Shown: positions 1 to 64,000 of the stretch, piece by piece
Numbering within the stretch: position 1 is the first letter of the stretch
Layout: every line of letters begins with the position of its first letter
Assembly (NCBI RefSeq): GCF_006716115.1
Contig: NZ_VFOO01000001.1
Coordinates: forward strand, 2,666,001-2,730,000
DNA length: 64,000 nucleotides
Reading direction: 5' to 3'
Source of the DNA: Subtercola boreus
GTDB lineage: Bacteria > Actinomycetota > Actinomycetes > Actinomycetales > Microbacteriaceae
The notes under the pieces: model-generated
What the model saw: the letters and a program-made list of their open reading frames with translations, nothing else
Told to the model about the DNA's origin: nothing
Databases searched by the model: none
Made by a program: the position numbers and the translations under genes

Positions 1-70
1 CCTGCCGCCAGCCGACCGAGTGCGCCGCCCCCATGAAACCGTGGCCGATCAGGGCCACCCGGAGGGTCAC
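1..70 (-). CDS. Gfo/Idh/MocA-family oxidoreductase, N-terminal fragment (runs off the window)
   Basis: Only the first 23 codons are inside the window. They begin with GTG at 70 and read VTLRVALIGHGFMGAAHSVG, a beta strand followed by the glycine-rich GxGxxG turn that opens the NAD(P)-binding Rossmann fold of Gfo/Idh/MocA dehydrogenases. The GTG overlaps the TGA stop of the upstream beta-subunit gene by four bases, so it is the last visible gene of the deglycosidase operon and probably translationally coupled. In one known C-glycoside pathway (DgpA of the puerarin-degrading strain) an enzyme of this superfamily makes the 3-keto glycoside, so a similar job is possible here. This is inference, because the substrate domain is not visible. 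Confidence 0.7.
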   Translation of the reverse strand, partial: MTLRVALIGHGFMGAAHSVGWRQ

Positions 71-465
71 GCCAGCACCACCTGGCGCTCGACTTCGACG
101 CGGTTGCCGACGTAGCGCATCGGGGCGATCTGCATGTAGAGCAGGCGCAGGGTGAGCACGAGGTCGACGTCGATGCTCGCGCCCGCCTCCGGAACAACGG
201 GCAGCGGGATGATCACCTGCGGTTTGTCGGCGACGAACCAGAGCGTCTCCCACTGATCAGGCAGTTCGGCGATCGAGTACGACGTACCCTGCAGCTCGAA
301 GCGCAGCGACTCCCGCGGAATCTCGACACCGTCGACCGTCGCAGCGACGTCGTCGACACACGAGAGCCAGAGGCTCCGGTACCACGGCAGCTGGATGGAG
401 ACGGCGATGCCCTCGGGATGACGCGCGACGTCAGCCTCGGAGAAGAGGGAGTTGTGGGTTGCCAT
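67..465 (-). CDS. C-glycoside deglycosidase beta-subunit-like protein (DUF6379 type), copy 1
   Basis: This 132-residue protein starts at MATHNSLFSE. The reading frame stays open upstream, but that extension is low-complexity, Pro/Arg-rich and overlaps the alpha gene, so I reject it. The sequence is predicted all-beta, with the recognisable LPWYRSLWLSCV segment near residue 25-40 and LRLLYMQIAP near 105-115. It is paralogous to the first 135 residues of the fused gene at 10280-11755. DUF6379 proteins are the small beta subunits of C-deglycosylation enzymes, which clip the C-C bond of 3-keto C-glycosides together with a TIM-barrel alpha subunit. It lies 7 bases after the stop of the alpha gene at 473-1561, its likely partner. 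The catalytic assignment is by family; the substrate is unknown. Confidence 0.8.
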   Translation of the reverse strand: MATHNSLFSEADVARHPEGIAVSIQLPWYRSLWLSCVDDVAATVDGVEIPRESLRFELQGTSYSIAELPDQWETLWFVADKPQVIIPLPVVPEAGASIDVDLVLTLRLLYMQIAPMRYVGNRVEVERQVVLA

Positions 466-472
466 GGGATCC

Positions 473-1561
473 TCACTCGGCGTTCTGTAGGGCGGCGGCG
501 GCGGTTGCCGGTGCGGTGGATGTCGCGGCAGCCCCGCGAGCGACAGCATTCTCGATCGTGCGGCGCATCAGCGTGTGCTGCTTCTTCACCAGGTCGATCG
601 GGTCGCTCTCGCCGAGGTCGCTGAACGCGTGCCCCTCCCACTCGCTCGAGAGGTAGCCCTGGTACCCGCCCGCGACGAACTGCTCCACGATGCGCGGGAT
701 GTCCATGGCCGGCTCGTCGCCGTTCGCGTCGATGTCGTAGAACTTGGCGTGCACGTGGAAGATCTGCGGCATGATGTCGAGCCACTCCTCCGGCGGCACC
801 AGCCCGTGCATGTTGAAGGCGAGCCGGGTGAAGGGTCCGAGCCGGGCGCCGTCGAAGTTCTCGCTCGCCAGGAAGTCCTCGAACTTCTGGTTGCGCACGT
901 ACATCGGGGTCGGCTCGTGCCAGATCTCGTCCATCACGGGGAAGTACTTCTCGGGCATCCCCATCTGCGACAGCGTGCGGAGCAGCGTCGGCGACAGGCT
1001 GTGCATGGTGGAGGAGAAGTCGGCGGTGAAGCCGAGCCGCTCGCTCTGCAGTTCGTCGTACATCTCGCGCATCTGCAGCACCTGCGGGTCGTTCGGCCCC
1101 GACGGCGCGTGGATCTCGTAGCCGAGCTTCTGGTCGTACTTCTCGGCGAGCGGCAGGAGGCTCCGCAGCAGCTCCTTGCCGTGCGAGCGGATGACGACCT
1201 TCGTGAACCCGAGCTGGTGGGCGGTCTTCAACTGCCGGGCGAGGAAGTCGTGCTCCTCGTCAGGCGACATGTCGCGTTCCTTCCGGCGGCCCATGTCGAG
1301 GTTGGTGCCGATGGCGCTGGGCTCGAGGCCGTAGCGGTCCATGCTGTCCCGCCAGAGACGGATGAAGTCGTCGTCGACGTCCGGGTAGGTGCGGAGCATC
1401 TGGGCGATGTTGAACTCGACGCCCGGGCCGAGGCCCTCGTCGGCTGCCGCCTTGATGAGTGTCTCGGGGGTGTACAACCCAGCCGCGAACTCCGAGGTGA
1501 GCGAATAGAGGGTGATGCCGAGCTTGATGCCCGTTCCGGCGATACCGTTCTCTTCAGTCAT
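473..1561 (-). CDS. C-glycoside deglycosidase alpha-subunit-like TIM barrel, copy 1
   Basis: This 362-residue xylose-isomerase-like TIM barrel starts at MTEENGIAGT (ATG at 1561). The divalent-metal site expected for the fold is visible: Glu149 in YEIHAP, Asp181 in FTADFSS, His271 in HVHAKFYD and Glu307 in SSEWEG. His151, next to the first ligand, is a candidate acid/base residue. It is about 55-60% identical by eye to the alpha half of the fused protein at 10280-11755, including NLDMGRR and FSSTMHSLSPTLLR. Known C-deglycosidase alpha subunits are metal-dependent members of this fold and need a beta subunit, supplied here by the next gene downstream. A plain sugar isomerase/epimerase is the alternative, but the adjacent beta subunit makes that less likely. 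Confidence 0.78.
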   Translation of the reverse strand: MTEENGIAGTGIKLGITLYSLTSEFAAGLYTPETLIKAAADEGLGPGVEFNIAQMLRTYPDVDDDFIRLWRDSMDRYGLEPSAIGTNLDMGRRKERDMSPDEEHDFLARQLKTAHQLGFTKVVIRSHGKELLRSLLPLAEKYDQKLGYEIHAPSGPNDPQVLQMREMYDELQSERLGFTADFSSTMHSLSPTLLRTLSQMGMPEKYFPVMDEIWHEPTPMYVRNQKFEDFLASENFDGARLGPFTRLAFNMHGLVPPEEWLDIMPQIFHVHAKFYDIDANGDEPAMDIPRIVEQFVAGGYQGYLSSEWEGHAFSDLGESDPIDLVKKQHTLMRRTIENAVARGAAATSTAPATAAAALQNAE

Positions 1562-1575
1562 GATGTGGGCGTCTC

Positions 1576-2685
1576 TCAGTTCAGGTGGGGAACGGGCCGC
1601 GCGAGGTGTGCCGCGAGAACGCTGGCAGCCTCCGCCCGGTCGGTGATCATCCTGCTGCCCGCGTTCGAGGCGGCCGAGCGCTGCACCGCCTGTTCGTCGC
1701 GGACGATATCGAAGGGGCTCTGCCAGTGGTTCCAGTGCCACCCCTCGTATTCGCTCGAGATCGCGCCCGAGTAGCCGTTCTCGACGAGCAGCGTCACCAG
1801 CTCGCGCACCGGCACCGACGGTTCCTCGTGGTTCTCGTCGATGCCGAAGAACTTGCCGTGCACGTGGCGCACCCAGGGCAGGATCTCGAGCCAGTCCTCG
1901 ACGCGCGCGGGCCCGAAGAGCCCGGTGCCGTTGATCGCAAAGTCGATGCCGAGCTCGGGCCGGCCGTTCTGGGCGGCGAGGCCGATGAACGATCCGAAGC
2001 GCTGGCCGTGGATCTGCTGGTTCGCGGGCGGACCCTCGGCGTAGTAGCCGTTCCAGAGATCCACCACCGCAGCGAGCAGGTCTTCGGATGCCCCGCGGCG
2101 CCGGTACGCCTCGAGCAGTGACGGCGCGAACCCCGTGACGGTCGCGCCCCAGTCGGCCGTGAACGCCAGGTAGGGCGAGCCGACCTGCTCGTAGCGGTCC
2201 CGGAGGGCGAGGATCCGAGGGTGCGACGCGTACTGGTCGGCATGCACCTCGAGGGCGAGGGTGACGTTGTTCTTCTCGGCGATGGGTGCGAGCTGCTCCA
2301 TCGAATCGGGAGTCAGCGAGATCTGCACGCGGGCGATCGGGAAGCCGAGCTTCGCCGCCGCCTCGATCTGCAACCGCATGTACTCGATCAGTTCGTCCTG
2401 GTTCAGCAAACGGTCGCGGTGGATGCCGATGTCGGCGTTCACCGCGAGCGAGGTCTGCACCAGACCCGCCTCCACGACGAGATCCTTGAACCAGCCGGCG
2501 AAGGAATCCTCGATGGCCGGGAACCCGCGGAAGCTCGAGAACCCGATGATCTCGAGGCCGGGGCCGTAGCCGTCGGCGGCCACCTTGCGGATCAGCGCTT
2601 CGAGGTCGTACTCGCGCTGGTGCGAGGCCCGCGTGAAGCTGTAGAGGGTCACACCCTGGATAGGGGTGCCGAGAGTCTCGGTCAT
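1576..2685 (-). CDS. C-glycoside deglycosidase alpha-subunit-like TIM barrel, copy 2
   Basis: This is a 369-residue protein from ATG at 2685. The start overlaps the TGA of the upstream beta gene as ATGA, which suggests coupled synthesis of an alpha-beta pair. The fold is again xylose-isomerase-like, with metal ligands Glu146 (LEVHAD), Asp178 (FTADWGA), His276 (HVHGKFFG) and Glu312 (SSEYEG). It diverges from copy 1 outside these motifs; for example it lacks the STMHS loop and has TVTGFAPSLL instead. Two copies in one operon therefore probably differ in substrate or bond preference. It lies between beta copy 2 and alpha copy 1, which starts 14 bases downstream. Confidence 0.75.
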   Translation of the reverse strand: MTETLGTPIQGVTLYSFTRASHQREYDLEALIRKVAADGYGPGLEIIGFSSFRGFPAIEDSFAGWFKDLVVEAGLVQTSLAVNADIGIHRDRLLNQDELIEYMRLQIEAAAKLGFPIARVQISLTPDSMEQLAPIAEKNNVTLALEVHADQYASHPRILALRDRYEQVGSPYLAFTADWGATVTGFAPSLLEAYRRRGASEDLLAAVVDLWNGYYAEGPPANQQIHGQRFGSFIGLAAQNGRPELGIDFAINGTGLFGPARVEDWLEILPWVRHVHGKFFGIDENHEEPSVPVRELVTLLVENGYSGAISSEYEGWHWNHWQSPFDIVRDEQAVQRSAASNAGSRMITDRAEAASVLAAHLARPVPHLN

Positions 2686-3080
2686 GCGTTCACAGCCTTC
2701 ATGGTCTTGGTGTCGTGCTCTTCGATGTGCAGCACTTCGTTGTCGGAGATGACGATGTAGGGGATGTAGAGCGTCAGGTCGACGTCGACCGTGTGCTCGC
2801 CGTCGCCCGCAGCCAACGGCACCTCGCCGGAGAGCACGGCCGAGTCGAGCGGGAACCACCACTCGTCGGTGTTGGTGCGGAGCTCGTCGAACGTGAACTC
2901 CGTGCCGTTCATCTCCCAGCGGAGCGTCTCGGGGGCGGCCGGGATGCCGTCGATCGACAGTTTCGCCCCGGCGATGCAGGAGCCGGGCAGCGCCCGGTAC
3001 CACGGAATGCGTACCTCGACCGCGCTCCGCGATCCGTTCGTCGTGAGCGTGCCCTGTTCGATGATGCGATCGGGGATCAT
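2682..3080 (-). CDS. C-glycoside deglycosidase beta-subunit-like protein (DUF6379 type), copy 2
   Basis: This is a 132-residue, beta-rich protein with the family segment VRIPWYRALPGSC near residues 24-37 and VDLTLYIPYIVI near 105-116. A strong Shine-Dalgarno sequence (AAGGAGGT) sits six bases before the ATG at 3080. It is the first gene of the downstream half of the long operon (beta2, alpha2, alpha1, beta1, Gfo). Only 50 bases separate it from the GMC oxidoreductase gene, and that gap together with the GMC 3' end carries the palindrome shared with two other promoters of the island. It most likely forms a complex with the alpha subunit whose ATG overlaps its stop codon. Confidence 0.78.
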   Translation of the reverse strand: MIPDRIIEQGTLTTNGSRSAVEVRIPWYRALPGSCIAGAKLSIDGIPAAPETLRWEMNGTEFTFDELRTNTDEWWFPLDSAVLSGEVPLAAGDGEHTVDVDLTLYIPYIVISDNEVLHIEEHDTKTMKAVNA

Positions 3081-3120
3081 GAGAACCTCCTTGTTCGTCT
3101 TCTTCTGAATTCTAACACTC

Positions 3121-3141
3121 TAATGTCGGTTTAAGACATAA
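3121..3141. promoter_or_regulatory. Operator copy 1 of the C-glycoside island (TAATGTC-N7-GACATAA)
   Basis: Two 7-base arms, TAATGTC at 3121-3127 and GACATAA at 3135-3141, form an inverted repeat matching at 6 of 7 positions with a 7-base spacer. The same arm sequence and spacing recur at 9150-9170 and 13164-13184, each upstream of a gene of the same pathway. Here it lies 41-61 bases before the beta2 start codon and overlaps the last codons of the GMC gene, so it may drive or control an internal promoter. The local LysR protein is the obvious candidate binder; this is inference. Confidence 0.6.
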
Positions 3142-4693
3142 GTTGCGAAGCAATATGGCGCGCGCCCCGCACGGCGAGCGCCACGCTGGTCAGCGTCGGG
3201 TTGCACGCCGTCGCCGTGGGAATGACGCCGTTGCCGGCGACGTGCAGCCCGGGTGCTCCCCACACCGCACTGTTCGTGTCGCACACGCTCGTGCCGTCGT
3301 CGACGAGACCCATGCGCGTGGTCCCCTGGTAGTGCAGCGACGACCCGAGCGGCAGGCGGAACGGGCGGTCGTTGAGCAACTCGCCCACGGCACGGCCGAG
3401 CACGACAATGCGGTCGGAGGCGCGCGCGAAGGTCTCGTGGTCCTTCTCCGTCAGGGTGTACCGGATGCTCGGGGCCGGCATCCCGTTGTCGTCGAGGTTG
3501 CCCTCGCTGAACTCGACCCGGTCCGAGGCCTGCAGGTCTTTGGCGCAGAAGAGTCCTAGCCCGACGATCGAGCCCGGCGTCACCGGGTCGTCCTCCGCCA
3601 GCGGCACCGGCGAGGCATCCAGCTGCATCACCTGCCCGTGGAAGGGCTGCGCGTCGGTGTAGGGCACCCAGGTCACCCCGCTGTATTCACTGAGGCCCGT
3701 GGAGGAGGCGCCGTGGCCGGCATCGAGCCCCTCCACACCGCGGAGCCGCGCCGCGAAGACGATCTGCGCCTGGTCGTTCAAATATCGCCCGAGCGCCTCG
3801 GGCCTGATCCCGGATGCCCAGAGGAGCTGCGGCGTTCGGAGGGCGTCGCCCGCGACGACCACGAAGCGCGCGGCGACCTCGGTCGTCTCGCCGGTGCGGA
3901 GGTCGCGCACCGCGATGCCGCGCGCACCGTCCCCGCGAGCACCGTCCCCGCCGGCGGCGCCCTCGGCGCCGTCCCCGCCTCGGAGCACGCGCGTCACGAG
4001 CGCCTCGGGGTACAGCGCGAAGTCGGGATTGTTCGTCGCCGCCTCACCGAGCACCACGTCGGAGCCCGACCACACCAGGTTGCCGTCGTCCCGGCGGTGC
4101 GCGGCCAGAGGCATCCGCTGCACCCGTTCGCCAGGCGCCCGGCCCTCGTCGACCACTGCGGCGAGACGGTCCCGCACGATCTCCGCGAACGGCGAGCCGT
4201 CGAACGCATCCGTGGTGACTCCGAGGAGTCTCGCCGCCTCGCCGAGCAGCTCGTCGAGGTCGGGGAGGAAGGTGATGCGCTCGCTGCCGCGCGGGGTCGG
4301 GCATGCCCCCGTCCAGTGCGCGGACATGCCGCCCACGTTGGTGGACATGGCGGCGACGGGCAGCCCGTCCTCACCCTCGGCCTGGAAACCGGTCTCGAGC
4401 AGGTGGGTGCCGGGGCGCCCACTCCGCTGCCCCGAGGTCACCGCGCCGGGGGAACTGATCGTCGAAGCGCCGGCACTCGAACCCTGCGACGCCCGCTGGG
4501 CACGTGCCCGGGCATCCGGGTCGGCGATGTTCTTGACGTGCGCCCCGGGAGGATCGGAGACGATCGGCCCGGCCTCGAACAGGGCGATGCGGGCACCGGG
4601 CGCCGATTCACTGAGGATACGCGCGTAGGCCGCACCCGTGGGTCCGCTGCCCACGATGGCGACGTCGACCGACGCCGGAAAGCGGCCGCTCAT
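3131..4693 (-). CDS. GMC/pyranose-oxidase-like FAD oxidoreductase, probable C-glycoside 3-oxidase
   Basis: This is a 520-residue GMC-superfamily flavoprotein. The FAD-binding GSGPTG turn is at residues 15-20. NVGGMSAHWTGACPTP (about 119-134) resembles the pyranose 2-oxidase region whose His carries FAD (here His126). The C-terminal catalytic pair appears as His454 in LHYQGTTRMG and Asn498 in CNPTLT. FAD-dependent enzymes of this type (CarA group) oxidise the 3-hydroxyl of C-glycosides to the 3-keto form that the alpha/beta deglycosidase requires, and the gene lies directly upstream of two such pairs. Start ATG at 4693 overlaps the previous stop as ATGA; the frame is open further upstream but only as a shadow of the neighbouring gene. 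Residues about 230-255 contain a Gly/Ala/Asp-rich insertion. Cytoplasmic; no signal peptide seen. Confidence 0.8.
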   Translation of the reverse strand: MSGRFPASVDVAIVGSGPTGAAYARILSESAPGARIALFEAGPIVSDPPGAHVKNIADPDARARAQRASQGSSAGASTISSPGAVTSGQRSGRPGTHLLETGFQAEGEDGLPVAAMSTNVGGMSAHWTGACPTPRGSERITFLPDLDELLGEAARLLGVTTDAFDGSPFAEIVRDRLAAVVDEGRAPGERVQRMPLAAHRRDDGNLVWSGSDVVLGEAATNNPDFALYPEALVTRVLRGGDGAEGAAGGDGARGDGARGIAVRDLRTGETTEVAARFVVVAGDALRTPQLLWASGIRPEALGRYLNDQAQIVFAARLRGVEGLDAGHGASSTGLSEYSGVTWVPYTDAQPFHGQVMQLDASPVPLAEDDPVTPGSIVGLGLFCAKDLQASDRVEFSEGNLDDNGMPAPSIRYTLTEKDHETFARASDRIVVLGRAVGELLNDRPFRLPLGSSLHYQGTTRMGLVDDGTSVCDTNSAVWGAPGLHVAGNGVIPTATACNPTLTSVALAVRGARHIASQLMS

Positions 4694-5484
4694 GCGTCGC
4701 CGGCCAGCCCGCGGATGAACGCCGTCGAGGCGACCGTCTCCTGGGTGGGGTAGTACTCGAGCCCGATCGGGCCGTCGTACCCCGAGGCCCGCAGGTCGCC
4801 GAGGCGCGCGGGCCAGTCGATCGAACCCGATCCGGGCTCTCCGCGGCCCGGAGCATCGGCGATCTGCACGTACTTCACTGTGTCCCCCGCCTCGGCCAGG
4901 GCGGCAGCCGCCGTCTCCCCCTCGACGGTCGAGTGGTAGAGGTCGTAGAGGATGCCGAACTGCGGCGAGTCGACGCCGCGAGCGACATACGCCGCCTCGG
5001 CGGTGCGGTCGAGCAGGGAACCGGGATGATCGACCCGCACGTTCACGGCCTCGAGCACCAGCGTGATACCCGATCCCTCGATCTGGGCGATCGCGCGCGT
5101 GTAGATGTCGATGAGCTTGTCGAGCTGCACCTGGCGTTTGCTGCCGCCGAAACCGGTGCCGCTGCCGACGACGAGACGCGGGCAGCCGAGCTGCTGCGCG
5201 ATGGCCACACCCTCGTCGAGGTGGTCGAAGAACGGGCTGTCGTCGAACGGCGGGATCATGAACTGGGTGCGCGGCTCGGAGAGCTGGGCGGTCAGCTGCA
5301 GCCCGGTCTCCTCGAGGGCGGCTTTCAGCGCGGGTACGTCCTTCGGCTTCGAGGGCGCATCGATGCCGGTCGGGCCCCACATCTCCACCGCGGTGAACCC
5401 GGCGGAAGCGGCTGCCCGCACACGGTCGTGGTACTCGGCCTCTTCGGTGAAGAGCAGCTCGATGTTCGGGGCAAGTTGGTACAC
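4690..5484 (-). CDS. Hydroxypyruvate isomerase-like TIM barrel (sugar product processing)
   Basis: This is a 264-residue protein of the Hyi/xylose-isomerase-like group. It starts at GTG 5484 behind a good Shine-Dalgarno (AGGAGAC, 7-base spacing). The signature KYVQIADAPGRGEPGSG with a metal-binding Gln instead of His is typical of hydroxypyruvate isomerase relatives; LEAVNVRVDHPG, ILYDLYH and GLEYYPT supply the other expected ligands. It sits between the SnoaL-like gene and the GMC oxidase in one operon. A role in rearranging the keto-sugar released by C-C cleavage is a reasonable inference. Its Gln-type metal site is useful for comparison with the fused protein at 11811-13115. Confidence 0.7.
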   Translation of the reverse strand: MYQLAPNIELLFTEEAEYHDRVRAAASAGFTAVEMWGPTGIDAPSKPKDVPALKAALEETGLQLTAQLSEPRTQFMIPPFDDSPFFDHLDEGVAIAQQLGCPRLVVGSGTGFGGSKRQVQLDKLIDIYTRAIAQIEGSGITLVLEAVNVRVDHPGSLLDRTAEAAYVARGVDSPQFGILYDLYHSTVEGETAAAALAEAGDTVKYVQIADAPGRGEPGSGSIDWPARLGDLRASGYDGPIGLEYYPTQETVASTAFIRGLAGDA

Positions 5485-5543
5485 AGAAGTCTCCTAGTGG
5501 TGGGGGGTGTGCAGAGAGGTCGAGCAGAGAAGAGAGGGGCAGG

Positions 5544-5915
5544 TCAGAACATCGGATGCGCGCTGACCGGAGATTCGGGAACAGCCTGCAGAACGTCCCA
5601 GTGCTCGACGATCCGCCCATTCTCGAAGCGGTAGATGTCGGCCACGGCCGTGTCGGCGCGGTCCGGCCCGGATGCCCGCACATGCACCATCGCGAGATCG
5701 CCGTCGACGATGATGCGCTGGATGTCGAAGCGGGAGTCGGGCGACCCGTCGAACTTGGGCGTCAGGCCGACGATCGCCGGTTCCGGCCCGTCGGGCAGCC
5801 CCGGGTTGTGCTGGATGTAGTCGGGCGAGACGAGGAAGTCGAACGCCGCCCGCACGCGCTTCTGCGTGTAGAACAGGTCGCAGAACGTCTCGAAGGCCGA
5901 ACGATTGTCGCGCAT
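5544..5915 (-). CDS. SnoaL-like / NTF2-fold small protein
   Basis: This 123-residue protein has the alpha+beta-cone pattern of SnoaL-like proteins: an N-terminal helix (SAFETFCDLFYTQKRVRAAF), the YIQHNPGLPDGP segment and a C-terminal sheet ending in DIYRFENGRIVEHWDVLQAV. The IQHNP and EHWDV motifs are characteristic of the group with predicted enol/ketone chemistry (SnoaL-type aldol cyclases and isomerases). It starts 4 bases after the stop of the permease gene. Placed between transporter and hydroxypyruvate-isomerase-like genes, it may tautomerise or dehydrate the unsaturated keto-sugar produced by deglycosylation. That function is inferred only. Confidence 0.65.
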   Translation of the reverse strand: MRDNRSAFETFCDLFYTQKRVRAAFDFLVSPDYIQHNPGLPDGPEPAIVGLTPKFDGSPDSRFDIQRIIVDGDLAMVHVRASGPDRADTAVADIYRFENGRIVEHWDVLQAVPESPVSAHPMF

Positions 5916-5919
5916 CCGC

Positions 5920-6756
5920 TCAGCCCTTCAGCCCGCCGGCGAAGCCCTGGATGAAGCGCTTCTGGGCGAAGAGGTAGAAGGCGAGGATCGGGATCATCGA
6001 GACGATCACGATCGCGAAGATCACGTTCCACTTCGACACCAGCGACCCGATGAAGTAGTACATCGACACCGGCAGGGTCTGGTTGGCCGAGCCGCCGAGG
6101 AAGATCAGCGCGGTGAAGAAGTCGTTCCAGACGATCAGGCCGCAGAGGATCGCCACCGTTCCGGTGGCCGGGGCGAGCAGCGGGAACACGATGCGGAAGA
6201 AGACCTGCCAGCGGCTCGCCCCATCGATCGAGGCGGCCTCCTCGTACTCCGTGCCGAGGCCCCGGAGGAACCCCGCGTAGAGGAAGATCGCGAGCGGCAG
6301 AAGCATGCCGGTGTAGAGGAAGATCATCCCCCAGACCGAGCCGGTGAGGCCGATCGTGCGGGCACCGATGTAGAGCGGCACAGCACCGAGCTGGGCGGGA
6401 AGCACGATCGCGATGAGGAAGAGGTAGTAGGTGGCCTTCCCCCAGCGCCTCGTGCTGCGGGCGATGACGTAGCCGGTGAGCGACCCGAGAATGATGAGGC
6501 CGAAGATGCTGCCGGCCGTGATGATGATGCTGTTCATGAGACCGAGGAGGATGTTCGACTGCCCGGACGCCACGAACAGGGAACTGAAGTTGTTGAACGT
6601 GGGGTTCACGGGCAGGGCGAGCGACGACGTCGTGTAGACCTCTGCGTCGGGCTTCAGCGCCATGGTGATCAGGAAGTAGAACGGCAGGAGGAAGACGATC
6701 GCGAGGATCCAGACACCGATCTCGCGGATCAGGCTGCCGGAGGTGTACCGGAACAT
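5920..6756 (-). CDS. Carbohydrate ABC transporter permease (MalG/CUT1 type)
   Basis: This is a 278-residue inner-membrane permease with six predicted transmembrane helices. The ABC-coupling EAA loop is EEAASIDGASRWQVFFRIVFPLL near residue 180-200. It starts at ATG 6756, just one base after the MalF-type permease stop. With the other permease and the lipoprotein it forms a CUT1 sugar importer; no ATPase is encoded alongside, as is usual for actinobacteria that share one MsiK-like ATPase. Operon position implies import of the glycoside or of its sugar. Confidence 0.88.
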   Translation of the reverse strand: MFRYTSGSLIREIGVWILAIVFLLPFYFLITMALKPDAEVYTTSSLALPVNPTFNNFSSLFVASGQSNILLGLMNSIIITAGSIFGLIILGSLTGYVIARSTRRWGKATYYLFLIAIVLPAQLGAVPLYIGARTIGLTGSVWGMIFLYTGMLLPLAIFLYAGFLRGLGTEYEEAASIDGASRWQVFFRIVFPLLAPATGTVAILCGLIVWNDFFTALIFLGGSANQTLPVSMYYFIGSLVSKWNVIFAIVIVSMIPILAFYLFAQKRFIQGFAGGLKG

Positions 6757-6757
6757 G

Positions 6758-7720
6758 TCAGCTCTCCGTTCCGCGCGTGACGCGCTGTTGGATGACGGCG
6801 AACACCAGGATGATCGCCGAGAGGATGAGGGCCAGGGCGGCTCCGTAGCCGAAGTTCGCGAGCGAGAAGGCCTGCTTGTAGACCTGCGTCGCGAGGGTCT
6901 CCGTCGCACCCGCCGGACCGCCGTTGGTGAGGGCCATGATCTGGTCGAAGACCCTCAACCCGTTCACGATGCCGAGTGTGGTCGAGATGGCGACGGCGGG
7001 GCGGATGGCCGGCAGTGTGACGTGCCAGAACCGCTGCCAGAGGGTGGTGCCGTCGATCGCGGCGGCCTCCTCCACCTCGGTCGGAACGCCGGCCAGGCCG
7101 GCCAGGTAGATCACCATCGCGAAGCCGGTCTGCTGCCAGACGATGACGATGAGCACGGCCCAGATCGCGAAGGTCGGGTCGCCGAGCCAGCTCTTCTGCC
7201 ACGACTCCAGGCCCGCCGACTTCAGGATCGCGTTGATCGGACCGTTGAAGTCGAAGATGAACTTCCAGATGTATGAGACGGCCAGTGGGCTCAGCACCAC
7301 CGGCATGAAGAACAGCACCCGGAGGATGTAACGGCTCTTCAGCGTGCGGTTCAGGGCCAGCGCGATGGCGAGCCCGATGATGTTGACGATGACGACCGAC
7401 CCGAAGGCCAGGAAGAGCGTGTTCCCGAGCGCCAGGATCTTCGAGGGATCCCCGAGGATCTTCTGGAAGTTCGCGAGCCCCACCAGCTGGAACGAGCCGA
7501 TGCCCGTCCAGTTGGTGAAGGCGAAGAAGCCGCCCACGCCCGTGGCGACGTAGTGGATGGCAAGCACGACCAGCACTCCGGGGAGCGCCCACCACCAGTG
7601 GCCGAAGCCGACCACGCCCCGCGACCGCCGGGAACGGGTCTTCCGATCCGGTCCCGGCGTGCGGTGGTGCGGCCCCGCCACGGTGTTCGCTTCGGTGTCT
7701 GAGTGCATCGTTGCAGTCAT
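6758..7720 (-). CDS. Carbohydrate ABC transporter permease (MalF/CUT1 type)
   Basis: This is a 320-residue permease with a basic cytoplasmic N-terminus (about residues 1-40), six predicted membrane helices and the EAA loop EEAAAIDGTTLWQRFWHVTLP near 220-240. It pairs with the MalG-type permease immediately downstream. It starts at ATG 7720; the 60 bases to the binding-protein gene upstream show no convincing terminator, so one transcript from the lipoprotein gene is likely. Confidence 0.88.
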   Translation of the reverse strand: MTATMHSDTEANTVAGPHHRTPGPDRKTRSRRSRGVVGFGHWWWALPGVLVVLAIHYVATGVGGFFAFTNWTGIGSFQLVGLANFQKILGDPSKILALGNTLFLAFGSVVIVNIIGLAIALALNRTLKSRYILRVLFFMPVVLSPLAVSYIWKFIFDFNGPINAILKSAGLESWQKSWLGDPTFAIWAVLIVIVWQQTGFAMVIYLAGLAGVPTEVEEAAAIDGTTLWQRFWHVTLPAIRPAVAISTTLGIVNGLRVFDQIMALTNGGPAGATETLATQVYKQAFSLANFGYGAALALILSAIILVFAVIQQRVTRGTES

Positions 7721-7780
7721 TGCTTACCCATCGGTTGTTCGAGTGTGGCGCGGCTTCGTCGGTGTTCCTTGGCCCGGGAG

Positions 7781-9076
7781 TTACTGGTCCCAGGCGGCAT
7801 CCATCGACGCGAGCACGCTGTCGATGGTGGTCTGGCCGGTCAGCAGACCCTGCACTCCGGTTCCGAGTGCATCGTAGACCGACGAGTTCGGCCAGCCCGT
7901 GTTCGGGAAGGCGACGTACGAGCCGCTCTTGACGATGTCGGACACCGGTGCGTAGTTCGTGCCGGAGAGGTCGAGGTCGGCCAGACCGGTCACCGGGAGC
8001 GAGCCCTGGGCATCGGCGAAGGTCTTGGACTGGGCGGGCTCTGCCATCCAGTCGAGGAACTTCTTCGCCGCATCCTTGTTCTTCGAGCTCGCGTTCAGCG
8101 ACAGCGAGTAGTTGGCGCTGGCCAGGCCGAAGGCCTTGTCGCTCGACGTCGCCGGCGGGAAGGCCTCGACCGTGTAGGTGTTGCCGGCGGCGGCCTTCGC
8201 CAGGTCAGCGGCGGATCCACTCGGCCCGAACATGGTGAGCGTCGTGCCGGTGGTGATGCCGTTCGTGATGGCGTCGAAGCCGGCACCCTCGGCACCGCTC
8301 TGGAAGCAGCCCGCATCCTTCATGTCGATGATGGCCTGGAGGGTGTCCTTCCAGCCCTGGGTTCCCGCGAAGGTGGTCTTCTTGTCGGTGCGATCCTGGT
8401 TCCAGGTCGGGTCTTCGGCGTAGACGCGGGTCGCCGCGATCGAGGAGGCCGTCGCACCCGTGTTGGGTCCGGCTGCGCCGGCGAGCACGAACATCGACTT
8501 CCCACCGCTTGCGGCGACGCTCTTGCAGTCGGCGAGAACGCCCGTGAAGTCGGTCGGGAAACTGGTGATGCCTGCTGCCGTGGCTGCGGTCTGGTTCAGG
8601 ATGTTGCCGACGAACGAGATGCTGAGGGCCTGGCCGTAGGTCTTGCCATCGATCTGGAACAGGCTCTCGTTGCCGCTCGGGATGAGGGCGGTCGCGCTGT
8701 CGTCGAGCGGCTCGAGGAAGCCCGCCTTCGCAAGGGTGATGATGCCCTGGCCTGCGCCGCTGCCGGGCTGGCTCTCGATGACATCGGATCCGTTGCCCGC
8801 CTGGAACTGCGTGCTCGTGGTCTGGCTGAAGGAGTCGTTGGGCACCGCGTTCAGGGTGATGGTGACGCCCGGGGTCGCGGCCATATAGGCCTTGGCAAGG
8901 GTCTCGAACGGGCTCTCGACGCCGGTGGAGACGGCGTAGGAGAGGGAGAACGACTGGGAGCCGTCGGAGCTGGAACCGGAGGTGCCGGAGCAGCCGGAGA
9001 GAACGAGGGCGCTGACGGCGAGGGGGGCGGCGAACAGGCCGATCCGTCTGGCGTGAGAGCGACGGTGCTGTGTCAT
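7781..9076 (-). CDS. Sugar ABC transporter substrate-binding lipoprotein (CUT1)
   Basis: This 431-residue extracytoplasmic solute-binding protein of the family-1 type has a signal peptide and lipobox LVLSGC placing the lipid-anchored Cys at residue 29. The mature part has the Ser/Gly-rich linker followed by FSLSYAVSTGVESPFETLAKAY, typical of CUT1 binding proteins. ATG 9076 is preceded by an AAAGG Shine-Dalgarno. It is the first gene of a run of same-strand genes extending to the window start, and its promoter region carries the island palindrome at 9150-9170. It probably recognises a glycoside; the ligand cannot be read from the sequence. Confidence 0.87.
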   Translation of the reverse strand: MTQHRRSHARRIGLFAAPLAVSALVLSGCSGTSGSSSDGSQSFSLSYAVSTGVESPFETLAKAYMAATPGVTITLNAVPNDSFSQTTSTQFQAGNGSDVIESQPGSGAGQGIITLAKAGFLEPLDDSATALIPSGNESLFQIDGKTYGQALSISFVGNILNQTAATAAGITSFPTDFTGVLADCKSVAASGGKSMFVLAGAAGPNTGATASSIAATRVYAEDPTWNQDRTDKKTTFAGTQGWKDTLQAIIDMKDAGCFQSGAEGAGFDAITNGITTGTTLTMFGPSGSAADLAKAAAGNTYTVEAFPPATSSDKAFGLASANYSLSLNASSKNKDAAKKFLDWMAEPAQSKTFADAQGSLPVTGLADLDLSGTNYAPVSDIVKSGSYVAFPNTGWPNSSVYDALGTGVQGLLTGQTTIDSVLASMDAAWDQ

Positions 9077-9149
9077 GAGGAGCCTTTCTGACTTCGTTGT
9101 CGGGTGCACGATCGCTGCGCAACCGGGCTATTGCCTCAGTATCACAGGG

Positions 9150-9170
9150 ATGTGTCGAAAATGCACATAA
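9150..9170. promoter_or_regulatory. Operator copy 2 of the C-glycoside island (ATGTGTC-N7-CACATAA)
   Basis: Arms ATGTGTC at 9150-9156 and CACATAA at 9164-9170 have the same 7-base spacing as the copies near 3130 and 13174. It lies 74-94 bases upstream of the binding-lipoprotein start and on the other side faces the LysR gene, so it could serve both directions. An extra half-site GACATAA is present at 9186-9192. Assignment to the LysR protein is inferred from proximity. Confidence 0.6.
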
Positions 9171-9296
9171 GTCTTCGCTATGCCCGACATAACCCGACGG
9201 CGGCCCGCGCTATCTGAAAGGCCGATGAGAACCGCGCCGCACATCACCGTCATTGATAGAGTTTCTGCACACCTGTCTGCGAAGGAACACAACGAC

Positions 9297-10238
9297 GTGC
9301 CTGACCCTTCTCCCCTCTCCCGCCTCGACCTGAACCTCCTGGTCTCCCTCGATGCGTTGCTGACGGAACGCAGCGTGACGCGCGCCGCGGAGCGCCTGCA
9401 CCTGAGCCAGCCGGCCCTCAGCGCTTCGCTCTCGCGCCTGCGGCTGCACTTCAACGACCCGATCCTGGCGCGGCGCGGAAATGCCTACGAGCTGACGCCG
9501 CTCGCCCTCCGGCTCATCGACCACACGTCGACCACCCTGGAGTCGGCGCGGCGGGTCTTCGAGAGCCAGGCCACCTGGGCACCGACGGAATCCGTGCGGG
9601 AGTTCTCGATCTACGGCTCGGACTACGGCTTCGTCACCATCGGCAAGGTGGTCTCCGAGCTCGCCGCCGACCGGGCACCGGGCGTGCGGTTCCGCTTCAT
9701 GCTGCACAACCCCACGATCGTCGAAGACGCGGCCAACCGGCTGCGCGCCGTCGACGGGATGGTCATCCCGCACGGCCATGTGACCGACCTGCCGTTCGCC
9801 GATCTCTGGCACGACAACTGGACCGCGATCGTCGCCGAGTCGAATGACCAGATCGGCGACGAACTGACGATGGCAGAGATGGACTCGATGCCGTGGGTGA
9901 TGACCTTCCAGTCCCGCTCCGCCTACACCTCCGCCGCGCGCCAGGTGCAGCAGCTGGGGGTCGAGCCCACCATCGCGGTGGTGGTCGAGAGTTTCCTCTC
10001 GATGCCTCACTTCATCGCCGGCACGAACAGGGTCGGCCTCATCCAGTCCGCGCTCGCCCCGCTGGTTCTGAAATCGGGCGGCGTCCGCGCCGTCGCGCTG
10101 CCGTTCGAAGCGACACCCCTCGTGAACGCCCTGTGGTGGCATCCGGCCCACAGCACCGACCCCGAGCATGCCTGGATGCGCGCCCTATTCGTCGAGGCAG
10201 GTCGCATCGTCGAGCAGGGCGCGCACCACGCGGAGTAG
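9297..10238 (+). CDS. LysR-family transcriptional regulator of the C-glycoside island
   Basis: This is a 313-residue LysR-type regulator. The N-terminal winged helix-turn-helix is LNLLVSLDALLTERSVTRAAERLHLSQPALSASLSRLR-like (about residues 10-60), followed by a periplasmic-binding-like effector domain of the NahR/NodD type (RREFSIYGSDYGF-like strand at about 100). I chose GTG 9297 because GAAGGA lies 9 bases before it; in-frame ATGs at 9180 and 9225 would add a poorly conserved extension. It is transcribed away from the transporter/deglycosidase operon, and a palindrome shared with two other promoters lies in between. The likely inducer is a glycoside or aglycone (inference). Confidence 0.82.
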   Translation: MPDPSPLSRLDLNLLVSLDALLTERSVTRAAERLHLSQPALSASLSRLRLHFNDPILARRGNAYELTPLALRLIDHTSTTLESARRVFESQATWAPTESVREFSIYGSDYGFVTIGKVVSELAADRAPGVRFRFMLHNPTIVEDAANRLRAVDGMVIPHGHVTDLPFADLWHDNWTAIVAESNDQIGDELTMAEMDSMPWVMTFQSRSAYTSAARQVQQLGVEPTIAVVVESFLSMPHFIAGTNRVGLIQSALAPLVLKSGGVRAVALPFEATPLVNALWWHPAHSTDPEHAWMRALFVEAGRIVEQGAHHAE

Positions 10239-10247
10239 GCCCGCCGC

Positions 10248-10267
10248 GCGGTGTCACGGGTCACCGC
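10248..10267. terminator. Possible bidirectional stem-loop between convergent genes
   Basis: GCGGTG (10248-10253) and CACCGC (10262-10267) form a perfect 6-base stem with an 8-base loop in the 41-base gap between the converging LysR and fused deglycosidase genes. There is no T-run, so this is a weak, intrinsic-like candidate. Confidence 0.3.
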
Positions 10268-10279
10268 AGGGCGACCGGC

Positions 10280-11755
10280 TCAGGCCGGCTGCAGCGACCG
10301 CATCGTGCGCCGGATGAGGTCGTGCTGGCGGCGCACCAGCAGCAGGGGGTCGACCTCGCCGATCTCGGCGAAGGCGTGGCCCTCCCACTCGCTCGACCAG
10401 TAGCCGCGGTAGCCACCCTCGACGAACACTCGAACGAGTTCCGGGTAGTCGATCGCGGGCTCGTTGCCGTTCTCGTCGATGTCGTAGAACTTGGCGTGCA
10501 CGTGCATGATCTGCGGCATGATGTCCGACCATTCGGTCGGGGCGACATGGCCGTGCATGTTGAACGCCAGGTGCGCGAACGATCCGAGGCGCCCCGGGTC
10601 GAAGTCGCGGCTCTTCAGGTAGCCGATGAACTCCTGCTGGCGCTCCCGCATCGAAGCGTCGGTGGCCCAGATGGCCTGCAGCCGGTCACGCCCCTCCGCG
10701 TCGACGCCCGCACGTTCGACGGCCCGCAGGAGGGTGGGTGACATGCTGTGCATCGTCGACGAGAAGTCGGCCACGAACCCGAGCAGGGGCGAGTCGAGTT
10801 CGGCATAGACATCCCGTACCTTCAGGATCTCGGGCGCGTTCGGCCCCATCGGCGCGTGGATCTCGTAGGCCAGCTTCAGCTCGAGCTCCTCGGCGATGGG
10901 CAGCAGTCGGCGGAGGAGGTCGGGCTTCGCGCTCTGGATGCGCACCAGCGGGAAGCCGAGCCGCTTCGCTCCGCGGAAGAGCGTCTCGCTGAACTCGAAC
11001 TCCTCGTCGGGCGTCATGTCGCGGTCGCGGCGGCGGCCCATGTCGAGGTTCGCGCCGAAGGAGCTCTCGTCGAACCCGTGCTTGTCGAAGGCCGTGCGCC
11101 AGGTGCGCACGAAGTCGTCTGAGACGGCCGGGTACGTCGGCAGCACCTGCGAGGCGACGATCTCGATGCCCGGGCCGATGCCGAGTTCGGCGACCCGGTC
11201 GAGCAGTCCCTCGAAGTCGAACCAGCCGGCACGGAACTCGGCGCTGGCCGAGTACAGCGTGAGACCGAGCTTGAACGGGTCGTCCTCGGTCGCGGGCGGC
11301 GGCGGAGTCACATCGGAGACGAGGGCGGGGTGGGGTGCATCCGTCTCCCGCACCTCGAGCTCGAGGCTCTGCCGCACGACGTTCGGCACGTACATGCCGG
11401 GCCCGCCGGCGTCGCCCGGGGCGATCTGCATGTACGGCAGCCGCAGTTCGCCGAAGACGGTGATCTCGTGGCTCTCGCCGAGGGCGAGGGGATGATCGTC
11501 CCGCACGACCAGCAGGGGATGCTGTTGCAGGTACCAGAGCACCTCGCTCTGTGCGGGGAGGTCGGCGACGGCGAAGCGAGTGCCGTCGAGCTCCAGGCTG
11601 AGGTCGGCCTCGGGGATGTCGCGGCCGTCGATGCTCACGCGGAGGGTCGAGACGGACGACAGCCAGAGGCTCCGGTACCAGGGGATCGTGAGGGAGAGCG
11701 CGAACCCCTCGGGGTGGGTGCGCAGGCTGGCGTCGTCGATGAGGCCGTTGGGCAT
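10280..11755 (-). CDS. Single-chain (beta-alpha fused) C-glycoside deglycosidase-like protein, copy 1
   Basis: This 491-residue protein joins two domains that are separate genes at 67-1561. Residues 1-135 are a DUF6379 beta domain (LTIPWYRSLWLSSV, LRLPYMQIAP). Residues 138-159 are a Pro/Thr/Glu-rich linker (VTPPPPATEDDP). Residues 160-491 are the metal-dependent TIM barrel with Glu298/His300 (YEIHAP), Asp330 (FVADFSS), His420 (HVHAKFYD) and Glu456 (SSEWEG). Both halves are paralogous to beta1 and alpha1, so all expected active-site residues are retained. ATG 11755 has an AGGAG Shine-Dalgarno at 6-base spacing. It lies 55 bases behind the second fused gene, probably in one operon. Characterised C-deglycosidases that I know of are two-subunit; a one-chain form is unusual. 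Confidence 0.8.
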   Translation of the reverse strand: MPNGLIDDASLRTHPEGFALSLTIPWYRSLWLSSVSTLRVSIDGRDIPEADLSLELDGTRFAVADLPAQSEVLWYLQQHPLLVVRDDHPLALGESHEITVFGELRLPYMQIAPGDAGGPGMYVPNVVRQSLELEVRETDAPHPALVSDVTPPPPATEDDPFKLGLTLYSASAEFRAGWFDFEGLLDRVAELGIGPGIEIVASQVLPTYPAVSDDFVRTWRTAFDKHGFDESSFGANLDMGRRRDRDMTPDEEFEFSETLFRGAKRLGFPLVRIQSAKPDLLRRLLPIAEELELKLAYEIHAPMGPNAPEILKVRDVYAELDSPLLGFVADFSSTMHSMSPTLLRAVERAGVDAEGRDRLQAIWATDASMRERQQEFIGYLKSRDFDPGRLGSFAHLAFNMHGHVAPTEWSDIMPQIMHVHAKFYDIDENGNEPAIDYPELVRVFVEGGYRGYWSSEWEGHAFAEIGEVDPLLLVRRQHDLIRRTMRSLQPA

Positions 11756-11810
11756 GGTCGTTCTCCTGGTTCGGTCGGGGTGGGCGAGTGTCGGGTCGTC
11801 GGCGGGGGGG

Positions 11811-13115
11811 CTAGTCGAGCGTGTCGGTGATGCTGCGGATCAGCGAGTGCTGGCGGCGCACCTGCTCGATCGAACGCCAGGGCTCGCGAACGCCCTCGTA
11901 CTCGCTCGAGAGGTAACCGGTGTAGCCGGAATCCTTCAGCGACTGCAGAACGGGGCGCCACGGAATCTGCTGGTCTTCGAGGTTCTCGTCGATGTCGTGG
12001 AACTTCGCTTGCACGAAGACGACGTACTCCGCGACATCCGCGAAGTCCGCCGGGTCCACGCCGATGCCGTCGAGGAACGCCGGGCGGGTCTCGCGCGTCT
12101 CGCCGGGGCCGAGCGGGATGGGCCGGTCCTGGAAGATGCCGGTGTCGATCAGCAGCCCGAAGTGTTTCGTCCCGGTGCGCTGGATGAGACCGATGTAGTC
12201 GTCGACGACCGGGTGCCGGATCGGGGTCGGGGAGTGGATCTCGGGGCAGATGATCACGTCGAGATCGTGCGCGAGGTCGAGGGAGCGTTCGACCGACTCG
12301 GTCCAGATCGGGTCGGGAACGAGGTCGCCCGACACGACACCGATCTTGGGTCGCACGAAGCGGAAGCCGAGCCCCTTCGCGAGGCGGAGGTCGCGCTGCA
12401 GGGTCGCCGCACCCTCTTCGGCGGTCATCGCGCGGGCGTGCGGCCCGCTTGAGTGCAGCCGGGTGTCGATCCACGAGCCGTAGTTCGTCGGTTCGAGGCG
12501 GTACTTCTCGAGCAGGCGGAACCACTCGTCGCGCCAGGCGGTGCTCGGCTCGGGGTAGTTCGCGACATGCCCCTCACCGAGGATCTCGACGCCTGTCGCA
12601 CCGACGTCGGCTACCGCGGCGAGCGCCGTCTCGAGGTCGAGCACGGTGCCGTAGTCGCCCATGAAACTGTAGAGCGAGACACCGTACTGGAACGGAGCGC
12701 CACCGCCATCCGGTGCCAGCGTGACGTGCTTCGTGACCCGGTAGACCGAGGGCTGGTGCTCCTCGGGCACGTACGACATGCGGAGGCGCAGTTCGATCGA
12801 CACCTCGTGCACGCCCTGCGGCAGTCCGCCCTCGAACGGCACGGTGACGACGGCGGCATCCTCGAGCTGCCAGCGGAGTCCGTCACTCTGCCAGAGCTCT
12901 TCGAGCGTGTGGGTGCGGCCGCCCAGTGTCCAGAGCGGCACGTCGGCGGGAACGTCGACGAGGCCCGGGATCCTGATCGCAACCCCGTCGACGAGCGACG
13001 CCGCCATGCCCCGGTAGGAGGGCATCCGGAGTCTCAGCTGGAAGCCGGTGATGCGATCGCCGTCGCGAACGTTCCGAAATCCGACGGACTGGATCAGGTC
13101 TCTCTCGAGAAGCAT
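11811..13115 (-). CDS. Single-chain (beta-alpha fused) C-glycoside deglycosidase-like protein, copy 2, divergent
   Basis: This 434-residue fusion has a beta-like domain at residues 1-135 (LRLRMPSYRGMAASLVDG, ELRLRMSYVPEEHQ) and a TIM barrel at 142-434. Unlike copy 1 there is almost no linker, only a short Gly-rich turn near 136-140. Metal-site candidates are Glu292 (CPEIHSP), Asp324 (LLIDTG), Gln369 (VFVQAKFHD) and Glu405 (SSEYEG). The His ligand seen in the other three alpha domains is Gln here, as in the hydroxypyruvate-isomerase-like neighbour. It may therefore be a divergent deglycosidase, or an enzyme acting on the released sugar. The start ATG 13115 has only a weak Shine-Dalgarno (AGAGAG). 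The promoter region carries the island palindrome, shared with the divergent SDR gene. Confidence 0.72.
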   Translation of the reverse strand: MLLERDLIQSVGFRNVRDGDRITGFQLRLRMPSYRGMAASLVDGVAIRIPGLVDVPADVPLWTLGGRTHTLEELWQSDGLRWQLEDAAVVTVPFEGGLPQGVHEVSIELRLRMSYVPEEHQPSVYRVTKHVTLAPDGGGAPFQYGVSLYSFMGDYGTVLDLETALAAVADVGATGVEILGEGHVANYPEPSTAWRDEWFRLLEKYRLEPTNYGSWIDTRLHSSGPHARAMTAEEGAATLQRDLRLAKGLGFRFVRPKIGVVSGDLVPDPIWTESVERSLDLAHDLDVIICPEIHSPTPIRHPVVDDYIGLIQRTGTKHFGLLIDTGIFQDRPIPLGPGETRETRPAFLDGIGVDPADFADVAEYVVFVQAKFHDIDENLEDQQIPWRPVLQSLKDSGYTGYLSSEYEGVREPWRSIEQVRRQHSLIRSITDTLD

Positions 13116-13163
13116 CCTTGCTCACTCTCTGCTCGGGGTGGGACACTGATGACCGTAGCACTC

Positions 13164-13184
13164 TTATGTCCGTAATGTACATAA
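13164..13184. promoter_or_regulatory. Operator copy 3 of the C-glycoside island (TTATGTC-N7-TACATAA)
   Basis: TTATGTC at 13164-13170 and TACATAA at 13178-13184 form the clearest copy of the palindrome (6 of 7 complementary positions plus flanking C and G). It lies 49-69 bases before the fused gene at 11811-13115 and 38-58 bases before the divergent SDR gene. Its half-sites and 7-base spacer match the copies near 3130 and 9160. Confidence 0.65.
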
Positions 13185-13221
13185 GTGCGTGCGCATCGAT
13201 CTGAAGAGACAAAGGACACTG

Positions 13222-14010
13222 ATGACCTCTCGCCCGTTCGCCGACCTCACCGGCAGAGTCGCCGTGATCACCGGTACCGCCAGCGGCCAGGGTCGCGCAG
13301 CTGCCCTGGCCTTCGCGCGGGCGGGAGCGACGATCGTCGGATGCGATCTCGACGCCGCGGGCGACGCCTCGACCCGGGACCTCGTGGCGGCACTCGGCGG
13401 CTCGATGTCGAGCACGGCACCCCTCGACCTCGCCGACGAAGAAGCGGTCGAAGAATGGATCGGGTCGATCGACCGGGACCACGGCCGCATCGACATCTTC
13501 TACGCGAACGCAGCCGCAACGAGGTTCTCCCCCTTCGAATCGACCAGCCGCGACGAGTGGCACTTCGTGCTGCGGAACGAACTCGACGTGGTCTTCCTGC
13601 CCCTGAAACACGCCTGGCGGCTGCTCCGCAGGAGCGGATCGGGGCGGGTGGTGCTCGTGGGGTCGACCGCCGGCATCTCGGGGTCGACCACCAACAGCCG
13701 CGTGGCCCACACCGTCACGAAAGGCGGGATCGTCGCGCTCACGAAGCAGCTCGCCGCAGAGGGGGCGCCCGACGGCATCCGCGTCAACTGCGTGAGCCCC
13801 GGGATGATCGCCACCCCCGCGACCGCGAACGACCTCCTGGCTCCCGATCATCCGATGGCCTCGATCGCCCGGGCCATCCCCCTGAAGCGCGTCGGAACGG
13901 CCGAGGAGGTGGTGGCCTGCGCCCTCTTCCTCTGTTCGGACGAGGCCGCCTACGTGACGGGCGCGAACCTCGTCGTCGACGGCGGATGGTCGGCGGTGCT
14001 CCCCGGCTGA
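13222..14010 (+). CDS. SDR-family oxidoreductase with His in place of catalytic Tyr
   Basis: This is a 262-residue classical SDR. The cofactor turn is TGTASGQG (residues 18-25), the ANAAA segment replaces the usual NNAG (about 95-99), Ser148 is in GSTAG, and the fold closes with VTGANLVVDGGW. The position of the catalytic Tyr is occupied by His163 in VAHTVTKGG, with Lys167 kept. The start is the ATG at 13222 behind AAGGA (5-base spacing). It is divergent from the fused gene at 11811-13115 and shares its palindrome, so it is likely part of the glycoside regulon, perhaps reducing or oxidising the sugar or aglycone. The Tyr-to-His change could alter or remove activity. Confidence 0.8.
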   Translation: MTSRPFADLTGRVAVITGTASGQGRAAALAFARAGATIVGCDLDAAGDASTRDLVAALGGSMSSTAPLDLADEEAVEEWIGSIDRDHGRIDIFYANAAATRFSPFESTSRDEWHFVLRNELDVVFLPLKHAWRLLRRSGSGRVVLVGSTAGISGSTTNSRVAHTVTKGGIVALTKQLAAEGAPDGIRVNCVSPGMIATPATANDLLAPDHPMASIARAIPLKRVGTAEEVVACALFLCSDEAAYVTGANLVVDGGWSAVLPG

Positions 14011-14038
14011 CCCTGATCGCCCGTTCCGCGGATCGGCG

Positions 14039-14458
14039 TCAGCGTGCTGCGGGCGGCGGTTCGGTCTCGGCGAAGACGCCGCTCGCGATGCGGAAGGCCG
14101 TGTTGGCCGCGGGCACGCCCGAATAGATGGCGGACTGCAGGATGACCTCACCGATCTCCTCGACCGTCAGGCCGTTGCGGAGGGCCGCCCGCAGGTGCAT
14201 CGCGAGTTCCTCCTGGTGGCCGTGGGCGATGAGCGAGCTGAGCACGGCGATCGACCGCGAGCGACGGTCGAGGCCGGGCCGCGACCAGACGTCGCCCCAG
14301 GCGACACGGGTGATGAAGTCCTGCCAGTCGGCGGTCAGCGGGGTGGTCGCCGCGGTGGCGCGGTCGACGTGAGCGTCGGAGAGCACCGCGCGGCGCACGG
14401 CCATGCCCTGCTCGAAGCGTTCGGCGTCGGTGAGTCCGTCGCCCTGGGGACGCGTCAT
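14039..14458 (-). CDS. pcaC: 4-carboxymuconolactone decarboxylase
   Basis: This 139-residue protein has the length and motifs of PcaC: LDRRSRSIAVLSSLIAHGHQEELAMHLRAALRNG near the middle and EVILQSAIYSGVPAANTAF toward the end. It decarboxylates 4-carboxymuconolactone to beta-ketoadipate enol-lactone. It is last in the pcaHGBDC run; its ATG at 14458 overlaps the pcaD stop as ATGA, indicating coupling. Here pcaC and pcaD are separate genes, not the pcaL fusion common in some actinobacteria. Confidence 0.92.
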   Translation of the reverse strand: MTRPQGDGLTDAERFEQGMAVRRAVLSDAHVDRATAATTPLTADWQDFITRVAWGDVWSRPGLDRRSRSIAVLSSLIAHGHQEELAMHLRAALRNGLTVEEIGEVILQSAIYSGVPAANTAFRIASGVFAETEPPPAAR

Positions 14459-15273
14459 GAGGATGCTCCTTCGGAGTGCGGTCGCGCGGCGTGTCGGTCG
14501 AAGAGCCCGATGAGCGCCGCAGCGGTGGTGCCGGGCTGTTCGGCGGGCGGCAGGTGGGCTGCTCCTTCGATCACAGCGCTCTGCCCGTGTGCAACGCCCT
14601 CGGCGATCTCGACCGCCTTCGGCTCGGGCGCGACCGCATCGTGTCGGCCCCACAGCGCGAGAACCGGAGCCGTCACGGCGCCGAGCTCTGCCCGCACGTC
14701 GTAGGCGGCGAGCGCTTCGCAGCAGAGGGCGTACGATTCGTCGTCGGCGTCCTGCAGAGCATGCAGGAGCCGGCCGGTGAGGTCAGGGTGCGCGGCCATC
14801 GACCCCTCGGCGAACCAGCGCTCGGCCGAGGCGATGAGGATGCTCGACGTGCTCTCGGCGCGCACCTTCGCGGCCCTCTCCCGCCACGCCAGCGGCTCGC
14901 CGAGCTGCGCTCCCGAGGCGATGATGGCGGCGGCACGCACCCTGCTGCCGTGCCGCAGCAGCAGTTCGAGGCCGGTTGCGCCGCCGAGCGAGACGCCGGC
15001 GTAGAGGAAGGGTTCGCCGTCGACGGTCCCCTCGATGGCATCGACGGCTGCCGCGACCGCGTCGGCGAGCTCGGCCACGGTGAACGGATCGGTCGCGGCC
15101 GGTGCCGCCCCGTGCCCGGGCAGGTCCCAGGCGAGCAGCCGGTAGCGCTCCCGCAGAAGAGGCGCGCACGTCTCCCAGAGGATGGTCGAGGTGCCGAGCG
15201 ACGGCCCGAGCACGAGCAAAGGCAGGTCGCGGCCGCCGCCCCACTCGCGGAGGGCCAGGGTGGGTGTCGTCAT
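14455..15273 (-). CDS. pcaD: 3-oxoadipate enol-lactonase
   Basis: This is a 272-residue alpha/beta hydrolase. The nucleophile elbow GVSLGG is near residue 92, the oxyanion region is LLVLGPSLGTSTILWE near the N-terminus, and the acid and His are in LWGRHDAVAP and GAAHLPPAEQP. The position between pcaB and pcaC supports enol-lactone hydrolysis to beta-ketoadipate. Start ATG 15273 overlaps the pcaB stop by four bases; the open frame beyond it is a shadow of pcaB. Confidence 0.9.
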   Translation of the reverse strand: MTTPTLALREWGGGRDLPLLVLGPSLGTSTILWETCAPLLRERYRLLAWDLPGHGAAPAATDPFTVAELADAVAAAVDAIEGTVDGEPFLYAGVSLGGATGLELLLRHGSRVRAAAIIASGAQLGEPLAWRERAAKVRAESTSSILIASAERWFAEGSMAAHPDLTGRLLHALQDADDESYALCCEALAAYDVRAELGAVTAPVLALWGRHDAVAPEPKAVEIAEGVAHGQSAVIEGAAHLPPAEQPGTTAAALIGLFDRHAARPHSEGASS

Positions 15274-16649
15274 GAGGGGCTCTCTCCGGTCATCCGGTCG
15301 GCCCCGGTCACCGGGTCGGCCCCGATCATCGGGTCGACCCCGGGCATCCGGTCGACGGCCGCCGCCGCCTCGCCGGTGTAGCCGGCGGGGTCGAGCAGGG
15401 CGTCGATGTCGAGGCCGGCGGTCTCGGGCACGTCGCGGAGAAGCACCGCCAGATCTTCGCCCGCGCCAGCGGCCGCCACCAGGGAGGCGACACGCGCGGC
15501 ACCGATCAGTGGCCCCAGCACGATCGAGAGGCGCTCGGCCACGATGAGGCCGCGGGTGAGCGCGAGATTCCGGACCACGGCCCGGCGGTCGACCCGGAGC
15601 GCGGCGGCGAGACCGGCCGCGTGCGCGGACGCCCCGAGGGTGAGCCGCAGCAGCTCTCGCAGGGTCGGCCACTCGGCATGCCACGCTCCGGCGGGGCGCT
15701 CGTCTTCGGCGAGGGCCGCGCACAGGTGCAGCGTCGCGGCGAGCTGCGGGGCGCGAAGCGCGGCCGAGCGGATGAGCACCGCGGCCACGGGGTTGTTCTT
15801 CTGCGGCATGGCCGACGATCCGCCACCGCTGCCGGCGCTGAGCTCGCCGATCTCGGTGCGGGAGAGGGTCACCACGTCGCCGGCCAGCTTGCCGAGGGCG
15901 TCCGTCGTCTGCGCGAGGGCGTCGGCCAGCTCGGTGACCGGCCAGCGGCTGGTGTGCCAGACCGTGCCGGCGTCGTCGAGTCCGAGCGCTTCGGCGTAGT
16001 GGGCCGGCAGCGCGGCCGCGGCGTCACCTCCGAGCGCGAGGAAGGAGGCGCGCGTTCCGGCCGCCCCGCCGAGCTGGGCGGGGAGCGTCAGCTGTTTCAG
16101 CCGGGTGGATGCCCGGCGGAGGCCCGACAGCCAGCCGGCCGCACGCAACCCGACCGTGATCGGTACCGCGTGCTGCGCGAGGGTGCGCCCCGCCGCCACG
16201 AGGTCGCGGTGCTCGGCCGCGAAGGCGGCGAGGTGCTGCTCGGCCTCCGCCAACGAGGCGAGCACAGCATCCACCGCCCGGCGGGACACGAGCATCAGGG
16301 CGGTGTCGAGGATGTCCTGGCTGGTCGCACCGCGGTGCACCCACGGCCGGAGCTCCGCGGGCAGCGTCTGCTTGAGCAGGCCCACGAGCGGGATCACCGG
16401 ATTGCCCCCGGCCACAGCGTCCCGGGCAAGGCTCGCGACATCCGGATGCCCACCCCACGCCGCGCCGATGGTGTCGACCTCGCCCGAGGGCAGCGCGCCC
16501 ACCGCGGCCCACGCGCGCACGAGCCCCAGCTCGGCCTCCACCAGCGCCGCGAGCACCGCCTCGTCGGACACGAGCGCGTCGTGCCCCACGGTCACCGGAG
16601 ACAGGAGTCCCCGGTCGAGCGCGCCCGGAAGAGGGGCGTCAGAAGGCAA
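15270..16649 (-). CDS. pcaB: 3-carboxy-cis,cis-muconate cycloisomerase
   Basis: This is a fumarase/aspartase-superfamily enzyme of about 459 residues. The family signature GSSAMPQKNNPV (about residue 270) is intact and HRGATSQDILDTA (about 95) marks another active-site segment. It lactonises carboxymuconate made by PcaGH. The C-terminal 30 residues are a Met/Asp/Gly-rich repetitive tail (RMPGVDPMIGADPVTGADRM), unlike the core. There is no ATG or GTG near the expected N-terminus (LPSDAPLPGALDRGLLSPV); the TTG at 16649, overlapping the end of pcaG by 11 bases, is the most plausible start. Confidence 0.88.
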   Translation of the reverse strand: MPSDAPLPGALDRGLLSPVTVGHDALVSDEAVLAALVEAELGLVRAWAAVGALPSGEVDTIGAAWGGHPDVASLARDAVAGGNPVIPLVGLLKQTLPAELRPWVHRGATSQDILDTALMLVSRRAVDAVLASLAEAEQHLAAFAAEHRDLVAAGRTLAQHAVPITVGLRAAGWLSGLRRASTRLKQLTLPAQLGGAAGTRASFLALGGDAAAALPAHYAEALGLDDAGTVWHTSRWPVTELADALAQTTDALGKLAGDVVTLSRTEIGELSAGSGGGSSAMPQKNNPVAAVLIRSAALRAPQLAATLHLCAALAEDERPAGAWHAEWPTLRELLRLTLGASAHAAGLAAALRVDRRAVVRNLALTRGLIVAERLSIVLGPLIGAARVASLVAAAGAGEDLAVLLRDVPETAGLDIDALLDPAGYTGEAAAAVDRMPGVDPMIGADPVTGADRMTGESPS

Positions 16650-17199
16650 GGAACACCGTCTCGTTCTCGCCCTGCAGGCTGATGTCGTGTTCCAGGTGGC
16701 CCTCCGGTGTTCGCGTGGCCACGAGCGTAGCGCGCTCGGCGGGCTCGAGCGAGCCCAGGAATGTGTCGGCCGCGAGCGCGACCGCGTCATCCGGCAGGTA
16801 GATGCGGGTGTGCAGACGATCGGGCAGGCCGCGCGCGTAGACGACGACCGCGAAGAACGCCGCCCGGCCCGGTTCGGCGCCGGGGTTGCGGGTGAAGAAC
16901 TCGTAGTGCCCGTCGTCGTTCGTGAACGCCCGGCCGAAGCCCGTGAAGGTGTGGTCGTCGCGCCGGAAAGCCCCGCGCTCCCGCGGCACCCGGCCGTTCC
17001 CATCGGCGCCGAAGATCTCGACGAACGCGTCGGGCACCGGGGCACCGGCGCCGTCGGTGATCGTGCCGCCGAGCAGCACCGCACCCGGGGAGTACGGGTC
17101 GACGACCTGGTGCATCCGGTCGTACTCCACGCCGTACGCGAAGAACGGCCCGGCGGTCTGGCCGGGGGTGGGCCGGAGGGTGCGCGGGGGAACGGGCAT
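16639..17199 (-). CDS. pcaG: Protocatechuate 3,4-dioxygenase alpha subunit
   Basis: This 186-residue intradiol dioxygenase alpha chain begins MPVPPRTLRPTPGQTAGPFFAYGVEY, the usual PcaG opening, followed by ITDGAGAPVPDAFVEIFGADG and GFGRAFTNDDGHYEFFT. The alpha subunit does not carry the iron ligands and works as (alpha-beta)n with PcaH, encoded immediately upstream. I chose ATG 17199 (GGGGGA Shine-Dalgarno at 6 bases); a GTG at 17205 overlapping the pcaH stop as GTGA is an equally possible start. Confidence 0.92.
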   Translation of the reverse strand: MPVPPRTLRPTPGQTAGPFFAYGVEYDRMHQVVDPYSPGAVLLGGTITDGAGAPVPDAFVEIFGADGNGRVPRERGAFRRDDHTFTGFGRAFTNDDGHYEFFTRNPGAEPGRAAFFAVVVYARGLPDRLHTRIYLPDDAVALAADTFLGSLEPAERATLVATRTPEGHLEHDISLQGENETVFLAF

Positions 17200-17201
17200 C
17201 G

Positions 17202-18011
17202 TCACTCCCCCTCGTTCTCGAACCACGTGGCATCCGGACCGTCGACGACGATGTCGAACCGATAGCCGGTCGCCCACTCCTCGGAGGTGAGGTCGTGGTC
17301 GTAGACGCCGATCAGGCTCTGCCGGTCGCGCTCCCGCCAGATGCTGTTGAAGATGGGGTCGAGCGCGAACAGCGGGTCTCCCGGAAAGTACATCTGCGTC
17401 ACCAGCCGCTGCGTGAACGAGCTGCCGAAGACGGAGAAGTGGATGTGCGCCGGGCGCCAGGCGTTGACGTGGTTCTTCCACGGGTACGGGCCCGGTTTGA
17501 TGGTGGTGAAGGCGTAGTCGCCCGCAGCATCGGTGATCGCGCGGCCGGCCCCGGTGAAGTTCGGATCGAGCGGTGCCGGGTGCTGGTCGCGCTGGTGGAT
17601 GTAGCGACCGGCCGAATTCGCCTGCCAGATCTCGACCAGCTGGTTCGCCACCGGCCTGCCCCAGGAGTCCGTGACACGGCCTCGCACGGTCATCCGCTCG
17701 CCCAGCGGCTCGCCCGCGTGCTGGATCGTGAGATCGCTCTCGATGGCGGCCACGTCACGCTGGCCGAACGCCGGCGAGAGCAACTCGATCGTCCCGGGGT
17801 CGACCAGCTTGAGGTTCTTGGTGGGGTGCCGCAGGATGCTCGACCGGTACGCCGGGAAGTCGAGAACGGTCGACGGGATGACCTCACCCTCGCGCTCGCG
17901 CCGCTGCAGGTCGGCGTGCAGCGCGCCGATCTCGGCGGTGATCTCGCGCTGGGATGCCCGGGCGGGGGCGGCCAGCAGGCTCTCCGGAGCCGCGGCGGTC
18001 GGTGCTGTCAC
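17202..18011 (-). CDS. pcaH: Protocatechuate 3,4-dioxygenase beta subunit
   Basis: This is a 269-residue catalytic subunit for ring opening of protocatechuate to 3-carboxy-cis,cis-muconate. The iron-site region is visible as PGPYPWKNHVNAWRPAHIHFSVFG (Tyr plus the two His), with LVEIWQANSAGRYIHQ earlier. The start is GTG 18011, preceded by AAGGAG at 6 bases; the in-frame ATG at 18044 has no Shine-Dalgarno. It is first in the pcaHGBDC operon and divergent from the iclR gene, with a palindrome in between at 18081-18097. Confidence 0.93.
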   Translation of the reverse strand: MTAPTAAAPESLLAAPARASQREITAEIGALHADLQRREREGEVIPSTVLDFPAYRSSILRHPTKNLKLVDPGTIELLSPAFGQRDVAAIESDLTIQHAGEPLGERMTVRGRVTDSWGRPVANQLVEIWQANSAGRYIHQRDQHPAPLDPNFTGAGRAITDAAGDYAFTTIKPGPYPWKNHVNAWRPAHIHFSVFGSSFTQRLVTQMYFPGDPLFALDPIFNSIWRERDRQSLIGVYDHDLTSEEWATGYRFDIVVDGPDATWFENEGE

Positions 18012-18080
18012 AGTGTCTCCTTCGACGGGCGGAACGGCGTGCATCCATTCTCGGACACCGTGCCGCGGGCGAGCGATGCG

Positions 18081-18097
18081 CTCCCGATGAATGGGAA
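18081..18097. promoter_or_regulatory. IclR-type operator in the pcaH-iclR intergenic region
   Basis: CTCCCGATGAATGGGAA is an imperfect palindrome centred at 18089. It matches at 13 of 17 positions the near-perfect palindrome before pobA (18885-18901). It sits between the divergent pcaH and iclR genes, where an IclR protein would regulate both its own gene and the pca operon. Confidence 0.6.
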
Positions 18098-18125
18098 AAA
18101 CGATCGATCCGTGGCAGCATGGAGC

Positions 18126-18878
18126 ATGGCCAACTCCCCCACCGGCGACTCAGGCACCGACCGGCTGGTTCGCATCCTCGACACCTTCACGCCGACGCGC
18201 ACCGTGCAGACGGCGACGGAGATCGGTCGGCGGTCAGGGCTTCCGAGTTCGACCGCGCACCGCATCGTGAACGAACTCGTCGACGCCGGCCTGCTCGAAC
18301 GCGATGAGGAGCGGCGCGTTCGGATCGGGATGCGGCTCTGGGAACTGTCGACACGCTCGTCGCAGGCCCTCCGGCTGCGACAAGCCGCCATGCCCTTCAT
18401 GGAACGGGTGCAGGCGCGGGTGCGGGAGCACACCCAGCTCGCCATCCTGGAACAGGATGAGGCGCTCTTCCTCGAGCGGCTGAGCAGCCCGGAATCGGGC
18501 TCGAACATCACCCGCGTGGCCGGACGGCTGCCGCTGCACGCCTCCAGCTCGGGACTCGTGCTTCTGGCCTTCGGGCCATCGGACCTGCAGGAACGCGTGC
18601 TCTCCTCGCGACTCGCCCCCCTCACCCGGGCGACGCTGTCGGACCCGGCGGCGGTGCGCCGGAAGCTCGCCGAGGTGCGCCGGCTCGGGCACGCCATCGC
18701 GCCGGGCTACATCGAGGAGGTCTCCACCGGCATCGCCGCGCCGGTGCGGGACGAGACCGGACGGGTCATCGCGGCCCTCTCCGTGGTGTTACCGCGCGAT
18801 GCGGAGTCGGATTTCGCCGTGGTGGAACTGCACCGCGCCGCCGGGGACATCGCCCGCTCGCTCGGCTACCGTTCCTGA
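18126..18878 (+). CDS. IclR-family regulator of protocatechuate/4-hydroxybenzoate genes
   Basis: This is a 250-residue IclR protein: a winged helix (TATEIGRRSGLPSSTAHRIVNELVDAGLLER, about residues 25-55) followed by the effector domain with HASSSGLVLLAF and GYIEEVSTGIAAPV. ATG 18126 is chosen because an upstream in-frame ATG at 18087 falls inside the operator; no strong Shine-Dalgarno is seen for either. It is flanked by pcaH (divergent) and pobA (same strand, 122 bases on), so it fits the PcaR/PobR type that senses protocatechuate or 4-hydroxybenzoate. Whether it activates or represses is not readable. Confidence 0.88.
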   Translation: MANSPTGDSGTDRLVRILDTFTPTRTVQTATEIGRRSGLPSSTAHRIVNELVDAGLLERDEERRVRIGMRLWELSTRSSQALRLRQAAMPFMERVQARVREHTQLAILEQDEALFLERLSSPESGSNITRVAGRLPLHASSSGLVLLAFGPSDLQERVLSSRLAPLTRATLSDPAAVRRKLAEVRRLGHAIAPGYIEEVSTGIAAPVRDETGRVIAALSVVLPRDAESDFAVVELHRAAGDIARSLGYRS

Positions 18879-18884
18879 CGGCGG

Positions 18885-18901
18885 TTCCCGATCATCGGGA
18901 A
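18885..18901. promoter_or_regulatory. IclR-type operator upstream of pobA
   Basis: TTCCCGATCATCGGGAA is an inverted repeat with 8-base arms that are perfectly complementary around one central base. It is 100 bases upstream of the pobA start and 7 bases after the iclR stop. The similar element at 18081-18097 suggests both are bound by the same IclR protein. Confidence 0.68.
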
Positions 18902-19000
18902 TCATACAGACGACGGCGGCCATCGATCGCACACTGGCACCAGGCACCCGCCAGCACACCCACCGGCACCCCCGCCAGCACGACCGTCGAAGGAGACGCC

Positions 19001-20191
19001 ATGACCACCACCGTCCGCACCCGGGTCGCCATCGTCGGTGCCGGTCCCGCCGGGCTCATCCTGTCGCAGCTGCTCGCCGACGCCGGCATCGACTCGATCG
19101 TCGTGGACTCCCGCTCCCGGGAGCAGATCGAGTCCACCATCCGCGCCGGCATCCTCGAACAGAACACGGCCGACCTGCTCCGCGCCATCGACCCCGACAC
19201 CCGCGTCGACACGGTCGGCCACCGGCACGACGGCATCGAGCTGCGCTTCGGAGACGAAGGCCAGCGCATCGACTTCCCGTCCCTCGTCGGCCGGAGCGTC
19301 TGGCTCTACCCGCAGCACGAGGTACTCAAAGACCTGCTGGCGCTCCGGCTCGGCCGGGGGCAGGATCTGCGTTTCGGCGTGACGGTCGACGGGGTCGAGG
19401 GCGGTGAGTCCGAGCATCCGGTGGTCTTCGCCTCGGATGCCCGCGGCGAACACCTTCGGATCGAAGCCGAGTTCCTGGTCGGGGCCGACGGGTCGCGGAG
19501 TGTCGTCCGCGGCGCCGTGAGCGGCTCGCGTGCAGACGGCTACTTCCGCGAATACCCGTTCGCGTGGTTCGGGATTCTCTGCGAAGCCCCGCCGAGCTCG
19601 GAGGAGCTCATCTACAGCAACTCGGGGCAGGGCTTCGCCCTGATCAGCCAGCGGAGCCCCACGGTGCAGCGGATGTACTACCAGTGCGACCCGTCCGCCG
19701 ACGCCGCGGCACCGAGCGACGCCGAGATCTGGGACACCCTCCAGGCGCGCGTGCCCGGCACGACGCTGAACGAAGGACCGATCATCCAACGCGACGTGCT
19801 GCGCTTCCGGAGCTTCGTGGCCCAGGAGCTCCGCCGTGGCCGGGTCGCGCTGGTCGGCGACGCCGCACACACCGTGCCGCCCACCGGCGCGAAAGGCATG
19901 AACCTCGCCATCGCCGACGTCGTGCTGCTCGCGGATGCCCTGCGAGCCCTGCTCGTCACCGGCGACGAACGGCTCATCGACAGCTACGCCGAGCGCGCCC
20001 TCGACCGCATCTGGAAGGCCCAGCACTTCTCCTGGTGGATGACGAGCATGCTGCACGTCACCCCCGACGCCAGCGACTTCGACCGCCGCCGCCAGCGGGG
20101 CGAGCTCCGCACCGTCGCCTCATCGGAGGCCGGTCGCACCTACCTCGCCGAGGGCTACACGGGCTGGCCGCTCGCAACGGATTCGGTTTAG
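19001..20191 (+). CDS. pobA: 4-hydroxybenzoate 3-monooxygenase
   Basis: This is a 396-residue class A flavin monooxygenase. The FAD-binding GAGPAG is at residues 13-18, IRAGILEQNT (about 47-56) is the PobA-specific segment, the FLVGADGSRS DG motif is near 160, and GDAAHTVPPTGAKGMNLAIADV near 285-306. It converts 4-hydroxybenzoate to protocatechuate, the substrate of PcaGH next door. A strong AAGGAG lies 6 bases before the ATG. Its 3' end overlaps the convergent gluconokinase gene by four bases. Confidence 0.94.
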   Translation: MTTTVRTRVAIVGAGPAGLILSQLLADAGIDSIVVDSRSREQIESTIRAGILEQNTADLLRAIDPDTRVDTVGHRHDGIELRFGDEGQRIDFPSLVGRSVWLYPQHEVLKDLLALRLGRGQDLRFGVTVDGVEGGESEHPVVFASDARGEHLRIEAEFLVGADGSRSVVRGAVSGSRADGYFREYPFAWFGILCEAPPSSEELIYSNSGQGFALISQRSPTVQRMYYQCDPSADAAAPSDAEIWDTLQARVPGTTLNEGPIIQRDVLRFRSFVAQELRRGRVALVGDAAHTVPPTGAKGMNLAIADVVLLADALRALLVTGDERLIDSYAERALDRIWKAQHFSWWMTSMLHVTPDASDFDRRRQRGELRTVASSEAGRTYLAEGYTGWPLATDSV

Positions 20192-20709
20192 AGGGCGAGA
20201 GACCGCGCCGCAAGCTCGACGATGCGCTCGGCCGGCATGCTGATGTCAATCGTTGTTCCCAGCTCGTCCGCTTCCAGCTCCTCCAAGGTCTCGATCTGCG
20301 AGGAGAGCAGCGCGGCCGGCATGAAATGGTTCGCCCGGTGAACGAGCCGGGACTGCAGCAGTGATTCTGTTCCAACCAGGTGCACGAAGTGAACGCTCAG
20401 GCTCTTGCTTCTGATGGAGTCTCTGTATGCGCGCCTGAGGGCTGAGCAGGCGATGACGAGTCCCCCATCCGACGGGGCCGCCCTCTCGAACGCATCGGCA
20501 ACCTCAGACAACCACGGCCAACGATCACTGTCGGTGAGAGGAACTCCGGCAGCCATTTTGCGGAGATTCTCAACGGGATGGAGCGAATCCGCATCGAGGA
20601 AGCCGACTCCCAGTCGCGCAGCCAGTAACGCTCCGACGGTGCTCTTGCCGCATCCGGACACTCCCATGACGACAACATGGTACGGCGGGGTCACGCCAGT
20701 GCCGTTCAC
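20188..20709 (-). CDS. gntK: Gluconokinase
   Basis: This is a 173-residue GntK-type kinase with Walker [10 protein letters not shown] at residues 16-24, DADSLHP (about 40-46) and the [10 protein letters not shown] and [14 protein letters not shown] segments typical of the family. It phosphorylates D-gluconate to 6-phosphogluconate. The start is GTG 20709, which overlaps the manD stop as GTGA. The location is odd: a hexuronate operon ending in mannonate dehydratase would be expected to continue with 2-keto-3-deoxygluconate kinase, which is not in the window. Gluconate may be a co-substrate or side product. Confidence 0.88.
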
Positions 20710-21944
20710 CAATCGTGCACAGTCCCGTCAGCGAGGCGGTTGTAGGGGAGGTAGGCCGTTTCGTACGGGTATCTTCCGGCTTCGTCGACGTCGAGGTCGA
20801 CACCGAGTCCGGGCTTGTCACCGGGATGCAGCATGCCGTCGTTCCACGTGAAGGACTGCTGGAAGACGGCGTTCGTTCTCTCCCCGTGCTGCATGTATTC
20901 CTGAATGCCGAAATTGTGGACAGCAAGGCCGAGATGCATTGCCGCCGCCATGCCCACCGGAGAAATGTCGGTCGGGCCGTGCATCCCCGACTTGATCTGG
21001 TACTGCGCTGCGTACTCGAGGATCTTCTTCAAGGCGCTGATCCCGCCGGTGTGGGTGACGGCGCTCCGCACATAGTCGAAGAGCTGCTCGCGGATGAGTT
21101 GCTGGTAGTCCCACACGGTGTTGAAGATTTCACCGATCGCGAGCGGCGTCGTGGTGTGCTGACGGACAAGACGGAGCGCCTCCTGGTTCTCCGCCGGCGT
21201 GCAGTCCTCCAGCCAGAAGAGGTCATACGGCTCGAGCGACTTGCCGAGCTTCGCGGCCTGGATCGGCGTCATGCGGTGATGGCCGTCGTGGAGGAGCGGA
21301 ATTTCGGGGCCGAACTCGTTACGCACTGCTTCGAAGACGGTGGGCACATGGCGCAGATAGCTCCGCGTGTCCCAGTCCTCCTCCGCAGGAAACGCGCCGC
21401 GCTGCGCGGGCTCGTGGTCGTACCTCTTTCCGTCGTTGCCCTCGAGGGTTGCGTTCGAGGCGATGCCGTAGATCGACTTCAGGCCCGGCACCCCTGTCTG
21501 GATACGGATCGCCCTGTAGCCCTGTTCCTGATGCATTCGAACACTGTCGAACAGTTCCGACGTGGTCTTCCCCGACGCGTGGCCGTAGGCGAGCAGTCCG
21601 GTTCGGGACGCGCCGCCGAGCAGCTGGTAGAGCGGCATGCCGGCGGCCTTGGCCTTGATGTCCCAGAGCGCGACATCCACTGCTGCGATCGCGGCCATCG
21701 TGACGGGGCCCCGGCGCCAGTAGGCGCTTCGGTAGAGGAACTGCCACGTATCTTCGATCTTGTGGGCGTCGATGCCGATCAGCAACGGGACGACGTGTTC
21801 CTGCAGGTAGGCGACCACGGCCAGTTCGCGCCCATTGAGGGTTGCGTCACCGAGACCGGTGACGCCGTCGTCGGTCGTGAGCTTGAGCGTGACGAAGTTA
21901 CGGTCGGGGCTGGTGACAATGACTTCTGCCTTGTCGATTCTCAT
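20706..21944 (-). CDS. manD: D-mannonate dehydratase, enolase superfamily
   Basis: This 412-residue ManD-type dehydratase converts D-mannonate to 2-keto-3-deoxygluconate. The metal ligands are Asp220 (LLHDGHHR), Glu246 (FWLEDCTP) and Glu272 (AIGEIF); the ManD-specific Arg147 and Tyr159 (IRIQTG, SIYG) and His222 are all in place. It follows uronate isomerase and fructuronate reductase in pathway order, although those are in a separate LacI-controlled operon. The start is ATG 21944 with GAAAGAG upstream. It is second in the GPH symporter-manD-gntK transcript. Confidence 0.92.
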
Positions 21945-21997
21945 TGTTCTCTTTCAGTTTTCGATGTCGGTTGAGATGCGATGCGGTTCGTTGCAGA

Positions 21998-23476
21998 TCA
22001 GCGTTCGGGGCGCTTGGACCCGGCACCGCGCGGAACAGTGAACGCGGCTGTGGAGAGGGACGGGTCGGTGGGTGCGGCGGATCCGTTTTCGGCGCGGCGT
22101 TCGGCTATTTCGGCGACGATCTCTCTGTGACGCTTGTCTGTGAGCGGGTAGAAGAGCATGACGATGATGGCGACGAGTGAGGCGGCGAGCGGGATGAGCC
22201 CAGCTCCGGCGCGGATGCCGAGTTCGGCTTCTGCCGACTGCCGGGCGGCCCCTGCTGCGTAGCCTCCCCACGCCAGCGAGAAGGCGGCGAGTGCGCCGCC
22301 GACGGCCTGGCCCGTCTTGCGGGTGAAGGAGAAGAGAGCGTAGGTGATCCCCTCTGCACGCACTCCGGTCTTCCACTCGCCGTACTCGACGGTGTCAGCC
22401 TCCAGGCTCCAGACGAGCATGTTGACCAACACGATGCCGATCTGGCAGAGGACCAGCCCGGCGAATCCGAGCGCCGGCAGGCTGGATGGTGTGACGAAGA
22501 CGACTGCGCCTCCGAGTGCCATGATCCCTGCTCCGACGATGTAGCCCTGGCGCTTGCCGAATCGGCGCACGATGCTGGGCACCACCGCCGCCAGGCCGAA
22601 GGTGGCGGCGAGTTGCACGATCGAGATGACGGCATAGAGCGGAAGGGCGTGGAGTACGTCGCGCAGGTAGTAGAGCTGCACGGTGCTCAGCGCCAGCATG
22701 CCGGTCAGGAAGAGGAAGGAGCTGATGCAGAGCATGAACAACGGCTTGTTGCCCTTCAGCACAGCAAAACTCTGGCGCATGGTGACGCGCGGCACATCGC
22801 GAACGACCCTCTCCTTCGCGGTGAAGGCCGTGAAGAAGTACAGCACCGTTCCGACCACAACGAACGACAACGTCATCACGGTGAAGATCGTCTGAAGGTC
22901 GGCGCCGGGCACGATCAGCGGAGCGACGAAGATGCCAAGACCTGCCCCGACGAGCGCGGCGCCGATCGAACGCGCACTTCCGAGCTTCGCGCGCTCGGCG
23001 GGCACCTGGGTCATGGCGCCGGCCAGGGAACCGAAGGGGATGTTCACCAGGCTGTAGGCGAGGCCGAGGGCCGCGTACGTCAGGTAGGCGTAGAGCAGCA
23101 TGCCACTCTCGCCGATCTGCGGAACGGAGAACGCGGCAGCGGAGAGAAGCAACAGCGGCACTGAACCGAACATCAGGAACGGGCGGAACTTGCCGAATCT
23201 CCTACTGTAGGTGCGGTCGACGATACGCCCCGCGAAGATATCGGCAAACGCATCGAAAATGCGTACGACGAGGAGCAGTGTGCCGGCGGCGGCCGCGGAG
23301 ATCCCGGCGACGTCGGTGTAGTACACGAGGAGGAACATCGTCGCGGTGGTGAATGCGAGGTTGTTGGCCGCATCGCCTGCCCCGTAGCCGACGATGCTCA
23401 GTCGGCTGAGCTTCGTGCCGACCGCGGGCGCGGGTCGCGCGCCTGACGTGGTGAGATCGGGGTTCTGGTCTATCAC
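21998..23476 (-). CDS. Glycoside-pentoside-hexuronide (GPH) family cation symporter
   Basis: This is a 492-residue, 12-helix transporter of the MelB/UidB group. GPH hallmarks include YGAGDAANNLAF near the N-terminus, RIFDAFADIFAGRIVDRT, RFGKFRPFLMFG, and ADTVEYGEWKTGVRAEG after helix 10. I chose GTG 23476 because GGAAGG lies 5 bases upstream; an ATG 36 bases earlier lacks a Shine-Dalgarno. Neighbours (uxaC, uxuB, manD) and the LacI operator just upstream point to uptake of a hexuronate or glucuronide. Confidence 0.86.
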   Translation of the reverse strand: MIDQNPDLTTSGARPAPAVGTKLSRLSIVGYGAGDAANNLAFTTATMFLLVYYTDVAGISAAAAGTLLLVVRIFDAFADIFAGRIVDRTYSRRFGKFRPFLMFGSVPLLLLSAAAFSVPQIGESGMLLYAYLTYAALGLAYSLVNIPFGSLAGAMTQVPAERAKLGSARSIGAALVGAGLGIFVAPLIVPGADLQTIFTVMTLSFVVVGTVLYFFTAFTAKERVVRDVPRVTMRQSFAVLKGNKPLFMLCISSFLFLTGMLALSTVQLYYLRDVLHALPLYAVISIVQLAATFGLAAVVPSIVRRFGKRQGYIVGAGIMALGGAVVFVTPSSLPALGFAGLVLCQIGIVLVNMLVWSLEADTVEYGEWKTGVRAEGITYALFSFTRKTGQAVGGALAAFSLAWGGYAAGAARQSAEAELGIRAGAGLIPLAASLVAIIVMLFYPLTDKRHREIVAEIAERRAENGSAAPTDPSLSTAAFTVPRGAGSKRPER

Positions 23477-23586
23477 GGCTGCCTTCCGGTCGCGTCTTTG
23501 CGGGCGCGTCATTGCGGGGAATCGACGGAGGGATCACGGGCACCATTCCGTCTGGTGTGACCAGTCAAGCACTTTCAGCACATTTT

Positions 23587-23600
23587 GGCAAGCGGTTGCC
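23587..23600. promoter_or_regulatory. LacI-type operator 1 (GGCAAGCGGTTGCC), before the GPH symporter
   Basis: GGCAA-GCGG-TTGCC is an inverted repeat of the LacI/GalR type with a central CG, extended to TTGGCAAGCGGTTGCCGAA at 23585-23603. It lies 111 bases upstream of the symporter start. On the minus strand TTGCCA at its edge can act as a -35 box, with TTGACT 17 bases further on. Confidence 0.72.
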
Positions 23601-23604
23601 GAAA

Positions 23605-25044
23605 TCAGATGGCGCGCATTTCCACCCGCTCGGCCCGCACCACCGCCGAGACGGCTTCACGCACGCCGGCGTCTGCGACCAGGCGCGGATCAAGGAGTTC
23701 GAGCAACGCGGCAACCGGCTCGTCTGCGCTCTTCGCGAGCGCGACAGCCTCCCCCGCGCTGTCGACGAGTCGTGCGCCCGAGAGCACGAGCGCGACCCAT
23801 GAGCCGATGGCCCGGATGGAGGCACCGGCGTCGAGTCCGTCGGCACGTTCGGCCAGGAGCGTCGGTACGATGCGCACCCGGAGCTTCAGGACGCCCTCGC
23901 CAGAGATCTGCGAGAGCCGGTGCTCGATGCGGGTGTTGGTGAAGCGGCGCACCAGTGCAGAGCGATAGCCGTCGAGGTCGAGGCCGTGAGCGGGCAGGTG
24001 CCGAACCGCTTCGTCCCAGAAGGTGCCGACCCACGCACGACAGACCTGATCGGTCATCGCCTGCGCGACGGTCTCATGACCGCGCAGCATGCCGGCGTAG
24101 GCGAGCAGACTGTGCGCGCCGTTGAGCAACCACAGCTTGCGGTTCTCGAAGGGCTCAAGGTCGTCGACGAACAGTGCGCCCGAACGCTCCCAGGCGGGCC
24201 GGCCGGCGGGGAATTCGCCGCTCAGCACCCAGTCGCTGAATGGCTCGGTCACGACAGTGGCGTTGTCCCGCCAGCCCGTCAGTTCTGAGGCGATGAGGAG
24301 ATCGGTCGGCATCGTGTGGGGTGTGATCCGGTCGACGGAGGTCGAAACGAAGGACACGTTCGCGGCGATCCAGTCCGTGAGTTCACGGCTCACCTCGGCC
24401 GCCAGAACGCCGATGGCACGCTGTACGAGGTACCCGTTCGCGGGCATGTTGTCGCACGGCACGATCGCGATCGGACCCGCATTCGCCCGCCTGCGAGCGT
24501 CGAGCCCGAACACCAGTCGGCCCATGGTGGTGACCGGCCCCCCGAGCGCAGGATCGGGCTGGTCGGCACCCGCCAGGTTTCCGACCAGCCACTCGCGGTC
24601 TGCGCACAGCTCGTGGTCGGTCTCGTCGGGGAGGCCGTCCCTCATCCGGTAGCCCGCCTCGGTGACAGTGATCGTGATGATCGCGGTCTGGGTAGCCGAG
24701 AGCAGCTCGATGAACCGGGTGAGGTCAGCGCCGTTGCGGGCTTCGACGATGCTGCCGACCACTTCGGCCCGGTCGCCGTCGTCGTCTCGCTCGATGAGCG
24801 TGAAGAGTCCACCCTGCGGCTGCAGGTCTTCGGCCGCCGCAGGGCTGCGGCCGGTGAACGCCGCGATACCCCACTCCGATCCCTCATCCACCCGGGAGGT
24901 GTACCACGCCTGATGCGCCCGGTGGAAGGCGCCGAGCCCGATGTGCACGATGCGCACGCCGGCGGTGGGAGCTTCTCCGGGATGCTTCCGGCTGAACGCC
25001 GTGCGGGTCAGGAGGGGAAGTGTGCTGTTCGGGGTGTCGATCAC
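23605..25044 (-). CDS. uxuB: Fructuronate reductase / mannitol dehydrogenase family
   Basis: This is a 479-residue long-chain polyol dehydrogenase. The N-terminal VRIVHIGLGAFHRAHQAWYT cofactor segment and the catalytic KLWLLNGAHSLLAYAG motif (Lys, Asn, His) are clear; IVPCDNMPANG is also family-typical. It reduces D-fructuronate to D-mannonate with NADH, consistent with uronate isomerase upstream. Start GTG 25044 overlaps the uxaC stop as GTGA, and GGAAGG precedes it. Mannitol 2-dehydrogenase is the family alternative; context favours UxuB. Confidence 0.9.
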   Translation of the reverse strand: MIDTPNSTLPLLTRTAFSRKHPGEAPTAGVRIVHIGLGAFHRAHQAWYTSRVDEGSEWGIAAFTGRSPAAAEDLQPQGGLFTLIERDDDGDRAEVVGSIVEARNGADLTRFIELLSATQTAIITITVTEAGYRMRDGLPDETDHELCADREWLVGNLAGADQPDPALGGPVTTMGRLVFGLDARRRANAGPIAIVPCDNMPANGYLVQRAIGVLAAEVSRELTDWIAANVSFVSTSVDRITPHTMPTDLLIASELTGWRDNATVVTEPFSDWVLSGEFPAGRPAWERSGALFVDDLEPFENRKLWLLNGAHSLLAYAGMLRGHETVAQAMTDQVCRAWVGTFWDEAVRHLPAHGLDLDGYRSALVRRFTNTRIEHRLSQISGEGVLKLRVRIVPTLLAERADGLDAGASIRAIGSWVALVLSGARLVDSAGEAVALAKSADEPVAALLELLDPRLVADAGVREAVSAVVRAERVEMRAI

Positions 25045-26459
25045 AGTTTGAACGCCTTCCGGGGCACGAGGTGAACAAGGTCGTGGATGATGCGCTCGGC
25101 ACTGGGGCGGTCCACACGCCCCTCGCGGACGAGCCGAGCGAGGAAGCTCGCGTCGAGCCGCCTCGACATGTCGTGGCGGGCTGGAATGGAGAGGAACGCC
25201 CGCGTATCGTCGATGAACCCCGACCCACGGTAGAAACCGGCGGTCTCGGTCGTTGCTGCACGGAACCGCAGGACGGCGTCCGGAGCATCGAGGAACCACC
25301 ACGGCGCACCGATGTACACAGCCGGGTAGTAGCCGGCCAGCGGCGCGAGTTCGCGGGAGTAGACCGTCTCGTCGACGGCGAAGAGCACGAGGTGGAACGA
25401 GGGGTCGTTACCGTAGCGCTGGAGAATCGGGCGGATGCCGTCGACGTAGGTCGTCGTGACAGGGATGTCGTGGCCCGAGTCTGGTCCGAAGGTCTCGAAC
25501 GTGGAGGTGTCGTGATTGCGGAAGATGCCCGGGTGCACGGTCATCACCAGGCCGTCTTCGACGCTCATGCGGGCGGATTCGAGGAGCATGTGAGCTGCGA
25601 AGAGGCCAGCGCCCTCGGAATCCAGCCGACCCTCGAGTGCCTCGGAGAACAGTGCCTCTGCACGGTCCCGGGTGATCTCGGCGGCGACGGGCTGGAGAAC
25701 ACCGTGGTCTGCCGAGACGGCTCCGTGGTCGATGAAGTGGCGGCGGCGGCCGGCCAGGGCGGCGAGATAACCGTCGTAGTCGGCGGTCGGGGTGCCGTTC
25801 CAGGTCGCCAGGGCCGCGACGTTGTCGGCCCAGCCCGGGGCGGCGGGGTTGAGGTAGCTGTCGGGCCGGAAGGTCGGAATGACGCGGCCCGGGAAGCTCG
25901 GATCGGCGGCGAGCGCGGCGTGGGCGGCCAGATCGTCCATGGGGTCGTCGGTGGTTGCGAGAACGTCGATCCGGAAGGAGGCGAACAGCGCGCGCGGCAG
26001 GAACTCGTCCGTCTGCAAGGAGGCCGAGATCTGGTCGAAGAGTTCGTCGGCGGTATCGGCAGAGGGATGTTCGGCTATCCCGAAGAGGTCGACGAGCTCG
26101 TGCTGCAACCAGTATCCGGAGGCCGTTCCGGCGAAGAGGTGCCAGTTCTCGCAGAATGTGCGCCACGCTTCGCGCGGGCTGGCTGTGCGGCCCTGAGCGT
26201 CTCGGGTGGGGATTCCGAGCTCGCCCAGCCCGATTCCTGCTGCGTGCAGCAGCCGGGTCACGTAGTGGTCGTAGCGGAGAAACAATTGTGCGGGATCGGT
26301 GAACGGAACGTTCTCGAGCAGGATGCGGGGGTCGACGTGCCCATGCGGCGACACGATGGGCAATCCTGCCACGCTCTCGTAGAGGGCACGGGCGATCTTT
26401 CGGGTCTCGGGATCTGAGGGAAAGAGTCGGTCGGCATCAAGGTCAAGCATCATTTGCAT
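25041..26459 (-). CDS. uxaC: Uronate (glucuronate) isomerase
   Basis: This is a 472-residue amidohydrolase-superfamily isomerase with IVSPHGHVDPR (residues 35-45) carrying the metal His pair, plus HPGIFRNHD, TTYVDGIRPIL and DDTRAFLSIPARHDMSRR, all characteristic of UxaC. It converts D-glucuronate to D-fructuronate. No clear Shine-Dalgarno precedes ATG 26459, and the best promoter places the transcript start almost on the ATG, so the mRNA may be leaderless. It is the first gene of the uxaC-uxuB operon under a LacI operator at 26490-26503. Confidence 0.92.
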   Translation of the reverse strand: MQMMLDLDADRLFPSDPETRKIARALYESVAGLPIVSPHGHVDPRILLENVPFTDPAQLFLRYDHYVTRLLHAAGIGLGELGIPTRDAQGRTASPREAWRTFCENWHLFAGTASGYWLQHELVDLFGIAEHPSADTADELFDQISASLQTDEFLPRALFASFRIDVLATTDDPMDDLAAHAALAADPSFPGRVIPTFRPDSYLNPAAPGWADNVAALATWNGTPTADYDGYLAALAGRRRHFIDHGAVSADHGVLQPVAAEITRDRAEALFSEALEGRLDSEGAGLFAAHMLLESARMSVEDGLVMTVHPGIFRNHDTSTFETFGPDSGHDIPVTTTYVDGIRPILQRYGNDPSFHLVLFAVDETVYSRELAPLAGYYPAVYIGAPWWFLDAPDAVLRFRAATTETAGFYRGSGFIDDTRAFLSIPARHDMSRRLDASFLARLVREGRVDRPSAERIIHDLVHLVPRKAFKL

Positions 26460-26465
26460 TGCTCA

Positions 26466-26503
26466 ATTCAAGGGTAGGACGCGAATTTTGTCAACCGGTT
26501 GCC
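26466..26503 (-). promoter_or_regulatory. uxaC: LacI-type operator 2 (GTCAACCGGTTGCC) with overlapping uxaC promoter
   Basis: The operator occupies 26490-26503. On the minus strand a consensus -35 box TTGACA (26494-26489) overlaps it, followed after 17 bases by TTGAAT (26471-26466) as -10. Transcription would begin near 26459, the A of the uxaC ATG. Binding of the repressor would directly block the -35 region. Confidence 0.62.
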
Positions 26504-26519
26504 ATTCCATGCAGGCGGC

Positions 26520-26533
26520 AGTGCCGAAGCACT
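26520..26533 (-). terminator. Possible stem-loop after lacI
   Basis: AGTGC-CGAA-GCACT forms a 5-base stem with a 4-base loop 12 bases past the lacI stop. No T-run follows, so this is only a weak terminator candidate between lacI and uxaC. Confidence 0.28.
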
Positions 26534-26544
26534 CGGGCCGAGCG

Positions 26545-27606
26545 TCAGGATCCGGGCAGAGGCCCGACCGACCCGCGCGAGACGAGTTCGGTGACAAGCG
26601 CGCGACCCGCGGAGTCGCCGGCCGCGACGCCAGTCGGGGAGTCGATGAGCTCCAGCGATCTCCGCACCGCCCTCTCCCCGATCTGATCGAGGGGAGTGCG
26701 GATGGTACTCAGCTGCGGAGAGGTGAAATCGGAGCCGAAGATGTCATCGAATCCGATGATGCTCAAGTCGTCGGGAATGATGATGCCGCGCTGCTGTGCG
26801 GCACGCATCAGGCCGATCGCCATCAGGTCGTTGTACGCCAGCACGGCTGTGACCCCGGAGGCGAGCACTCGCGTGAGAGCGTTCGTGCCCCCCTCGAGCG
26901 TCGGAGCGCCGACGGCGATCTCGACGATCGTCATGCCGTGCTTCGGAGCTCTCGCCAACAGCGTTTCCCACCTGGCCCTGCTCATCCAGGAATTCGCCGG
27001 TCCGGAGAGAAACGCCAGCGAACGGTGACCGAGCTCGGAGAGATGGGTGAGAGCTTGCTCGACTCCCGGCACGATGTCGGGCACCACTCCGTCGACGCCG
27101 TCGACCTGACGGTTGATGACCACGAGGGGCTTCCATTCGGCGAGTTCGCGGATCTGGTCGTCGTCAAGCCGGGTCGTCACCAGAATCAGCCCGTCGACGA
27201 ACGGCGCGACGCGTTCGGCAGCTTCCGCCTCCCTGAACTCCGACTCCTGTGACTCCGCGAGGATCAGCGTGTACCCGCGCTTGAATGCCTCGCGCTGGGC
27301 CCCTCGAACGACGTTGAAGAACATGGGGTTTGTGATGTCGGCGATCAGCAGCCCGAGGGTCTGCATGCGCCCAGTGGGAAGAGCGCGGGCCATAGGATTC
27401 AGCCGGTAGTTCAGTTGTTTGGCCGCGGCCTGAATGCGCTGCTCGGTCTTGGCGTTGATTCGCCCCGGCTTGTTCAGCGCCCTCGACACAGTCGACGGAT
27501 TGACACCTGCCGCCTTGGCGATGTCGTAGATCGTCGGAGCAGGGTGCCCCCGGCGCGGCGCGCGTGCCTGCTCCGGCACAGAGGGTGCTGCTTCGTCAGC
27601 GCTCAC
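26545..27606 (-). CDS. LacI-family repressor of the hexuronate/glycoside regulon
   Basis: This is a 353-residue LacI/GalR regulator. The DNA-binding domain is TIYDIAKAAGVNPSTVSRALNKPGRI (residues 25-50) with the hinge RLNPMARAL, followed by a periplasmic-binding-like effector core (LGLLIADITNPMF, AVLAYNDLMAIGLM, IIGFDDIFGS). The start is GTG 27606, with a weak Shine-Dalgarno. It sits between the ABC transporter operon and uxaC. Five operators with LacI-type symmetry occur between 23587 and 36183, all in front of sugar genes, so it most likely controls the whole region. The inducer may be a uronate or oligosaccharide. Confidence 0.9.
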   Translation of the reverse strand: MSADEAAPSVPEQARAPRRGHPAPTIYDIAKAAGVNPSTVSRALNKPGRINAKTEQRIQAAAKQLNYRLNPMARALPTGRMQTLGLLIADITNPMFFNVVRGAQREAFKRGYTLILAESQESEFREAEAAERVAPFVDGLILVTTRLDDDQIRELAEWKPLVVINRQVDGVDGVVPDIVPGVEQALTHLSELGHRSLAFLSGPANSWMSRARWETLLARAPKHGMTIVEIAVGAPTLEGGTNALTRVLASGVTAVLAYNDLMAIGLMRAAQQRGIIIPDDLSIIGFDDIFGSDFTSPQLSTIRTPLDQIGERAVRRSLELIDSPTGVAAGDSAGRALVTELVSRGSVGPLPGS

Positions 27607-27629
27607 GGCGTGGCTCGACTCTCTTTTTC

Positions 27630-27648
27630 GATGCCCGGCGGGCGCATC
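27630..27648. terminator. Stem-loop between the ABC operon and lacI
   Basis: GATGCCCGGCGGGCGCATC folds into a GC-rich hairpin with one bulge in the 80-base gap between the ABC ATPase stop and the lacI start. A T-run lies on the plus-strand 5' side only, so for the minus-strand transcript it lacks a U-tail. Candidate only. Confidence 0.3.
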
Positions 27649-27686
27649 TGGTCTCGACTCTCATCGTCGCACAGGATGCCCGCCAC

Positions 27687-28562
27687 TCAGTTGACGGCCG
27701 GTACCGCATGGGCCGCAGACTCCGCCCGGATGCTGGCCTCGCGACGCTCGATCCGACGTGCGGCCTGTCGGTCGGGGTCGGGCACCGGCGACGCGAGAAG
27801 CAGGCGCTGGGTGTACGGATGCACGGGGTTGACGGTGACCGCGGCGGCTTCGCCCTGCTCGACGATCTCGCCGTGGTACATCACCGCGACCCGATGACTG
27901 ATGTGCCGTACGACGTCGAGGTCGTGCGAGACGAACAGGTAGGACACCCCCGTGTCGCGCTGGATCTCGAGGAAGAGGTCCAGTACTCTCGCCTGGGTCG
28001 TCAGGTCGAGAGCGCTGACGGGTTCGTCGCAGACAATGAGTTTCGGCGACAGCACCAGCGCACGGGCGATGGCCACGCGTTGCCGCTGGCCGCCGCTGAA
28101 CTCCCGGGGCGTCCGCCGGGAGGTGTCTGCGGGCAGTCCCACCTGTTCGAGCACTTCACGAACCCGCTTGCGGGCATCTGTGCGCGGCACCCCCTGGACG
28201 GTGAGTGGTTCGGCAAGGATCTCACCGATCGTCAGCGACGGATTCAGCGAGGTGTACGGGTCCTGGAAGACGACTTGGAGATCCCGACTGAGCGCGCGGC
28301 GCTTCTTTCCGCCGGCATGCGAGATGTCGTCGCCATCGAACGTCACCGTTCCACTCGTGACCGGGGCGAGTCCCAGCACCGCACGGCCGAGTGTGGTCTT
28401 GCCCGACCCCGACTCCCCGACCAGCCCCAGGGTCTCCCCCGGCGCGATCTGGATCGAGACCTCGTTGAGCGCTCGGAACGAACGGGCCCGCCACCCCTTG
28501 CCCGGGTATTCGACGACGAGCCTGTCGACGCTCAGGAGGGACGGTTCTGACGTGCGGTTCAT
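27687..28562 (-). CDS. Oligopeptide/oligosaccharide ABC transporter ATPase (DppF type)
   Basis: This 291-residue ATPase has Walker A GESGSGKTT (about residues 49-57), signature FSGGQRQRVAIARAL, Walker B LIVCDEPVSALD and the C-terminal VHPYTQRLL extension that marks the Dpp/Opp subgroup. It drives import with the fused permease-ATPase and DppB-type permease upstream. ATG 28562 overlaps the preceding stop by ATGA. Several Dpp-type systems transport beta-glucosides or other oligosaccharides, and the surrounding sugar genes suggest that here. Confidence 0.9.
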   Translation of the reverse strand: MNRTSEPSLLSVDRLVVEYPGKGWRARSFRALNEVSIQIAPGETLGLVGESGSGKTTLGRAVLGLAPVTSGTVTFDGDDISHAGGKKRRALSRDLQVVFQDPYTSLNPSLTIGEILAEPLTVQGVPRTDARKRVREVLEQVGLPADTSRRTPREFSGGQRQRVAIARALVLSPKLIVCDEPVSALDLTTQARVLDLFLEIQRDTGVSYLFVSHDLDVVRHISHRVAVMYHGEIVEQGEAAAVTVNPVHPYTQRLLLASPVPDPDRQAARRIERREASIRAESAAHAVPAVN

Positions 28563-30367
28563 GCGAGGCCTGCTTCCACGGGTTCATCATCGGGCACCGA
28601 CAGGGGCGTCATGGGGGTTTTGCCTTCGAGCATGGCGCCCAGGAGCGTCTGCGTGTAGCGCTCGGACGGTGAACGCAGGATGCTCCGCACATCGCCCGTC
28701 TCGACGACGACCCCGTTCTGCATGACGACCACACGGTCGGCGAGATCGGCGATCACGCCGAAGTTGTGAGTCACGAGCACGACGCCCATGTCGAATCGTG
28801 ACTGCAGGTCGCGCAGCAGGTCGAGTACTTCGGCCTGCACAGTGACGTCGAGTGCCGTGGTCGGTTCGTCGGCGATGAGCAGGTCGGGGTTGCAACTCAC
28901 GGCTCCGGCGATGAGCACACGTTGCGCCATTCCGCCCGAGACTTCGTGCGGATAAGCGTCGAAGGTGCGCTGCGGGTCGGTGATACCCACGATGCCGAGA
29001 AGTTCGAGTGCCCTGGCCCTGGCGGCCGTTCTACTGAGCCCGAGCACTTTCACGAGGGGTCGCACCAGCTGGTAGCCGATCGTGAAGTTCGGGTCGAGGT
29101 TGCTCATCGGCTCCTGCGGGATGTAGGCGATCCGCTTTCCGCGAAGCGCCGCGAGCCGACCCTCTGAGAGGCGGCGGCCGTCGGCAGACACGAGCGGGAT
29201 ACCGTCGAAGGCGATGCTCCCGCCGGTGATGCGGGCCTCCGGTGGGAGCAGGCCGAGAATCGAGAACGCGGTCTGCGTCTTGCCCGACCCCGACTCGCCG
29301 ACGATGCCCAGCACCTCGCCGCGGTCGACGAAGAACGACACGTCGGAGACGACGGTCTTGGTTCCGTTCGCCTGTGGATATCCGATGCCGAGCCCGGAGA
29401 CGGTGAGCAAATGCCTGGAGTCCACTTCGGCGTGCTTGGGGTCGAGCACGATCGCCTCGGTCTTCGGAACCGACAGCGCCAGGCGCTTGACACCTCTGAT
29501 CTTCGGTGCGTCTTCGAGGGCGTCACGGAGGGCGTTGCCGAGAATGACGAAGGCGCCGACCGTGATCGAGATCGCCAGCGCAGGCCAGACAGCAAGCAGC
29601 GGGGAGCTGTAGATGTTGATGAAGCCTTCGTTGAGCATCACACCCCAGGTGGAGACCAGCGGGTCGCCGAGGCCGAGGAACTCGAGCCCCGCCTGGATCG
29701 CGATCGCGATTCCGCTGACGATGGAGGTCTGGATGATCACCGGTGCCCGCACGACCGACAGGATGTGGCGGCCGATGATACTCGCGGTGCCGACCCCCGC
29801 CACCCGGGCGGCGTCGACATAGAGCTCATTGCGCACCGCTCGCACCGAGGTGCGGGTCAGCCGGAAGAACCCGGGTGTCATGAGCACACCGAAGACGGTC
29901 ATCGAGACCCACACCGAACGGCCGAGCGCGGCGCTCACGGCCAGCAGGATGATGATCGCCGGCAGCGACATCAGTACGTTCGTGCACCAGCTGGCGACCG
30001 AATCGAACCAGCCACCGAAGTAGCCGGCCATGAGCCCGGTCGGCAGGCCGATACCGACCGCGACGACAGCCGCGAGGGCGGCAGCGATGAGCGTACTCTG
30101 AGCGCCGGTCAGCAGTCGGCTGAGTACATCGCGGCCGGCACTGTCGGTGCCGAGAAGGTGCTCGGACCCGGGAAGTTGCAGCGCGTCGCCGAGGTTCGCC
30201 ACAGTCGGGTCGAAGGGCGAGATGAGCGGTCCGACGACCCCTGCGAGGATGACGATGGCCAGCACGGCCAACGATGCAGCACCGAGCGGGTTGGTCACGA
30301 GCCGGTGAGCGATACCCGGTCGCGCGGCGATTTTCGGGGCTCTGAGCGGTACGAGTGGTTCGGTCAT
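28559..30367 (-). CDS. ABC transporter permease-ATPase fusion (DppC-DppD type)
   Basis: In this 602-residue fusion, residues 1-285 form a DppC-type permease (HLLGTDSAGRDVLSRLLTGAQSTL, and the coupling loop DAARVAGVGTASIIGRHIL). Residues 320-580 form an ATPase with Walker A GESGSGKT, signature VSGGMAQRVLIAGAV, Walker B LLIADEPTTALD and the YTQTLLGAML end. Such one-chain DppC-DppD proteins are known in actinobacterial transporters. The start and stop overlap neighbouring genes by ATGA, so the transporter is made as a coupled unit. Confidence 0.9.
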   Translation of the reverse strand: MTEPLVPLRAPKIAARPGIAHRLVTNPLGAASLAVLAIVILAGVVGPLISPFDPTVANLGDALQLPGSEHLLGTDSAGRDVLSRLLTGAQSTLIAAALAAVVAVGIGLPTGLMAGYFGGWFDSVASWCTNVLMSLPAIIILLAVSAALGRSVWVSMTVFGVLMTPGFFRLTRTSVRAVRNELYVDAARVAGVGTASIIGRHILSVVRAPVIIQTSIVSGIAIAIQAGLEFLGLGDPLVSTWGVMLNEGFINIYSSPLLAVWPALAISITVGAFVILGNALRDALEDAPKIRGVKRLALSVPKTEAIVLDPKHAEVDSRHLLTVSGLGIGYPQANGTKTVVSDVSFFVDRGEVLGIVGESGSGKTQTAFSILGLLPPEARITGGSIAFDGIPLVSADGRRLSEGRLAALRGKRIAYIPQEPMSNLDPNFTIGYQLVRPLVKVLGLSRTAARARALELLGIVGITDPQRTFDAYPHEVSGGMAQRVLIAGAVSCNPDLLIADEPTTALDVTVQAEVLDLLRDLQSRFDMGVVLVTHNFGVIADLADRVVVMQNGVVVETGDVRSILRSPSERYTQTLLGAMLEGKTPMTPLSVPDDEPVEAGLA

Positions 30368-31305
30368 GAGACACGCGCCTTGGGGTTGAGCCAGCCGACG
30401 GCGAGGTCGACCAGCAGATTGACGATGACGACGATGACGACGATGTACACGACCACGCCCATCAGCACAGGCATGTCCCCCTGTGTTGTCGACTGCAGGG
30501 CGAGGAAGCCCATTCCCGGGAGCGCGAAGATCTGTTCGATGATGACGACCCCGCCGAGCATCCCGATGAACTGGAGGGACAGCACTGTGAGGCCGGCCGG
30601 AGCGGCCCCCCTCAGCACGTGGCGGAACAGGATCTCACGCGGAGCGAGACCGCGACTCCGGAGAGTTCGCACGTAGTCGCGCCCGAGAACCGAGATCGTG
30701 GCACTCCTGACCTGCTGTGCGGTACTTGCGACAGCGCCGATCGCCAAAGCAAGCACAGGCAGGGTGATCGAGAGCAGCCAGAGTCGTGGGTCCACCGCTG
30801 GGGAGACGTATCCGGTGGCCGGAAAGAGTCGCAGTCGGATGGCGAGAACGGTGACGAGAATGATCGCGATCACGAACTGCGGCACAGCTGACGCGCCGAT
30901 CGAGAGCAGCTGGAGCAGCCGGTCGACCCATCCCCGCCTGACCGCCGCCGTGACACCGAGAAGCGTGGCGCACACGGCGGCGATCACGATCGTCACGAGC
31001 ACGATCGACAAGGTGGTGGGGATGCGGGCGAGGATGCTGTCGACCACGGGCTGATTGGTGAACCACGATGTACCGAAGTCCCCACGGACGATTCCCCCGA
31101 GCCAATCGACGTACCGGGTCACCAGAGGTTGGTCCAGCCCGAGTTGCGATTCTTTGAGCTTCACCTGGTCGAGGGTCGCTGACTCGCCCAGAATGTTGCG
31201 GGCGACGCTGGTTGCCGAGAAGTTCAGCAGAAAGAAGGTCAGGGTCGAGACGACGAAGAGTACGACGAGCCCCGAGCCGATCCTCTTCAGGATGAAGCCC
31301 AGCAT
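30364..31305 (-). CDS. ABC transporter permease (DppB type)
   Basis: This is a 313-residue permease beginning MLGFILKRIGSGLVVLFVVSTLTFFLL, the usual DppB first helix. It is followed by the periplasmic loop (LGLDQPLVTRYVDWLGGIVRGDFGTSW), then five more helices and the coupling loop YVRTLRSRGLAPREILFRHVL. The ATG at 31305 shares one base with the binding-protein stop (TGATG). I reject the longer open frame upstream because it only mirrors the lipoprotein gene. Confidence 0.9.
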   Translation of the reverse strand: MLGFILKRIGSGLVVLFVVSTLTFFLLNFSATSVARNILGESATLDQVKLKESQLGLDQPLVTRYVDWLGGIVRGDFGTSWFTNQPVVDSILARIPTTLSIVLVTIVIAAVCATLLGVTAAVRRGWVDRLLQLLSIGASAVPQFVIAIILVTVLAIRLRLFPATGYVSPAVDPRLWLLSITLPVLALAIGAVASTAQQVRSATISVLGRDYVRTLRSRGLAPREILFRHVLRGAAPAGLTVLSLQFIGMLGGVVIIEQIFALPGMGFLALQSTTQGDMPVLMGVVVYIVVIVVIVNLLVDLAVGWLNPKARVS

Positions 31306-32843
31306 CACTTGGCCGGAGCGTACGAGTACAGCGACGGAACGGCCTGCTGCAGCTGCGGGGCGGTGGTGGTCTGTGAATCGGTGAAGAAGACCTGGTCGGG
31401 ACGGTAGAAGGGAGCGAACCACGCCTGGTCGGTCAGGTAGCTGTTCAGGGCCTTCGCCGCAGTCGCCTGGTCTGCCTCGCTACCGCTCTGGATGCCCCCG
31501 ATCAGCTTCTCGACCTCAGGATCGGTCGTGCGGTCGGGGTTGTAGGTGGCGGTCGGTGCCACGATCTGGTTCACAGCAACCCACGGAGAGCCCTGGAAGA
31601 GCGAGAACCAGCTCATCGGCCACTTGCCCTGAGTCAGGCCCGAGACGAAGTCGCTGCCCTGGATGTTCTCCCAGTTGACCGTGATGCCGATATCACTGAG
31701 GTTCTGCTGGATACCAGCGGTGAGCGCAGGGTCGAAGAAACCGGAGACGGTCGGCATGGTCACCGAGAATCCGCCGGCGTAACCCGCGTCGGCCATGAGC
31801 TGCTTGGCCTTGGCCGGGTCATACGCGTAGGTGGAATCGAGCGCAGGATCGAACGCGGGGGTTCCTTTGCCGAAGACCTGGCTTGTGGTCGTGCCGAGCC
31901 CCTTGCCGACCTGCGCCAGCAGGGCATCCTTGTCGATGGCGTATTTGATGGCCTGGCGCACCTTGACGTTCGCCAGGGCAGGAACGGTGGAGCCGTCACG
32001 GTCGAAGATCAGGAGCCCCTGCCAGTCGGTCGGGTAGGTGTACTCGGTCATGCCGGCGCCCTTGGCCTGGTCGGCCGTCTTCGGGGTCAGGAGAGCGGCA
32101 TCGACTTGGCCCGAGATCAGGGCGTTCAGCATCGCCGTGGTGTCGGTGATCGGCTTCAGCACGATGGTGTCGTAGACCTGCAGCGACGGATCCCAGTAGC
32201 CGGGCGTCTTCGTGAACGTGTAGGTGGAACTCGCGACGGTCGCGTTCTTGTCGAGGGTGTACGGCCCGCTGCCGACCGGGGTCGTGTCAAGCCCACCGGC
32301 TGCGGCGGCCGCAGGGCTCGCGATGAACCCGTCGGCGTTGCCGAGGTAGTCCAGCAGGGCCGGGTCGGCGGCGCTGAGGGTGATGACCACCGTGGTCGCG
32401 TCGGGCGCCGACACGTCTGAGACCTGCTTCAGCGTGGAGGCGTCAGGTCCGTTGCCCTGACGGAATCGGTCGAGGTTCACCTTCACCGCAGACGCATCGA
32501 GCACAGTTCCGTCGCTGAATTTCACGTCGCTCCTGATCGTCAGGGTCAACTGGGTGTTGTCGTCGTTGTACACCCATTTCGTCGCGAGCATCGGAACCAG
32601 GGTTCCGTCGGCTTCGCGTCGCAGGAGGGAGTCGTAGACGGCCTGGTAGTACTGGACGTAGTGCCCGATGTGCGCCTGGGCCGGGTCGAACGACTTGACA
32701 TCGACGAGAGCGCCGATCGTCAGCGTGCCTCCGGTACCGGACTGCCCTTCGGAGCCGCTGTCGGTGCTGGCTGAGCAACCGCCGAGCGCGAGCGCTGCGG
32801 CGGTGAGCAGGGCAAATGCTGCTGCCCGTGGACGAAACTTCAT
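31305..32843 (-). CDS. ABC transporter substrate-binding lipoprotein, family 5
   Basis: This 512-residue SBP_bac_5 protein has signal peptide and lipobox LALGGC (lipid-anchored Cys23), then GGTLTIGALVDVKSFDPAQ, the usual mature N-terminus of Dpp/Opp binding proteins. ATG 32843 has GAGGAG at 8 bases. It is the first gene of the transporter operon; its promoter is bracketed by two LacI-type operators. Ligand unknown: peptides by family, a glycoside or oligosaccharide by context. Confidence 0.9.
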   Translation of the reverse strand: MKFRPRAAAFALLTAAALALGGCSASTDSGSEGQSGTGGTLTIGALVDVKSFDPAQAHIGHYVQYYQAVYDSLLRREADGTLVPMLATKWVYNDDNTQLTLTIRSDVKFSDGTVLDASAVKVNLDRFRQGNGPDASTLKQVSDVSAPDATTVVITLSAADPALLDYLGNADGFIASPAAAAAGGLDTTPVGSGPYTLDKNATVASSTYTFTKTPGYWDPSLQVYDTIVLKPITDTTAMLNALISGQVDAALLTPKTADQAKGAGMTEYTYPTDWQGLLIFDRDGSTVPALANVKVRQAIKYAIDKDALLAQVGKGLGTTTSQVFGKGTPAFDPALDSTYAYDPAKAKQLMADAGYAGGFSVTMPTVSGFFDPALTAGIQQNLSDIGITVNWENIQGSDFVSGLTQGKWPMSWFSLFQGSPWVAVNQIVAPTATYNPDRTTDPEVEKLIGGIQSGSEADQATAAKALNSYLTDQAWFAPFYRPDQVFFTDSQTTTAPQLQQAVPSLYSYAPAK

Positions 32844-32871
32844 TGTTTTCTCCTCTTGGTACGACCAGATT

Positions 32872-32885
32872 GGCAAGCGATTGCC
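32872..32885. promoter_or_regulatory. LacI-type operator 3 (GGCAAGCGATTGCC)
   Basis: A 14-base inverted repeat, extended by T and A on the flanks. It lies 29 bases upstream of the binding-lipoprotein start and about 35 bases downstream of the predicted transcription start, so it would act as a roadblock or loop partner for the operator at 32948-32961 (centres 76 bases apart). Confidence 0.72.
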
Positions 32886-32922
32886 ATTCTGCGGCGCGGG
32901 GTCTCCGGCATTGGATGCGCCT

Positions 32923-32961
32923 ATAGTATCCCGGCGAAATACTGGATGGCAACCGATTGTC
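32923..32961 (-). promoter_or_regulatory. Promoter of the ABC operon with LacI-type operator 4 (GGCAACCGATTGTC)
   Basis: On the minus strand TTGCCA (32952-32947) and TACTAT (32928-32923) form -35 and -10 boxes with an 18-base spacer. The operator at 32948-32961 covers the -35 box and also overlaps the stop codon of the upstream dehydrogenase gene. The same TTGCCA-N18-TAnnnT layout recurs at 36145-36183. Confidence 0.66.
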
Positions 32962-34147
32962 AAATATTTTGGGGCGGAAAGATTCCCTCGTTGGCGATCC
33001 GCGCGTTGAGCTCGTCCAGGAACTCCTCCTGGTCGAAGTCGAGACCCACTTCCTGGCCCCGCCAACTCGAGAGATGAATGGCGTTGGCGAGCCGGACACC
33101 GATGATCCCGTCCGCACCCGGCGCCAGGAGGGGGGTGCCGTCGAGCACATTTGCGGCGAAGTTCGCCAGCACGCCTGAGTGCTGTGCACCCCAGGGCGAG
33201 TCGAACCGCAGGGTCTCCGTGGTGTACAGCTCGCTGGTGTCTAGCTGGCCCGTGAAGAGTCGCACGACGTCATCCATCGCCATCGACTCGCTGAGCTCGC
33301 GCTCCGGCTTCACCAAGCGGGTGACGGTGGCCACGGCAGAGTCCTCGACAACGATCTTCCCCTGGCTGCCCTGGATTTCGAAGCGGTCGGTACCGACGAG
33401 GTCATGGGTCGCCGTCACAAAGACTCCCGTGCGGCCACCGCCGAAATCAGCGAGCACCGTCACCTCGTCTTCGACCGCGATGTTGCGGGCGAAACCGTAG
33501 GCGACTTTGGAGAACACCGATCGGGGAACCCCGCAGATCCACTGCCAGAGGTCGAGCTGGTGGGGCGCCTGGTTCACAAGCACGCCACCGCCTTCACCGC
33601 CCCAGGTCGCACGCCAGGCGCTCTGGTCGTAGTAGCCCTGCGGCCGCCACCAATTGGTGATGATCCAGTTCGAGCGCAGTACGTCACCGATCTCGCCACT
33701 GTCGACGATCTCCTTCAGGCGGATGTAGAGGGGGTTGTTGCGCTGGTTGAACATGATTCCGAACGTCAGTTCGGGGTGCGCCGCGGCCACAGCGTTGAGC
33801 TGTTCGACCTGCTTCGTGTAGACACCCGCGGGTTTCTCCACCAGCGCATGCAATCCGCGGCTGAGAGCCTCGATTCCCAGCTGCGGGTGCAGGAAGTGCG
33901 GCACGCAGGTGACAACCGCGTCGACCTGCCCGCTGTCCATCATCGAGACTGCATCGGCGAAGAGTGCCACTCCCGGGTGCGCCGCCCCGGCCGCCTCGGC
34001 CTTTGCCGGGTCGGTGTCGGCTATGGCGCCGATCACTGTGTTCGGCACCAGCCCGTCGGCGATGAACTTCGCGTACAGGGAGCCCTGCGCTCCGTAGCCG
34101 ATGATGCCCAGGCGGAGACGGGTGCGGGGTGCGGTTTCGTTCGTCAT
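32960..34147 (-). CDS. Gfo/Idh/MocA-family dehydrogenase A
   Basis: This is a 395-residue protein with an N-terminal NAD(P) Rossmann fold (LGIIGYGAQGSLYAKFIADG), the hallmark HALVEKPAG (about residues 98-106, catalytic-region Lys) and the substrate-domain GGVLVNQAPHQLDLWQW, where Asp-His pairs act in catalysis. It oxidises or reduces a ring hydroxyl of a sugar or glycoside, often at C3. ATG 34147 follows a second Gfo/Idh/MocA gene with ATGA overlap. The two dehydrogenases and the upstream barrel form a three-gene operon, reminiscent of oxidative (3-keto) glycoside breakdown. Confidence 0.86.
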   Translation of the reverse strand: MTNETAPRTRLRLGIIGYGAQGSLYAKFIADGLVPNTVIGAIADTDPAKAEAAGAAHPGVALFADAVSMMDSGQVDAVVTCVPHFLHPQLGIEALSRGLHALVEKPAGVYTKQVEQLNAVAAAHPELTFGIMFNQRNNPLYIRLKEIVDSGEIGDVLRSNWIITNWWRPQGYYDQSAWRATWGGEGGGVLVNQAPHQLDLWQWICGVPRSVFSKVAYGFARNIAVEDEVTVLADFGGGRTGVFVTATHDLVGTDRFEIQGSQGKIVVEDSAVATVTRLVKPERELSESMAMDDVVRLFTGQLDTSELYTTETLRFDSPWGAQHSGVLANFAANVLDGTPLLAPGADGIIGVRLANAIHLSSWRGQEVGLDFDQEEFLDELNARIANEGIFPPQNI

Positions 34148-35232
34148 GCGTATGTCTTCCTCTGTTCGTTGGGGCCGGCCGGCCGTGCGTCTCGACCGGC
34201 GGCCGGGTGGTTCTCTTCGGCGGGCAGAGCCCGTTCGGGGTACGACTGGTCGTACACCTGCTGGATGATGTCGAGTGAGATGTAGGCCTCTTCCGGCGAG
34301 ATCCAGAAAGGTTCAGGCGAGTCGAGAGTGTCGTAGAAATCGTTGATGAGACGTTCGTGCGATACGCCCCAATACGATCGGGCGCCGGTCGGAGCATTCT
34401 GCTCAGCCACCGTCTCAGTACTGCCATCGGCGCGAGTGACGATGAGGTCGCCCGCGATCCGCAGGGAGCCACGCTCGAGGACGATGTCGATCACGACGGG
34501 AGCATTCACGGCGTGAGCGTTCGTGGCGAAGAAGACGCTCCGCATGCCTCGGACGTGCTCGAGCACGAGCTCGGCCGTGTCTTCGACCTCGATCACGTCG
34601 GCGAGAGCTCTGGTCGCTGCGTGACCGCTCACCCCGGCCACGGGGCCAACAAGCCACTGCAGAAGGTCGAGGGTGTGGATGGCCTGATTCATCAGCAACC
34701 CGCCGCCGGCCGAGGCCCAGCGACCCCGCCAGGGCCGATCGAGATAGTAGTCGGCTGTGCGACTCCAGATCACTGTCGCCGACGCACCCAGCACCTGGCC
34801 GAGTTCACCGGAAGCCAACACGGCGGCTGCGGCCGAGGTCGACGCGTTGTACCTGTTCTGCAGGCAGATCCCGATTCTGGCACCGCTCGCCTCCGCCGCC
34901 GCGATGATGCGCCGGCCTTCCTCTCGCGAGTGGGCGAGAGGTTTTTCGAGCACGACGTGGATACCGCGCTGCAGGGCAGCGACGGCCATGGGTGCATGCA
35001 GGTGGTGCGGAGTGCAGATGTGCACGACGTCGGGCGCGGCAGTGGCGAGCATGTCGTCGAAGTCGGAGAATCCCGGTACGGCGTGGATGCGGGAAGACTC
35101 AGTGAGCCTGCCCTGATGCACGTCGCACACCGCAACCAGCGTGGCTGTGGGGCGGGCCGCGATCGCAGCGAGATGCAGGCTCGAGATGTCGCCGCAACCC
35201 ACGACGGCGACGCGCACCGATGGTGCGGTCAT
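34144..35232 (-). CDS. Gfo/Idh/MocA-family dehydrogenase B
   Basis: This is a 362-residue protein: VRVAVVGCGDISSLHLAAI dinucleotide fold, IHVVLEKPLA motif (about residues 92-101) and GGGLLMNQAIHTLDLLQWLVG catalytic segment. It is similar in layout to dehydrogenase A but only distantly alike in sequence, so the two may handle different oxidation steps or substrates. Both ends overlap neighbours by ATGA. The last 25 residues are Arg/Pro/Glu-rich and probably disordered. Confidence 0.86.
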   Translation of the reverse strand: MTAPSVRVAVVGCGDISSLHLAAIAARPTATLVAVCDVHQGRLTESSRIHAVPGFSDFDDMLATAAPDVVHICTPHHLHAPMAVAALQRGIHVVLEKPLAHSREEGRRIIAAAEASGARIGICLQNRYNASTSAAAAVLASGELGQVLGASATVIWSRTADYYLDRPWRGRWASAGGGLLMNQAIHTLDLLQWLVGPVAGVSGHAATRALADVIEVEDTAELVLEHVRGMRSVFFATNAHAVNAPVVIDIVLERGSLRIAGDLIVTRADGSTETVAEQNAPTGARSYWGVSHERLINDFYDTLDSPEPFWISPEEAYISLDIIQQVYDQSYPERALPAEENHPAAGRDARPAGPNEQRKTYA

Positions 35233-36074
35233 ACGGTACCCACACCGATCTCGCGGAGTAGGTCGGCAAAGGCCCTGGCGGCCTCGCCGAAGGCGACCGG
35301 GCCCGAGAATCCGCCGAGTTCGTGGGCGACCGCAAGGTGCGGCTCGAGGGAGGCGAAGCCGCTGTACCCGTCGTCTCGCAGGGCAGTGAGAGTCTCGAGC
35401 AGTTGGCCGTCGCCTTCGCCCGCCGGCACGACCTCGCCCGTGGCGGCGCGCGCGTCCTTCACCTGCAGGTAGTCGAGGTACGGCCGAAGCGCTGCGTAGC
35501 CATCTGTGAACGGGCGCACACCGACCTGCACGAAGTTCGCATTGTCCCAGGCGAGCCGGAGCGAAGACGAACCGACGCTCTCGACGATGTCGAGCACGCG
35601 TTCCGGCGTGTCGCCATAGATGTCCTTCTCATTCTCGTGCAGCAGCACGACACCCTCATCCTCTGCGAGATCGGCCATCAGACGCATCCGGTGCATCACG
35701 TCGTCGCGGATGCTCGACGCTTCGACGCCCGCATCCCTGAAGAAGGAGAAGACCCGGATGTTCGGGGTGCCGAGTTTCTGAGCAACCCTGATGACACGGG
35801 CGAGTCGGGCGACCTCCGCCTCCGCCGGGACCGAGATGTTCACCTTGCCGATCGGACTCGCTACGGCCGAGACTCCCATCTCCTCCGCCGCGAACCGCCG
35901 CGCAAGTTCTGCGAGCTGCTCGTCATCGAGGTCGATGACGTTCACGCCCCACGCGCTCCGCACCTCGATGTACCGGGCACCAAGGGCCTTCAGGACCGCG
36001 ACCTGAACGGCCGGGTCGGGATCGATCTCGTCTCCGAACCCGGACAGGGTCCAGGCATCCGGTTGCACAGTCAT
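35229..36074 (-). CDS. Xylose-isomerase-like TIM barrel (sugar isomerase/epimerase)
   Basis: This 281-residue barrel starts at MTVQPDAWTLSGFGDEIDPD. Metal-site candidates are Glu in LLHENEKDIYGD, Asp in LAWDNANF, the LQVKDA segment and Glu in ASLEPH. It begins the three-gene operon with the two dehydrogenases, and its promoter has a LacI operator over the -35 box. The SGFGDEI opening is common among proteins annotated as sugar phosphate isomerase/epimerase. Possible roles are epimerisation or beta-elimination on a keto-glycoside (inference). Confidence 0.78.
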   Translation of the reverse strand: MTVQPDAWTLSGFGDEIDPDPAVQVAVLKALGARYIEVRSAWGVNVIDLDDEQLAELARRFAAEEMGVSAVASPIGKVNISVPAEAEVARLARVIRVAQKLGTPNIRVFSFFRDAGVEASSIRDDVMHRMRLMADLAEDEGVVLLHENEKDIYGDTPERVLDIVESVGSSSLRLAWDNANFVQVGVRPFTDGYAALRPYLDYLQVKDARAATGEVVPAGEGDGQLLETLTALRDDGYSGFASLEPHLAVAHELGGFSGPVAFGEAARAFADLLREIGVGTV

Positions 36075-36144
36075 GATGAGGAAGCGCCTTTCGTTCTCGG
36101 ACCGGCAGATACCCGATCCGTTCGACCGGCGTCGGTTGCGGCCT

Positions 36145-36183
36145 ACTGTACGCCCGGACGTGCATCTTTGGCAACCGGTTGAC
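36145..36183. promoter_or_regulatory. LacI-type operator 5 (GGCAACCGGTTGAC) with divergent promoters
   Basis: The operator at 36170-36183 lies in the 203-base gap between the barrel/dehydrogenase operon (minus) and the GH3 gene (plus). Minus-strand -35 TTGCCA (36174-36169) and -10 TACAGT (36150-36145) are 18 bases apart. In plus orientation TTGACA (36179-36184) is followed 17 bases later by TTGACT. One repressor site could therefore control both directions. The rest of the gap shows nothing gene-like. Confidence 0.66.
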
Positions 36184-36277
36184 AACAGCTGTCCGCTCGG
36201 CTTGACTGGGATCATCAAGCAGAACTCCCGCGCCCCGTCCGGGGTGCCGTTCCCTTCCCCCGACACAAGGATGTGAC

Positions 36278-38014
36278 ATGGTCGACCTCGCCGCCTCGCC
36301 GTTCAATCTCGGCCCGGACGCCATCGAATGGGTGCACACCACCATCGCCTCGATGACGCTCGAGGAGAAGATCGGGCAGCTCTTCATCAACCTCAACACC
36401 CGGTTCGACCCGGCCTACCTCGACTCGGTGATCGACGGCTTCCACGTCGGCGGCATCCGGTACATGGGCTCCGACTCAGCAACCGTGCAGCAGCACATCC
36501 GGTACGCGCAGAGCCGCTCGAAGATCCCCCTGCTCGTGGCATCCAACCCGGAGATGGGTGGTTTCGGCAGCGCCGACGACGGCACGCTCGTGAGCACACA
36601 TCTCCAGGCCGGTTCGCATCCCGATGCCTCGATCGCACGGGAGATGGGCCGGATCGCCGGCGTCGAGACGGCCGCCATGGGCTGCAACTGGGCGTTCGCG
36701 CCAATCGTCGACATCCACTACAACTGGCGGAACACGGTGATCAGCACGCGGGCATTCGGCAATGAGCCGGGAGTTGTCATCGAACGCGCGAAAGAGTACT
36801 TCGACGGTCTGAGCGAATCGAAGACCGTCGCGGCGATGAAGCACTTTCCCGGCGACGGAGTGGACGAACGCGACCAGCACGTGGTCACGAGCTACAACAC
36901 TCTTTCGCTCGAGCGTTGGGAAGAGAGTTATGGCCGCGTCTACCGCGAGCTGATCGCCCACGGCATCCAGTCCATCATGGTCGGCCACATCGGCGCACCT
37001 GAGCTCTCGCGCGCCTTCCGTCCAGGGATCGCCGACGCAGACATCCGGCCGGCAACGCTGGCACCCGAACTGCTGAACGACCTCCTTCGGGGTGAGCTCG
37101 GCTTCAACGGCCTCATCCTCACCGACGCGTCGATGATGGTCGGGATGACCCAGGCGATGCGGCGACGGGATCTTGTTCCGGCTGCCATCGCCGCGGGCTG
37201 CGACATGTTCCTCTTTTTCAGGGAACCCTCCGAAGACTTCCAGTACATGCTTGACGGGTACCGCACGGGGGTGATCACGGAGCAGCGGCTGCAGGATGCA
37301 CTCGAGCGCATCCTGGGGCTCAAGGCGACTCTCGACCTGCACGTGACCCCCACCGCAGAACTGGTTCCTCCGGTCGAGGCGCTCTCCATCATCGGCAGCG
37401 ACGCGCACCACGCCGTCGCCGCCGCAGTAGCCGACAAGACCGTGACCCTCGTCAAAGACACCCAGAACAATCTGCCGCTCGACCCGAAGACGCACCGGCG
37501 CATCCGACTCTACGGAGTCTCGGGCGAGGCGGACTTCACCGGCACCGACCCCAACGGGTACCTTGCGATCGCCGCCGAAGAGCTCGAGGCGGCCGGATTC
37601 GAGGTTCACGTCTTCAAGAACGCCAAGCAGAGGGCCGCGGAGGGCGAGGCGGGCGTGTACTTCCACACTGTGATGGCCGAGGAGGCGAACGGCGACTACC
37701 CGAACAGATACGACGCAGCAGTCGTCTTCGCGAACGTCGCCGGATTCGCCCAGGAGGCCAGCGTGCGCATCCGCTGGTCTACTCCGATGGCCGCCGAAAT
37801 CCCCTGGTACGTGACCGAGGTGCCCACGGTGTTCGTCTCGGTGAACCAGCCGAACCACCTGATCGATGTACCGATGGTCAAGACCATGGTGCATGCGCAC
37901 AACCCGAGTCGCGAGGCAATCCACGCCGCCGTGCAGAAGATCGTGGGACTCTCCCCGTTCCAGGGCACCTTCAACGACAACGTCTGGTGCGACACCTTCG
38001 GAACACGACTCTAG
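36278..38014 (+). CDS. Glycoside hydrolase family 3 protein with NagZ-type Asp-His dyad
   Basis: This is a 578-residue cytoplasmic GH3 protein. The N-terminal barrel carries KHFPGDG (Lys188-His189) followed at the NagZ spacing by Asp199-Gln-His201, the dyad that acts as acid/base in beta-N-acetylglucosaminidases and GH3 phosphorylases. The nucleophile is Asp283 in ILTDASMM. A C-terminal alpha/beta sandwich (about 390-560) follows. AAGGA precedes the ATG by 7 bases. It is first in a two-gene operon with the barrel at 38030 and divergent from the dehydrogenase operon across a LacI operator. It probably cleaves an imported glycoside; whether it hydrolyses or phosphorolyses is open. Confidence 0.85.
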   Translation: MVDLAASPFNLGPDAIEWVHTTIASMTLEEKIGQLFINLNTRFDPAYLDSVIDGFHVGGIRYMGSDSATVQQHIRYAQSRSKIPLLVASNPEMGGFGSADDGTLVSTHLQAGSHPDASIAREMGRIAGVETAAMGCNWAFAPIVDIHYNWRNTVISTRAFGNEPGVVIERAKEYFDGLSESKTVAAMKHFPGDGVDERDQHVVTSYNTLSLERWEESYGRVYRELIAHGIQSIMVGHIGAPELSRAFRPGIADADIRPATLAPELLNDLLRGELGFNGLILTDASMMVGMTQAMRRRDLVPAAIAAGCDMFLFFREPSEDFQYMLDGYRTGVITEQRLQDALERILGLKATLDLHVTPTAELVPPVEALSIIGSDAHHAVAAAVADKTVTLVKDTQNNLPLDPKTHRRIRLYGVSGEADFTGTDPNGYLAIAAEELEAAGFEVHVFKNAKQRAAEGEAGVYFHTVMAEEANGDYPNRYDAAVVFANVAGFAQEASVRIRWSTPMAAEIPWYVTEVPTVFVSVNQPNHLIDVPMVKTMVHAHNPSREAIHAAVQKIVGLSPFQGTFNDNVWCDTFGTRL

Positions 38015-38029
38015 AAAAGAGGACCCATT

Positions 38030-38887
38030 ATGGCAAAAATCGGCGTACAGGCGATGATGCTCAAAAACGAATTCGCTGCCGACGGGCCGTTCGAAACTCT
38101 CCGAAAGGTGAGCGAGATCGGCTACAACGCGGTCGAGATATCTCAGATACCCATGACGCCGGAGAACGTCGCCGAGCTGGGAAGAGCACGTACCGATCTC
38201 GGCATGGACATCGCGGCCCTCTCGGCCAGCCTCCGACCGGGGCCAGCCACCGCCGAGTCACTCACCACCGACTTCGAGAAGATCGTGGCCGACGCGAAGA
38301 CCCTCGACGCAGGTATGGTCCGCATCGGAATGCTCCCTTTCGACGCGATGGGGTCGCTGTCGAAGGTGCTGGAGTTCTGTGACCAGACCAACGACATGGC
38401 CGCGCGGCTGGCAGAGCACGGTATCGGCCTCTACTACCACAATCACCACATCGAGTTCCAGAAGTTCGACGGCCGTTACCTGCTCGACATCATCGCCGAA
38501 CGGGCACCCCTCATGGGCCTCGAGCTCGATGTGCACTGGGTGCAGCGAGGCGGGTTGGACCCGGTGCGAACACTGGAGAAGTACGGCCATCGCGTATCCA
38601 TGGTGCACCTGAAGGACTACCGCATCGGACAGATCCCCGCGGATGCCTTCGCGAAACTCGCCGCGGGCGACTACGCCTCATTCATGGCCGACTTCACAGG
38701 CGTGGTGCAATTCGCCGAGGTAGGCGAGGGTTCACTCGACTTCGCAGCCATCATCGCCACCAGCGTGTCGATCGGGGCTCGCTACCTGCTGGTCGAACAG
38801 GACGAACAGTACGGTCGCACCCCTCTGGACTGTCTGCGCACATCGCACGACAACCTCGTCGCGCTGGGCTGTTCAGCCCTGTTCTGA
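38030..38887 (+). CDS. Xylose-isomerase-like TIM barrel, GH3-linked
   Basis: This is a 285-residue protein with metal-site motifs LYYHNHHIEFQKF (His cluster), GLELDVHWVQRGG (Asp), VHLKDYRIG (His/Asp) and LLVEQDEQYG (Glu). These match the sugar isomerase/epimerase group related to inosose dehydratase and DgpC/CarB-type barrels. It starts 15 bases after the GH3 stop behind AGAGGA. No DUF6379 partner is adjacent, so I do not call it a deglycosidase. It may isomerise the monosaccharide released by GH3. Confidence 0.78.
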   Translation: MAKIGVQAMMLKNEFAADGPFETLRKVSEIGYNAVEISQIPMTPENVAELGRARTDLGMDIAALSASLRPGPATAESLTTDFEKIVADAKTLDAGMVRIGMLPFDAMGSLSKVLEFCDQTNDMAARLAEHGIGLYYHNHHIEFQKFDGRYLLDIIAERAPLMGLELDVHWVQRGGLDPVRTLEKYGHRVSMVHLKDYRIGQIPADAFAKLAAGDYASFMADFTGVVQFAEVGEGSLDFAAIIATSVSIGARYLLVEQDEQYGRTPLDCLRTSHDNLVALGCSALF

Positions 38888-38953
38888 GCCAGAAGCGCAG
38901 CTACGCCACCGCCCGCCTCCGACTGGGTTTGTGAGACATTCGCGTCAGACAGT

Positions 38954-39568
38954 TCAGTGGCCACCCGAACCAACGTCTATGCTCGGCGCGGCAGAATGCA
39001 GTACATCCCCCAGTGCATCCTGCAGCATGGTGATCTGGGCGAGAACATGGTCCGTCAGTGTGGATGAGTCATCGAGCGCCACCCAGAGGTCGTAGCCGCT
39101 GTAGTAGGCCCTGATACCGAGGTCGGCCAACACTCCCGCCTGCCACCGGTCGATCCGATGACCGATGAGGGCCTGCTCGAGTGCCGAGGTGATCGCGGAG
39201 CGCTTGAAGATGGCCCGCTCGTTCAGTTCGGGGCTTCGGGCGAGGATCGGATCGAGGATCCGCCCCGTCGTGCGGTGCTCATGAGCGTGGGCGCCAGACA
39301 GGACGCGTATGCCGTTGATCATGCGGTCCAACGCGCTCGCGCCGCCAGGCGCTTCATCGACGCCCCGGGTGACGAGGCTGACGAGTTCACCCTGCCCCTG
39401 GAACACGATCTCCCGCTTGTCGGCGAAGAGACGGAAGAGCGTCGTCTTCGTCAGCCCCGCGCGTTCGGCGATCTGCGCCGTCGTCGTAGCCTCGTAACCG
39501 TTCTCGGCGAAGAGTTCCAGGGCGGCGCGCAGGAGTCTGCCCTGTGCATCCGGTTCCCATCGGCCCAT
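38954..39568 (-). CDS. TetR-family regulator
   Basis: This is a 204-residue TetR protein with helix-turn-helix YEATTTAQIAERAGLTKTTLFRLFADKREI (about residues 25-54). ATG 39568 is chosen for the AGGAT Shine-Dalgarno 7 bases upstream; a GTG two codons earlier is possible. It is divergent from the reductase-hydrolase-efflux operon, with two copies of ACTCAGTCACAT in the 80-base gap. Likely a repressor of that operon and of itself. Confidence 0.88.
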   Translation of the reverse strand: MGRWEPDAQGRLLRAALELFAENGYEATTTAQIAERAGLTKTTLFRLFADKREIVFQGQGELVSLVTRGVDEAPGGASALDRMINGIRVLSGAHAHEHRTTGRILDPILARSPELNERAIFKRSAITSALEQALIGHRIDRWQAGVLADLGIRAYYSGYDLWVALDDSSTLTDHVLAQITMLQDALGDVLHSAAPSIDVGSGGH

Positions 39569-39589
39569 GCTCACATCCTAGCTGATGCA

Positions 39590-39631
39590 ACTCAGTCACA
39601 TCAGGTGTACGGTGATGTTACTCAGTCACAT
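39590..39631. promoter_or_regulatory. Tandem direct repeat ACTCAGTCACAT (two copies)
   Basis: ACTCAGTCACAT occurs at 39590-39601 and again at 39620-39631, 30 bases (about three helical turns) apart, each preceded by GATG plus two bases. It lies between the divergent TetR and reductase genes and is the best candidate for the TetR binding region. Confidence 0.6.
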
Positions 39632-39648
39632 AACACAGGGAGAACATC

Positions 39649-40530
39649 ATGCACGTCTTCATCACCGGCGCGTCAGGCTGGATCGGCACCGCGCTGACCC
39701 GCGAACTTCTGGCTGCCGGCCACACGGTGACGGGGCTCGCCCGATCCGAAGCCTCAGCCGAGAAGATCCGGGCTCTCGGTGCCGGCGCGGTACTCGGCGA
39801 CATGCACGACCACGATCTGATCGTGGCTGAAGCCGCGAAGGCCGATGCGACCGCGCACCTCGCCTTCACGCTCGACTTCGCGGCGTTCGATGAGACCATC
39901 GAGAACGAGCTGCAGCTCATCGCAAAACTCGATGGCGCCCTCGCGGGAAGCGGCAAGGCCGTCATCGCGGCATCCGGAACGCCGATTCTGGAAGGACGCC
40001 TCGCAACCGAGGCCGACCACCTCGACCCTGCCGGGCCCGCCGGAGCGCGGGTGAAGACCGCGAATGCGGTTCTGGCGCTCTCCGAGAACGGCATCCGTTC
40101 GGCTCTCGTGCGCATGCCCCGAACCGTTCACGGCGAAGGAGACCGCAACGGGCTGATCGCCGCGCTGGTCGGGCTCGACCGCCAGCTGGGCACGGCAGCG
40201 TACGTCGGCGACGGGTCGAACCGGTGGCCGGCTGTGCACATCAGCGACGCCGGGCGACTCTTCTTCCTGGCGATCGAGAAGGCACCCGCCGGGGCGGTGC
40301 TGCACGCCGTCGGCGAGGAGGGGGTGCCGATGCGTGACGTCGCGGAGGTCATCTCACGGAAGACGGGGCTGCCTGCCGCAGCGGTCGACCCCGCACAGCT
40401 GGGCGTTTTCGGCGCCCTGCTCGGCGGCGACCAGCCTGCGGCCAACACGGTCACCCGCCAGCTCGTCGGCTGGGAGCCGACCGGCCCGACCCTGCTCGAA
40501 GACCTCGAAGCCGGCTACTACACCTCCTGA
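39649..40530 (+). CDS. NAD-dependent epimerase/reductase-like protein (extended SDR)
   Basis: This is a 293-residue atypical/extended SDR with N-terminal FITGASGWIGTALTREL (GxxGxxG) and a substrate domain containing ALVRMPRTVHGEGDRNG and WPAVHISDAGRLF. The usual YxxxK is not obvious (RVKTANAVLAL aligns there, lacking Tyr), as in many NmrA-like or atypical members. AGGGAG precedes the ATG. It heads an operon with a hydrolase-like protein and an efflux pump, all facing the TetR gene. Substrate unknown. Confidence 0.8.
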   Translation: MHVFITGASGWIGTALTRELLAAGHTVTGLARSEASAEKIRALGAGAVLGDMHDHDLIVAEAAKADATAHLAFTLDFAAFDETIENELQLIAKLDGALAGSGKAVIAASGTPILEGRLATEADHLDPAGPAGARVKTANAVLALSENGIRSALVRMPRTVHGEGDRNGLIAALVGLDRQLGTAAYVGDGSNRWPAVHISDAGRLFFLAIEKAPAGAVLHAVGEEGVPMRDVAEVISRKTGLPAAAVDPAQLGVFGALLGGDQPAANTVTRQLVGWEPTGPTLLEDLEAGYYTS

Positions 40531-40556
40531 CCCCGCAGCTCCGAAAGGCATCCATC

Positions 40557-41288
40557 ATGTCCACGTTCGCGCTCATCCACGACGCCTGGCACGCCGGTGA
40601 GGTCTGGGACCGCATGGTTCCCGGACTCATCGCCGCCGGGCACACCTGCCACGCCCCCTCGCTGACCGGGCACGGGGCCCTGAAACACCTGCTCGGCCCG
40701 GATGTCGGACTCCAGCGACATGTCACCGACATCGCCGGTCTCCTCGAGTCGGAGAACCTGGTCGACGTCATCCTCGTCGGCCACGGATACTCCGGCCTCG
40801 TCATCGAGGGAGTCGCCGACCGAATGCCCGAACGTGTCGCTCAGCTGGTCTACCTCGACGCCATGATCCCCGCCGACGGCGAAGCGGCAGTCGACATCGA
40901 TCAGCCCACCCGCGTGCGGGTCGAACAGGCCGCGGCAACAGGCGAATCGTGGCGTATCGCGCCGGACGAACCGACCTCCGACGGATGGTTCGGCGTCACT
41001 GAGCCGGAGGACATCCGCTGGTTGCAGTCGTTCATCGGCGACGAGTCTGCGCGCTGCTTCACCGAGCCGGTGCGCATCCGCAACCCGCAGACCTTCCACA
41101 TCCCCCGGGCCCACATCGACTGCGTGCGCGGGCCCTCCCCCGAAGCGGCACGCCGCCAGCTGCCGACGCTGCAACCGAACGGGGAGCCCGCCGTCGTCCG
41201 GCAGCTCGACGCCGGCCACGACTCCATGGTCACTGACCCTGATGCGCTCGTCGATCTTCTGCTGCGCTTCACCCGGCGCCGCTCATGA
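40557..41288 (+). CDS. Alpha/beta-hydrolase-fold protein lacking the nucleophile Ser
   Basis: This 243-residue protein resembles the hydroxynitrile-lyase/methylesterase group (FALIHDAWHAGEVWDRMVPGL). The nucleophile elbow, normally GHSxGG, reads GHGYSG (Gly75-Gly80), so the usual Ser position (77) is Gly; a Ser occurs two residues later. The C-terminal His is present in LDAGHDSMV. It could be non-catalytic, use another mechanism, or use Ser79. It sits between the reductase gene and the MFS pump; the pump ATG overlaps its stop by four bases. Confidence 0.78.
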   Translation: MSTFALIHDAWHAGEVWDRMVPGLIAAGHTCHAPSLTGHGALKHLLGPDVGLQRHVTDIAGLLESENLVDVILVGHGYSGLVIEGVADRMPERVAQLVYLDAMIPADGEAAVDIDQPTRVRVEQAAATGESWRIAPDEPTSDGWFGVTEPEDIRWLQSFIGDESARCFTEPVRIRNPQTFHIPRAHIDCVRGPSPEAARRQLPTLQPNGEPAVVRQLDAGHDSMVTDPDALVDLLLRFTRRRS

Positions 41289-42697
41289 GCCGGTCCACGA
41301 GCGAAGTGCGATCCGCGCATCCTGCACCGGCCGCCCCGCGACTCGCAACAGTCGCACTCCTCAGCGCGGTAGCGGCCTTCTCGGTTCTGCAGAGCATGGT
41401 GTTGCCCGCGCTCCCCCAGATCCGGAGCTCCTTGAACGCCTCCGTCACCGAGACCTCGTGGATTCTCAGCGCCTTCCTGCTCGTCTCCTCCGTCTCGGCG
41501 ATCATCCTCGGGCGGCTCGGCGACATGTTCGGCAAGAAACGCCTGCTGCTCATCAGCGTCGGCGCCCTCCTGGCCGGATCGGTCACCGCCGCACTGTCAC
41601 CCACCATCGGCGTACTCATCGCCGGCCGAGCCCTGCAGGGTGTCGGAGCGGCCGCGTTCCCACTCGCCTACGGGCTCGTTCGGGAGATCGTCCCCGCCGA
41701 ACGGATACCCGCCATCATCGGCGCGATCAGCAGCACCTTCGGGATCGGGTTCGCCGTCGGGCTGATCCTCCCCGCACCCCTCCTGGCCGCAGGGGGATGG
41801 CCGGCGATCTTCTGGTCGAGCGCGCTGGTGAACCTCGCCGCGCTCGTGCTCATCGCCGTCGGAGTACCGGAGTCGCCCGGCCGCACCCCCGGGAGGGTGG
41901 ACTGGTGGGGGGCGGCCCTCCTGGCCGCGGCTCTCTCCAGCATCCTTCTCGCGATCGGTGAAACCCGCGCCTGGCCGGTGCCGTCGTTGCTGCTCGCTGC
42001 CGCCATCGGCATCCTCGCTCTGGGCGGCTTCGTGCTCCGCGAGCTCCGCGCCGCCGACCCTCTGGTGGAGCTCCGCCTGCTGGGGAACCCCGCCGTGCTC
42101 ACTGCCGACATCGCCGGGCTGCTGGTCGGGTTCGCGCTCTACGGCGCCTTCAGCGTCATCCCGCAATACGTGCAGACCCCCACCACTCTCGGGTACGGCT
42201 TCGGCGCCACCTCACTGCAATCAGGATTGCTGCTCCTGCCGACCGCCGTGACCATGGTGCTCGTCGGGCCCGCCGCCGGGCGCCTGGGAGCACGGTTCGG
42301 GCACGCGAGAATGCTGGTCGCGGCCGGGGTGTTCGGCGTGATCGGCTACGGCATCCTCGTCGCCGCTGTCGACTCGGTCTGGGCGATCCTGGCCAGCACG
42401 ACCATCCTGGGCATCGCCGTCGGCCTCGCCCTCACCGCAGCAGTGAACCTCCTCCTCGCCGCCGTCACACCCTCCGTCACCGGACAGGCGACCGGACTCA
42501 ATACGATCCTCCGAACCATCGGAGGATCCCTCGGCGCCCAGGTCGCCGCAGCACTCATCGCCTCCACCGCGACGACCCCGACCCCCGAGACCGGATACCA
42601 CCTCGCCTTCGGCGCGTGCGGCGCCGCCCTCGCCCTGGTGGCGGTCGCCGCCGGGTTTCGTTCTGCTCTCAGACTCCGTCGTATTCGTTGTCAGTGA
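41285..42697 (+). CDS. MFS transporter, DHA2-like drug/metabolite efflux
   Basis: This is a 470-residue membrane protein with about 12-14 predicted helices. It shows DHA2 hallmarks including VTETSWILSAFLLVSSVSAIILGRLGDMFGKKRLLL (motif A) and LQGVGAAAFPLAYGLVREIVP. Proton-driven export of an aromatic or toxic compound is likely by family. It is translationally coupled to the hydrolase-like gene (ATGA). Its 3' end overlaps the convergent cupin gene by 29 bases. Confidence 0.87.
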   Translation: MSRSTSEVRSAHPAPAAPRLATVALLSAVAAFSVLQSMVLPALPQIRSSLNASVTETSWILSAFLLVSSVSAIILGRLGDMFGKKRLLLISVGALLAGSVTAALSPTIGVLIAGRALQGVGAAAFPLAYGLVREIVPAERIPAIIGAISSTFGIGFAVGLILPAPLLAAGGWPAIFWSSALVNLAALVLIAVGVPESPGRTPGRVDWWGAALLAAALSSILLAIGETRAWPVPSLLLAAAIGILALGGFVLRELRAADPLVELRLLGNPAVLTADIAGLLVGFALYGAFSVIPQYVQTPTTLGYGFGATSLQSGLLLLPTAVTMVLVGPAAGRLGARFGHARMLVAAGVFGVIGYGILVAAVDSVWAILASTTILGIAVGLALTAAVNLLLAAVTPSVTGQATGLNTILRTIGGSLGAQVAAALIASTATTPTPETGYHLAFGACGAALALVAVAAGFRSALRLRRIRCQ

Positions 42698-43070
42698 TGT
42701 GATCGAGCCAGGTGGTGGTTTCGGCAGGGTCGTCGCCGTTCTCGAGCATCGCGATGTGCTCCATGAACGTGCCGCCGGATGCTGCGTGGAAATGCTCCTC
42801 GCCCGGCGGGGTGTAGATGGTCTGTCCAGGGTGAACCTCGATGATGTTCCCCGCGCGGTCGCCGAAGCGGGCGACACCCTGGGTCACGCGAAGATACTGG
42901 CCGCGGGCGTGCGAATGCCAGGCCGTTCGGGCTCCGGGCGCGAACTTGACGATGGCCACGGTCATCCGCTGGTCGTCCGTGTGCGGTGCCGCGACGACAT
43001 CGAGCCAGACGTCGCCGGCGAATTGCGCAGCGGGGTTCTTGGCGCTGGGCTTCTGCGGTTCGATCTCCAT
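42669..43070 (-). CDS. Cupin-domain protein
   Basis: This 133-residue single-domain cupin has the metal motif WHSHARGQYLRVTQG (residues 51-65) and the second motif IYTPPGEEHFHAA, resembling the small cupins often linked to carboxymuconolactone-decarboxylase-like proteins. A decayed fragment of such a protein lies immediately downstream, which supports that pairing. Enzymatic role not known. Confidence 0.85.
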   Translation of the reverse strand: MEIEPQKPSAKNPAAQFAGDVWLDVVAAPHTDDQRMTVAIVKFAPGARTAWHSHARGQYLRVTQGVARFGDRAGNIIEVHPGQTIYTPPGEEHFHAASGGTFMEHIAMLENGDDPAETTTWLDHITDNEYDGV

Positions 43071-43080
43071 TGGTGCTCCT

Positions 43081-43224
43081 CTAGTTGTCTGCGTCGAAGA
43101 CGCGTTTGGCGACGGTCATGGCGCCCATGCCTGTGGGCCAGCCTGCGTAGAACGCTACGCGGGTGAGCGCTTCGATGAGTTCGTACCGGGTGATGCCGTT
43201 CTCAACGGCGCCGCCGAGGTGGGT
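43081..43224 (-). pseudogene. Carboxymuconolactone-decarboxylase-family remnant (C-terminal 47 residues)
   Basis: Reading from the TGA at 43227-43225 on the minus strand, the next codons give THLGGAVENGITRYELIEAL, then TRVAFYAGWPTGMGAMTVAK and RVFDADN before TAG at 43083. This is the C-terminal third of a carboxymuconolactone-decarboxylase-like protein. The N-terminal part is gone and there is no start codon. It continues in the same frame as the aldo-keto reductase upstream, separated only by that gene's stop. A deletion joining the two genes is the simplest explanation. Confidence 0.75.
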
Positions 43225-44127
43225 TCAGAAGAGTTCGCCGATGGCCTGGTCGCTGGAGTCGACGTAGCGGTCGCGCTGCTTCACACCGAACGGGCCGTAC
43301 GGGTAGTCGTTCGGCGTCGGTGCGCTCGCGTCGTCGAGCCGGGTTGTCGCCTCGGCCCCGAGCTCCAGGTCGGCCGCTACGAGGTTCTCTTCGAGCTGCG
43401 CAAGGGTTCGTGCGCCGACGATCGGCGCGATCACAGCGGGCCGGTTGGCGACCCAGCTGTACGCGACCTGGCTCGGTGTCGCTCCGAGTGACGTCGCGAT
43501 GTCGCGTACGGCGTCGAGGGTGGCCCAGTTCCGCTGTTTGGCGGCGAGGTCCCCGTGGATGTGATCCATCATCGGCCCACCGCTGCCGGCGCGGGTGCCC
43601 TCGGCGGGCTTGGCGTCCTTCTGGTATTTCCCGGAGAGGAACCCGCCGGCCAGCGGCGACCACGGCAGCAGCCCCACGTTGTTGTAGAGGGCGGCGGGCA
43701 CGGTCTCGAACTCGATCTCGCGGGAGACGAGGTTGTACTGCGGCTGCAGGGTGACGGGCACGTTCAGACCGAGGGCCTTCGCAGCGGAGATGGCGAGCTG
43801 CATCTGCCAGGCGGTGAAGTTCGACAGGCCGATGTGGTGGATCCTGCCTGCCCGTACGGCATCGTCGAGGAAGCGCAGGGTGACCTCGATCGGGGTGAGC
43901 GGGTCCCAGCCGTGCAGCTGGTACAGGTCGATGTTGTCGCGGCCGAGCCGGGTGAGCGACGCCGTGAGCGCCCGGTCGAGGTTCCGGCGGGAGAGCCCGT
44001 TCTCGTTGACGTCGGGGCCGGTGCCGAACCGCGCCTTGCTGGCCAGAACGACCCGGGCTGTGACGTCGGTCGGCCGGCTGGCGAACCAGCGTCCGAGGAG
44101 ACTCTCGGATGCTCCGGCCCCGTACAC
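43225..44127 (-). pseudogene. Aldo-keto reductase missing its N-terminus (probably decayed)
   Basis: The 300 residues from GTG 44127 (VYGAGASESLLGRWF) match aldo-keto reductases from the catalytic Tyr onward: VVLASKARFG, DIDLYQLHGWD-like YQLHG, GLSNFTAWQ and the IVGARTLAQLEENL cofactor tail. About 55 N-terminal residues, including the first strands and the catalytic Asp of the DTAxxYG motif, are absent. Upstream codons read ENTANVYG directly after the neighbouring reductase stop, with Asn where Asp is expected. No Shine-Dalgarno precedes the GTG. I take it as a 5'-truncated pseudogene. Confidence 0.72.
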
Positions 44128-44152
44128 GTTGGCGGTGTTCTCTCGGTTCTTT

Positions 44153-45133
<981 letters not shown>

Positions 45134-45265
45134 TGCGATGTTCCTTCCAGCGGGTCTGCGCTTGTGACTCGAGTCTGATGAAGCGCCCGAAAGGGAGGGA
45201 GTCACCACCTATCGGGTTAACACCAGTGACCCCCAGCCCCGGTCGATCTGACGTACCGTCGAGAG

Positions 45266-46171
45266 ATGGACACCCCGAACGACATCCGTGAGTTCCTCAC
45301 CACCAGACGGGCCAGACTCACGCCCGAACTCGCTGGCATCCCAGACTTCACGACCCATCGCCGTGTCCCCGGGCTCCGCCGCGAAGAGGTCGCGCTCCTC
45401 GCCGGGATGAGCGTCGAGTACTACATCCGCCTCGAACGCGGCACGGTCAAGGGTGTCTCCGAAGCCGTCCTCGAGGGCCTCGTGCGAGCACTGCAGCTCG
45501 ATGAAGCCGAGCGTACCCACCTCTACGACCTCGTGCGCACCGCCAACGAAGGCGCCACCCCGCGCCAACGCGCCAGCGCGACCGCCCCCCGCCACATCAG
45601 CACCTCGGTGCAGCAGCTGCTGAACGCCATGAAGGATGTGCCCGCCTTCGTGCAGAACGGCCGCCTCGACGTACTGTCGAGCAACCTGCTCGGCCGGGCA
45701 CTGTTCTCGGAGATGTTCGAGCAGGTGCAGCCGCCGAACTTCGCCCGGTATGTCTTTCTCGACCCGAGGGCTGAGAACTTCTACCGGGACTGGAAGTCCA
45801 CCGCCGCGCAGACCGTGGCGCTGATCCGTGCCGAGGCAGGGCGTTCGCCGCACAGCCGTCAGCTGAGCGACCTGGTGGGTGAGCTCTCCACGCGCAGCCA
45901 GCCGTTTCGCATCCTGTGGGCCGCGCACGATGTGCGCCAGCACCGCACCGGCGTGAAGAACATCAGCCACCCGATCGTCGGCGATGTCGACATCAACTAC
46001 GAGGCCATGCAGCTCACCTCAGACCCGGGCCTGCAGCTCATCGCCTACAGCGCCCCTCCCGGCAGCGCCGCCGCCGATGCCCTGAACGTGCTTGCCAGCT
46101 GGGCCACCACGTTCGAGCAACGAACTCCGTCGGTGCCGCCCGTGGGAGCGGCACCGACGGAGTGTACCTAG
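45266..46171 (+). CDS. XRE-type helix-turn-helix regulator with MmyB-like domain
   Basis: This is a 301-residue regulator. The helix-turn-helix (LRREEVALLAGMSVEYYIRLERG, about residues 37-59) is followed by an MmyB-like ligand domain (PAFVQNGRLDVLSSNLLGRALF, NFARYVFLDPRAENFYRDW, GVKNISHPIVGDVDINYE). Such regulators usually sit beside and control an oxidoreductase gene; here the aldo-keto reductase is divergent. The intergenic 45134-45265 shows no clear operator to my eye. Confidence 0.9.
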   Translation: MDTPNDIREFLTTRRARLTPELAGIPDFTTHRRVPGLRREEVALLAGMSVEYYIRLERGTVKGVSEAVLEGLVRALQLDEAERTHLYDLVRTANEGATPRQRASATAPRHISTSVQQLLNAMKDVPAFVQNGRLDVLSSNLLGRALFSEMFEQVQPPNFARYVFLDPRAENFYRDWKSTAAQTVALIRAEAGRSPHSRQLSDLVGELSTRSQPFRILWAAHDVRQHRTGVKNISHPIVGDVDINYEAMQLTSDPGLQLIAYSAPPGSAAADALNVLASWATTFEQRTPSVPPVGAAPTECT

Positions 46172-46179
46172 CTCTGCGG

Positions 46180-46500
46180 TCAGGCCGTCTCGGGGAAATA
46201 GCCGCCTGCAGCCCCGCGCACTGCGCTGGCCAGCAGGTCTGTCGCCTTGTGTTTCGACATCGGGATGACCGGGGCTGAGAGCAACCAGGCGAGCAGCTGG
46301 TCGAACGGCAGTTTCTCCGTCGGCCACGCGGGCATGTACGGGTCGCAGTAGATCGGTGTGCCCGGCTCGTATCGCCAGCTGTCGGCAAGTACGCCGGTGT
46401 CGAGGCTGTCGTATCCGAGGGTGTCGAGCAGTTCGGCGACACGTGCATTTGCGGCGTCACGCTCAACGACAGAAGACCAGATAGCCCGGCCCACCGCCAC
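46180..46500 (-). pseudogene. Tail of an F420-dependent NADP reductase-like gene
   Basis: The minus strand encodes ARVAELLDTLGYDSLDTG, ADSWRYEPGTPIYCDPYMP and a helical tail ending GAAGGYFPETA. This matches the C-terminal third of NAD(P)-binding proteins of the NADPH:F420 reductase-like group. The Rossmann N-terminus is missing: upstream codons become low-complexity Pro/Arg/Ala and run into the SGNH gene. A GTG at 46500 could start a 106-residue peptide, but without the dinucleotide fold it would not be the usual enzyme. Confidence 0.62.
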
Positions 46501-46547
46501 CGCAGAGCGCGGCGACGCCAGAGGCCCCGCCGAGCCAGCAGGACGGT

Positions 46548-47756
46548 TTAGAGGAGGCGGTCGAGCGCCGGCTTCAGCACGCTCGCCCAGGCGCGGTAGC
46601 CCTGTCCGTTGAGGTGCAGGCCGTCGGGGGTGAACTCTTTGCGCAGGGTTTGGTCGGGGGTCGCGAGGGCGGGCCACAGGTCGAGGTAGTGCGCGTCGTA
46701 CTGGGCGGCGATGCGGCGGTAATGGGTGTTGATGGTTGTGATGGCGTCGATGTACTTCTTTCCGCGGGGCATGACGCTGTTGATGATGAGGGGCGCGGAG
46801 GGTTCGCGTTCGCGGATCTGCGCGATGAGAGTTTCGAAGCGGCGGCCGATGGAGTCGGCGTCCTTCGGGTCGCCGCGCACGAGGTCGTTGGTTCCCGCGA
46901 GTACGGAGATGGCCAGGGGCGAGTCGATGGCAGTGTCGATGCGGGCCGTGAGTTGAGCGACGGTGTCTCCGCCGATGCCGCGGTTGGTGACGGGCCGGCC
47001 CGGCAGCCAGCCGTCCCAGAAGCCACCCTCGGTGATGCTGTCGCCGAACAGCACGAGGCGGCCGGTCGGCGCGGGCAGGGCCTCGAAGAGTTGGGCGCGT
47101 TTGCGCTCCATCTTGACGACGAAGCCGTCACCGACCTCTGTGAGCGGGGGCACGCGGCGAGCGGATGCAGCGGGCAGGCCGGTCGCGGTCGCAAGCGCCT
47201 GGGCGATCTGCGTGTAGACGGTCGCATCCCAGCGGAGGGGAGACACCATGTACCCGTCGGCGGACACGCCGTCGAACGAGCCGGGGGCGACGAAAGTGGC
47301 GCCACGGCCGGCGACGAGGGAGGCAGCCCGCCGGTTGAACCCCCGTGCCCGGGAGGCCATCGCGGGCCGCGAGGGCACGCCGACAACGAAGACAGACGAG
47401 GGATCGAATTGCGAGGTTGCACGGGCGACGAGCGCATCGAGGCGAGCCGCTGCGCGCTCGGGGGTGCTGCTTCCGCCCATGCCGAGCAAGTCGGCACTGC
47501 CGACGAGAAGCACGAGCGCCCGGGGCGCGGTGATCTGCGTGAGGTACGCACCGGCATCCTCGAGCAGTAGCAGTTCGTCACCGAGCACCCGCACCGTCGA
47601 GCCGGGGAACCATTCCGCCCATTCCCCGTGCAGGCTGAGGCCGTCGCCCAGGATGACGAGGTCGCCGGGCGTGGTCGGCAGCAGCTGCGATTGCAGTCGT
47701 GCTCCGGGGCTGAATCTGTTCAGGATGCTGTGGACAGCGCGTCCGCGGATCGACAT
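46548..47756 (-). CDS. Tandem SGNH-hydrolase protein with inactive first domain
   Basis: In this 402-residue protein, residues 225-402 form a complete GDSL/SGNH esterase-like domain: LVLFGDSITEGG (Ser240), GIGGDT, AGTNDL (Asn290) and DGLHLN near the end. Residues 30-190 are a second copy of the fold that has lost every catalytic position: ILGDGLSLHG has Gly39 for Ser, VGSADL has Ala88 for Asn, and ADGYM has Met170 for His. The first domain probably binds ligand or stabilises the second. No signal peptide seen. Ester or acetyl substrate unknown. Confidence 0.85.
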   Translation of the reverse strand: MSIRGRAVHSILNRFSPGARLQSQLLPTTPGDLVILGDGLSLHGEWAEWFPGSTVRVLGDELLLLEDAGAYLTQITAPRALVLLVGSADLLGMGGSSTPERAAARLDALVARATSQFDPSSVFVVGVPSRPAMASRARGFNRRAASLVAGRGATFVAPGSFDGVSADGYMVSPLRWDATVYTQIAQALATATGLPAASARRVPPLTEVGDGFVVKMERKRAQLFEALPAPTGRLVLFGDSITEGGFWDGWLPGRPVTNRGIGGDTVAQLTARIDTAIDSPLAISVLAGTNDLVRGDPKDADSIGRRFETLIAQIREREPSAPLIINSVMPRGKKYIDAITTINTHYRRIAAQYDAHYLDLWPALATPDQTLRKEFTPDGLHLNGQGYRAWASVLKPALDRLL

Positions 47757-47820
47757 TGTGTGCGCCTCTCGTCTTTGGTCTGGCGTGGTGTGGTGTGGGT
47801 GGTTCGGCAGCGAGATTCGG

Positions 47821-48645
47821 TCAGCGCTTCTTGAACTCCTGGCCGGCTCGGGTGCCGCCGTCGACGAGGATGTCTGTGCCGGTCAGGTAGCCGGGAGTCT
47901 CGCTCGCGCAGAAGGCGAGTACGGCGGCGACTTCTTCGGGCTTGCCGAAGCGCTTGATGGCCGAGAACTTGAGCAGTTCTGACGCTCCGTGGTCGGCCTC
48001 GAGCTTGCCCATGGCGGTGTCGAAGCTGCCCGGCGAGACGGAGACGATGCGCGCGCCGCGAGCCCCGAACGCGGCGGCCTGCTTGCGTGAGTACCAGATG
48101 ACGAAGGCCTTGCTGAAGCTGTAGGCGAGGCCCGACTGCAGTTTCTTGCCGAGCACTCGCGACCGGCGCACGACGATCTTCTCGAACTCGGCCGGGTCGC
48201 TCTCCGCCTTCGGGAACGCGCCTGTGGGAACCAGCACCTTAGGGATGCTGTGCCCCGCCACCGAGGCGACGTTCACGAGCGCGTCGCCTTCGCCGGCCCG
48301 CGCCAGGAACGCCTGCGTCACGTTGACGGTGCCGATCGCGTTGATGCGGGCGACGAACTGCGCCGAGCCCATCTGCGGGCTGACACCGGCGGTGTGAACG
48401 ACGGCTCGAACGTGGTGGCCGCCCGCTTCGGCGACGGCCATCAGGCGGTCGACGGATGCTCGGTCGGTGATGTCGCAGACAGAACCTGACACGTCGATAC
48501 CTGAAGCGCTGAGTTCGGCGACAGCGGCGTCTATTCGCGCCTGGTCGAGGTCGGCGAGAACGATGCGGTGGTCGGTGCCGAGGATTCTCGCGGTGGCCAT
48601 TCCCATGCCGCCGGTACCCCCGGTGATCACAGCAGTCTTGGTCAT
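47821..48645 (-). CDS. SDR-family oxidoreductase
   Basis: This is a 274-residue classical SDR with TGGTGGMGMA cofactor turn (residues 8-17), VHTAG, Ser in NVASVAG, catalytic Tyr and Lys in AYSFSKAF and the C-terminal YLTGTDILVDGG. A 35-residue insertion between Ser and Tyr (SIPKVLVPTGAFPKAESDP) is characteristic of a subgroup acting on bulky substrates. It is divergent from a TetR gene with a palindrome between them. Confidence 0.88.
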   Translation of the reverse strand: MTKTAVITGGTGGMGMATARILGTDHRIVLADLDQARIDAAVAELSASGIDVSGSVCDITDRASVDRLMAVAEAGGHHVRAVVHTAGVSPQMGSAQFVARINAIGTVNVTQAFLARAGEGDALVNVASVAGHSIPKVLVPTGAFPKAESDPAEFEKIVVRRSRVLGKKLQSGLAYSFSKAFVIWYSRKQAAAFGARGARIVSVSPGSFDTAMGKLEADHGASELLKFSAIKRFGKPEEVAAVLAFCASETPGYLTGTDILVDGGTRAGQEFKKR

Positions 48646-48678
48646 TTCTCTCCCTCGAAGTCACGTGTTCGAAGTTTA

Positions 48679-48694
48679 CGATACACCTGTCTCG
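48679..48694. promoter_or_regulatory. Putative TetR operator (CGATACACCTGTCTCG)
   Basis: CGATACA and TGTCTCG form an inverted repeat matching at 6 of 7 positions around two bases. It lies midway between the divergent SDR (start 48645) and TetR (start 48724) genes. Confidence 0.5.
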
Positions 48695-48723
48695 AAATAC
48701 CATTGATCTCCTAGAATCAGTGG

Positions 48724-49299
48724 GTGCCGACACGACCGCCAGGACGACCGCGAAGCGAGGCCTCCCGCCGCGCCATCCTCGATGCCGCACGCGACCTGCT
48801 CGCCGAGGGCAGCTACGAGAGCCTCACCATCCAGGCGATCGCCGAGCGATCGGGAACAGGCCGGCAGACGATCTACCGGTGGTGGTCGACGAAGGCGCTC
48901 ATCGTCGCCGATCTGCTGCTGGAAGGCGAGCTCGACGTGCCCTCCACGCCGGTCGCAGACACCGGATCACTGTCAAGCGATCTGACGACCTGGCTCGAGG
49001 CCATCGCCGCTGCGCTGACAGACCCGCGGCAGGCGTCGCTTGTGCGTGCGCTCGTCACCGCCGCGTCCGACGACCCGAATGAGGCGCGGCTGCTCTACTC
49101 GATGACCACGGGGCCTGTTCACCAGAGCCTGGTGAACAGGCTCGCGACGGGCAAAGCTGCCGGTCAGCTGCGCGCCGACGTCGACGAGACCGCGATCGCC
49201 GATGCCCTGATCGGAACCGTGCTCTTCGCGGCCCTCACCCCTGGCGCGAAGCCCGCGGCACCCGCTCACGTGGTCTTCGCCCTGCTCCCGCCACACTGA
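48724..49299 (+). CDS. TetR-family regulator
   Basis: This 191-residue TetR starts at GTG 48724 (VPTRPPGRPRSEASRRAILD). The helix-turn-helix is YESLTIQAIAERSGTGRQTIYRWWSTKALI (about residues 30-59), and a TetR_C-type ligand domain follows. It is divergent from the SDR gene and likely represses it. No convincing Shine-Dalgarno is visible, so initiation may be leaderless. Confidence 0.87.
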   Translation: MPTRPPGRPRSEASRRAILDAARDLLAEGSYESLTIQAIAERSGTGRQTIYRWWSTKALIVADLLLEGELDVPSTPVADTGSLSSDLTTWLEAIAAALTDPRQASLVRALVTAASDDPNEARLLYSMTTGPVHQSLVNRLATGKAAGQLRADVDETAIADALIGTVLFAALTPGAKPAAPAHVVFALLPPH

Positions 49300-49405
49300 G
49301 TCGAACCGACGGGCGAGCCGCGCGTGTGGGGTGGGCGCGGCGCCATTCATGCACCCACGCATGGGCCTCGCGGCGGCACACCCGGTGCGGTGGCACGATG
49401 TGAGG

Positions 49406-50191
49406 GTGAACACCTATCGACTCATCGCTGCCCTGGGCAGCTCTTTTGCCGCAGGGCCCGGAATCGAGCCCATCGAAGAAGCCGCCGCCATGCGGTCGTC
49501 GAGAAACTACGCGCATCAGCTGACCACGCTGCTCGGCGCCGAGCTCGTCGACCTCACGGTCTCTGGCGCCACCACGGCGAACGTTCTGGACACCCCGCAA
49601 CAGTTCAGCGAACAGCTCGTCTTCCCGCCGCAGGCCGATGGAGTGCCCGCCGACGCGGATGTCGTCACCATCACGGCCGGCGGAAACGATCTGCAGTTCG
49701 CCGGCGCCATGCTCTACACCGCGTGGCTCAGCGCAGACCCGTCGTCGCCACTGGTGCCGATGCTCGGCGCCATGTTCTCGGGCGGTATTCCCTTCCCCAC
49801 CGAGGAGGCCGTCGAACAGGCGACCGCCGGCCTGGTTCGAGTCATCGAGAAGGTGCACACCAGAGCTCCGGATGCCCGCATCCTGCTCGTCGACTACCTG
49901 ACGGTGCTCGACGACGAGTCGGTTACCGCGACACCCTTCACGGCTGGCGAACTCGCCCAGTTCCTGGTCATCCAGAACGCCATCGGTCGTGTCTTCGAGA
50001 CTGCCGCAGATCGCACGGTCGCCGAGCTGGTGCGCGCGTCGGCTCTGAGCGTCGACCACGCTCTCGGCTCTGCCGAGCCGTGGGTGCAGCCTTTTCACCA
50101 GGACATGATGACAACGGCCGGCTCCTTCCACCCGAACGAGGCCGGCATGACGGCGATCGCGCTGGAGCTGCAGCGGGTTCTCGAAGCCTGA
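49406..50191 (+). CDS. SGNH/GDSL-family hydrolase
   Basis: This is a hydrolase of about 261 residues with block I ALGSSFAAGPG (nucleophile Ser; the usual Asp is Ser), LTVSGATTANVL, block III ITAGGNDLQFAG and block V SFHPNEAGM (His). The family resembles actinobacterial lipase/esterase-like SGNH proteins. The N-terminal boundary is uncertain: GTG 49406 (VNTYRLIAALGSS) fits the family, but ATGs at 49331 and 49361 are in frame. No signal peptide is evident from the GTG start. Confidence 0.8.
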   Translation: MNTYRLIAALGSSFAAGPGIEPIEEAAAMRSSRNYAHQLTTLLGAELVDLTVSGATTANVLDTPQQFSEQLVFPPQADGVPADADVVTITAGGNDLQFAGAMLYTAWLSADPSSPLVPMLGAMFSGGIPFPTEEAVEQATAGLVRVIEKVHTRAPDARILLVDYLTVLDDESVTATPFTAGELAQFLVIQNAIGRVFETAADRTVAELVRASALSVDHALGSAEPWVQPFHQDMMTTAGSFHPNEAGMTAIALELQRVLEA

Positions 50192-50219
50192 GACCGCGCT
50201 CGCTCCGGGGGCGCTGACG

Positions 50220-50250
50220 CCGCAGCCATCCCACTGCGGGGCCTTCATTT
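50220..50250 (+). terminator. Stem-loop with T-rich tail after the SGNH gene
   Basis: CCGCAG (50220-50225) pairs with CTGCGG (50234-50239) around an 8-base loop, followed by GGCCTTCATTTT. It lies between convergent genes and is the most terminator-like element in the window. Confidence 0.5.
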
Positions 50251-50260
50251 TGCGGGGCCG

Positions 50261-51172
50261 TCAGGCCGAGACATCCGCCCACCCGGGGTATCGCACGGCC
50301 AGCTGCCGGGCGTGGGCAATGAGCGCATCGGAATCGGCCGATAGCCGCGCGCTGTTCCACACAAGCCCGAACACGCGGTGGGCATCGGCATTCGCGATCG
50401 GCACGCTGACGGTTCGCGGGCTGAGCGAAGCGTCGGCCGGGAGGATCGCCACCCCGAGACCGGCCGCGACGTACCCGCGAACAGTCAACAGGTTGTCTGC
50501 CTCGAGAGCGATCCTCGGGCTGAAGCCAGCGGCCGCGCAGAGCGCGTCGGCTCTGTCGCGAGCATCGAAGCGGTGATCGAGCGCGAGAAAGGCCTCATCG
50601 CTGACGTCTGAGAGCGCGACACTGCCCGCCCCGGCCATCCGATGGCCCACCGGCACCACCAGCACGAGCGCCTGCCTCCCCACCGGCAGCCAGCCGAAGC
50701 GGCCCGGTGGCCTCGGCGCGGTGAGTGCGACGTCGATGCCGCCAGCGTCGAGACCGTCGAGCAGGTCTGCGCTCGACCCCTCGCGGTGCGCGATCACCGT
50801 CTGCGGCTGCGTGACGAGGAACGACGCGATGAGCTCGCCTGCTACGGTGGGCCCGAGGGAGCGCAGAAATCCGACGGTGAGCGAGGCAACGGGCGCATCG
50901 CCCCGGATGCGGTGCAGAGCCTGATCGAGCGTGCGAAGTGATTCGGCAGCCGCGGCGGCCAGGGTCCGCCCCTCGTCACTCAGCTCCACGCCTCGCCCAC
51001 GACGGATGAGCAACTCGATGCCGAGCTGCTGCTCCCAGGCTCGAAGCGAACGACTGAGCGTCGGCTGGCTCACACCCGTTCGCTCGGCCGCACGCGTGAT
51101 GTTGGGGTCGAGCGCCAACGCGGCCAGTTGGGCCAGGGCCGGTGCGAGGCCCGCGGCCGATGAATCATCCAT
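50261..51172 (-). CDS. LysR-family regulator of the malonate operon
   Basis: This is a 303-residue LysR protein with helix-turn-helix PNITRAAERTGVSQPTLSRSLRAWEQQLG (about residues 23-51) and an effector domain (LTVGFLRSLGPTVAGELIASFL, VLVVPVGHRMAGAGSVALSDV). It is divergent from mdcA by 61 bases, the usual place for a malonate-responsive regulator such as MdcR. The inverted repeat AATCAT-N10-ATGATT at 51163-51184 overlaps its start codon, suggesting autoregulation. Confidence 0.87.
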   Translation of the reverse strand: MDDSSAAGLAPALAQLAALALDPNITRAAERTGVSQPTLSRSLRAWEQQLGIELLIRRGRGVELSDEGRTLAAAAAESLRTLDQALHRIRGDAPVASLTVGFLRSLGPTVAGELIASFLVTQPQTVIAHREGSSADLLDGLDAGGIDVALTAPRPPGRFGWLPVGRQALVLVVPVGHRMAGAGSVALSDVSDEAFLALDHRFDARDRADALCAAAGFSPRIALEADNLLTVRGYVAAGLGVAILPADASLSPRTVSVPIANADAHRVFGLVWNSARLSADSDALIAHARQLAVRYPGWADVSA

Positions 51173-51184
51173 CTATGCATGATT
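51163..51184. promoter_or_regulatory. Putative LysR site AATCAT-N10-ATGATT before mdcA
   Basis: Perfectly complementary 6-base arms at 51163-51168 and 51179-51184 with a 10-base spacer. It overlaps the LysR start codon and is 50 bases upstream of mdcA. The arms are AT-rich in a GC-rich context, but short arms can occur by chance. Confidence 0.4.
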
Positions 51185-51233
51185 CCGTCGCCGGGCCCTT
51201 GGAAGCAAGGGGTACCGCGCCGAGAATGGCTTC

Positions 51234-52877
51234 ATGACAGACGTGCAGAACCGATGGACGACCAGGCGCCGGGAGAAGAACCGGCGGATGACCGGGCTCG
51301 CACTTCGCTCCGGTTCGAAGATCGTCGATGCATCGGGTATCGACGATGTGCTCTCGACGCTCATTCAGCCGGGTGACCGGGTCTCGCTCGAAGGCGACAA
51401 CCAGAAGCAGGCCGACTTTCTCGCCCAGGCTCTCGCCGATGCCGACCCCGAGCGACTGCATGACCTGCACCTGCTCATCTCGTCGGTGAGCCTTCCGGCA
51501 CACCTCGATGTCTTCGAGCGGGGCATCGCCACCCGACTCGACCTCGCGTTCGCCGGGCCGCAGAGCCTGCGGCTGGCCCAGCTGGTTGAAGACAAGGTCG
51601 TGACGATCGGCGCGATCCACACCTATGTCGAGCTGTATGCCCGCATGTTCGTCGATCTGCCCCCCACTGTCGCCCTCCTCTGCGCTGAGGCCGCCGACGA
51701 ACACGGAAACCTGTATACCGGGCCCAACACCGAAGACACACCGACCATCGCCGAGGCGACCGCGTTCCACGACGGAATCGTGATCGTGCAGGTCAACCGC
51801 ATCATGAGCGAACTGCCACGTGTCGACATTCCGGGTGACTGGGTCGACGTCGTGGTCGTGAGCCCGCGCCCGTACAAGCTCGAGCCGTTGTTCACCCGCG
51901 ACCCGGCGAAGATCGGGCGCGTCGAGATCCTCAAGGCGATGCTGGCCATCCGCGGGGTCTACGAACGCCACGAGGTGGTCTCGCTGAACCACGGCATCGG
52001 CTTCGACACGGCCGCGATCGAGCTGATTCTGCCCACGTTCGGAGAGGAGCTGGGTCTACGGGGGCGCATTGCCCGCAACTGGGTGCTGAACCCGCACCCC
52101 ACGCTCATTCCCGCCATCGAGAGCGGCTGGGTCGAGTCGGTGCACTGCTTCGGCGGTGAGCCGGGCATGGAGCGCTATGTCGCCGCCCGGCCCGACGTGT
52201 TCTTCACCGGTCCCGATGGCAGCCTGCGCTCGAACCGGGTGCTCGCTCAGCTCGCCGGCCAGTACGCCATCGACATGTTCATCGGCTCCTCCCTGCAGAT
52301 CGACGGCGAAGGCAACTCGTCGACGGTGACCGCGGGGCGTCTCGCCGGGTTCGGCGGGGCACCGAACATGGGCAACGACCCGCACGGCCGCCGGCACAGC
52401 AGTGCCGCCTGGCTCGACCTGGCCTCGGGCTCGGGAGCCAGCCGCCGCGGCAGGAAGCTCGTGGTGCAGCTCGTCGAGACCTTCAAGGCGGGCGGCACAC
52501 CCACGTTCGTCGACCGCCTCGATGCTGTCGACGTCGGCACCGACGCCGGCATGCCCCTGCCGCCGGTCATGATCTACGGCGATGACGTCAGCCACATCGT
52601 GACCGAAGAGGGTGTCGCCTACCTCTACAGGGCGAACAGCCTGGATGAGAGGCGCGAAGCGATCGCGGCCGTCGCCGGTGCCACACCGATCGGCCTGCGG
52701 CACGACCCGCGGGTCACTGAACGGCTGCGGCGCGACGGCCTCGTCGCCTTTCCCGAAGACCTCGGGGTCGATGTGAGGCGTGCCGACCGGTCGCTGCTGG
52801 CCGCAAAGAGCGTCGGCGATCTGGTGGCGTGGTCAGGCGGGCTGTACGACCCGCCGGTGCGGTTCAGAAACTTCTGA
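51234..52877 (+). CDS. mdcA: Malonate decarboxylase alpha subunit (acetyl-S-ACP:malonate ACP transferase)
   Basis: This is a 547-residue protein, the expected MdcA length. Recognisable segments are RWTTRRREKNRRM at the start, SLEGDNQKQADFLAQAL, RNWVLNPHPTLIPAIESGWVESVHCFGGEPGMERYV and IDGEGNSSTVTAGRLAGFGGAPNMGNDPHGRRHSS. It moves malonate onto the acetyl-ACP arm of MdcC, releasing acetate. It is first in the operon mdcA-B-C-DE-G-H; mdcB follows after 4 bases. Confidence 0.95.
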   Translation: MTDVQNRWTTRRREKNRRMTGLALRSGSKIVDASGIDDVLSTLIQPGDRVSLEGDNQKQADFLAQALADADPERLHDLHLLISSVSLPAHLDVFERGIATRLDLAFAGPQSLRLAQLVEDKVVTIGAIHTYVELYARMFVDLPPTVALLCAEAADEHGNLYTGPNTEDTPTIAEATAFHDGIVIVQVNRIMSELPRVDIPGDWVDVVVVSPRPYKLEPLFTRDPAKIGRVEILKAMLAIRGVYERHEVVSLNHGIGFDTAAIELILPTFGEELGLRGRIARNWVLNPHPTLIPAIESGWVESVHCFGGEPGMERYVAARPDVFFTGPDGSLRSNRVLAQLAGQYAIDMFIGSSLQIDGEGNSSTVTAGRLAGFGGAPNMGNDPHGRRHSSAAWLDLASGSGASRRGRKLVVQLVETFKAGGTPTFVDRLDAVDVGTDAGMPLPPVMIYGDDVSHIVTEEGVAYLYRANSLDERREAIAAVAGATPIGLRHDPRVTERLRRDGLVAFPEDLGVDVRRADRSLLAAKSVGDLVAWSGGLYDPPVRFRNF

Positions 52878-52881
52878 GCCG

Positions 52882-53787
52882 ATGACGACGACCTTGGCTT
52901 CGACCACTCCGACGGCAACCTCCATCGCGGCGGCAGCCCCGCGCCCCGGCATCGAACCAGCCACGCTCGAACCAGCCGCGCTCGCCAGGCTGGCGGTCGA
53001 TGCGATCGCCAGCGAGGCGTTGCTGACCCCGAAACCGGGGCTCGTGGACGGCAATGGCCGGGGAAGCCACGACGACATGAACCTGCAGATGCTGCTGCGG
53101 TCATCCGAAGCCCTTCTTCCGACGTTCGAGGGTCTGGCCGGGCTCGGGCAGCAACAGCTCTCGCGGCAACAGCTCCGCGACCGGGTCGGCGTGCTCGGCC
53201 GCAGCGGAGAGGGGGCCATGCTGCAGGCCACCGACGGGGTGAACACCCACCGGGGGGCCCTCTGGGCGGTGGGGCTGCTTGTGACCGCCGCAGCCTCCTC
53301 CGCGACGGAGGACGAGACGCTCGCCCGGGCCGCCGAGCTCGCTGCAACGGCAGACTCCGCCGGGCCGCCACCCCGGTCATCCCACGGGCAGAAGGCGCTG
53401 CGGGCTCACGGGGTGTCGGGCGCGGTCGGCGAGGCCGTCGCGGGCTTTCCCCACATCGTGGATGTCGCGCTGCCCGCCCTGCGGTCGAGCCTCGGGCGCG
53501 GCGAGAGCGTCGAGCGCGCCCGCCTGCGCACGCTGCTCGCCCTGATCGCCACCGTCGACGACACCTGTGTACTGCACCGGGGCGGAGCCGCTGGGCTCCG
53601 CTGGATGCAGCGCTCCGCCCGCCGCGCAGAGAGCGCACCGGATTTCGACCACGCCCTCCGCGCCTTCAGCGACGAGGCCGACCGCCGACGCCTCTCCCCC
53701 GGCGGCAGCGCCGACCTGCTCGCGGGTGCCATCTTTCTCGACAGCCTCAGATTCCACCTTCAGGAGAACGATCATGCACACGTTTGA
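52882..53787 (+). CDS. mdcB: Triphosphoribosyl-dephospho-CoA synthase
   Basis: This is a 301-residue CitG/MdcB-family enzyme that makes the prosthetic-group precursor 2'-(5''-triphosphoribosyl)-3'-dephospho-CoA from ATP and dephospho-CoA. Diagnostic motifs are LTPKPGLVDGNGRGSHDDMN, GVNTHRGALWAVGLLV, SHGQKALRAHGVSGAVGEA and TCVLHRGG. The first 35 residues are Thr/Ala/Pro-rich and may be partly dispensable. The next gene starts inside its last codons. Confidence 0.93.
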   Translation: MTTTLASTTPTATSIAAAAPRPGIEPATLEPAALARLAVDAIASEALLTPKPGLVDGNGRGSHDDMNLQMLLRSSEALLPTFEGLAGLGQQQLSRQQLRDRVGVLGRSGEGAMLQATDGVNTHRGALWAVGLLVTAAASSATEDETLARAAELAATADSAGPPPRSSHGQKALRAHGVSGAVGEAVAGFPHIVDVALPALRSSLGRGESVERARLRTLLALIATVDDTCVLHRGGAAGLRWMQRSARRAESAPDFDHALRAFSDEADRRRLSPGGSADLLAGAIFLDSLRFHLQENDHAHV

Positions 53788-54085
53788 GTTCGAATTCCCG
53801 GGCGACCGGCCCGCTCAGCAGCGCGCGCACGTCGGAGTCGTGGGATCGGGCGACCTCGAGATCCTCGTCAGCCCGTCAGCCGATGGGGCCGCCGTGGTGC
53901 AGGTGCGAACGAGCGTCGACGGCTTCGACGATGTCTGGCGCAACGTGCTCGAACGCTTCTTCACAAGATACGGCCTGACCGGCGCGATTCAGATCAACGA
54001 CTTCGGCGCGACGCCCGGGGTCGTCTCGATTCGGCTGCTACAGGCGCTCGACCAATCGACAACCGCTGAGACGGGGCGCAACTGA
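53774..54085 (+). CDS. mdcC: Malonate decarboxylase acyl-carrier protein (delta subunit)
   Basis: This 103-residue ACP has the attachment motif VGSGDLEILV, with Ser25 the expected site for the phosphoribosyl-dephospho-CoA group. INDFGATPGVVSIRLLQAL near the C-terminus is family-typical. AGGAG lies 7 bases before ATG 53774, inside the end of mdcB (14-base overlap). It carries acetyl and malonyl thioesters during the cycle. Confidence 0.94.
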   Translation: MHTFEFEFPGDRPAQQRAHVGVVGSGDLEILVSPSADGAAVVQVRTSVDGFDDVWRNVLERFFTRYGLTGAIQINDFGATPGVVSIRLLQALDQSTTAETGRN

Positions 54086-54086
54086 C

Positions 54087-55877
54087 ATGTCCACAGAAAT
54101 CTCAGCCACACCCTCCACCGACGGCGGCGCCTACCTCCGTCGAGACAGTTTCATCGAGCGGGATGCCCGGTCCCGGGCCTTCGCGCTTCTCGACGCCGGG
54201 GCGCACGAACTACTCGACCCCTTCGATCGCATCGAGTCTCCGTGGCTCGCACTGCAGGGTGTCGTGCCGGAGTCGGATGATGGCCTGGTGGTCGTTCGCG
54301 GCACCGTCGAGGGGCGCGCGACTGTGGTGATCGCCATCGAGCAGGCGTTCCAGGGCGGCGGCATCGGCGAAGTCTCCGGCGCCAAGATCGCCGCAGCCCT
54401 CGGGTCGGCGCTGCGCGACACACTGGCCGGCCGGCCGACAGCCGCGGTGCTGCTGCTCGAAACGGGCGGCGTGCGGCTGCAGGAGGCCAACCTCGGTCTC
54501 GCTGCTGTCGCCGAGGCCTGCGCCGGCGTTCTGGCTCTTCGCGAGCATCAGCCCGTTGTCGCCCTCATCGCCGGAGGTCTCGGCAGCTTCGGCGGTATGA
54601 GCATCGTGGCCGCACTCTGTTCGAGCGTCATCATGACGCGAGAGGCGCGGCTGGGCCTGAACGGCCCCGAAGTGATCGAGTCAGAGGCGGGCATCCGCGA
54701 GTTCGACGCGGCCGACCACGCGCTCGTCTGGTCGATCGACGGCGGCGTGCAACGGCACTCGCTGCACCAGGCCGACGTGCTCGTGCCCGACGACACCGAG
54801 CCGATCCGGCTCGCCGTCGCCGAGGCGGTCGCAGCGCTCGCGGCGCCGCGCGTTCACGCACCGGCCGACGAACCGGCGGGGCCCGACGATCTCGCTACGC
54901 GGGATGTTCGCACCCCGGCATCACGGGCGCTCGACACTCTGCGCCGCCATCTGGCCGCGATCGATCCCGCCGACCCGCCGGCCCCCGCCGACCTCGGGGC
55001 GATCTTGGATTCTGCGGCAGAAGCACCGCTCGCCCCGCGGGGCGTCACGACCCGCGGGCTCGACCCCGCCGCCGGTCGCGGCACCGCGTGGACGATCGCA
55101 CTGGCAGACACCGCCCCGGCCTTTCTCGAGTCGACACTGCTCCAGGCGACACTCGAGTTGGCCGGGCAACCGGCCACGCTGCTCACCGTGGTACCCGACC
55201 CGGGCAGCCCCTACCACCGGGCCCGCCACGGAGAGGTCGGCCTGCTCGAGGGCCTGGCCCTCGCCGAACGCATCACCCAGATCACCGCGGAAGACGCCGC
55301 AGCGCCCGTCGAGAAGAAGCGGCCGATCATCGCGATCGTCGACCTGCCGAGCCAGGCGTACGGCCTGCTCGAAGAGATGATGGGCATCCACCTGCATCTG
55401 GCGGCAGCGGCAGACGCCTACGCCACGGCTCGTGCCGCCGGGCATCCGGTCGTCGCTCTCGTCGTCGGCACAGCCCTGTCGGGCGGCTTTCTCGCCCACG
55501 GGCTGCAGGCGAACCAGATTCTCGCGCTCGACGATCCGCACGTCGAGATCCATGCGATGCACAAGCCAGCTGCGGCACGAATCACGAAACGGTCGGTCGC
55601 TGAGCTCGATGAACTCGCCACCCGCATTCCGCCCCTGTCGTACGACGTTCGGGAGTGGGCGACGCTCGGCCTCTGCAACAGACTGCTTCCGGTGAGCGAC
55701 GCCGACCACCCGACGAGGGACGACGTGTCGGCGATGCGCCACCAGCTTGCCCTCGCGGTACAGCGGGCGCGCTCAGGCAGCCGTTCGCTCGAGAGCCGCT
55801 GGTCAGCCGAGACCTCGGGCGAGAACCGGGCCGCCACGAGACGCGTCTGGCAGGCGATGGCCGACCAATGGCAGTGA
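54087..55877 (+). CDS. mdcDE: Malonate decarboxylase beta-gamma fusion (malonyl-S-ACP decarboxylase)
   Basis: In this 596-residue fusion of two carboxyltransferase-like domains, residues about 15-260 are MdcD (SFIERDARSRAFALLDAGAHELLDPF, LLETGGVRLQEAN, GGLGSFGGMSIVAALCSSVIMT). Residues about 320-596 are MdcE (HGEVGLLEGLALAERI, VDLPSQAYGLLEEMMGIHLHLAAAADAY, GTALSGGFLAHGLQANQILAL). It decarboxylates malonyl-S-ACP to acetyl-S-ACP. In the classical Klebsiella operon these are separate genes. An Ala/Pro/Asp-rich linker of about 60 residues joins them. Confidence 0.93.
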   Translation: MSTEISATPSTDGGAYLRRDSFIERDARSRAFALLDAGAHELLDPFDRIESPWLALQGVVPESDDGLVVVRGTVEGRATVVIAIEQAFQGGGIGEVSGAKIAAALGSALRDTLAGRPTAAVLLLETGGVRLQEANLGLAAVAEACAGVLALREHQPVVALIAGGLGSFGGMSIVAALCSSVIMTREARLGLNGPEVIESEAGIREFDAADHALVWSIDGGVQRHSLHQADVLVPDDTEPIRLAVAEAVAALAAPRVHAPADEPAGPDDLATRDVRTPASRALDTLRRHLAAIDPADPPAPADLGAILDSAAEAPLAPRGVTTRGLDPAAGRGTAWTIALADTAPAFLESTLLQATLELAGQPATLLTVVPDPGSPYHRARHGEVGLLEGLALAERITQITAEDAAAPVEKKRPIIAIVDLPSQAYGLLEEMMGIHLHLAAAADAYATARAAGHPVVALVVGTALSGGFLAHGLQANQILALDDPHVEIHAMHKPAAARITKRSVAELDELATRIPPLSYDVREWATLGLCNRLLPVSDADHPTRDDVSAMRHQLALAVQRARSGSRSLESRWSAETSGENRAATRRVWQAMADQWQ

Positions 55878-56524
55878 GCGAACGGGCGCCGGCGAGAACC
55901 CATGATCTCGTGCGCTTCGACACCGGCCCGTACGAAGCGCAGCTGCCCGCCTGGGTCGATCGGGTGACCGGAGAAGCGTGGGCAGTGGTCACCCGGCAGA
56001 TTCTGCCGGACAAGCACACCGCAGCCGGCCTCCGCGGCCGACTCCGAAGCGAACGGGCGGCGGTGCAGATCGACGACCGGCACATCGTCGATCTGATCTC
56101 GCCAGAGAACCTGGTCGCGAAGACACTGCACGCAGGGTTCCCGTCGGTGCCGGGCGACATCTGGCGGACCCTCGACGCCCTTCTGACGTCTGCACCCACC
56201 TGGTTCGGCGGCCGCGCCTGGGGGCCGACGGGCTCGGTCGGCTTCCAGCTCGCGACCGGCCTGCCTGTGGTGCGCGAGACGAGCGACCTCGACCTGGTCA
56301 TCCGGGTCGACGGCTACCTCGATCCGGAGGAGGCGCAGTCGATTCAGGATGCCCTGGCCACACTCCCGACGAGAGTGGACTGCCTTCTCGAAACCTCTGT
56401 CGGCGCCGTCGCTCTCGCCGAGTGGGCGGCGACGACCCCCGACGGCGAGGTACTGCTGCGCACTCCGACGGGGCCGTCACTGTGCCGGAACCCCTGGGCG
56501 GCCGGCGACCGGGTTCGCCGGTGA
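55868..56524 (+). CDS. mdcG: Malonate decarboxylase holo-ACP synthase (phosphoribosyl-dephospho-CoA transferase)
   Basis: This is a 218-residue nucleotidyltransferase of the MdcG/CitX type with RETSDLDLVIRVDG, the GSDxDL-like metal motif, near residues 136-149. It attaches the prosthetic group to Ser25 of MdcC. It overlaps mdcDE by 10 bases, and its stop overlaps mdcH as GTGA. Confidence 0.92.
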   Translation: MAVSERAPARTHDLVRFDTGPYEAQLPAWVDRVTGEAWAVVTRQILPDKHTAAGLRGRLRSERAAVQIDDRHIVDLISPENLVAKTLHAGFPSVPGDIWRTLDALLTSAPTWFGGRAWGPTGSVGFQLATGLPVVRETSDLDLVIRVDGYLDPEEAQSIQDALATLPTRVDCLLETSVGAVALAEWAATTPDGEVLLRTPTGPSLCRNPWAAGDRVRR

Positions 56525-57453
56525 TCGCCTTTCTCTTCCCGGGGCAGGGGTCGCAGCATCCGGGAATGCTCGCAGCTCTCCCCTCGGCCTCCACGGTCAC
56601 CTCGACGCTCGACTCGGTGAGCGGTGTGCTCGGCCACGACGTGCGCGAGCTCGACTCGGCTGACGCCCTGGCCGGGACTGTGGGCGCGCAGCTGGCACTG
56701 TTCACCGTCGGAGTCGCCAGCTCCCGGCTGCTCGCCGAGCAGGGGGTGCTTCCCGACATCGTGGCCGGCCACTCCATCGGGGCGTTCGCCACCGCCGTCG
56801 CCGCTGGAGTGCTGACACTCGACGAGGGCGCCGCCGCCGTGCGCATCCGTGCCGAGGGAATGCGCGACCTCCACCCCTCGGGGTTCGGGCTGCTTGCCCT
56901 TCTCGGCGCCCGTCTCGCCGACGCGGAGCGCCTCGTCGCCGAATTGCGGCCCGGTGGCGGCGACCTCTTCGTGGCGATGGAGAACGCCGAAGACCAGATC
57001 GTGCTCGCGGGAAGCGACGATGCCTTCCAGCGGGTACACGACGTTGCCGCGCGCTTCGGCTTCCGCCAGGTGCGGCGGCTGGATGTCGCTGTGCCCTCAC
57101 ACTGCGCGCTGATGGCCCCGGTCGCCGCCGCCGTGGAGGAGTACCTCGCTGACATTCCCGCGCGACGACCCACTGCACGCTACCTCTCGGCCATGACAGC
57201 CCGTGCTGCACCGACGAGCGCAGCCATTGGCGACGACCTGGCGAACGGCGTGGCGCGCAGGGTTCGCTGGCGCGACACTACCGAGCTTCTCGCCGAACTG
57301 GGCAGCACGGTGGTCGTGCAGATCGCGCCGGGTCATACGACGGCCGCGCTCTTCGCCGCAGCGCACCCTGACATTCCCGTCATCGCTGTAGGTGACGCCC
57401 CCTTCGACGACTCCCTCGCGCGCATCCGACGGGCACTGTCGATTGGAGCGTGA
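56521..57453 (+). CDS. mdcH: Malonyl-CoA:ACP transacylase of malonate decarboxylase
   Basis: This is a 310-residue acyltransferase starting at GTG 56521 (VIAFLFPGQGSQHPGM). The catalytic Ser is in AGHSIGAFATAVAAG and the His is in VPSHCALMAPV. It loads the ACP arm with malonyl for activation of the enzyme complex. It is the last gene of the operon; no malonate transporter gene follows. The GTG overlaps the mdcG stop. Confidence 0.93.
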   Translation: MIAFLFPGQGSQHPGMLAALPSASTVTSTLDSVSGVLGHDVRELDSADALAGTVGAQLALFTVGVASSRLLAEQGVLPDIVAGHSIGAFATAVAAGVLTLDEGAAAVRIRAEGMRDLHPSGFGLLALLGARLADAERLVAELRPGGGDLFVAMENAEDQIVLAGSDDAFQRVHDVAARFGFRQVRRLDVAVPSHCALMAPVAAAVEEYLADIPARRPTARYLSAMTARAAPTSAAIGDDLANGVARRVRWRDTTELLAELGSTVVVQIAPGHTTAALFAAAHPDIPVIAVGDAPFDDSLARIRRALSIGA

Positions 57454-57502
57454 CACTCTGCGCGGCGGCCACGACGCGGTCGGGCTTCCGCGGTCCACGC
57501 GG

Positions 57503-58738
57503 TCAGGCGCTGGCCTGAGCACCACTCTTCGACTGGAATTCCCTCTCGACGACGTCGATCTGGTCGAGTTGCGTGAGGATCTCGCCCGGCGTTCCGTCGC
57601 CGATCATCTTCTGCAGGAACGGCGAGTGATCGAAGAAGAGGTCACGCACGGGGCGTAGGGGTGCCGGGATGTGATGGAAGATCTTGCCCAGCTTGTAGGC
57701 CGTGTCGACCTGGAAGGCCGTGTGGGGCTTCCGCGGTGTCTCATAGGCTTCGAGTGCTGAGGCGAGCGCGACCGGGTCCGAGATATCGACTCCCGCGATT
57801 CGGCGACCGAGGAAGTAGCCGTCTTCGATCGACATACCCGCGCCGTACGCGGCATAGGGCGACGTGGGGTGTGCCGCGTCGCCGACGAGCGTGGCGCGGC
57901 CCTTCGACCACTTCTCAAGCGGGGGGCGGTCACGAATCGGCCAGCGCTGCAGGCGTGCGGGATCGGTCGCTGCGATCAGCTCAGGCAAGGGAGAAGCGAA
58001 GCCCTTCGCCATCGCCGTTGCTGTCTCGTGCAGGTCCCCCGTGAACTCCTTCGAGGAGTCGAAAGCACCGAGCACCCACCACTGGTATCCCGCTCGGCCT
58101 TCGTGCCGAATCGACGTCCAGCTGCCCTGGATGGTTCGTGTGTGCGAGACCACACAGCGCCCGGTCGGCACATCGAGAGTGTCGTCGAAGGTGAACCCAC
58201 CGATGATGTGGAGGTTGTGCTCACGCTTCGGGGCGTCGCCCCAGAGCGTGCGGCGAACCAGCGAGTCGATGCCGTCTGCGCCGACGAGCAGGTCAGCCTC
58301 GAGAACGCTGCCGTCGGCCAGTTTCAGCCGAACTCCTGAATCGTCCTGTTCGAAGGACTCGACCTGGGTGTTCGTCCGCAGGACGCCCTCGGGGATGGTC
58401 TGCAGCAACCGGCTGTAGAGCTGGGGGCGCAGCATGCCGATGAATCCACCGCCGAACTGGTCGACGACATCCTGCGGCAGATGCACGACCGCCCTGACGC
58501 GCCCGGATGCGCTGCGGAACTCGGACTGGCAGGGAGCGCCGAGGTCGACCGTGTCGACACCCATCAGCCCCAGCGCCTTGATGGGCGGCGGCCAGAGATT
58601 CAGGATATTGCCGGCCGGGCGGGCGGCCGGGTAGCGCTCGAGCATGATGACGTCGTGCTCGGTCTGTGAGATGGAGAGGGCGGCGGCCATTCCGGCCGGG
58701 CCCGCTCCCATGACGATGACGCGTCCTTTTTTTGTCAT
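57503..58738 (-). CDS. FAD-dependent aromatic/heterocycle monooxygenase
   Basis: This is a 411-residue class A flavoprotein monooxygenase with GAGPAG (about residues 11-16), the LVGADGIDSLVRR DG motif (about 165) and GDAAHPTSPYAAYGAGMSIEDGYFLGR (about 295-320). GAGGAG precedes ATG 58738. It is second behind the ABM-domain gene and presumably hydroxylates an aromatic or quinone-forming substrate. The TetR gene across the intergenic palindrome is the likely regulator. Confidence 0.88.
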   Translation of the reverse strand: MTKKGRVIVMGAGPAGMAAALSISQTEHDVIMLERYPAARPAGNILNLWPPPIKALGLMGVDTVDLGAPCQSEFRSASGRVRAVVHLPQDVVDQFGGGFIGMLRPQLYSRLLQTIPEGVLRTNTQVESFEQDDSGVRLKLADGSVLEADLLVGADGIDSLVRRTLWGDAPKREHNLHIIGGFTFDDTLDVPTGRCVVSHTRTIQGSWTSIRHEGRAGYQWWVLGAFDSSKEFTGDLHETATAMAKGFASPLPELIAATDPARLQRWPIRDRPPLEKWSKGRATLVGDAAHPTSPYAAYGAGMSIEDGYFLGRRIAGVDISDPVALASALEAYETPRKPHTAFQVDTAYKLGKIFHHIPAPLRPVRDLFFDHSPFLQKMIGDGTPGEILTQLDQIDVVEREFQSKSGAQASA

Positions 58739-58796
58739 TGTGTTCTCCTCATTGAGTTGACTGGTGTGGGGTGGACGTGGAACGACGTTGTCGGTT

Positions 58797-59075
58797 CTAG
58801 AGTTCGGTCTCGTGCATGACGGGTGCATCTGACAACACACCGTCGAGGCTCGCGATGAACCGCTGGGTGTGCTCATGCCTCATGTGGGCGTCCAGAGCCG
58901 CGCGGTCACGCCACAGTTCGACACCGATGATGGCGTCGCTGTCGAGGGCGGCGGCGAAGGTGTAGCTCACGCAACCCTCATCGCCTTGAGTCGCTTCGCT
59001 GACCTTGCGGGCGAGAGCGATGAGTCGGTCGCGGGCCTCCGGATGAGCGGTGGCGCTTCCCGTGATGAGAATCAT
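58797..59075 (-). CDS. Antibiotic biosynthesis monooxygenase (ABM) domain protein
   Basis: This is a 92-residue ferredoxin-like ABM protein (ITGSATAHPEARDRLIAL, EGCVSYTFAAALDSDAIIGVELWRDRAALDAHM). Such proteins act as cofactor-free quinone-forming monooxygenases or as small partners. It is the first gene of a two-gene transcript with the FAD monooxygenase 58 bases downstream, and shares a promoter region with the divergent TetR gene. Confidence 0.88.
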   Translation of the reverse strand: MILITGSATAHPEARDRLIALARKVSEATQGDEGCVSYTFAAALDSDAIIGVELWRDRAALDAHMRHEHTQRFIASLDGVLSDAPVMHETEL

Positions 59076-59104
59076 TGAGTGTCCTGACGTCGTTGTCGTA
59101 AAAC

Positions 59105-59120
59105 CGTAGTGCGCACTACG
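59105..59120. promoter_or_regulatory. Perfect palindrome CGTAGTGCGCACTACG (TetR operator)
   Basis: A 16-base perfect inverted repeat, flanked by AAAC and TTT, 30 bases upstream of the ABM gene and 23 bases before the earliest possible TetR start. Its position and symmetry fit a TetR dimer site controlling both directions. Confidence 0.72.
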
Positions 59121-59142
59121 TTTCTATCCGCCATGGCACAAT

Positions 59143-59793
59143 GTGTCAAGGCTTTTCTTTGGAGGAATCACGAGTAACCCCGTCCGCCCCCCGCTCCAGA
59201 AGCGCAGCCGCGAAGCGTGGACGCGTCTCCTCGACGCCGGCGTGGAGCTCCTCGCTGAGCGCGGGTACGAAGGATTCACCATCAGCGCTCTGTGCGAAGC
59301 ATCCGAGGTTGCTCCTCGGTTCATCTATGACCGGGTCGACGGCAAAGACGACCTGTTCCTGGCCGTCTATGAGCACGGTCTGGCGCGGGTGCGGCTCGGT
59401 CAGTCTGAGCTTCAGCGCGAAGATCGGTGGCACGGCCTCGCGGCCGCTCCCCTGGTGCGAGGTGCCATCGGCGAGATCGGTGCCCGTTTTCGCGAGAATG
59501 CCCCGTTCCTTCGCGCGGTCGTCCTGCTCTCGAGCACCGTCGCCGAGGTGGCGAATCGGGGCGCGCTCTACCGCGAAGAGTTCGAAGGGCAGTTCGTCGA
59601 GCTGCTCAGTCGGGTGACTGCCGAGATCCGTCATGCGGAGCCTGTAGCCGCTGTTCGCTACTGCTTCGACACCGCGTTCTCGGCCTGGGTCGTGCGAGTG
59701 GCATACGGGGCGGAGTTCTCCTCTCTCGAACTCGACGACGAGCAGTTCGATCGACACCTCCAGGAACTCGCTGTTCGCTACCTGCTGCGCTGA
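59143..59793 (+). CDS. TetR-family regulator (start uncertain)
   Basis: This is a TetR protein of about 205-216 residues with helix-turn-helix YEGFTISALCEASEVAPRFIYDRVDGKDDL (about residues 42-71). The earliest in-frame start is GTG 59143, without a Shine-Dalgarno. A strong GGAGGA at 59161-59166 points instead to initiation near 59170, where the codon is ACG (followed by AGT AAC CCC), not ATG. Either GTG is used or translation starts inefficiently at ACG. It is divergent from the ABM/FAD monooxygenase operon. Confidence 0.83.
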   Translation: MSRLFFGGITSNPVRPPLQKRSREAWTRLLDAGVELLAERGYEGFTISALCEASEVAPRFIYDRVDGKDDLFLAVYEHGLARVRLGQSELQREDRWHGLAAAPLVRGAIGEIGARFRENAPFLRAVVLLSSTVAEVANRGALYREEFEGQFVELLSRVTAEIRHAEPVAAVRYCFDTAFSAWVVRVAYGAEFSSLELDDEQFDRHLQELAVRYLLR

Positions 59794-59850
59794 GGCCCCT
59801 GACGAAGGCACCGGCTTCGCGAGCCCAGACAGGCGCAGCCGTCTCCCCCG

Positions 59851-61251
59851 TCAGCTCTCCCTGACTTCGGCGAGGAGGGCCCGGGCCGCCATGCCGATCA
59901 CCGCACTGTAGGTGGGGTAGGCAAACCGCACGTTCGCGAGGGTCGAGACATCCACCCCCGCGGCCATGGCCGTGGTGACCGACTGGATGACCTCGATCGC
60001 GTTCTCACCCACCGCGTGGGCCCCGAGGATCAGTTCGCGGCGGCGGTCCGCGATGAGTTTCAGGAATCCGATTTCCCGATCGTCGATCACCGCGCGGTCG
60101 ACCCGGGAGTAGGGCACCGTGGCCACGACACAGCTGGGGTCACGGTCGCGGGCCTGCTGCTCGGTGAGTCCGACCCCGGCATAGTCGGGGTCGGTGAAAC
60201 CACCGGCCGGGAGCAGGTGGTGGGGTGTGCGCCGGTTGGCGCCGAGCACAGCATTCTCAGCCGCAGCCTCACCCTCGAACTGCGCAGCCTGGACGAGCAT
60301 GTCCCGCCCGTTCGCGTCCCCGACGGCGAAGATGTGCGGCACGATGGTGCGGAAGTACTGGTCGGCAGGGATGGCGGATCGAACCACCTCGATGCCCGCG
60401 TTCGCAAGGCCCAGGTCTTCGACATCGGCCGGCCAGCCCGTGGCCATGATGACGACGTCGACATCCCTCGTCGATGTCTTACCGGCTTCCCGCCAGGTGA
60501 GCGCGATGGTGCCGTCCGCCGTGCGGGCGAGTCTGTCGACACCGTCGATCCCGGTCCGCACGTCGACGCCCTGCTCGGCGAAGGAGTGGGAGACGACATC
60601 CGAGATCGAGGCGTCCGACGCCATCAGCACGCGCGGTGCCACGTCGAGCAGGGTCACCTCAGACCCGAAGGAGTTGAAGACGGTGACGAGTTGCGCCCCC
60701 GTGTTGCCCGCACCGATGACAGCGACCCGCCGCGGCAGTACCGGCAGGGCCAGCACCTCTTCGGGCACCGTCGCGAGCTCGCTGCCCGGGATCGGGAGCC
60801 GCCGGGAGTGCCCACCGACGCAGATCAGGATCGACGACGCCGTTATCCGTCGCCCACTGTCGAGAACAAGAGTCGAGTCGTCAACGAACCGTGCCCGTCC
60901 CTCGTGCACGAGATCGATTCCGGCCTCGGCGAACCGCTCGGCCTCGCGCTTGATGGAACGCACCCTGTCGACGCGCTCACCGACACGGGCGACGGTCGCC
61001 CGCCAGTCGATGACGGGCTCCCGAACCTCGACACCGTAGACGTCCGCATGGCGGGTCTCACGGATGAGACGCGCCGTCTTCGCGAGAACACGTGTCGGCA
61101 CACAGCCCGTGTTCACGCACGTTCCGCCGACGCGCGCGGCCTCCAGCACGACCACCCGGGCACCGAGCTCTGCGGCCCGGAGCGCTGCAGCCGTGCCGGC
61201 CGGGCCCGCCCCGATCACGGCGACGTCGTAGTGCGCGGAGGTGTCTGGCAT
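59851..61251 (-). CDS. Pyridine nucleotide-disulfide oxidoreductase family flavoprotein
   Basis: This is a 466-residue FAD/NAD(P) oxidoreductase with N-terminal GAGPAG, redox-disulfide motif GGTCVNTGCVPT (Cys45 and Cys50), NAD fold VAVIGAGNTGAQLV (about 178) and FAVGDANGRDMLVQAAQFEG. The C-terminal dimer-interface motif normally HxxHPTxxE reads FAYPTYSAV, so the His-Glu dyad used to reach a partner's disulfide is missing. It resembles transhydrogenase-like or quinone-reductase members more than lipoamide dehydrogenase or mercuric reductase. Single gene, convergent with the TetR gene; physiological electron acceptor unknown. Confidence 0.85.
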   Translation of the reverse strand: MPDTSAHYDVAVIGAGPAGTAAALRAAELGARVVVLEAARVGGTCVNTGCVPTRVLAKTARLIRETRHADVYGVEVREPVIDWRATVARVGERVDRVRSIKREAERFAEAGIDLVHEGRARFVDDSTLVLDSGRRITASSILICVGGHSRRLPIPGSELATVPEEVLALPVLPRRVAVIGAGNTGAQLVTVFNSFGSEVTLLDVAPRVLMASDASISDVVSHSFAEQGVDVRTGIDGVDRLARTADGTIALTWREAGKTSTRDVDVVIMATGWPADVEDLGLANAGIEVVRSAIPADQYFRTIVPHIFAVGDANGRDMLVQAAQFEGEAAAENAVLGANRRTPHHLLPAGGFTDPDYAGVGLTEQQARDRDPSCVVATVPYSRVDRAVIDDREIGFLKLIADRRRELILGAHAVGENAIEVIQSVTTAMAAGVDVSTLANVRFAYPTYSAVIGMAARALLAEVRES

Positions 61252-61342
61252 GAGGTCCTCGTTCGGTCGGCAGGAATCTGTGTTCGAGCCGACCCTATCC
61301 GGGACCGGGGCGCGCGAGTGTCACCGACCCCCGCAGCGTTCG

Positions 61343-62056
61343 TCAGGCCAGAGCGGCCCGAGCGTCGGCGACCGCGTCGGCGAACCAGCGGGTGATCGAC
61401 TGGGGGTGCGTGATGGCCGTGCCGACGACGACCGCGAAAGCGCCCGCCGTCAGGCAGGCATACGCCTGGGCAGGCGTGTGGATGCGGCCCTCCGCGATGA
61501 CGGGTACGGCGAGGCGACCGGCCAGGGCAGCGAGCAACTCCAGGTCGGGGCCCTCGGTCTTCGGCCGGTCGCCCGTGTACCCGCTGAGGGTGGTGCCGAC
61601 ACAGTCCGCCCCCGCGTCTTCAGCGGCGAGGCCATCGTCGAACGACCCCACGTCGGCCATCACCAGCGTACCGGTCTCGTCGTGCAGGCGCCGAACCGTC
61701 TCGGCGAGAGTGAGGCCGTCGGGCCGCACCCGGCGCGTACCGTCGATCGCGACGATCTCGGCACCCGCCCTCACCACGGCGAGAGCATGCTCGAACGTCG
61801 GCGTGATGAAGACATCGTCATGGCCGTCCTTCCAGAGGCCGATCTGGGGCAGCGCCACGCGTTCGTGGATGAGGGCGATGTCCGCGAGGCCCTGTGCACG
61901 GATTCCGACCGCACCGCCCCGCACCGCGGACTCGGCGATCTGCGTCATCGTCTCGGCGTGGCGCATGGGCTCGCCGGGATAGGCCTGGCACGACACGATC
62001 AGCCCTCCCCGCACCGAGAGAAGTGTCGACGGAACCTCGGCAGCGAGCCCGCTCAT
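61343..62056 (-). CDS. nanE: N-acetylmannosamine-6-phosphate 2-epimerase
   Basis: This is a 237-residue TIM barrel with NanE motifs: LIVSCQAYPGEPM (residues 19-31), the RAQGLADI segment, LPQIGLWKDG (catalytic Lys), VMADVGSFDDGLAAEDAGAD and VIAEGRIHTPAQA. It converts ManNAc-6-P to GlcNAc-6-P. Its ATG overlaps the ROK kinase stop as ATGA. It is last in the three-gene aldolase-kinase-epimerase operon for amino-sugar catabolism. Confidence 0.9.
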   Translation of the reverse strand: MSGLAAEVPSTLLSVRGGLIVSCQAYPGEPMRHAETMTQIAESAVRGGAVGIRAQGLADIALIHERVALPQIGLWKDGHDDVFITPTFEHALAVVRAGAEIVAIDGTRRVRPDGLTLAETVRRLHDETGTLVMADVGSFDDGLAAEDAGADCVGTTLSGYTGDRPKTEGPDLELLAALAGRLAVPVIAEGRIHTPAQAYACLTAGAFAVVVGTAITHPQSITRWFADAVADARAALA

Positions 62057-63018
62057 GCGTTCGCTCCCGCCTCGGCGAGTGCTGGATGCTCGCTGCGGAA
62101 CACGGCAGCCGCCCCCGCGAGCGCGGCATCTCCACCCAACTCTGCGGGCACGATGGGGCAGGCCCGAAGCACCGGGATGACCTCGGTCTCGACTCCGCGC
62201 GACACCGCCGACCACCACCGGTCACCGCCGTCACTCAACCCTCCGCCGACCACGACGACATCGGGGTCGAGGGCGTTGATGAGGCCGCCGAGCGTGCGGC
62301 CGAGCGCCACGCCGGCGGAGTCGATCACCGTGGCGGCGAGGGGATCGCCGTCGTCGGCGAGTGCGAAGACGGCCTCCGCGTGCGCAACTGGCTCCCCCGC
62401 GGCGGGCAGCGCGCGGGCCCGGTACAACGAGGCGATCGCCGGCCCCGAGGCCACGGCCTCGAGATGTCCGCTCCGCCCGCAGGTGCACGGCAGGCCCGAG
62501 GCCTCAGCGGAGGGCATGTGCCCGAGGTGTCCGGATGCACCGTGGGCGCCGGTCTGCACCGTTCCGTCGATGACGAGGGCGCCTCCGATCCCGGTGCCGG
62601 CGGCGACCATCAACACCGTTCGCACGCCCCGGCCTGCGCCGAAACGGGACTCACCCACGGCATGGGCGTGTACATCGTTGACGACGGAGACGGGCATCCG
62701 GAGCCGTGTCGAAAGGACGCGTGCCAGCGGCGTACCGGCCCAGCCGGGCAGGGAGGAGGTCGCCGAGACGACACGGCCGACACCCGGTTCGATGACCCCG
62801 GCCGAGCCCACACCGCACCCCAGCACGGGCGAGGCACCCGACTGCGAGAGCACGTCGATGGCGAGCCTGATCGCGGTTTCGACCACGGCTTCGGGTCCGA
62901 GATCGGCGGGTGTGCGGGCGGATGCCCGGGCCCAGACCCGGCCGTCCGGGTCGACAAGGCCGGCGGCCGTCTTGGTGCCGCCGATGTCGATACCGAGAAC
63001 CAGGTCGCCGGCACTCAT
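62053..63018 (-). CDS. nanK: ROK-family sugar kinase, probable N-acetylmannosamine kinase
   Basis: This is a 321-residue ROK kinase with LGIDIGGTKTAAGLVDPDG ATP motif (residues 8-26), VVNDVHAHAVGE catalytic Asp (about 114) and the Zn-binding region LPCTCGRSGHLE, where the last Cys of the usual CxCGxxGCxE is His. GHLGHM supplies the Zn His. Placement between a NanA-like aldolase and NanE supports ManNAc phosphorylation; glucokinase is the family alternative. Confidence 0.82.
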   Translation of the reverse strand: MSAGDLVLGIDIGGTKTAAGLVDPDGRVWARASARTPADLGPEAVVETAIRLAIDVLSQSGASPVLGCGVGSAGVIEPGVGRVVSATSSLPGWAGTPLARVLSTRLRMPVSVVNDVHAHAVGESRFGAGRGVRTVLMVAAGTGIGGALVIDGTVQTGAHGASGHLGHMPSAEASGLPCTCGRSGHLEAVASGPAIASLYRARALPAAGEPVAHAEAVFALADDGDPLAATVIDSAGVALGRTLGGLINALDPDVVVVGGGLSDGGDRWWSAVSRGVETEVIPVLRACPIVPAELGGDAALAGAAAVFRSEHPALAEAGANA

Positions 63019-63941
63019 CGAACGAGCAGTCCCGCGCGGTCGACGATCGCGTTGATGAGGTCGGTGGTGTCGTTGTCGAGCGGCGGCACCGGCGGCGACA
63101 TGCGGTTGGTGGCGATGACGCCCAGTCGGACGAGGGCCGTCTTGAATGCGCCGAGGCCGGCAGCCTCACCACTCACACCCTGCGCCTGGAAGACGATCTC
63201 GAAGAGCGCGCAGAGGTCTTCCTGCAGGTCCCGTGCACGGTCCCACTCCGCATTCTGCGAAGCGTTGTACATCTCGACGTAGCGGCGCGGGTCGACGTTT
63301 CCCAGACCGGGAACGATGCCGTCGGCGCCCCAGAGCAGCGCACCGTCGGCCACCACCTCATGCCCGGTGAAGAGCACAAGCGGGCTGCCGGCCGCCCGGT
63401 TGGCCAGAACGAGGCGACGGAACGCGACGTCGTCGCCGCTGGAGTCCTTCACTCCCGCGATGACACCCTCGCTGCCGAGCCGCACGAGCATCTCGACCGA
63501 GAGCTTGTTGTACACCCGCACCGGCACGTCGTAGGCGAACACCGGCAGCGTGGTGGCAGCGGCGAGCAGGCGGAAGTGGGCTTCGATCTCGGCAGCGCTC
63601 GGCCGGGCGTAGAAGGGAGCGGTCGCGACGATGGCGTCGGCACCGGCCGCTTCGACGAGCTGCAGCTGGTCGATCATCCGCGCCGGCGTCATCTCGTTGA
63701 GCCCGACGACGATCGGTACGCGCCCGGCCGTGACACGAACGGCCTCCTCGATGACCGTGCGCCGCTCGGCGTCGGTCAGAAAGGCGACCTCGCCCGACGA
63801 ACCGAGCACGAAGAGGCCGTGAACCCCACCGGCGATCAGGTACTCGATGAGGGTGCCGAACGAGTGCAGGTCGAGGGCGCCGTCGGCCGTGCGGGGGGTG
63901 ACGACGGGCGGGATGACGCCGTGGAAGCGGGGGGTGGTCAT
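63015..63941 (-). CDS. Dihydrodipicolinate synthase/N-acetylneuraminate lyase family aldolase
   Basis: This is a 308-residue Schiff-base aldolase with GVIPPVVTPRTADGALD at the N-terminus, VLGSSGEVAFLT (about 44-55), Tyr in VFAYDVPVRVYNKLS and the Schiff-base Lys in GVIAGVKDSSGDD (about 168). With nanE and the ROK kinase downstream it is probably a sialic acid or related keto-acid lyase (NanA type), though the family also contains KDG and other aldolases. AAGGAG precedes ATG 63941 by 7 bases. Positions 63942-64000 upstream show no gene. Confidence 0.83.
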   Translation of the reverse strand: MTTPRFHGVIPPVVTPRTADGALDLHSFGTLIEYLIAGGVHGLFVLGSSGEVAFLTDAERRTVIEEAVRVTAGRVPIVVGLNEMTPARMIDQLQLVEAAGADAIVATAPFYARPSAAEIEAHFRLLAAATTLPVFAYDVPVRVYNKLSVEMLVRLGSEGVIAGVKDSSGDDVAFRRLVLANRAAGSPLVLFTGHEVVADGALLWGADGIVPGLGNVDPRRYVEMYNASQNAEWDRARDLQEDLCALFEIVFQAQGVSGEAAGLGAFKTALVRLGVIATNRMSPPVPPLDNDTTDLINAIVDRAGLLVR

Positions 63942-64000
63942 GGTGGTTCTCCTTGCGTTGGTGACGAGAGGTGTGGAAAGTCGGCGGCAGGGCTCCGAGG

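Follow-up and report, generated by a model that had tools for sequence, protein, structure and literature searches.

The window, a 64,000-nt stretch of the Subtercola boreus genome, holds between positions 67 and 13115 what is very likely an island for C-glycoside catabolism, akin to the Car, Pur and PsG3Ox systems, in which an oxidase step would feed position-specific lyases, followed by hydration and reduction of the sugar set free. What becomes of many plant flavonoids, xanthones and dyes in soil and in the gut depends on the deglycosylation of C-glycosides, and C-glycoside deglycosidases (CGDs) are wanted as biocatalysts. Gene content, homology and the conservation of residues and array were observed directly. 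All predicted open reading frames (ORFs) in this region are intact, with those of the CGDs, the oxidase and the transporter on the minus strand (Table 1). In agreement with the original prediction, two split alpha/beta pairs (sets I and II) and two single-chain fusions (sets III and IV), with both domains matched, lie together with an ABC transporter and an oxidase.

Table 1. Features of the island. Locus counts refer to the best 80 of 100 related loci.
Feature	Position	Strand	Evidence
beta1, set I (AgCGD2beta type, CGDB/DUF6379)	67..465	-	Pfam CGDB 56.7 bits; 237 bits to 7dnm_B AgCarC2
alpha1, set I (AgCGD2alpha type, predicted C8-glycoside CGD)	473..1561	-	657 bits to 7dnm_A, 83% identity; metal and catalytic residues present
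alpha2, set II (MiCGD type, predicted C6)	1576..2685	-	184 bits to 7dnm_A; His149-Glu307 spacing that of MiCGD
beta2, set II	2682..3080	-	Pfam CGDB 59.7 bits; 4-base overlap with alpha2
FAD glycoside 3-oxidase (GMC family, CarA/PsG3Ox type)	3131..4693	-	756 bits to 7qf8, 738 bits to 7dve
AP_endonuc_2 TIM barrel, hydroxypyruvate-isomerase-like	4690..5484	-	Pfam; 76/80 loci
SnoaL-like small protein, accessory	5544..5915	-	Pfam; 21/80 loci
ABC transporter permease	5920..6756	-	Pfam BPD_transp_1 60.5 bits; 72/80 loci
ABC transporter permease	6758..7720	-	Pfam BPD_transp_1 79 bits; 68/80 loci
ABC solute-binding protein	7781..9109	-	Pfam SBP_bac_1 88.3 bits; 57/80 loci at at least 45% identity, 70/80 at 30%
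LysR-type regulator, divergent from transporter/oxidase/CGD operon	9180..10238	+	Pfam HTH_1 and LysR_substrate; 51/80 loci
Fusion A, set III, single-chain beta-alpha CGD, 491 aa	10280..11755	-	CGDB 55 bits, AP_endonuc_2 33.7 bits; alpha 437 bits, beta 93 bits to AgCGD2 chains
Fusion B, set IV, single-chain beta-alpha CGD, M. testaceum 8QRZ / EuCGD type, 434 aa	11811..13115	-	CGDB 107.8 bits; 779 bits over 1-433 to 8qrz_A

All four small domains matched the Pfam family CGDB (PF19906) with 55–108 bits against a cut-off of 27.6, which places them in the DUF6379/C-deglycosidase beta family as proposed; several PDB chains of this family carry the name DUF6379. The TIM parts matched AP_endonuc_2, and in a phmmer search against the PDB every CGD part of the island hit known CGD chains. 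C-C cleavage of 3-keto-C-glycosides by the alpha/beta complexes of sets I–IV is thereby well supported by homology, including 83% identity of alpha1 to AgCGD2 and a match of fusion B to 8QRZ over 433 residues. Searching the 4.2 Mb S. boreus genome with the CGDB profile gave five places at E ≤0.001, all within ∼19 kb, a concentration that excludes clustering by chance. The predicted number of four sets is therefore right for the window, but the full count is five, with a further set (set V) just to its left.

Judged by sequence, the sets belong to conserved paralogue groups, with I being of the AgCGD2 type (predicted C8), II of the MiCGD type (predicted mainly C6), III represented by fusion A and IV by fusion B (M. 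testaceum/EuCGD type). Set I has the same residues as AgCGD2 (AgCarB2-C2 of Arthrobacter globiformis, PDB 7DNM/7DNN), whose source strain carries the same island, whereas fusion A is a single chain with only 58% alpha identity to AgCGD2. Fusion B shares with the M. testaceum C-glucosyl deglycosidase (8QRZ/8UN2) the full-length beta-alpha single chain (433 residues), a Gln at 269 and 78% alpha identity. Set II resembles MiCGD and CarBC in its split genes and an equal His–Glu spacing (166), the feature by which MiCGD was placed; AgCGD1 and MtCGD were placed in set II by exclusion within loci L144 and L103. Named loci were assigned to groups by their best BLAST match in the labelled tree, one ORF of locus L117 with an empty alpha stretch being set aside. 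Substrate preferences of the sets are predicted from such relatives. Differing C6/C8 preference, as originally suggested, thus finds support for sets I and II in their relation to assayed enzymes (PMC8563793), but it is not special to this island, since the array is conserved across genera. The two sets offer a ready comparison for C6/C8 specificity.

Alignment to solved CGDs showed the metal ligands E147, D179, H269, K271 and E305 to be present in sets I–III of the window, while in set IV (fusion B) a Gln replaces the His ligand at 269, as in the solved 8QRZ, and the other four are kept. The catalytic residues His149 and Glu307 are present in all four sets, and in 275 of 275 group I–IV alphas (two of them solved references), a count that, like the tree, omits 43 identical copies, 2 short pieces and the alphas (11 by subtraction) with an ORF cut off by the start of the locus. 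Alanine at the equivalent positions left PuCGD with 10.4% and 49.8% of its activity, and MiCGD with 1.8% and 1.9% (PMC8563793). The spacing of the pair is 158 in group I and 166 residues in 23/23 members of group II, the latter matching the H147/E313 pair of MiCGD (PMC8563793). Each group keeps its own residues and architecture, with set IV being devoid of the lid domain. An NG motif at 248/249 of set II is alignment-dependent (N/G in one alignment, G/L in another), and by-eye inspection of beta2 revealed no clear sign of the insertion of four residues in the beta loop that C6 enzymes are reported to have. The alphas of sets I–IV had dN/dS values of 0.04–0.09 in two comparisons of close relatives.

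In both fusions the beta domain precedes the alpha domain. We rejected annotation or frame artefacts as their origin: each is one uninterrupted ORF, a homologue (8QRZ) has been solved, and most homologues are fused as well (47/49 in group III; 36/46 in group IV, 8QRZ itself among the 36). In sets III and IV, fusion would keep the two parts of a single active site joined, making fusions A and B natural single-chain versions of an otherwise two-subunit enzyme. Each domain of an AlphaFold model of fusion A separately matched AgCGD2. The comparison with known complexes thus succeeded domain by domain, but not for the whole chain, since the two domains together did not fit 8QRZ as a single body (rmsd 15 Å over 377 residues). 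That the fused form is special to this island is not supported, the M. testaceum single chain (8QRZ/8UN2) being already solved. Beta-alpha fusion is a recurrent evolutionary state rather than a new mechanism; nine fusion-state changes fall in group V alone, as estimated from a fast tree (of 11 changes in all, III and IV account for one each).

The five paralogue groups recur across genera, and all five were found together in 17 of 27 genomes; the full CGD complement of such an island thus often comprises five conserved paralogues. CGDB was detected in 26 of 398 sampled genomes of the family, 20 of these 26 with four or more places, and the same island occurs in A. globiformis, Pseudarthrobacter siccitolerans and many Microbacteriaceae, so we rejected the idea that it is unique to this genome. 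Recent local duplication was likewise rejected, since the alpha tree (without the set V alpha of genome G233 and some alphas of G367, both in ORF pieces) joins each set to its counterparts in other genera and not to its neighbours. A. globiformis NBRC 12137 (locus L144), the source of the assayed AgCGD2 (C8) and AgCGD1 (C6) (PMC8563793), carries this island with an alpha1 100% identical to 7dnm_A. The PsG3Ox cluster of P. siccitolerans is similar in having a glycoside 3-oxidase beside two CGD pairs; the accessible part of its description (PMC10646112) names four CGD proteins, whereas its locus, L141, has the same island and also contains sets III, IV and V. These three sets are therefore carried by the A. 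globiformis and P. siccitolerans genomes, while the published descriptions of both strains, as far as accessible, name two pairs. PurABC of Paenarthrobacter sp. No. 37 likewise couples a broad FAD oxidase to a narrow, heterodimeric C8-specific lyase, although the accessible portion of that report (PMC12724307) describes one lyase set, compared with the array here.

Set V lies 5–6 kb left of the window. Its alpha is homologous to CGD alphas and all five metal ligands are kept in 66/66 homologues, but in the same 66 a Gln stands in place of the catalytic His149 and a Gly in place of Glu307. The beta partner is retained and fused to the alpha in 21/66; in this genome it scored 22.1 bits, below the CGDB cut-off of 27.6, and some relatives reached 28–33 bits. 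In an order-wide sample, scored with at most five candidates per genome, all five genomes with set V also had other CGDs. A decaying pseudogene was rejected on account of the intact metal sites and a dN/dS of 0.23–0.27, indicating purifying selection. Since the eliminase His/Glu pair is lost and the metal site kept, the task of set V is probably a different one, on related substrates. The function we infer for it could take two forms. The first, which we give somewhat less than an even chance, is a non-catalytic paralogue that would act as a sensor or as a partner subunit, with no new chemistry of its own. The invariable replacement of both catalytic residues, the activity losses caused by alanine at these positions in PuCGD and MiCGD, and a dN/dS about 2.6- to 6.5-fold that of sets I–IV all point this way, while the purifying selection and the retained, often fused beta partner argue against it, as does a metal site intact across genera, which would be unexpected for a dead copy. 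Tentatively, set V may instead be a diverted deglycosidase whose beta subunit would bind 3-keto-C-glycosides without elimination, while its metal site and glutamates would act on this keto-sugar in a different way. One example would be the epimerisation of an unusual C-linked sugar, in the style of the related 3-keto-glucoside 4-epimerase YcjR, making it fit for cutting by the sibling lyases. If set V is such an enzyme, the natural loss of His and Glu would have uncoupled isomerisation of the sugar from C-C cleavage inside a single enzyme family; set V is in any case a natural test of the metal site's role without the catalytic pair.

Sets I–IV might also be largely redundant, forming a gene-dosage or broad-coverage array of overlapping specificity. 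CGDs do tolerate varied aglycones, according to the accessible part of PMC8563793, four of the 27 genomes had only II or only IV, and in 16/80 related loci (best 80 of 100 relatives, 10 kb flanks) only sets I and II were in view, although the absence of III and IV means little there, as both sit near the flank edge. We nevertheless regard redundancy as improbable, given the co-occurrence of five separate groups in most genomes, their group-specific spacing and architecture, and the different C8/C6 preferences of the assayed relatives of I and II. Action of some sets mainly on 3-keto O-glycosides or other glycosides is very improbable: PuCGE and a sequence-unrelated enzyme also eliminate 3-keto O-glucosides (PMC10628242, accessible part), but, among assayed enzymes, those nearest to sets I and II act on C-glycosides and, in the accessible part of PMC12724307, some O-glycosides oxidised by PurA fell apart without a lyase, the tested 3-keto O-glycosides deglycosylating spontaneously, which makes an array of dedicated lyases for them hard to explain.

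C-glycoside catabolism by position-specific lyases remains the reading we favour, and the substrates and order of steps that we infer are as follows. The ABC transporter would import the glycoside, and a broad FAD oxidase would turn its sugar into the 3-ketone in a first, oxidative step. The GMC oxidase at 3131–4693, a glycoside 3-oxidase in the same cluster as sets I–IV, is nearer to 7QF8 and 7DVE than to Pyranose 2-oxidase entries (about 79–104 bits among the matches listed), and 77 of the best 80 of 100 related loci have a counterpart (at least 45% identity over at least half of the query). A second 3-oxidase-like gene lies further left of the island, so a single oxidase feeding all sets is a simplification. 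In the metal-dependent alpha/beta lyases, His149 would take the proton at C2'', and the sugar–aryl C-C bond would be split by a beta-elimination-like reaction, with set I predicted from its relatives to act at C8 and set II mainly at C6, and set IV having the M. testaceum/EuCGD architecture. An oxidation–elimination–hydration–reduction scheme is given in the accessible part of PMC10628242; by analogy with AtHYD of the same paper, the TIM barrel at 4690–5484 is a candidate enzyme for hydrating or isomerising the keto-sugar set free. Hydration and reduction of the released glycal may then fall to the neighbouring TIM-barrel and Gfo/Idh proteins; in keeping with that scheme, among the best 80 of 100 related loci 73 had Gfo and 68 the second TIM protein.

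The original prediction had placed two split and two fused C-glycoside deglycosidase (CGD) sets in this island, and the minus-strand genes that it named proved to be real and intact when the open reading frames were read in the window. Likewise, the small domains of all four sets were assigned by Pfam to CGDB, the CGD beta subunit family to which they had been attributed, with scores of 55–108 bits each (cut-off 27.6), and the large parts of all four sets to AP_endonuc_2. Globally, a search of the genome found five CGDB places, the fifth of which is weak and lies to the left of the window (C1:2666001-2730000).

CGD sets and neighbouring genes. Positions are those of the window, except where prefixed with L006, a stretch of the same genome to the left of the window.
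Feature	Set	Position	Strand	Remarks
alpha1	I	473-1561	-	beta1 next in order
beta1	I	67-465	-	comes after alpha1
alpha2	II	1576-2685	-	overlaps beta2 by four bases
beta2	II	2682-3080	-	four-base overlap with alpha2
Fusion A	III	10280-11755	-	one ORF, beta domain then alpha domain
Fusion B	IV	11811-13115	-	one ORF, beta domain then alpha domain
beta5	V	L006:12994-13404	+	CGDB 22.1 bits, below Pfam cut-off
alpha5	V	L006:13394 (ATG)-14386	+	106 bits to AgCGD2 alpha
GMC oxidase		between CGD genes in window		756 bits to 7qf8, 738 bits to 7dve
TIM-barrel isomerase-like protein		between CGD genes in window
SnoaL-like protein		between CGD genes in window
Two ABC permeases and solute-binding protein		between CGD genes in window
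LysR regulator		between CGD genes in window		divergent
Gfo/Idh/MocA oxidoreductase		directly downstream of beta1		resembles levoglucosan dehydrogenase
Second AP_endonuc_2 protein		downstream of beta1		with the Gfo/Idh/MocA gene

The alpha1 protein of A. globiformis was 100% identical over 337 residues to the AgCGD2 alpha chain (7dnm_A), which by sequence identifies group I as AgCGD2, an enzyme for which Mori et al. (PMC8563793) report the C8 compound 2 as the only compound accepted. Group II differs in the distance between the catalytic His149 and Glu307 (AgCGD2 alpha numbering), which is 166 residues in 23 of 23 members, compared with 158 in AgCGD2; the mutants H147A and E313A of MiCGD (PMC8563793) give a spacing equal to that of group II.

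Both fusions could also be compared with known enzymes. Fusion A has Tyr17, Asn248 and Met249 in common with AgCGD2, and carries Gln where AgCGD2 has Arg123. In fusion B, the alignment leaves a gap at the position of the AgCGD2 lid domain, a domain that EuCGD likewise lacks (PMC8563793). The match of fusion B to 8qrz, described as a M. testaceum CGD, reached 779 bits over 433 residues, and that to DfgA (7bvs_A) 195 bits. The structure of a single-chain CGD has already been solved.

The fifth set (set V; L006:12994-14386, corresponding to C1:2659994-2661386 of the genome) is located 4.6–6.0 kb to the left of window position 1. In its alpha subunit, Gln and Gly replace the catalytic His and Glu, with the metal site intact. 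A ROK regulator adjoins the set, and in another genome (G233:C1:2173805-2175228, locus L053) set V is split over two ORF pieces. As for precedents, PMC10646112 already reports a glycoside 3-oxidase with two adjoining CGD pairs in P. siccitolerans. In the literature searched, we found no description of a five-group array, of the repeated fusion or of a Gln/Gly set.

The two structures matched by the GMC oxidase of the window are ones that we take to be PsG3Ox (7qf8) and a CarA (7dve), although the structure listing names both otherwise. Against the pyranose oxidase profile this oxidase scored 199.7 bits, below that profile's cut-off, and the Gfo/Idh/MocA oxidoreductase scored 360 bits against the levoglucosan dehydrogenase profile (cut-off 650). 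The left extremity of the island (L165:16345-17964, a further stretch of this genome; C1:2646345-2647964) encodes another GMC oxidase of this type (pyranose oxidase/glycoside 3-oxidase), which scored 169.7 bits against the same profile, again below the cut-off.

For the genes, residues and conservation observed here, a pathway can be proposed whose substrates and order of steps we infer, modelled on PMC8563793, PMC12724307, PMC10646112 and PMC10628242. The glycoside would be transported and then oxidized at C3 by a broad oxidase, whereupon a lyase selected by glycosyl position and aglycone would cleave it; the resulting glycal would be hydrated and then reduced. Aromatic products may be degraded by the adjoining protocatechuate genes.

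These protocatechuate branch genes come after the island (window 14039-18878), where PcaC, PcaG and PcaH profiles scored above their cut-offs and PcaD, PcaB and PcaR-type profiles below theirs. On the other side, L006:970-9633 encodes an MFS transporter, an SDR, two FAA hydrolase-like ORFs, an amidohydrolase, an FAD monooxygenase, a cyclase and an extradiol-dioxygenase-like protein, which likely constitute an aglycone pathway. The extradiol-dioxygenase-like gene was present in 10 of 80 related loci (the best 80 of 100 relatives).

Beyond this genome, a congener (G003) has a sixth CGD set, an outlier located on a different contig (C4:4665-6181, locus L020). Finally, alpha2 at 82–83% identity, together with the island's sets, was found on contigs labelled as distant taxa, namely Stenotrophomonas maltophilia P13 (L109) and Planococcus sp. 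APC 4015 (L086), for which contamination or mislabelling is more likely than transfer.
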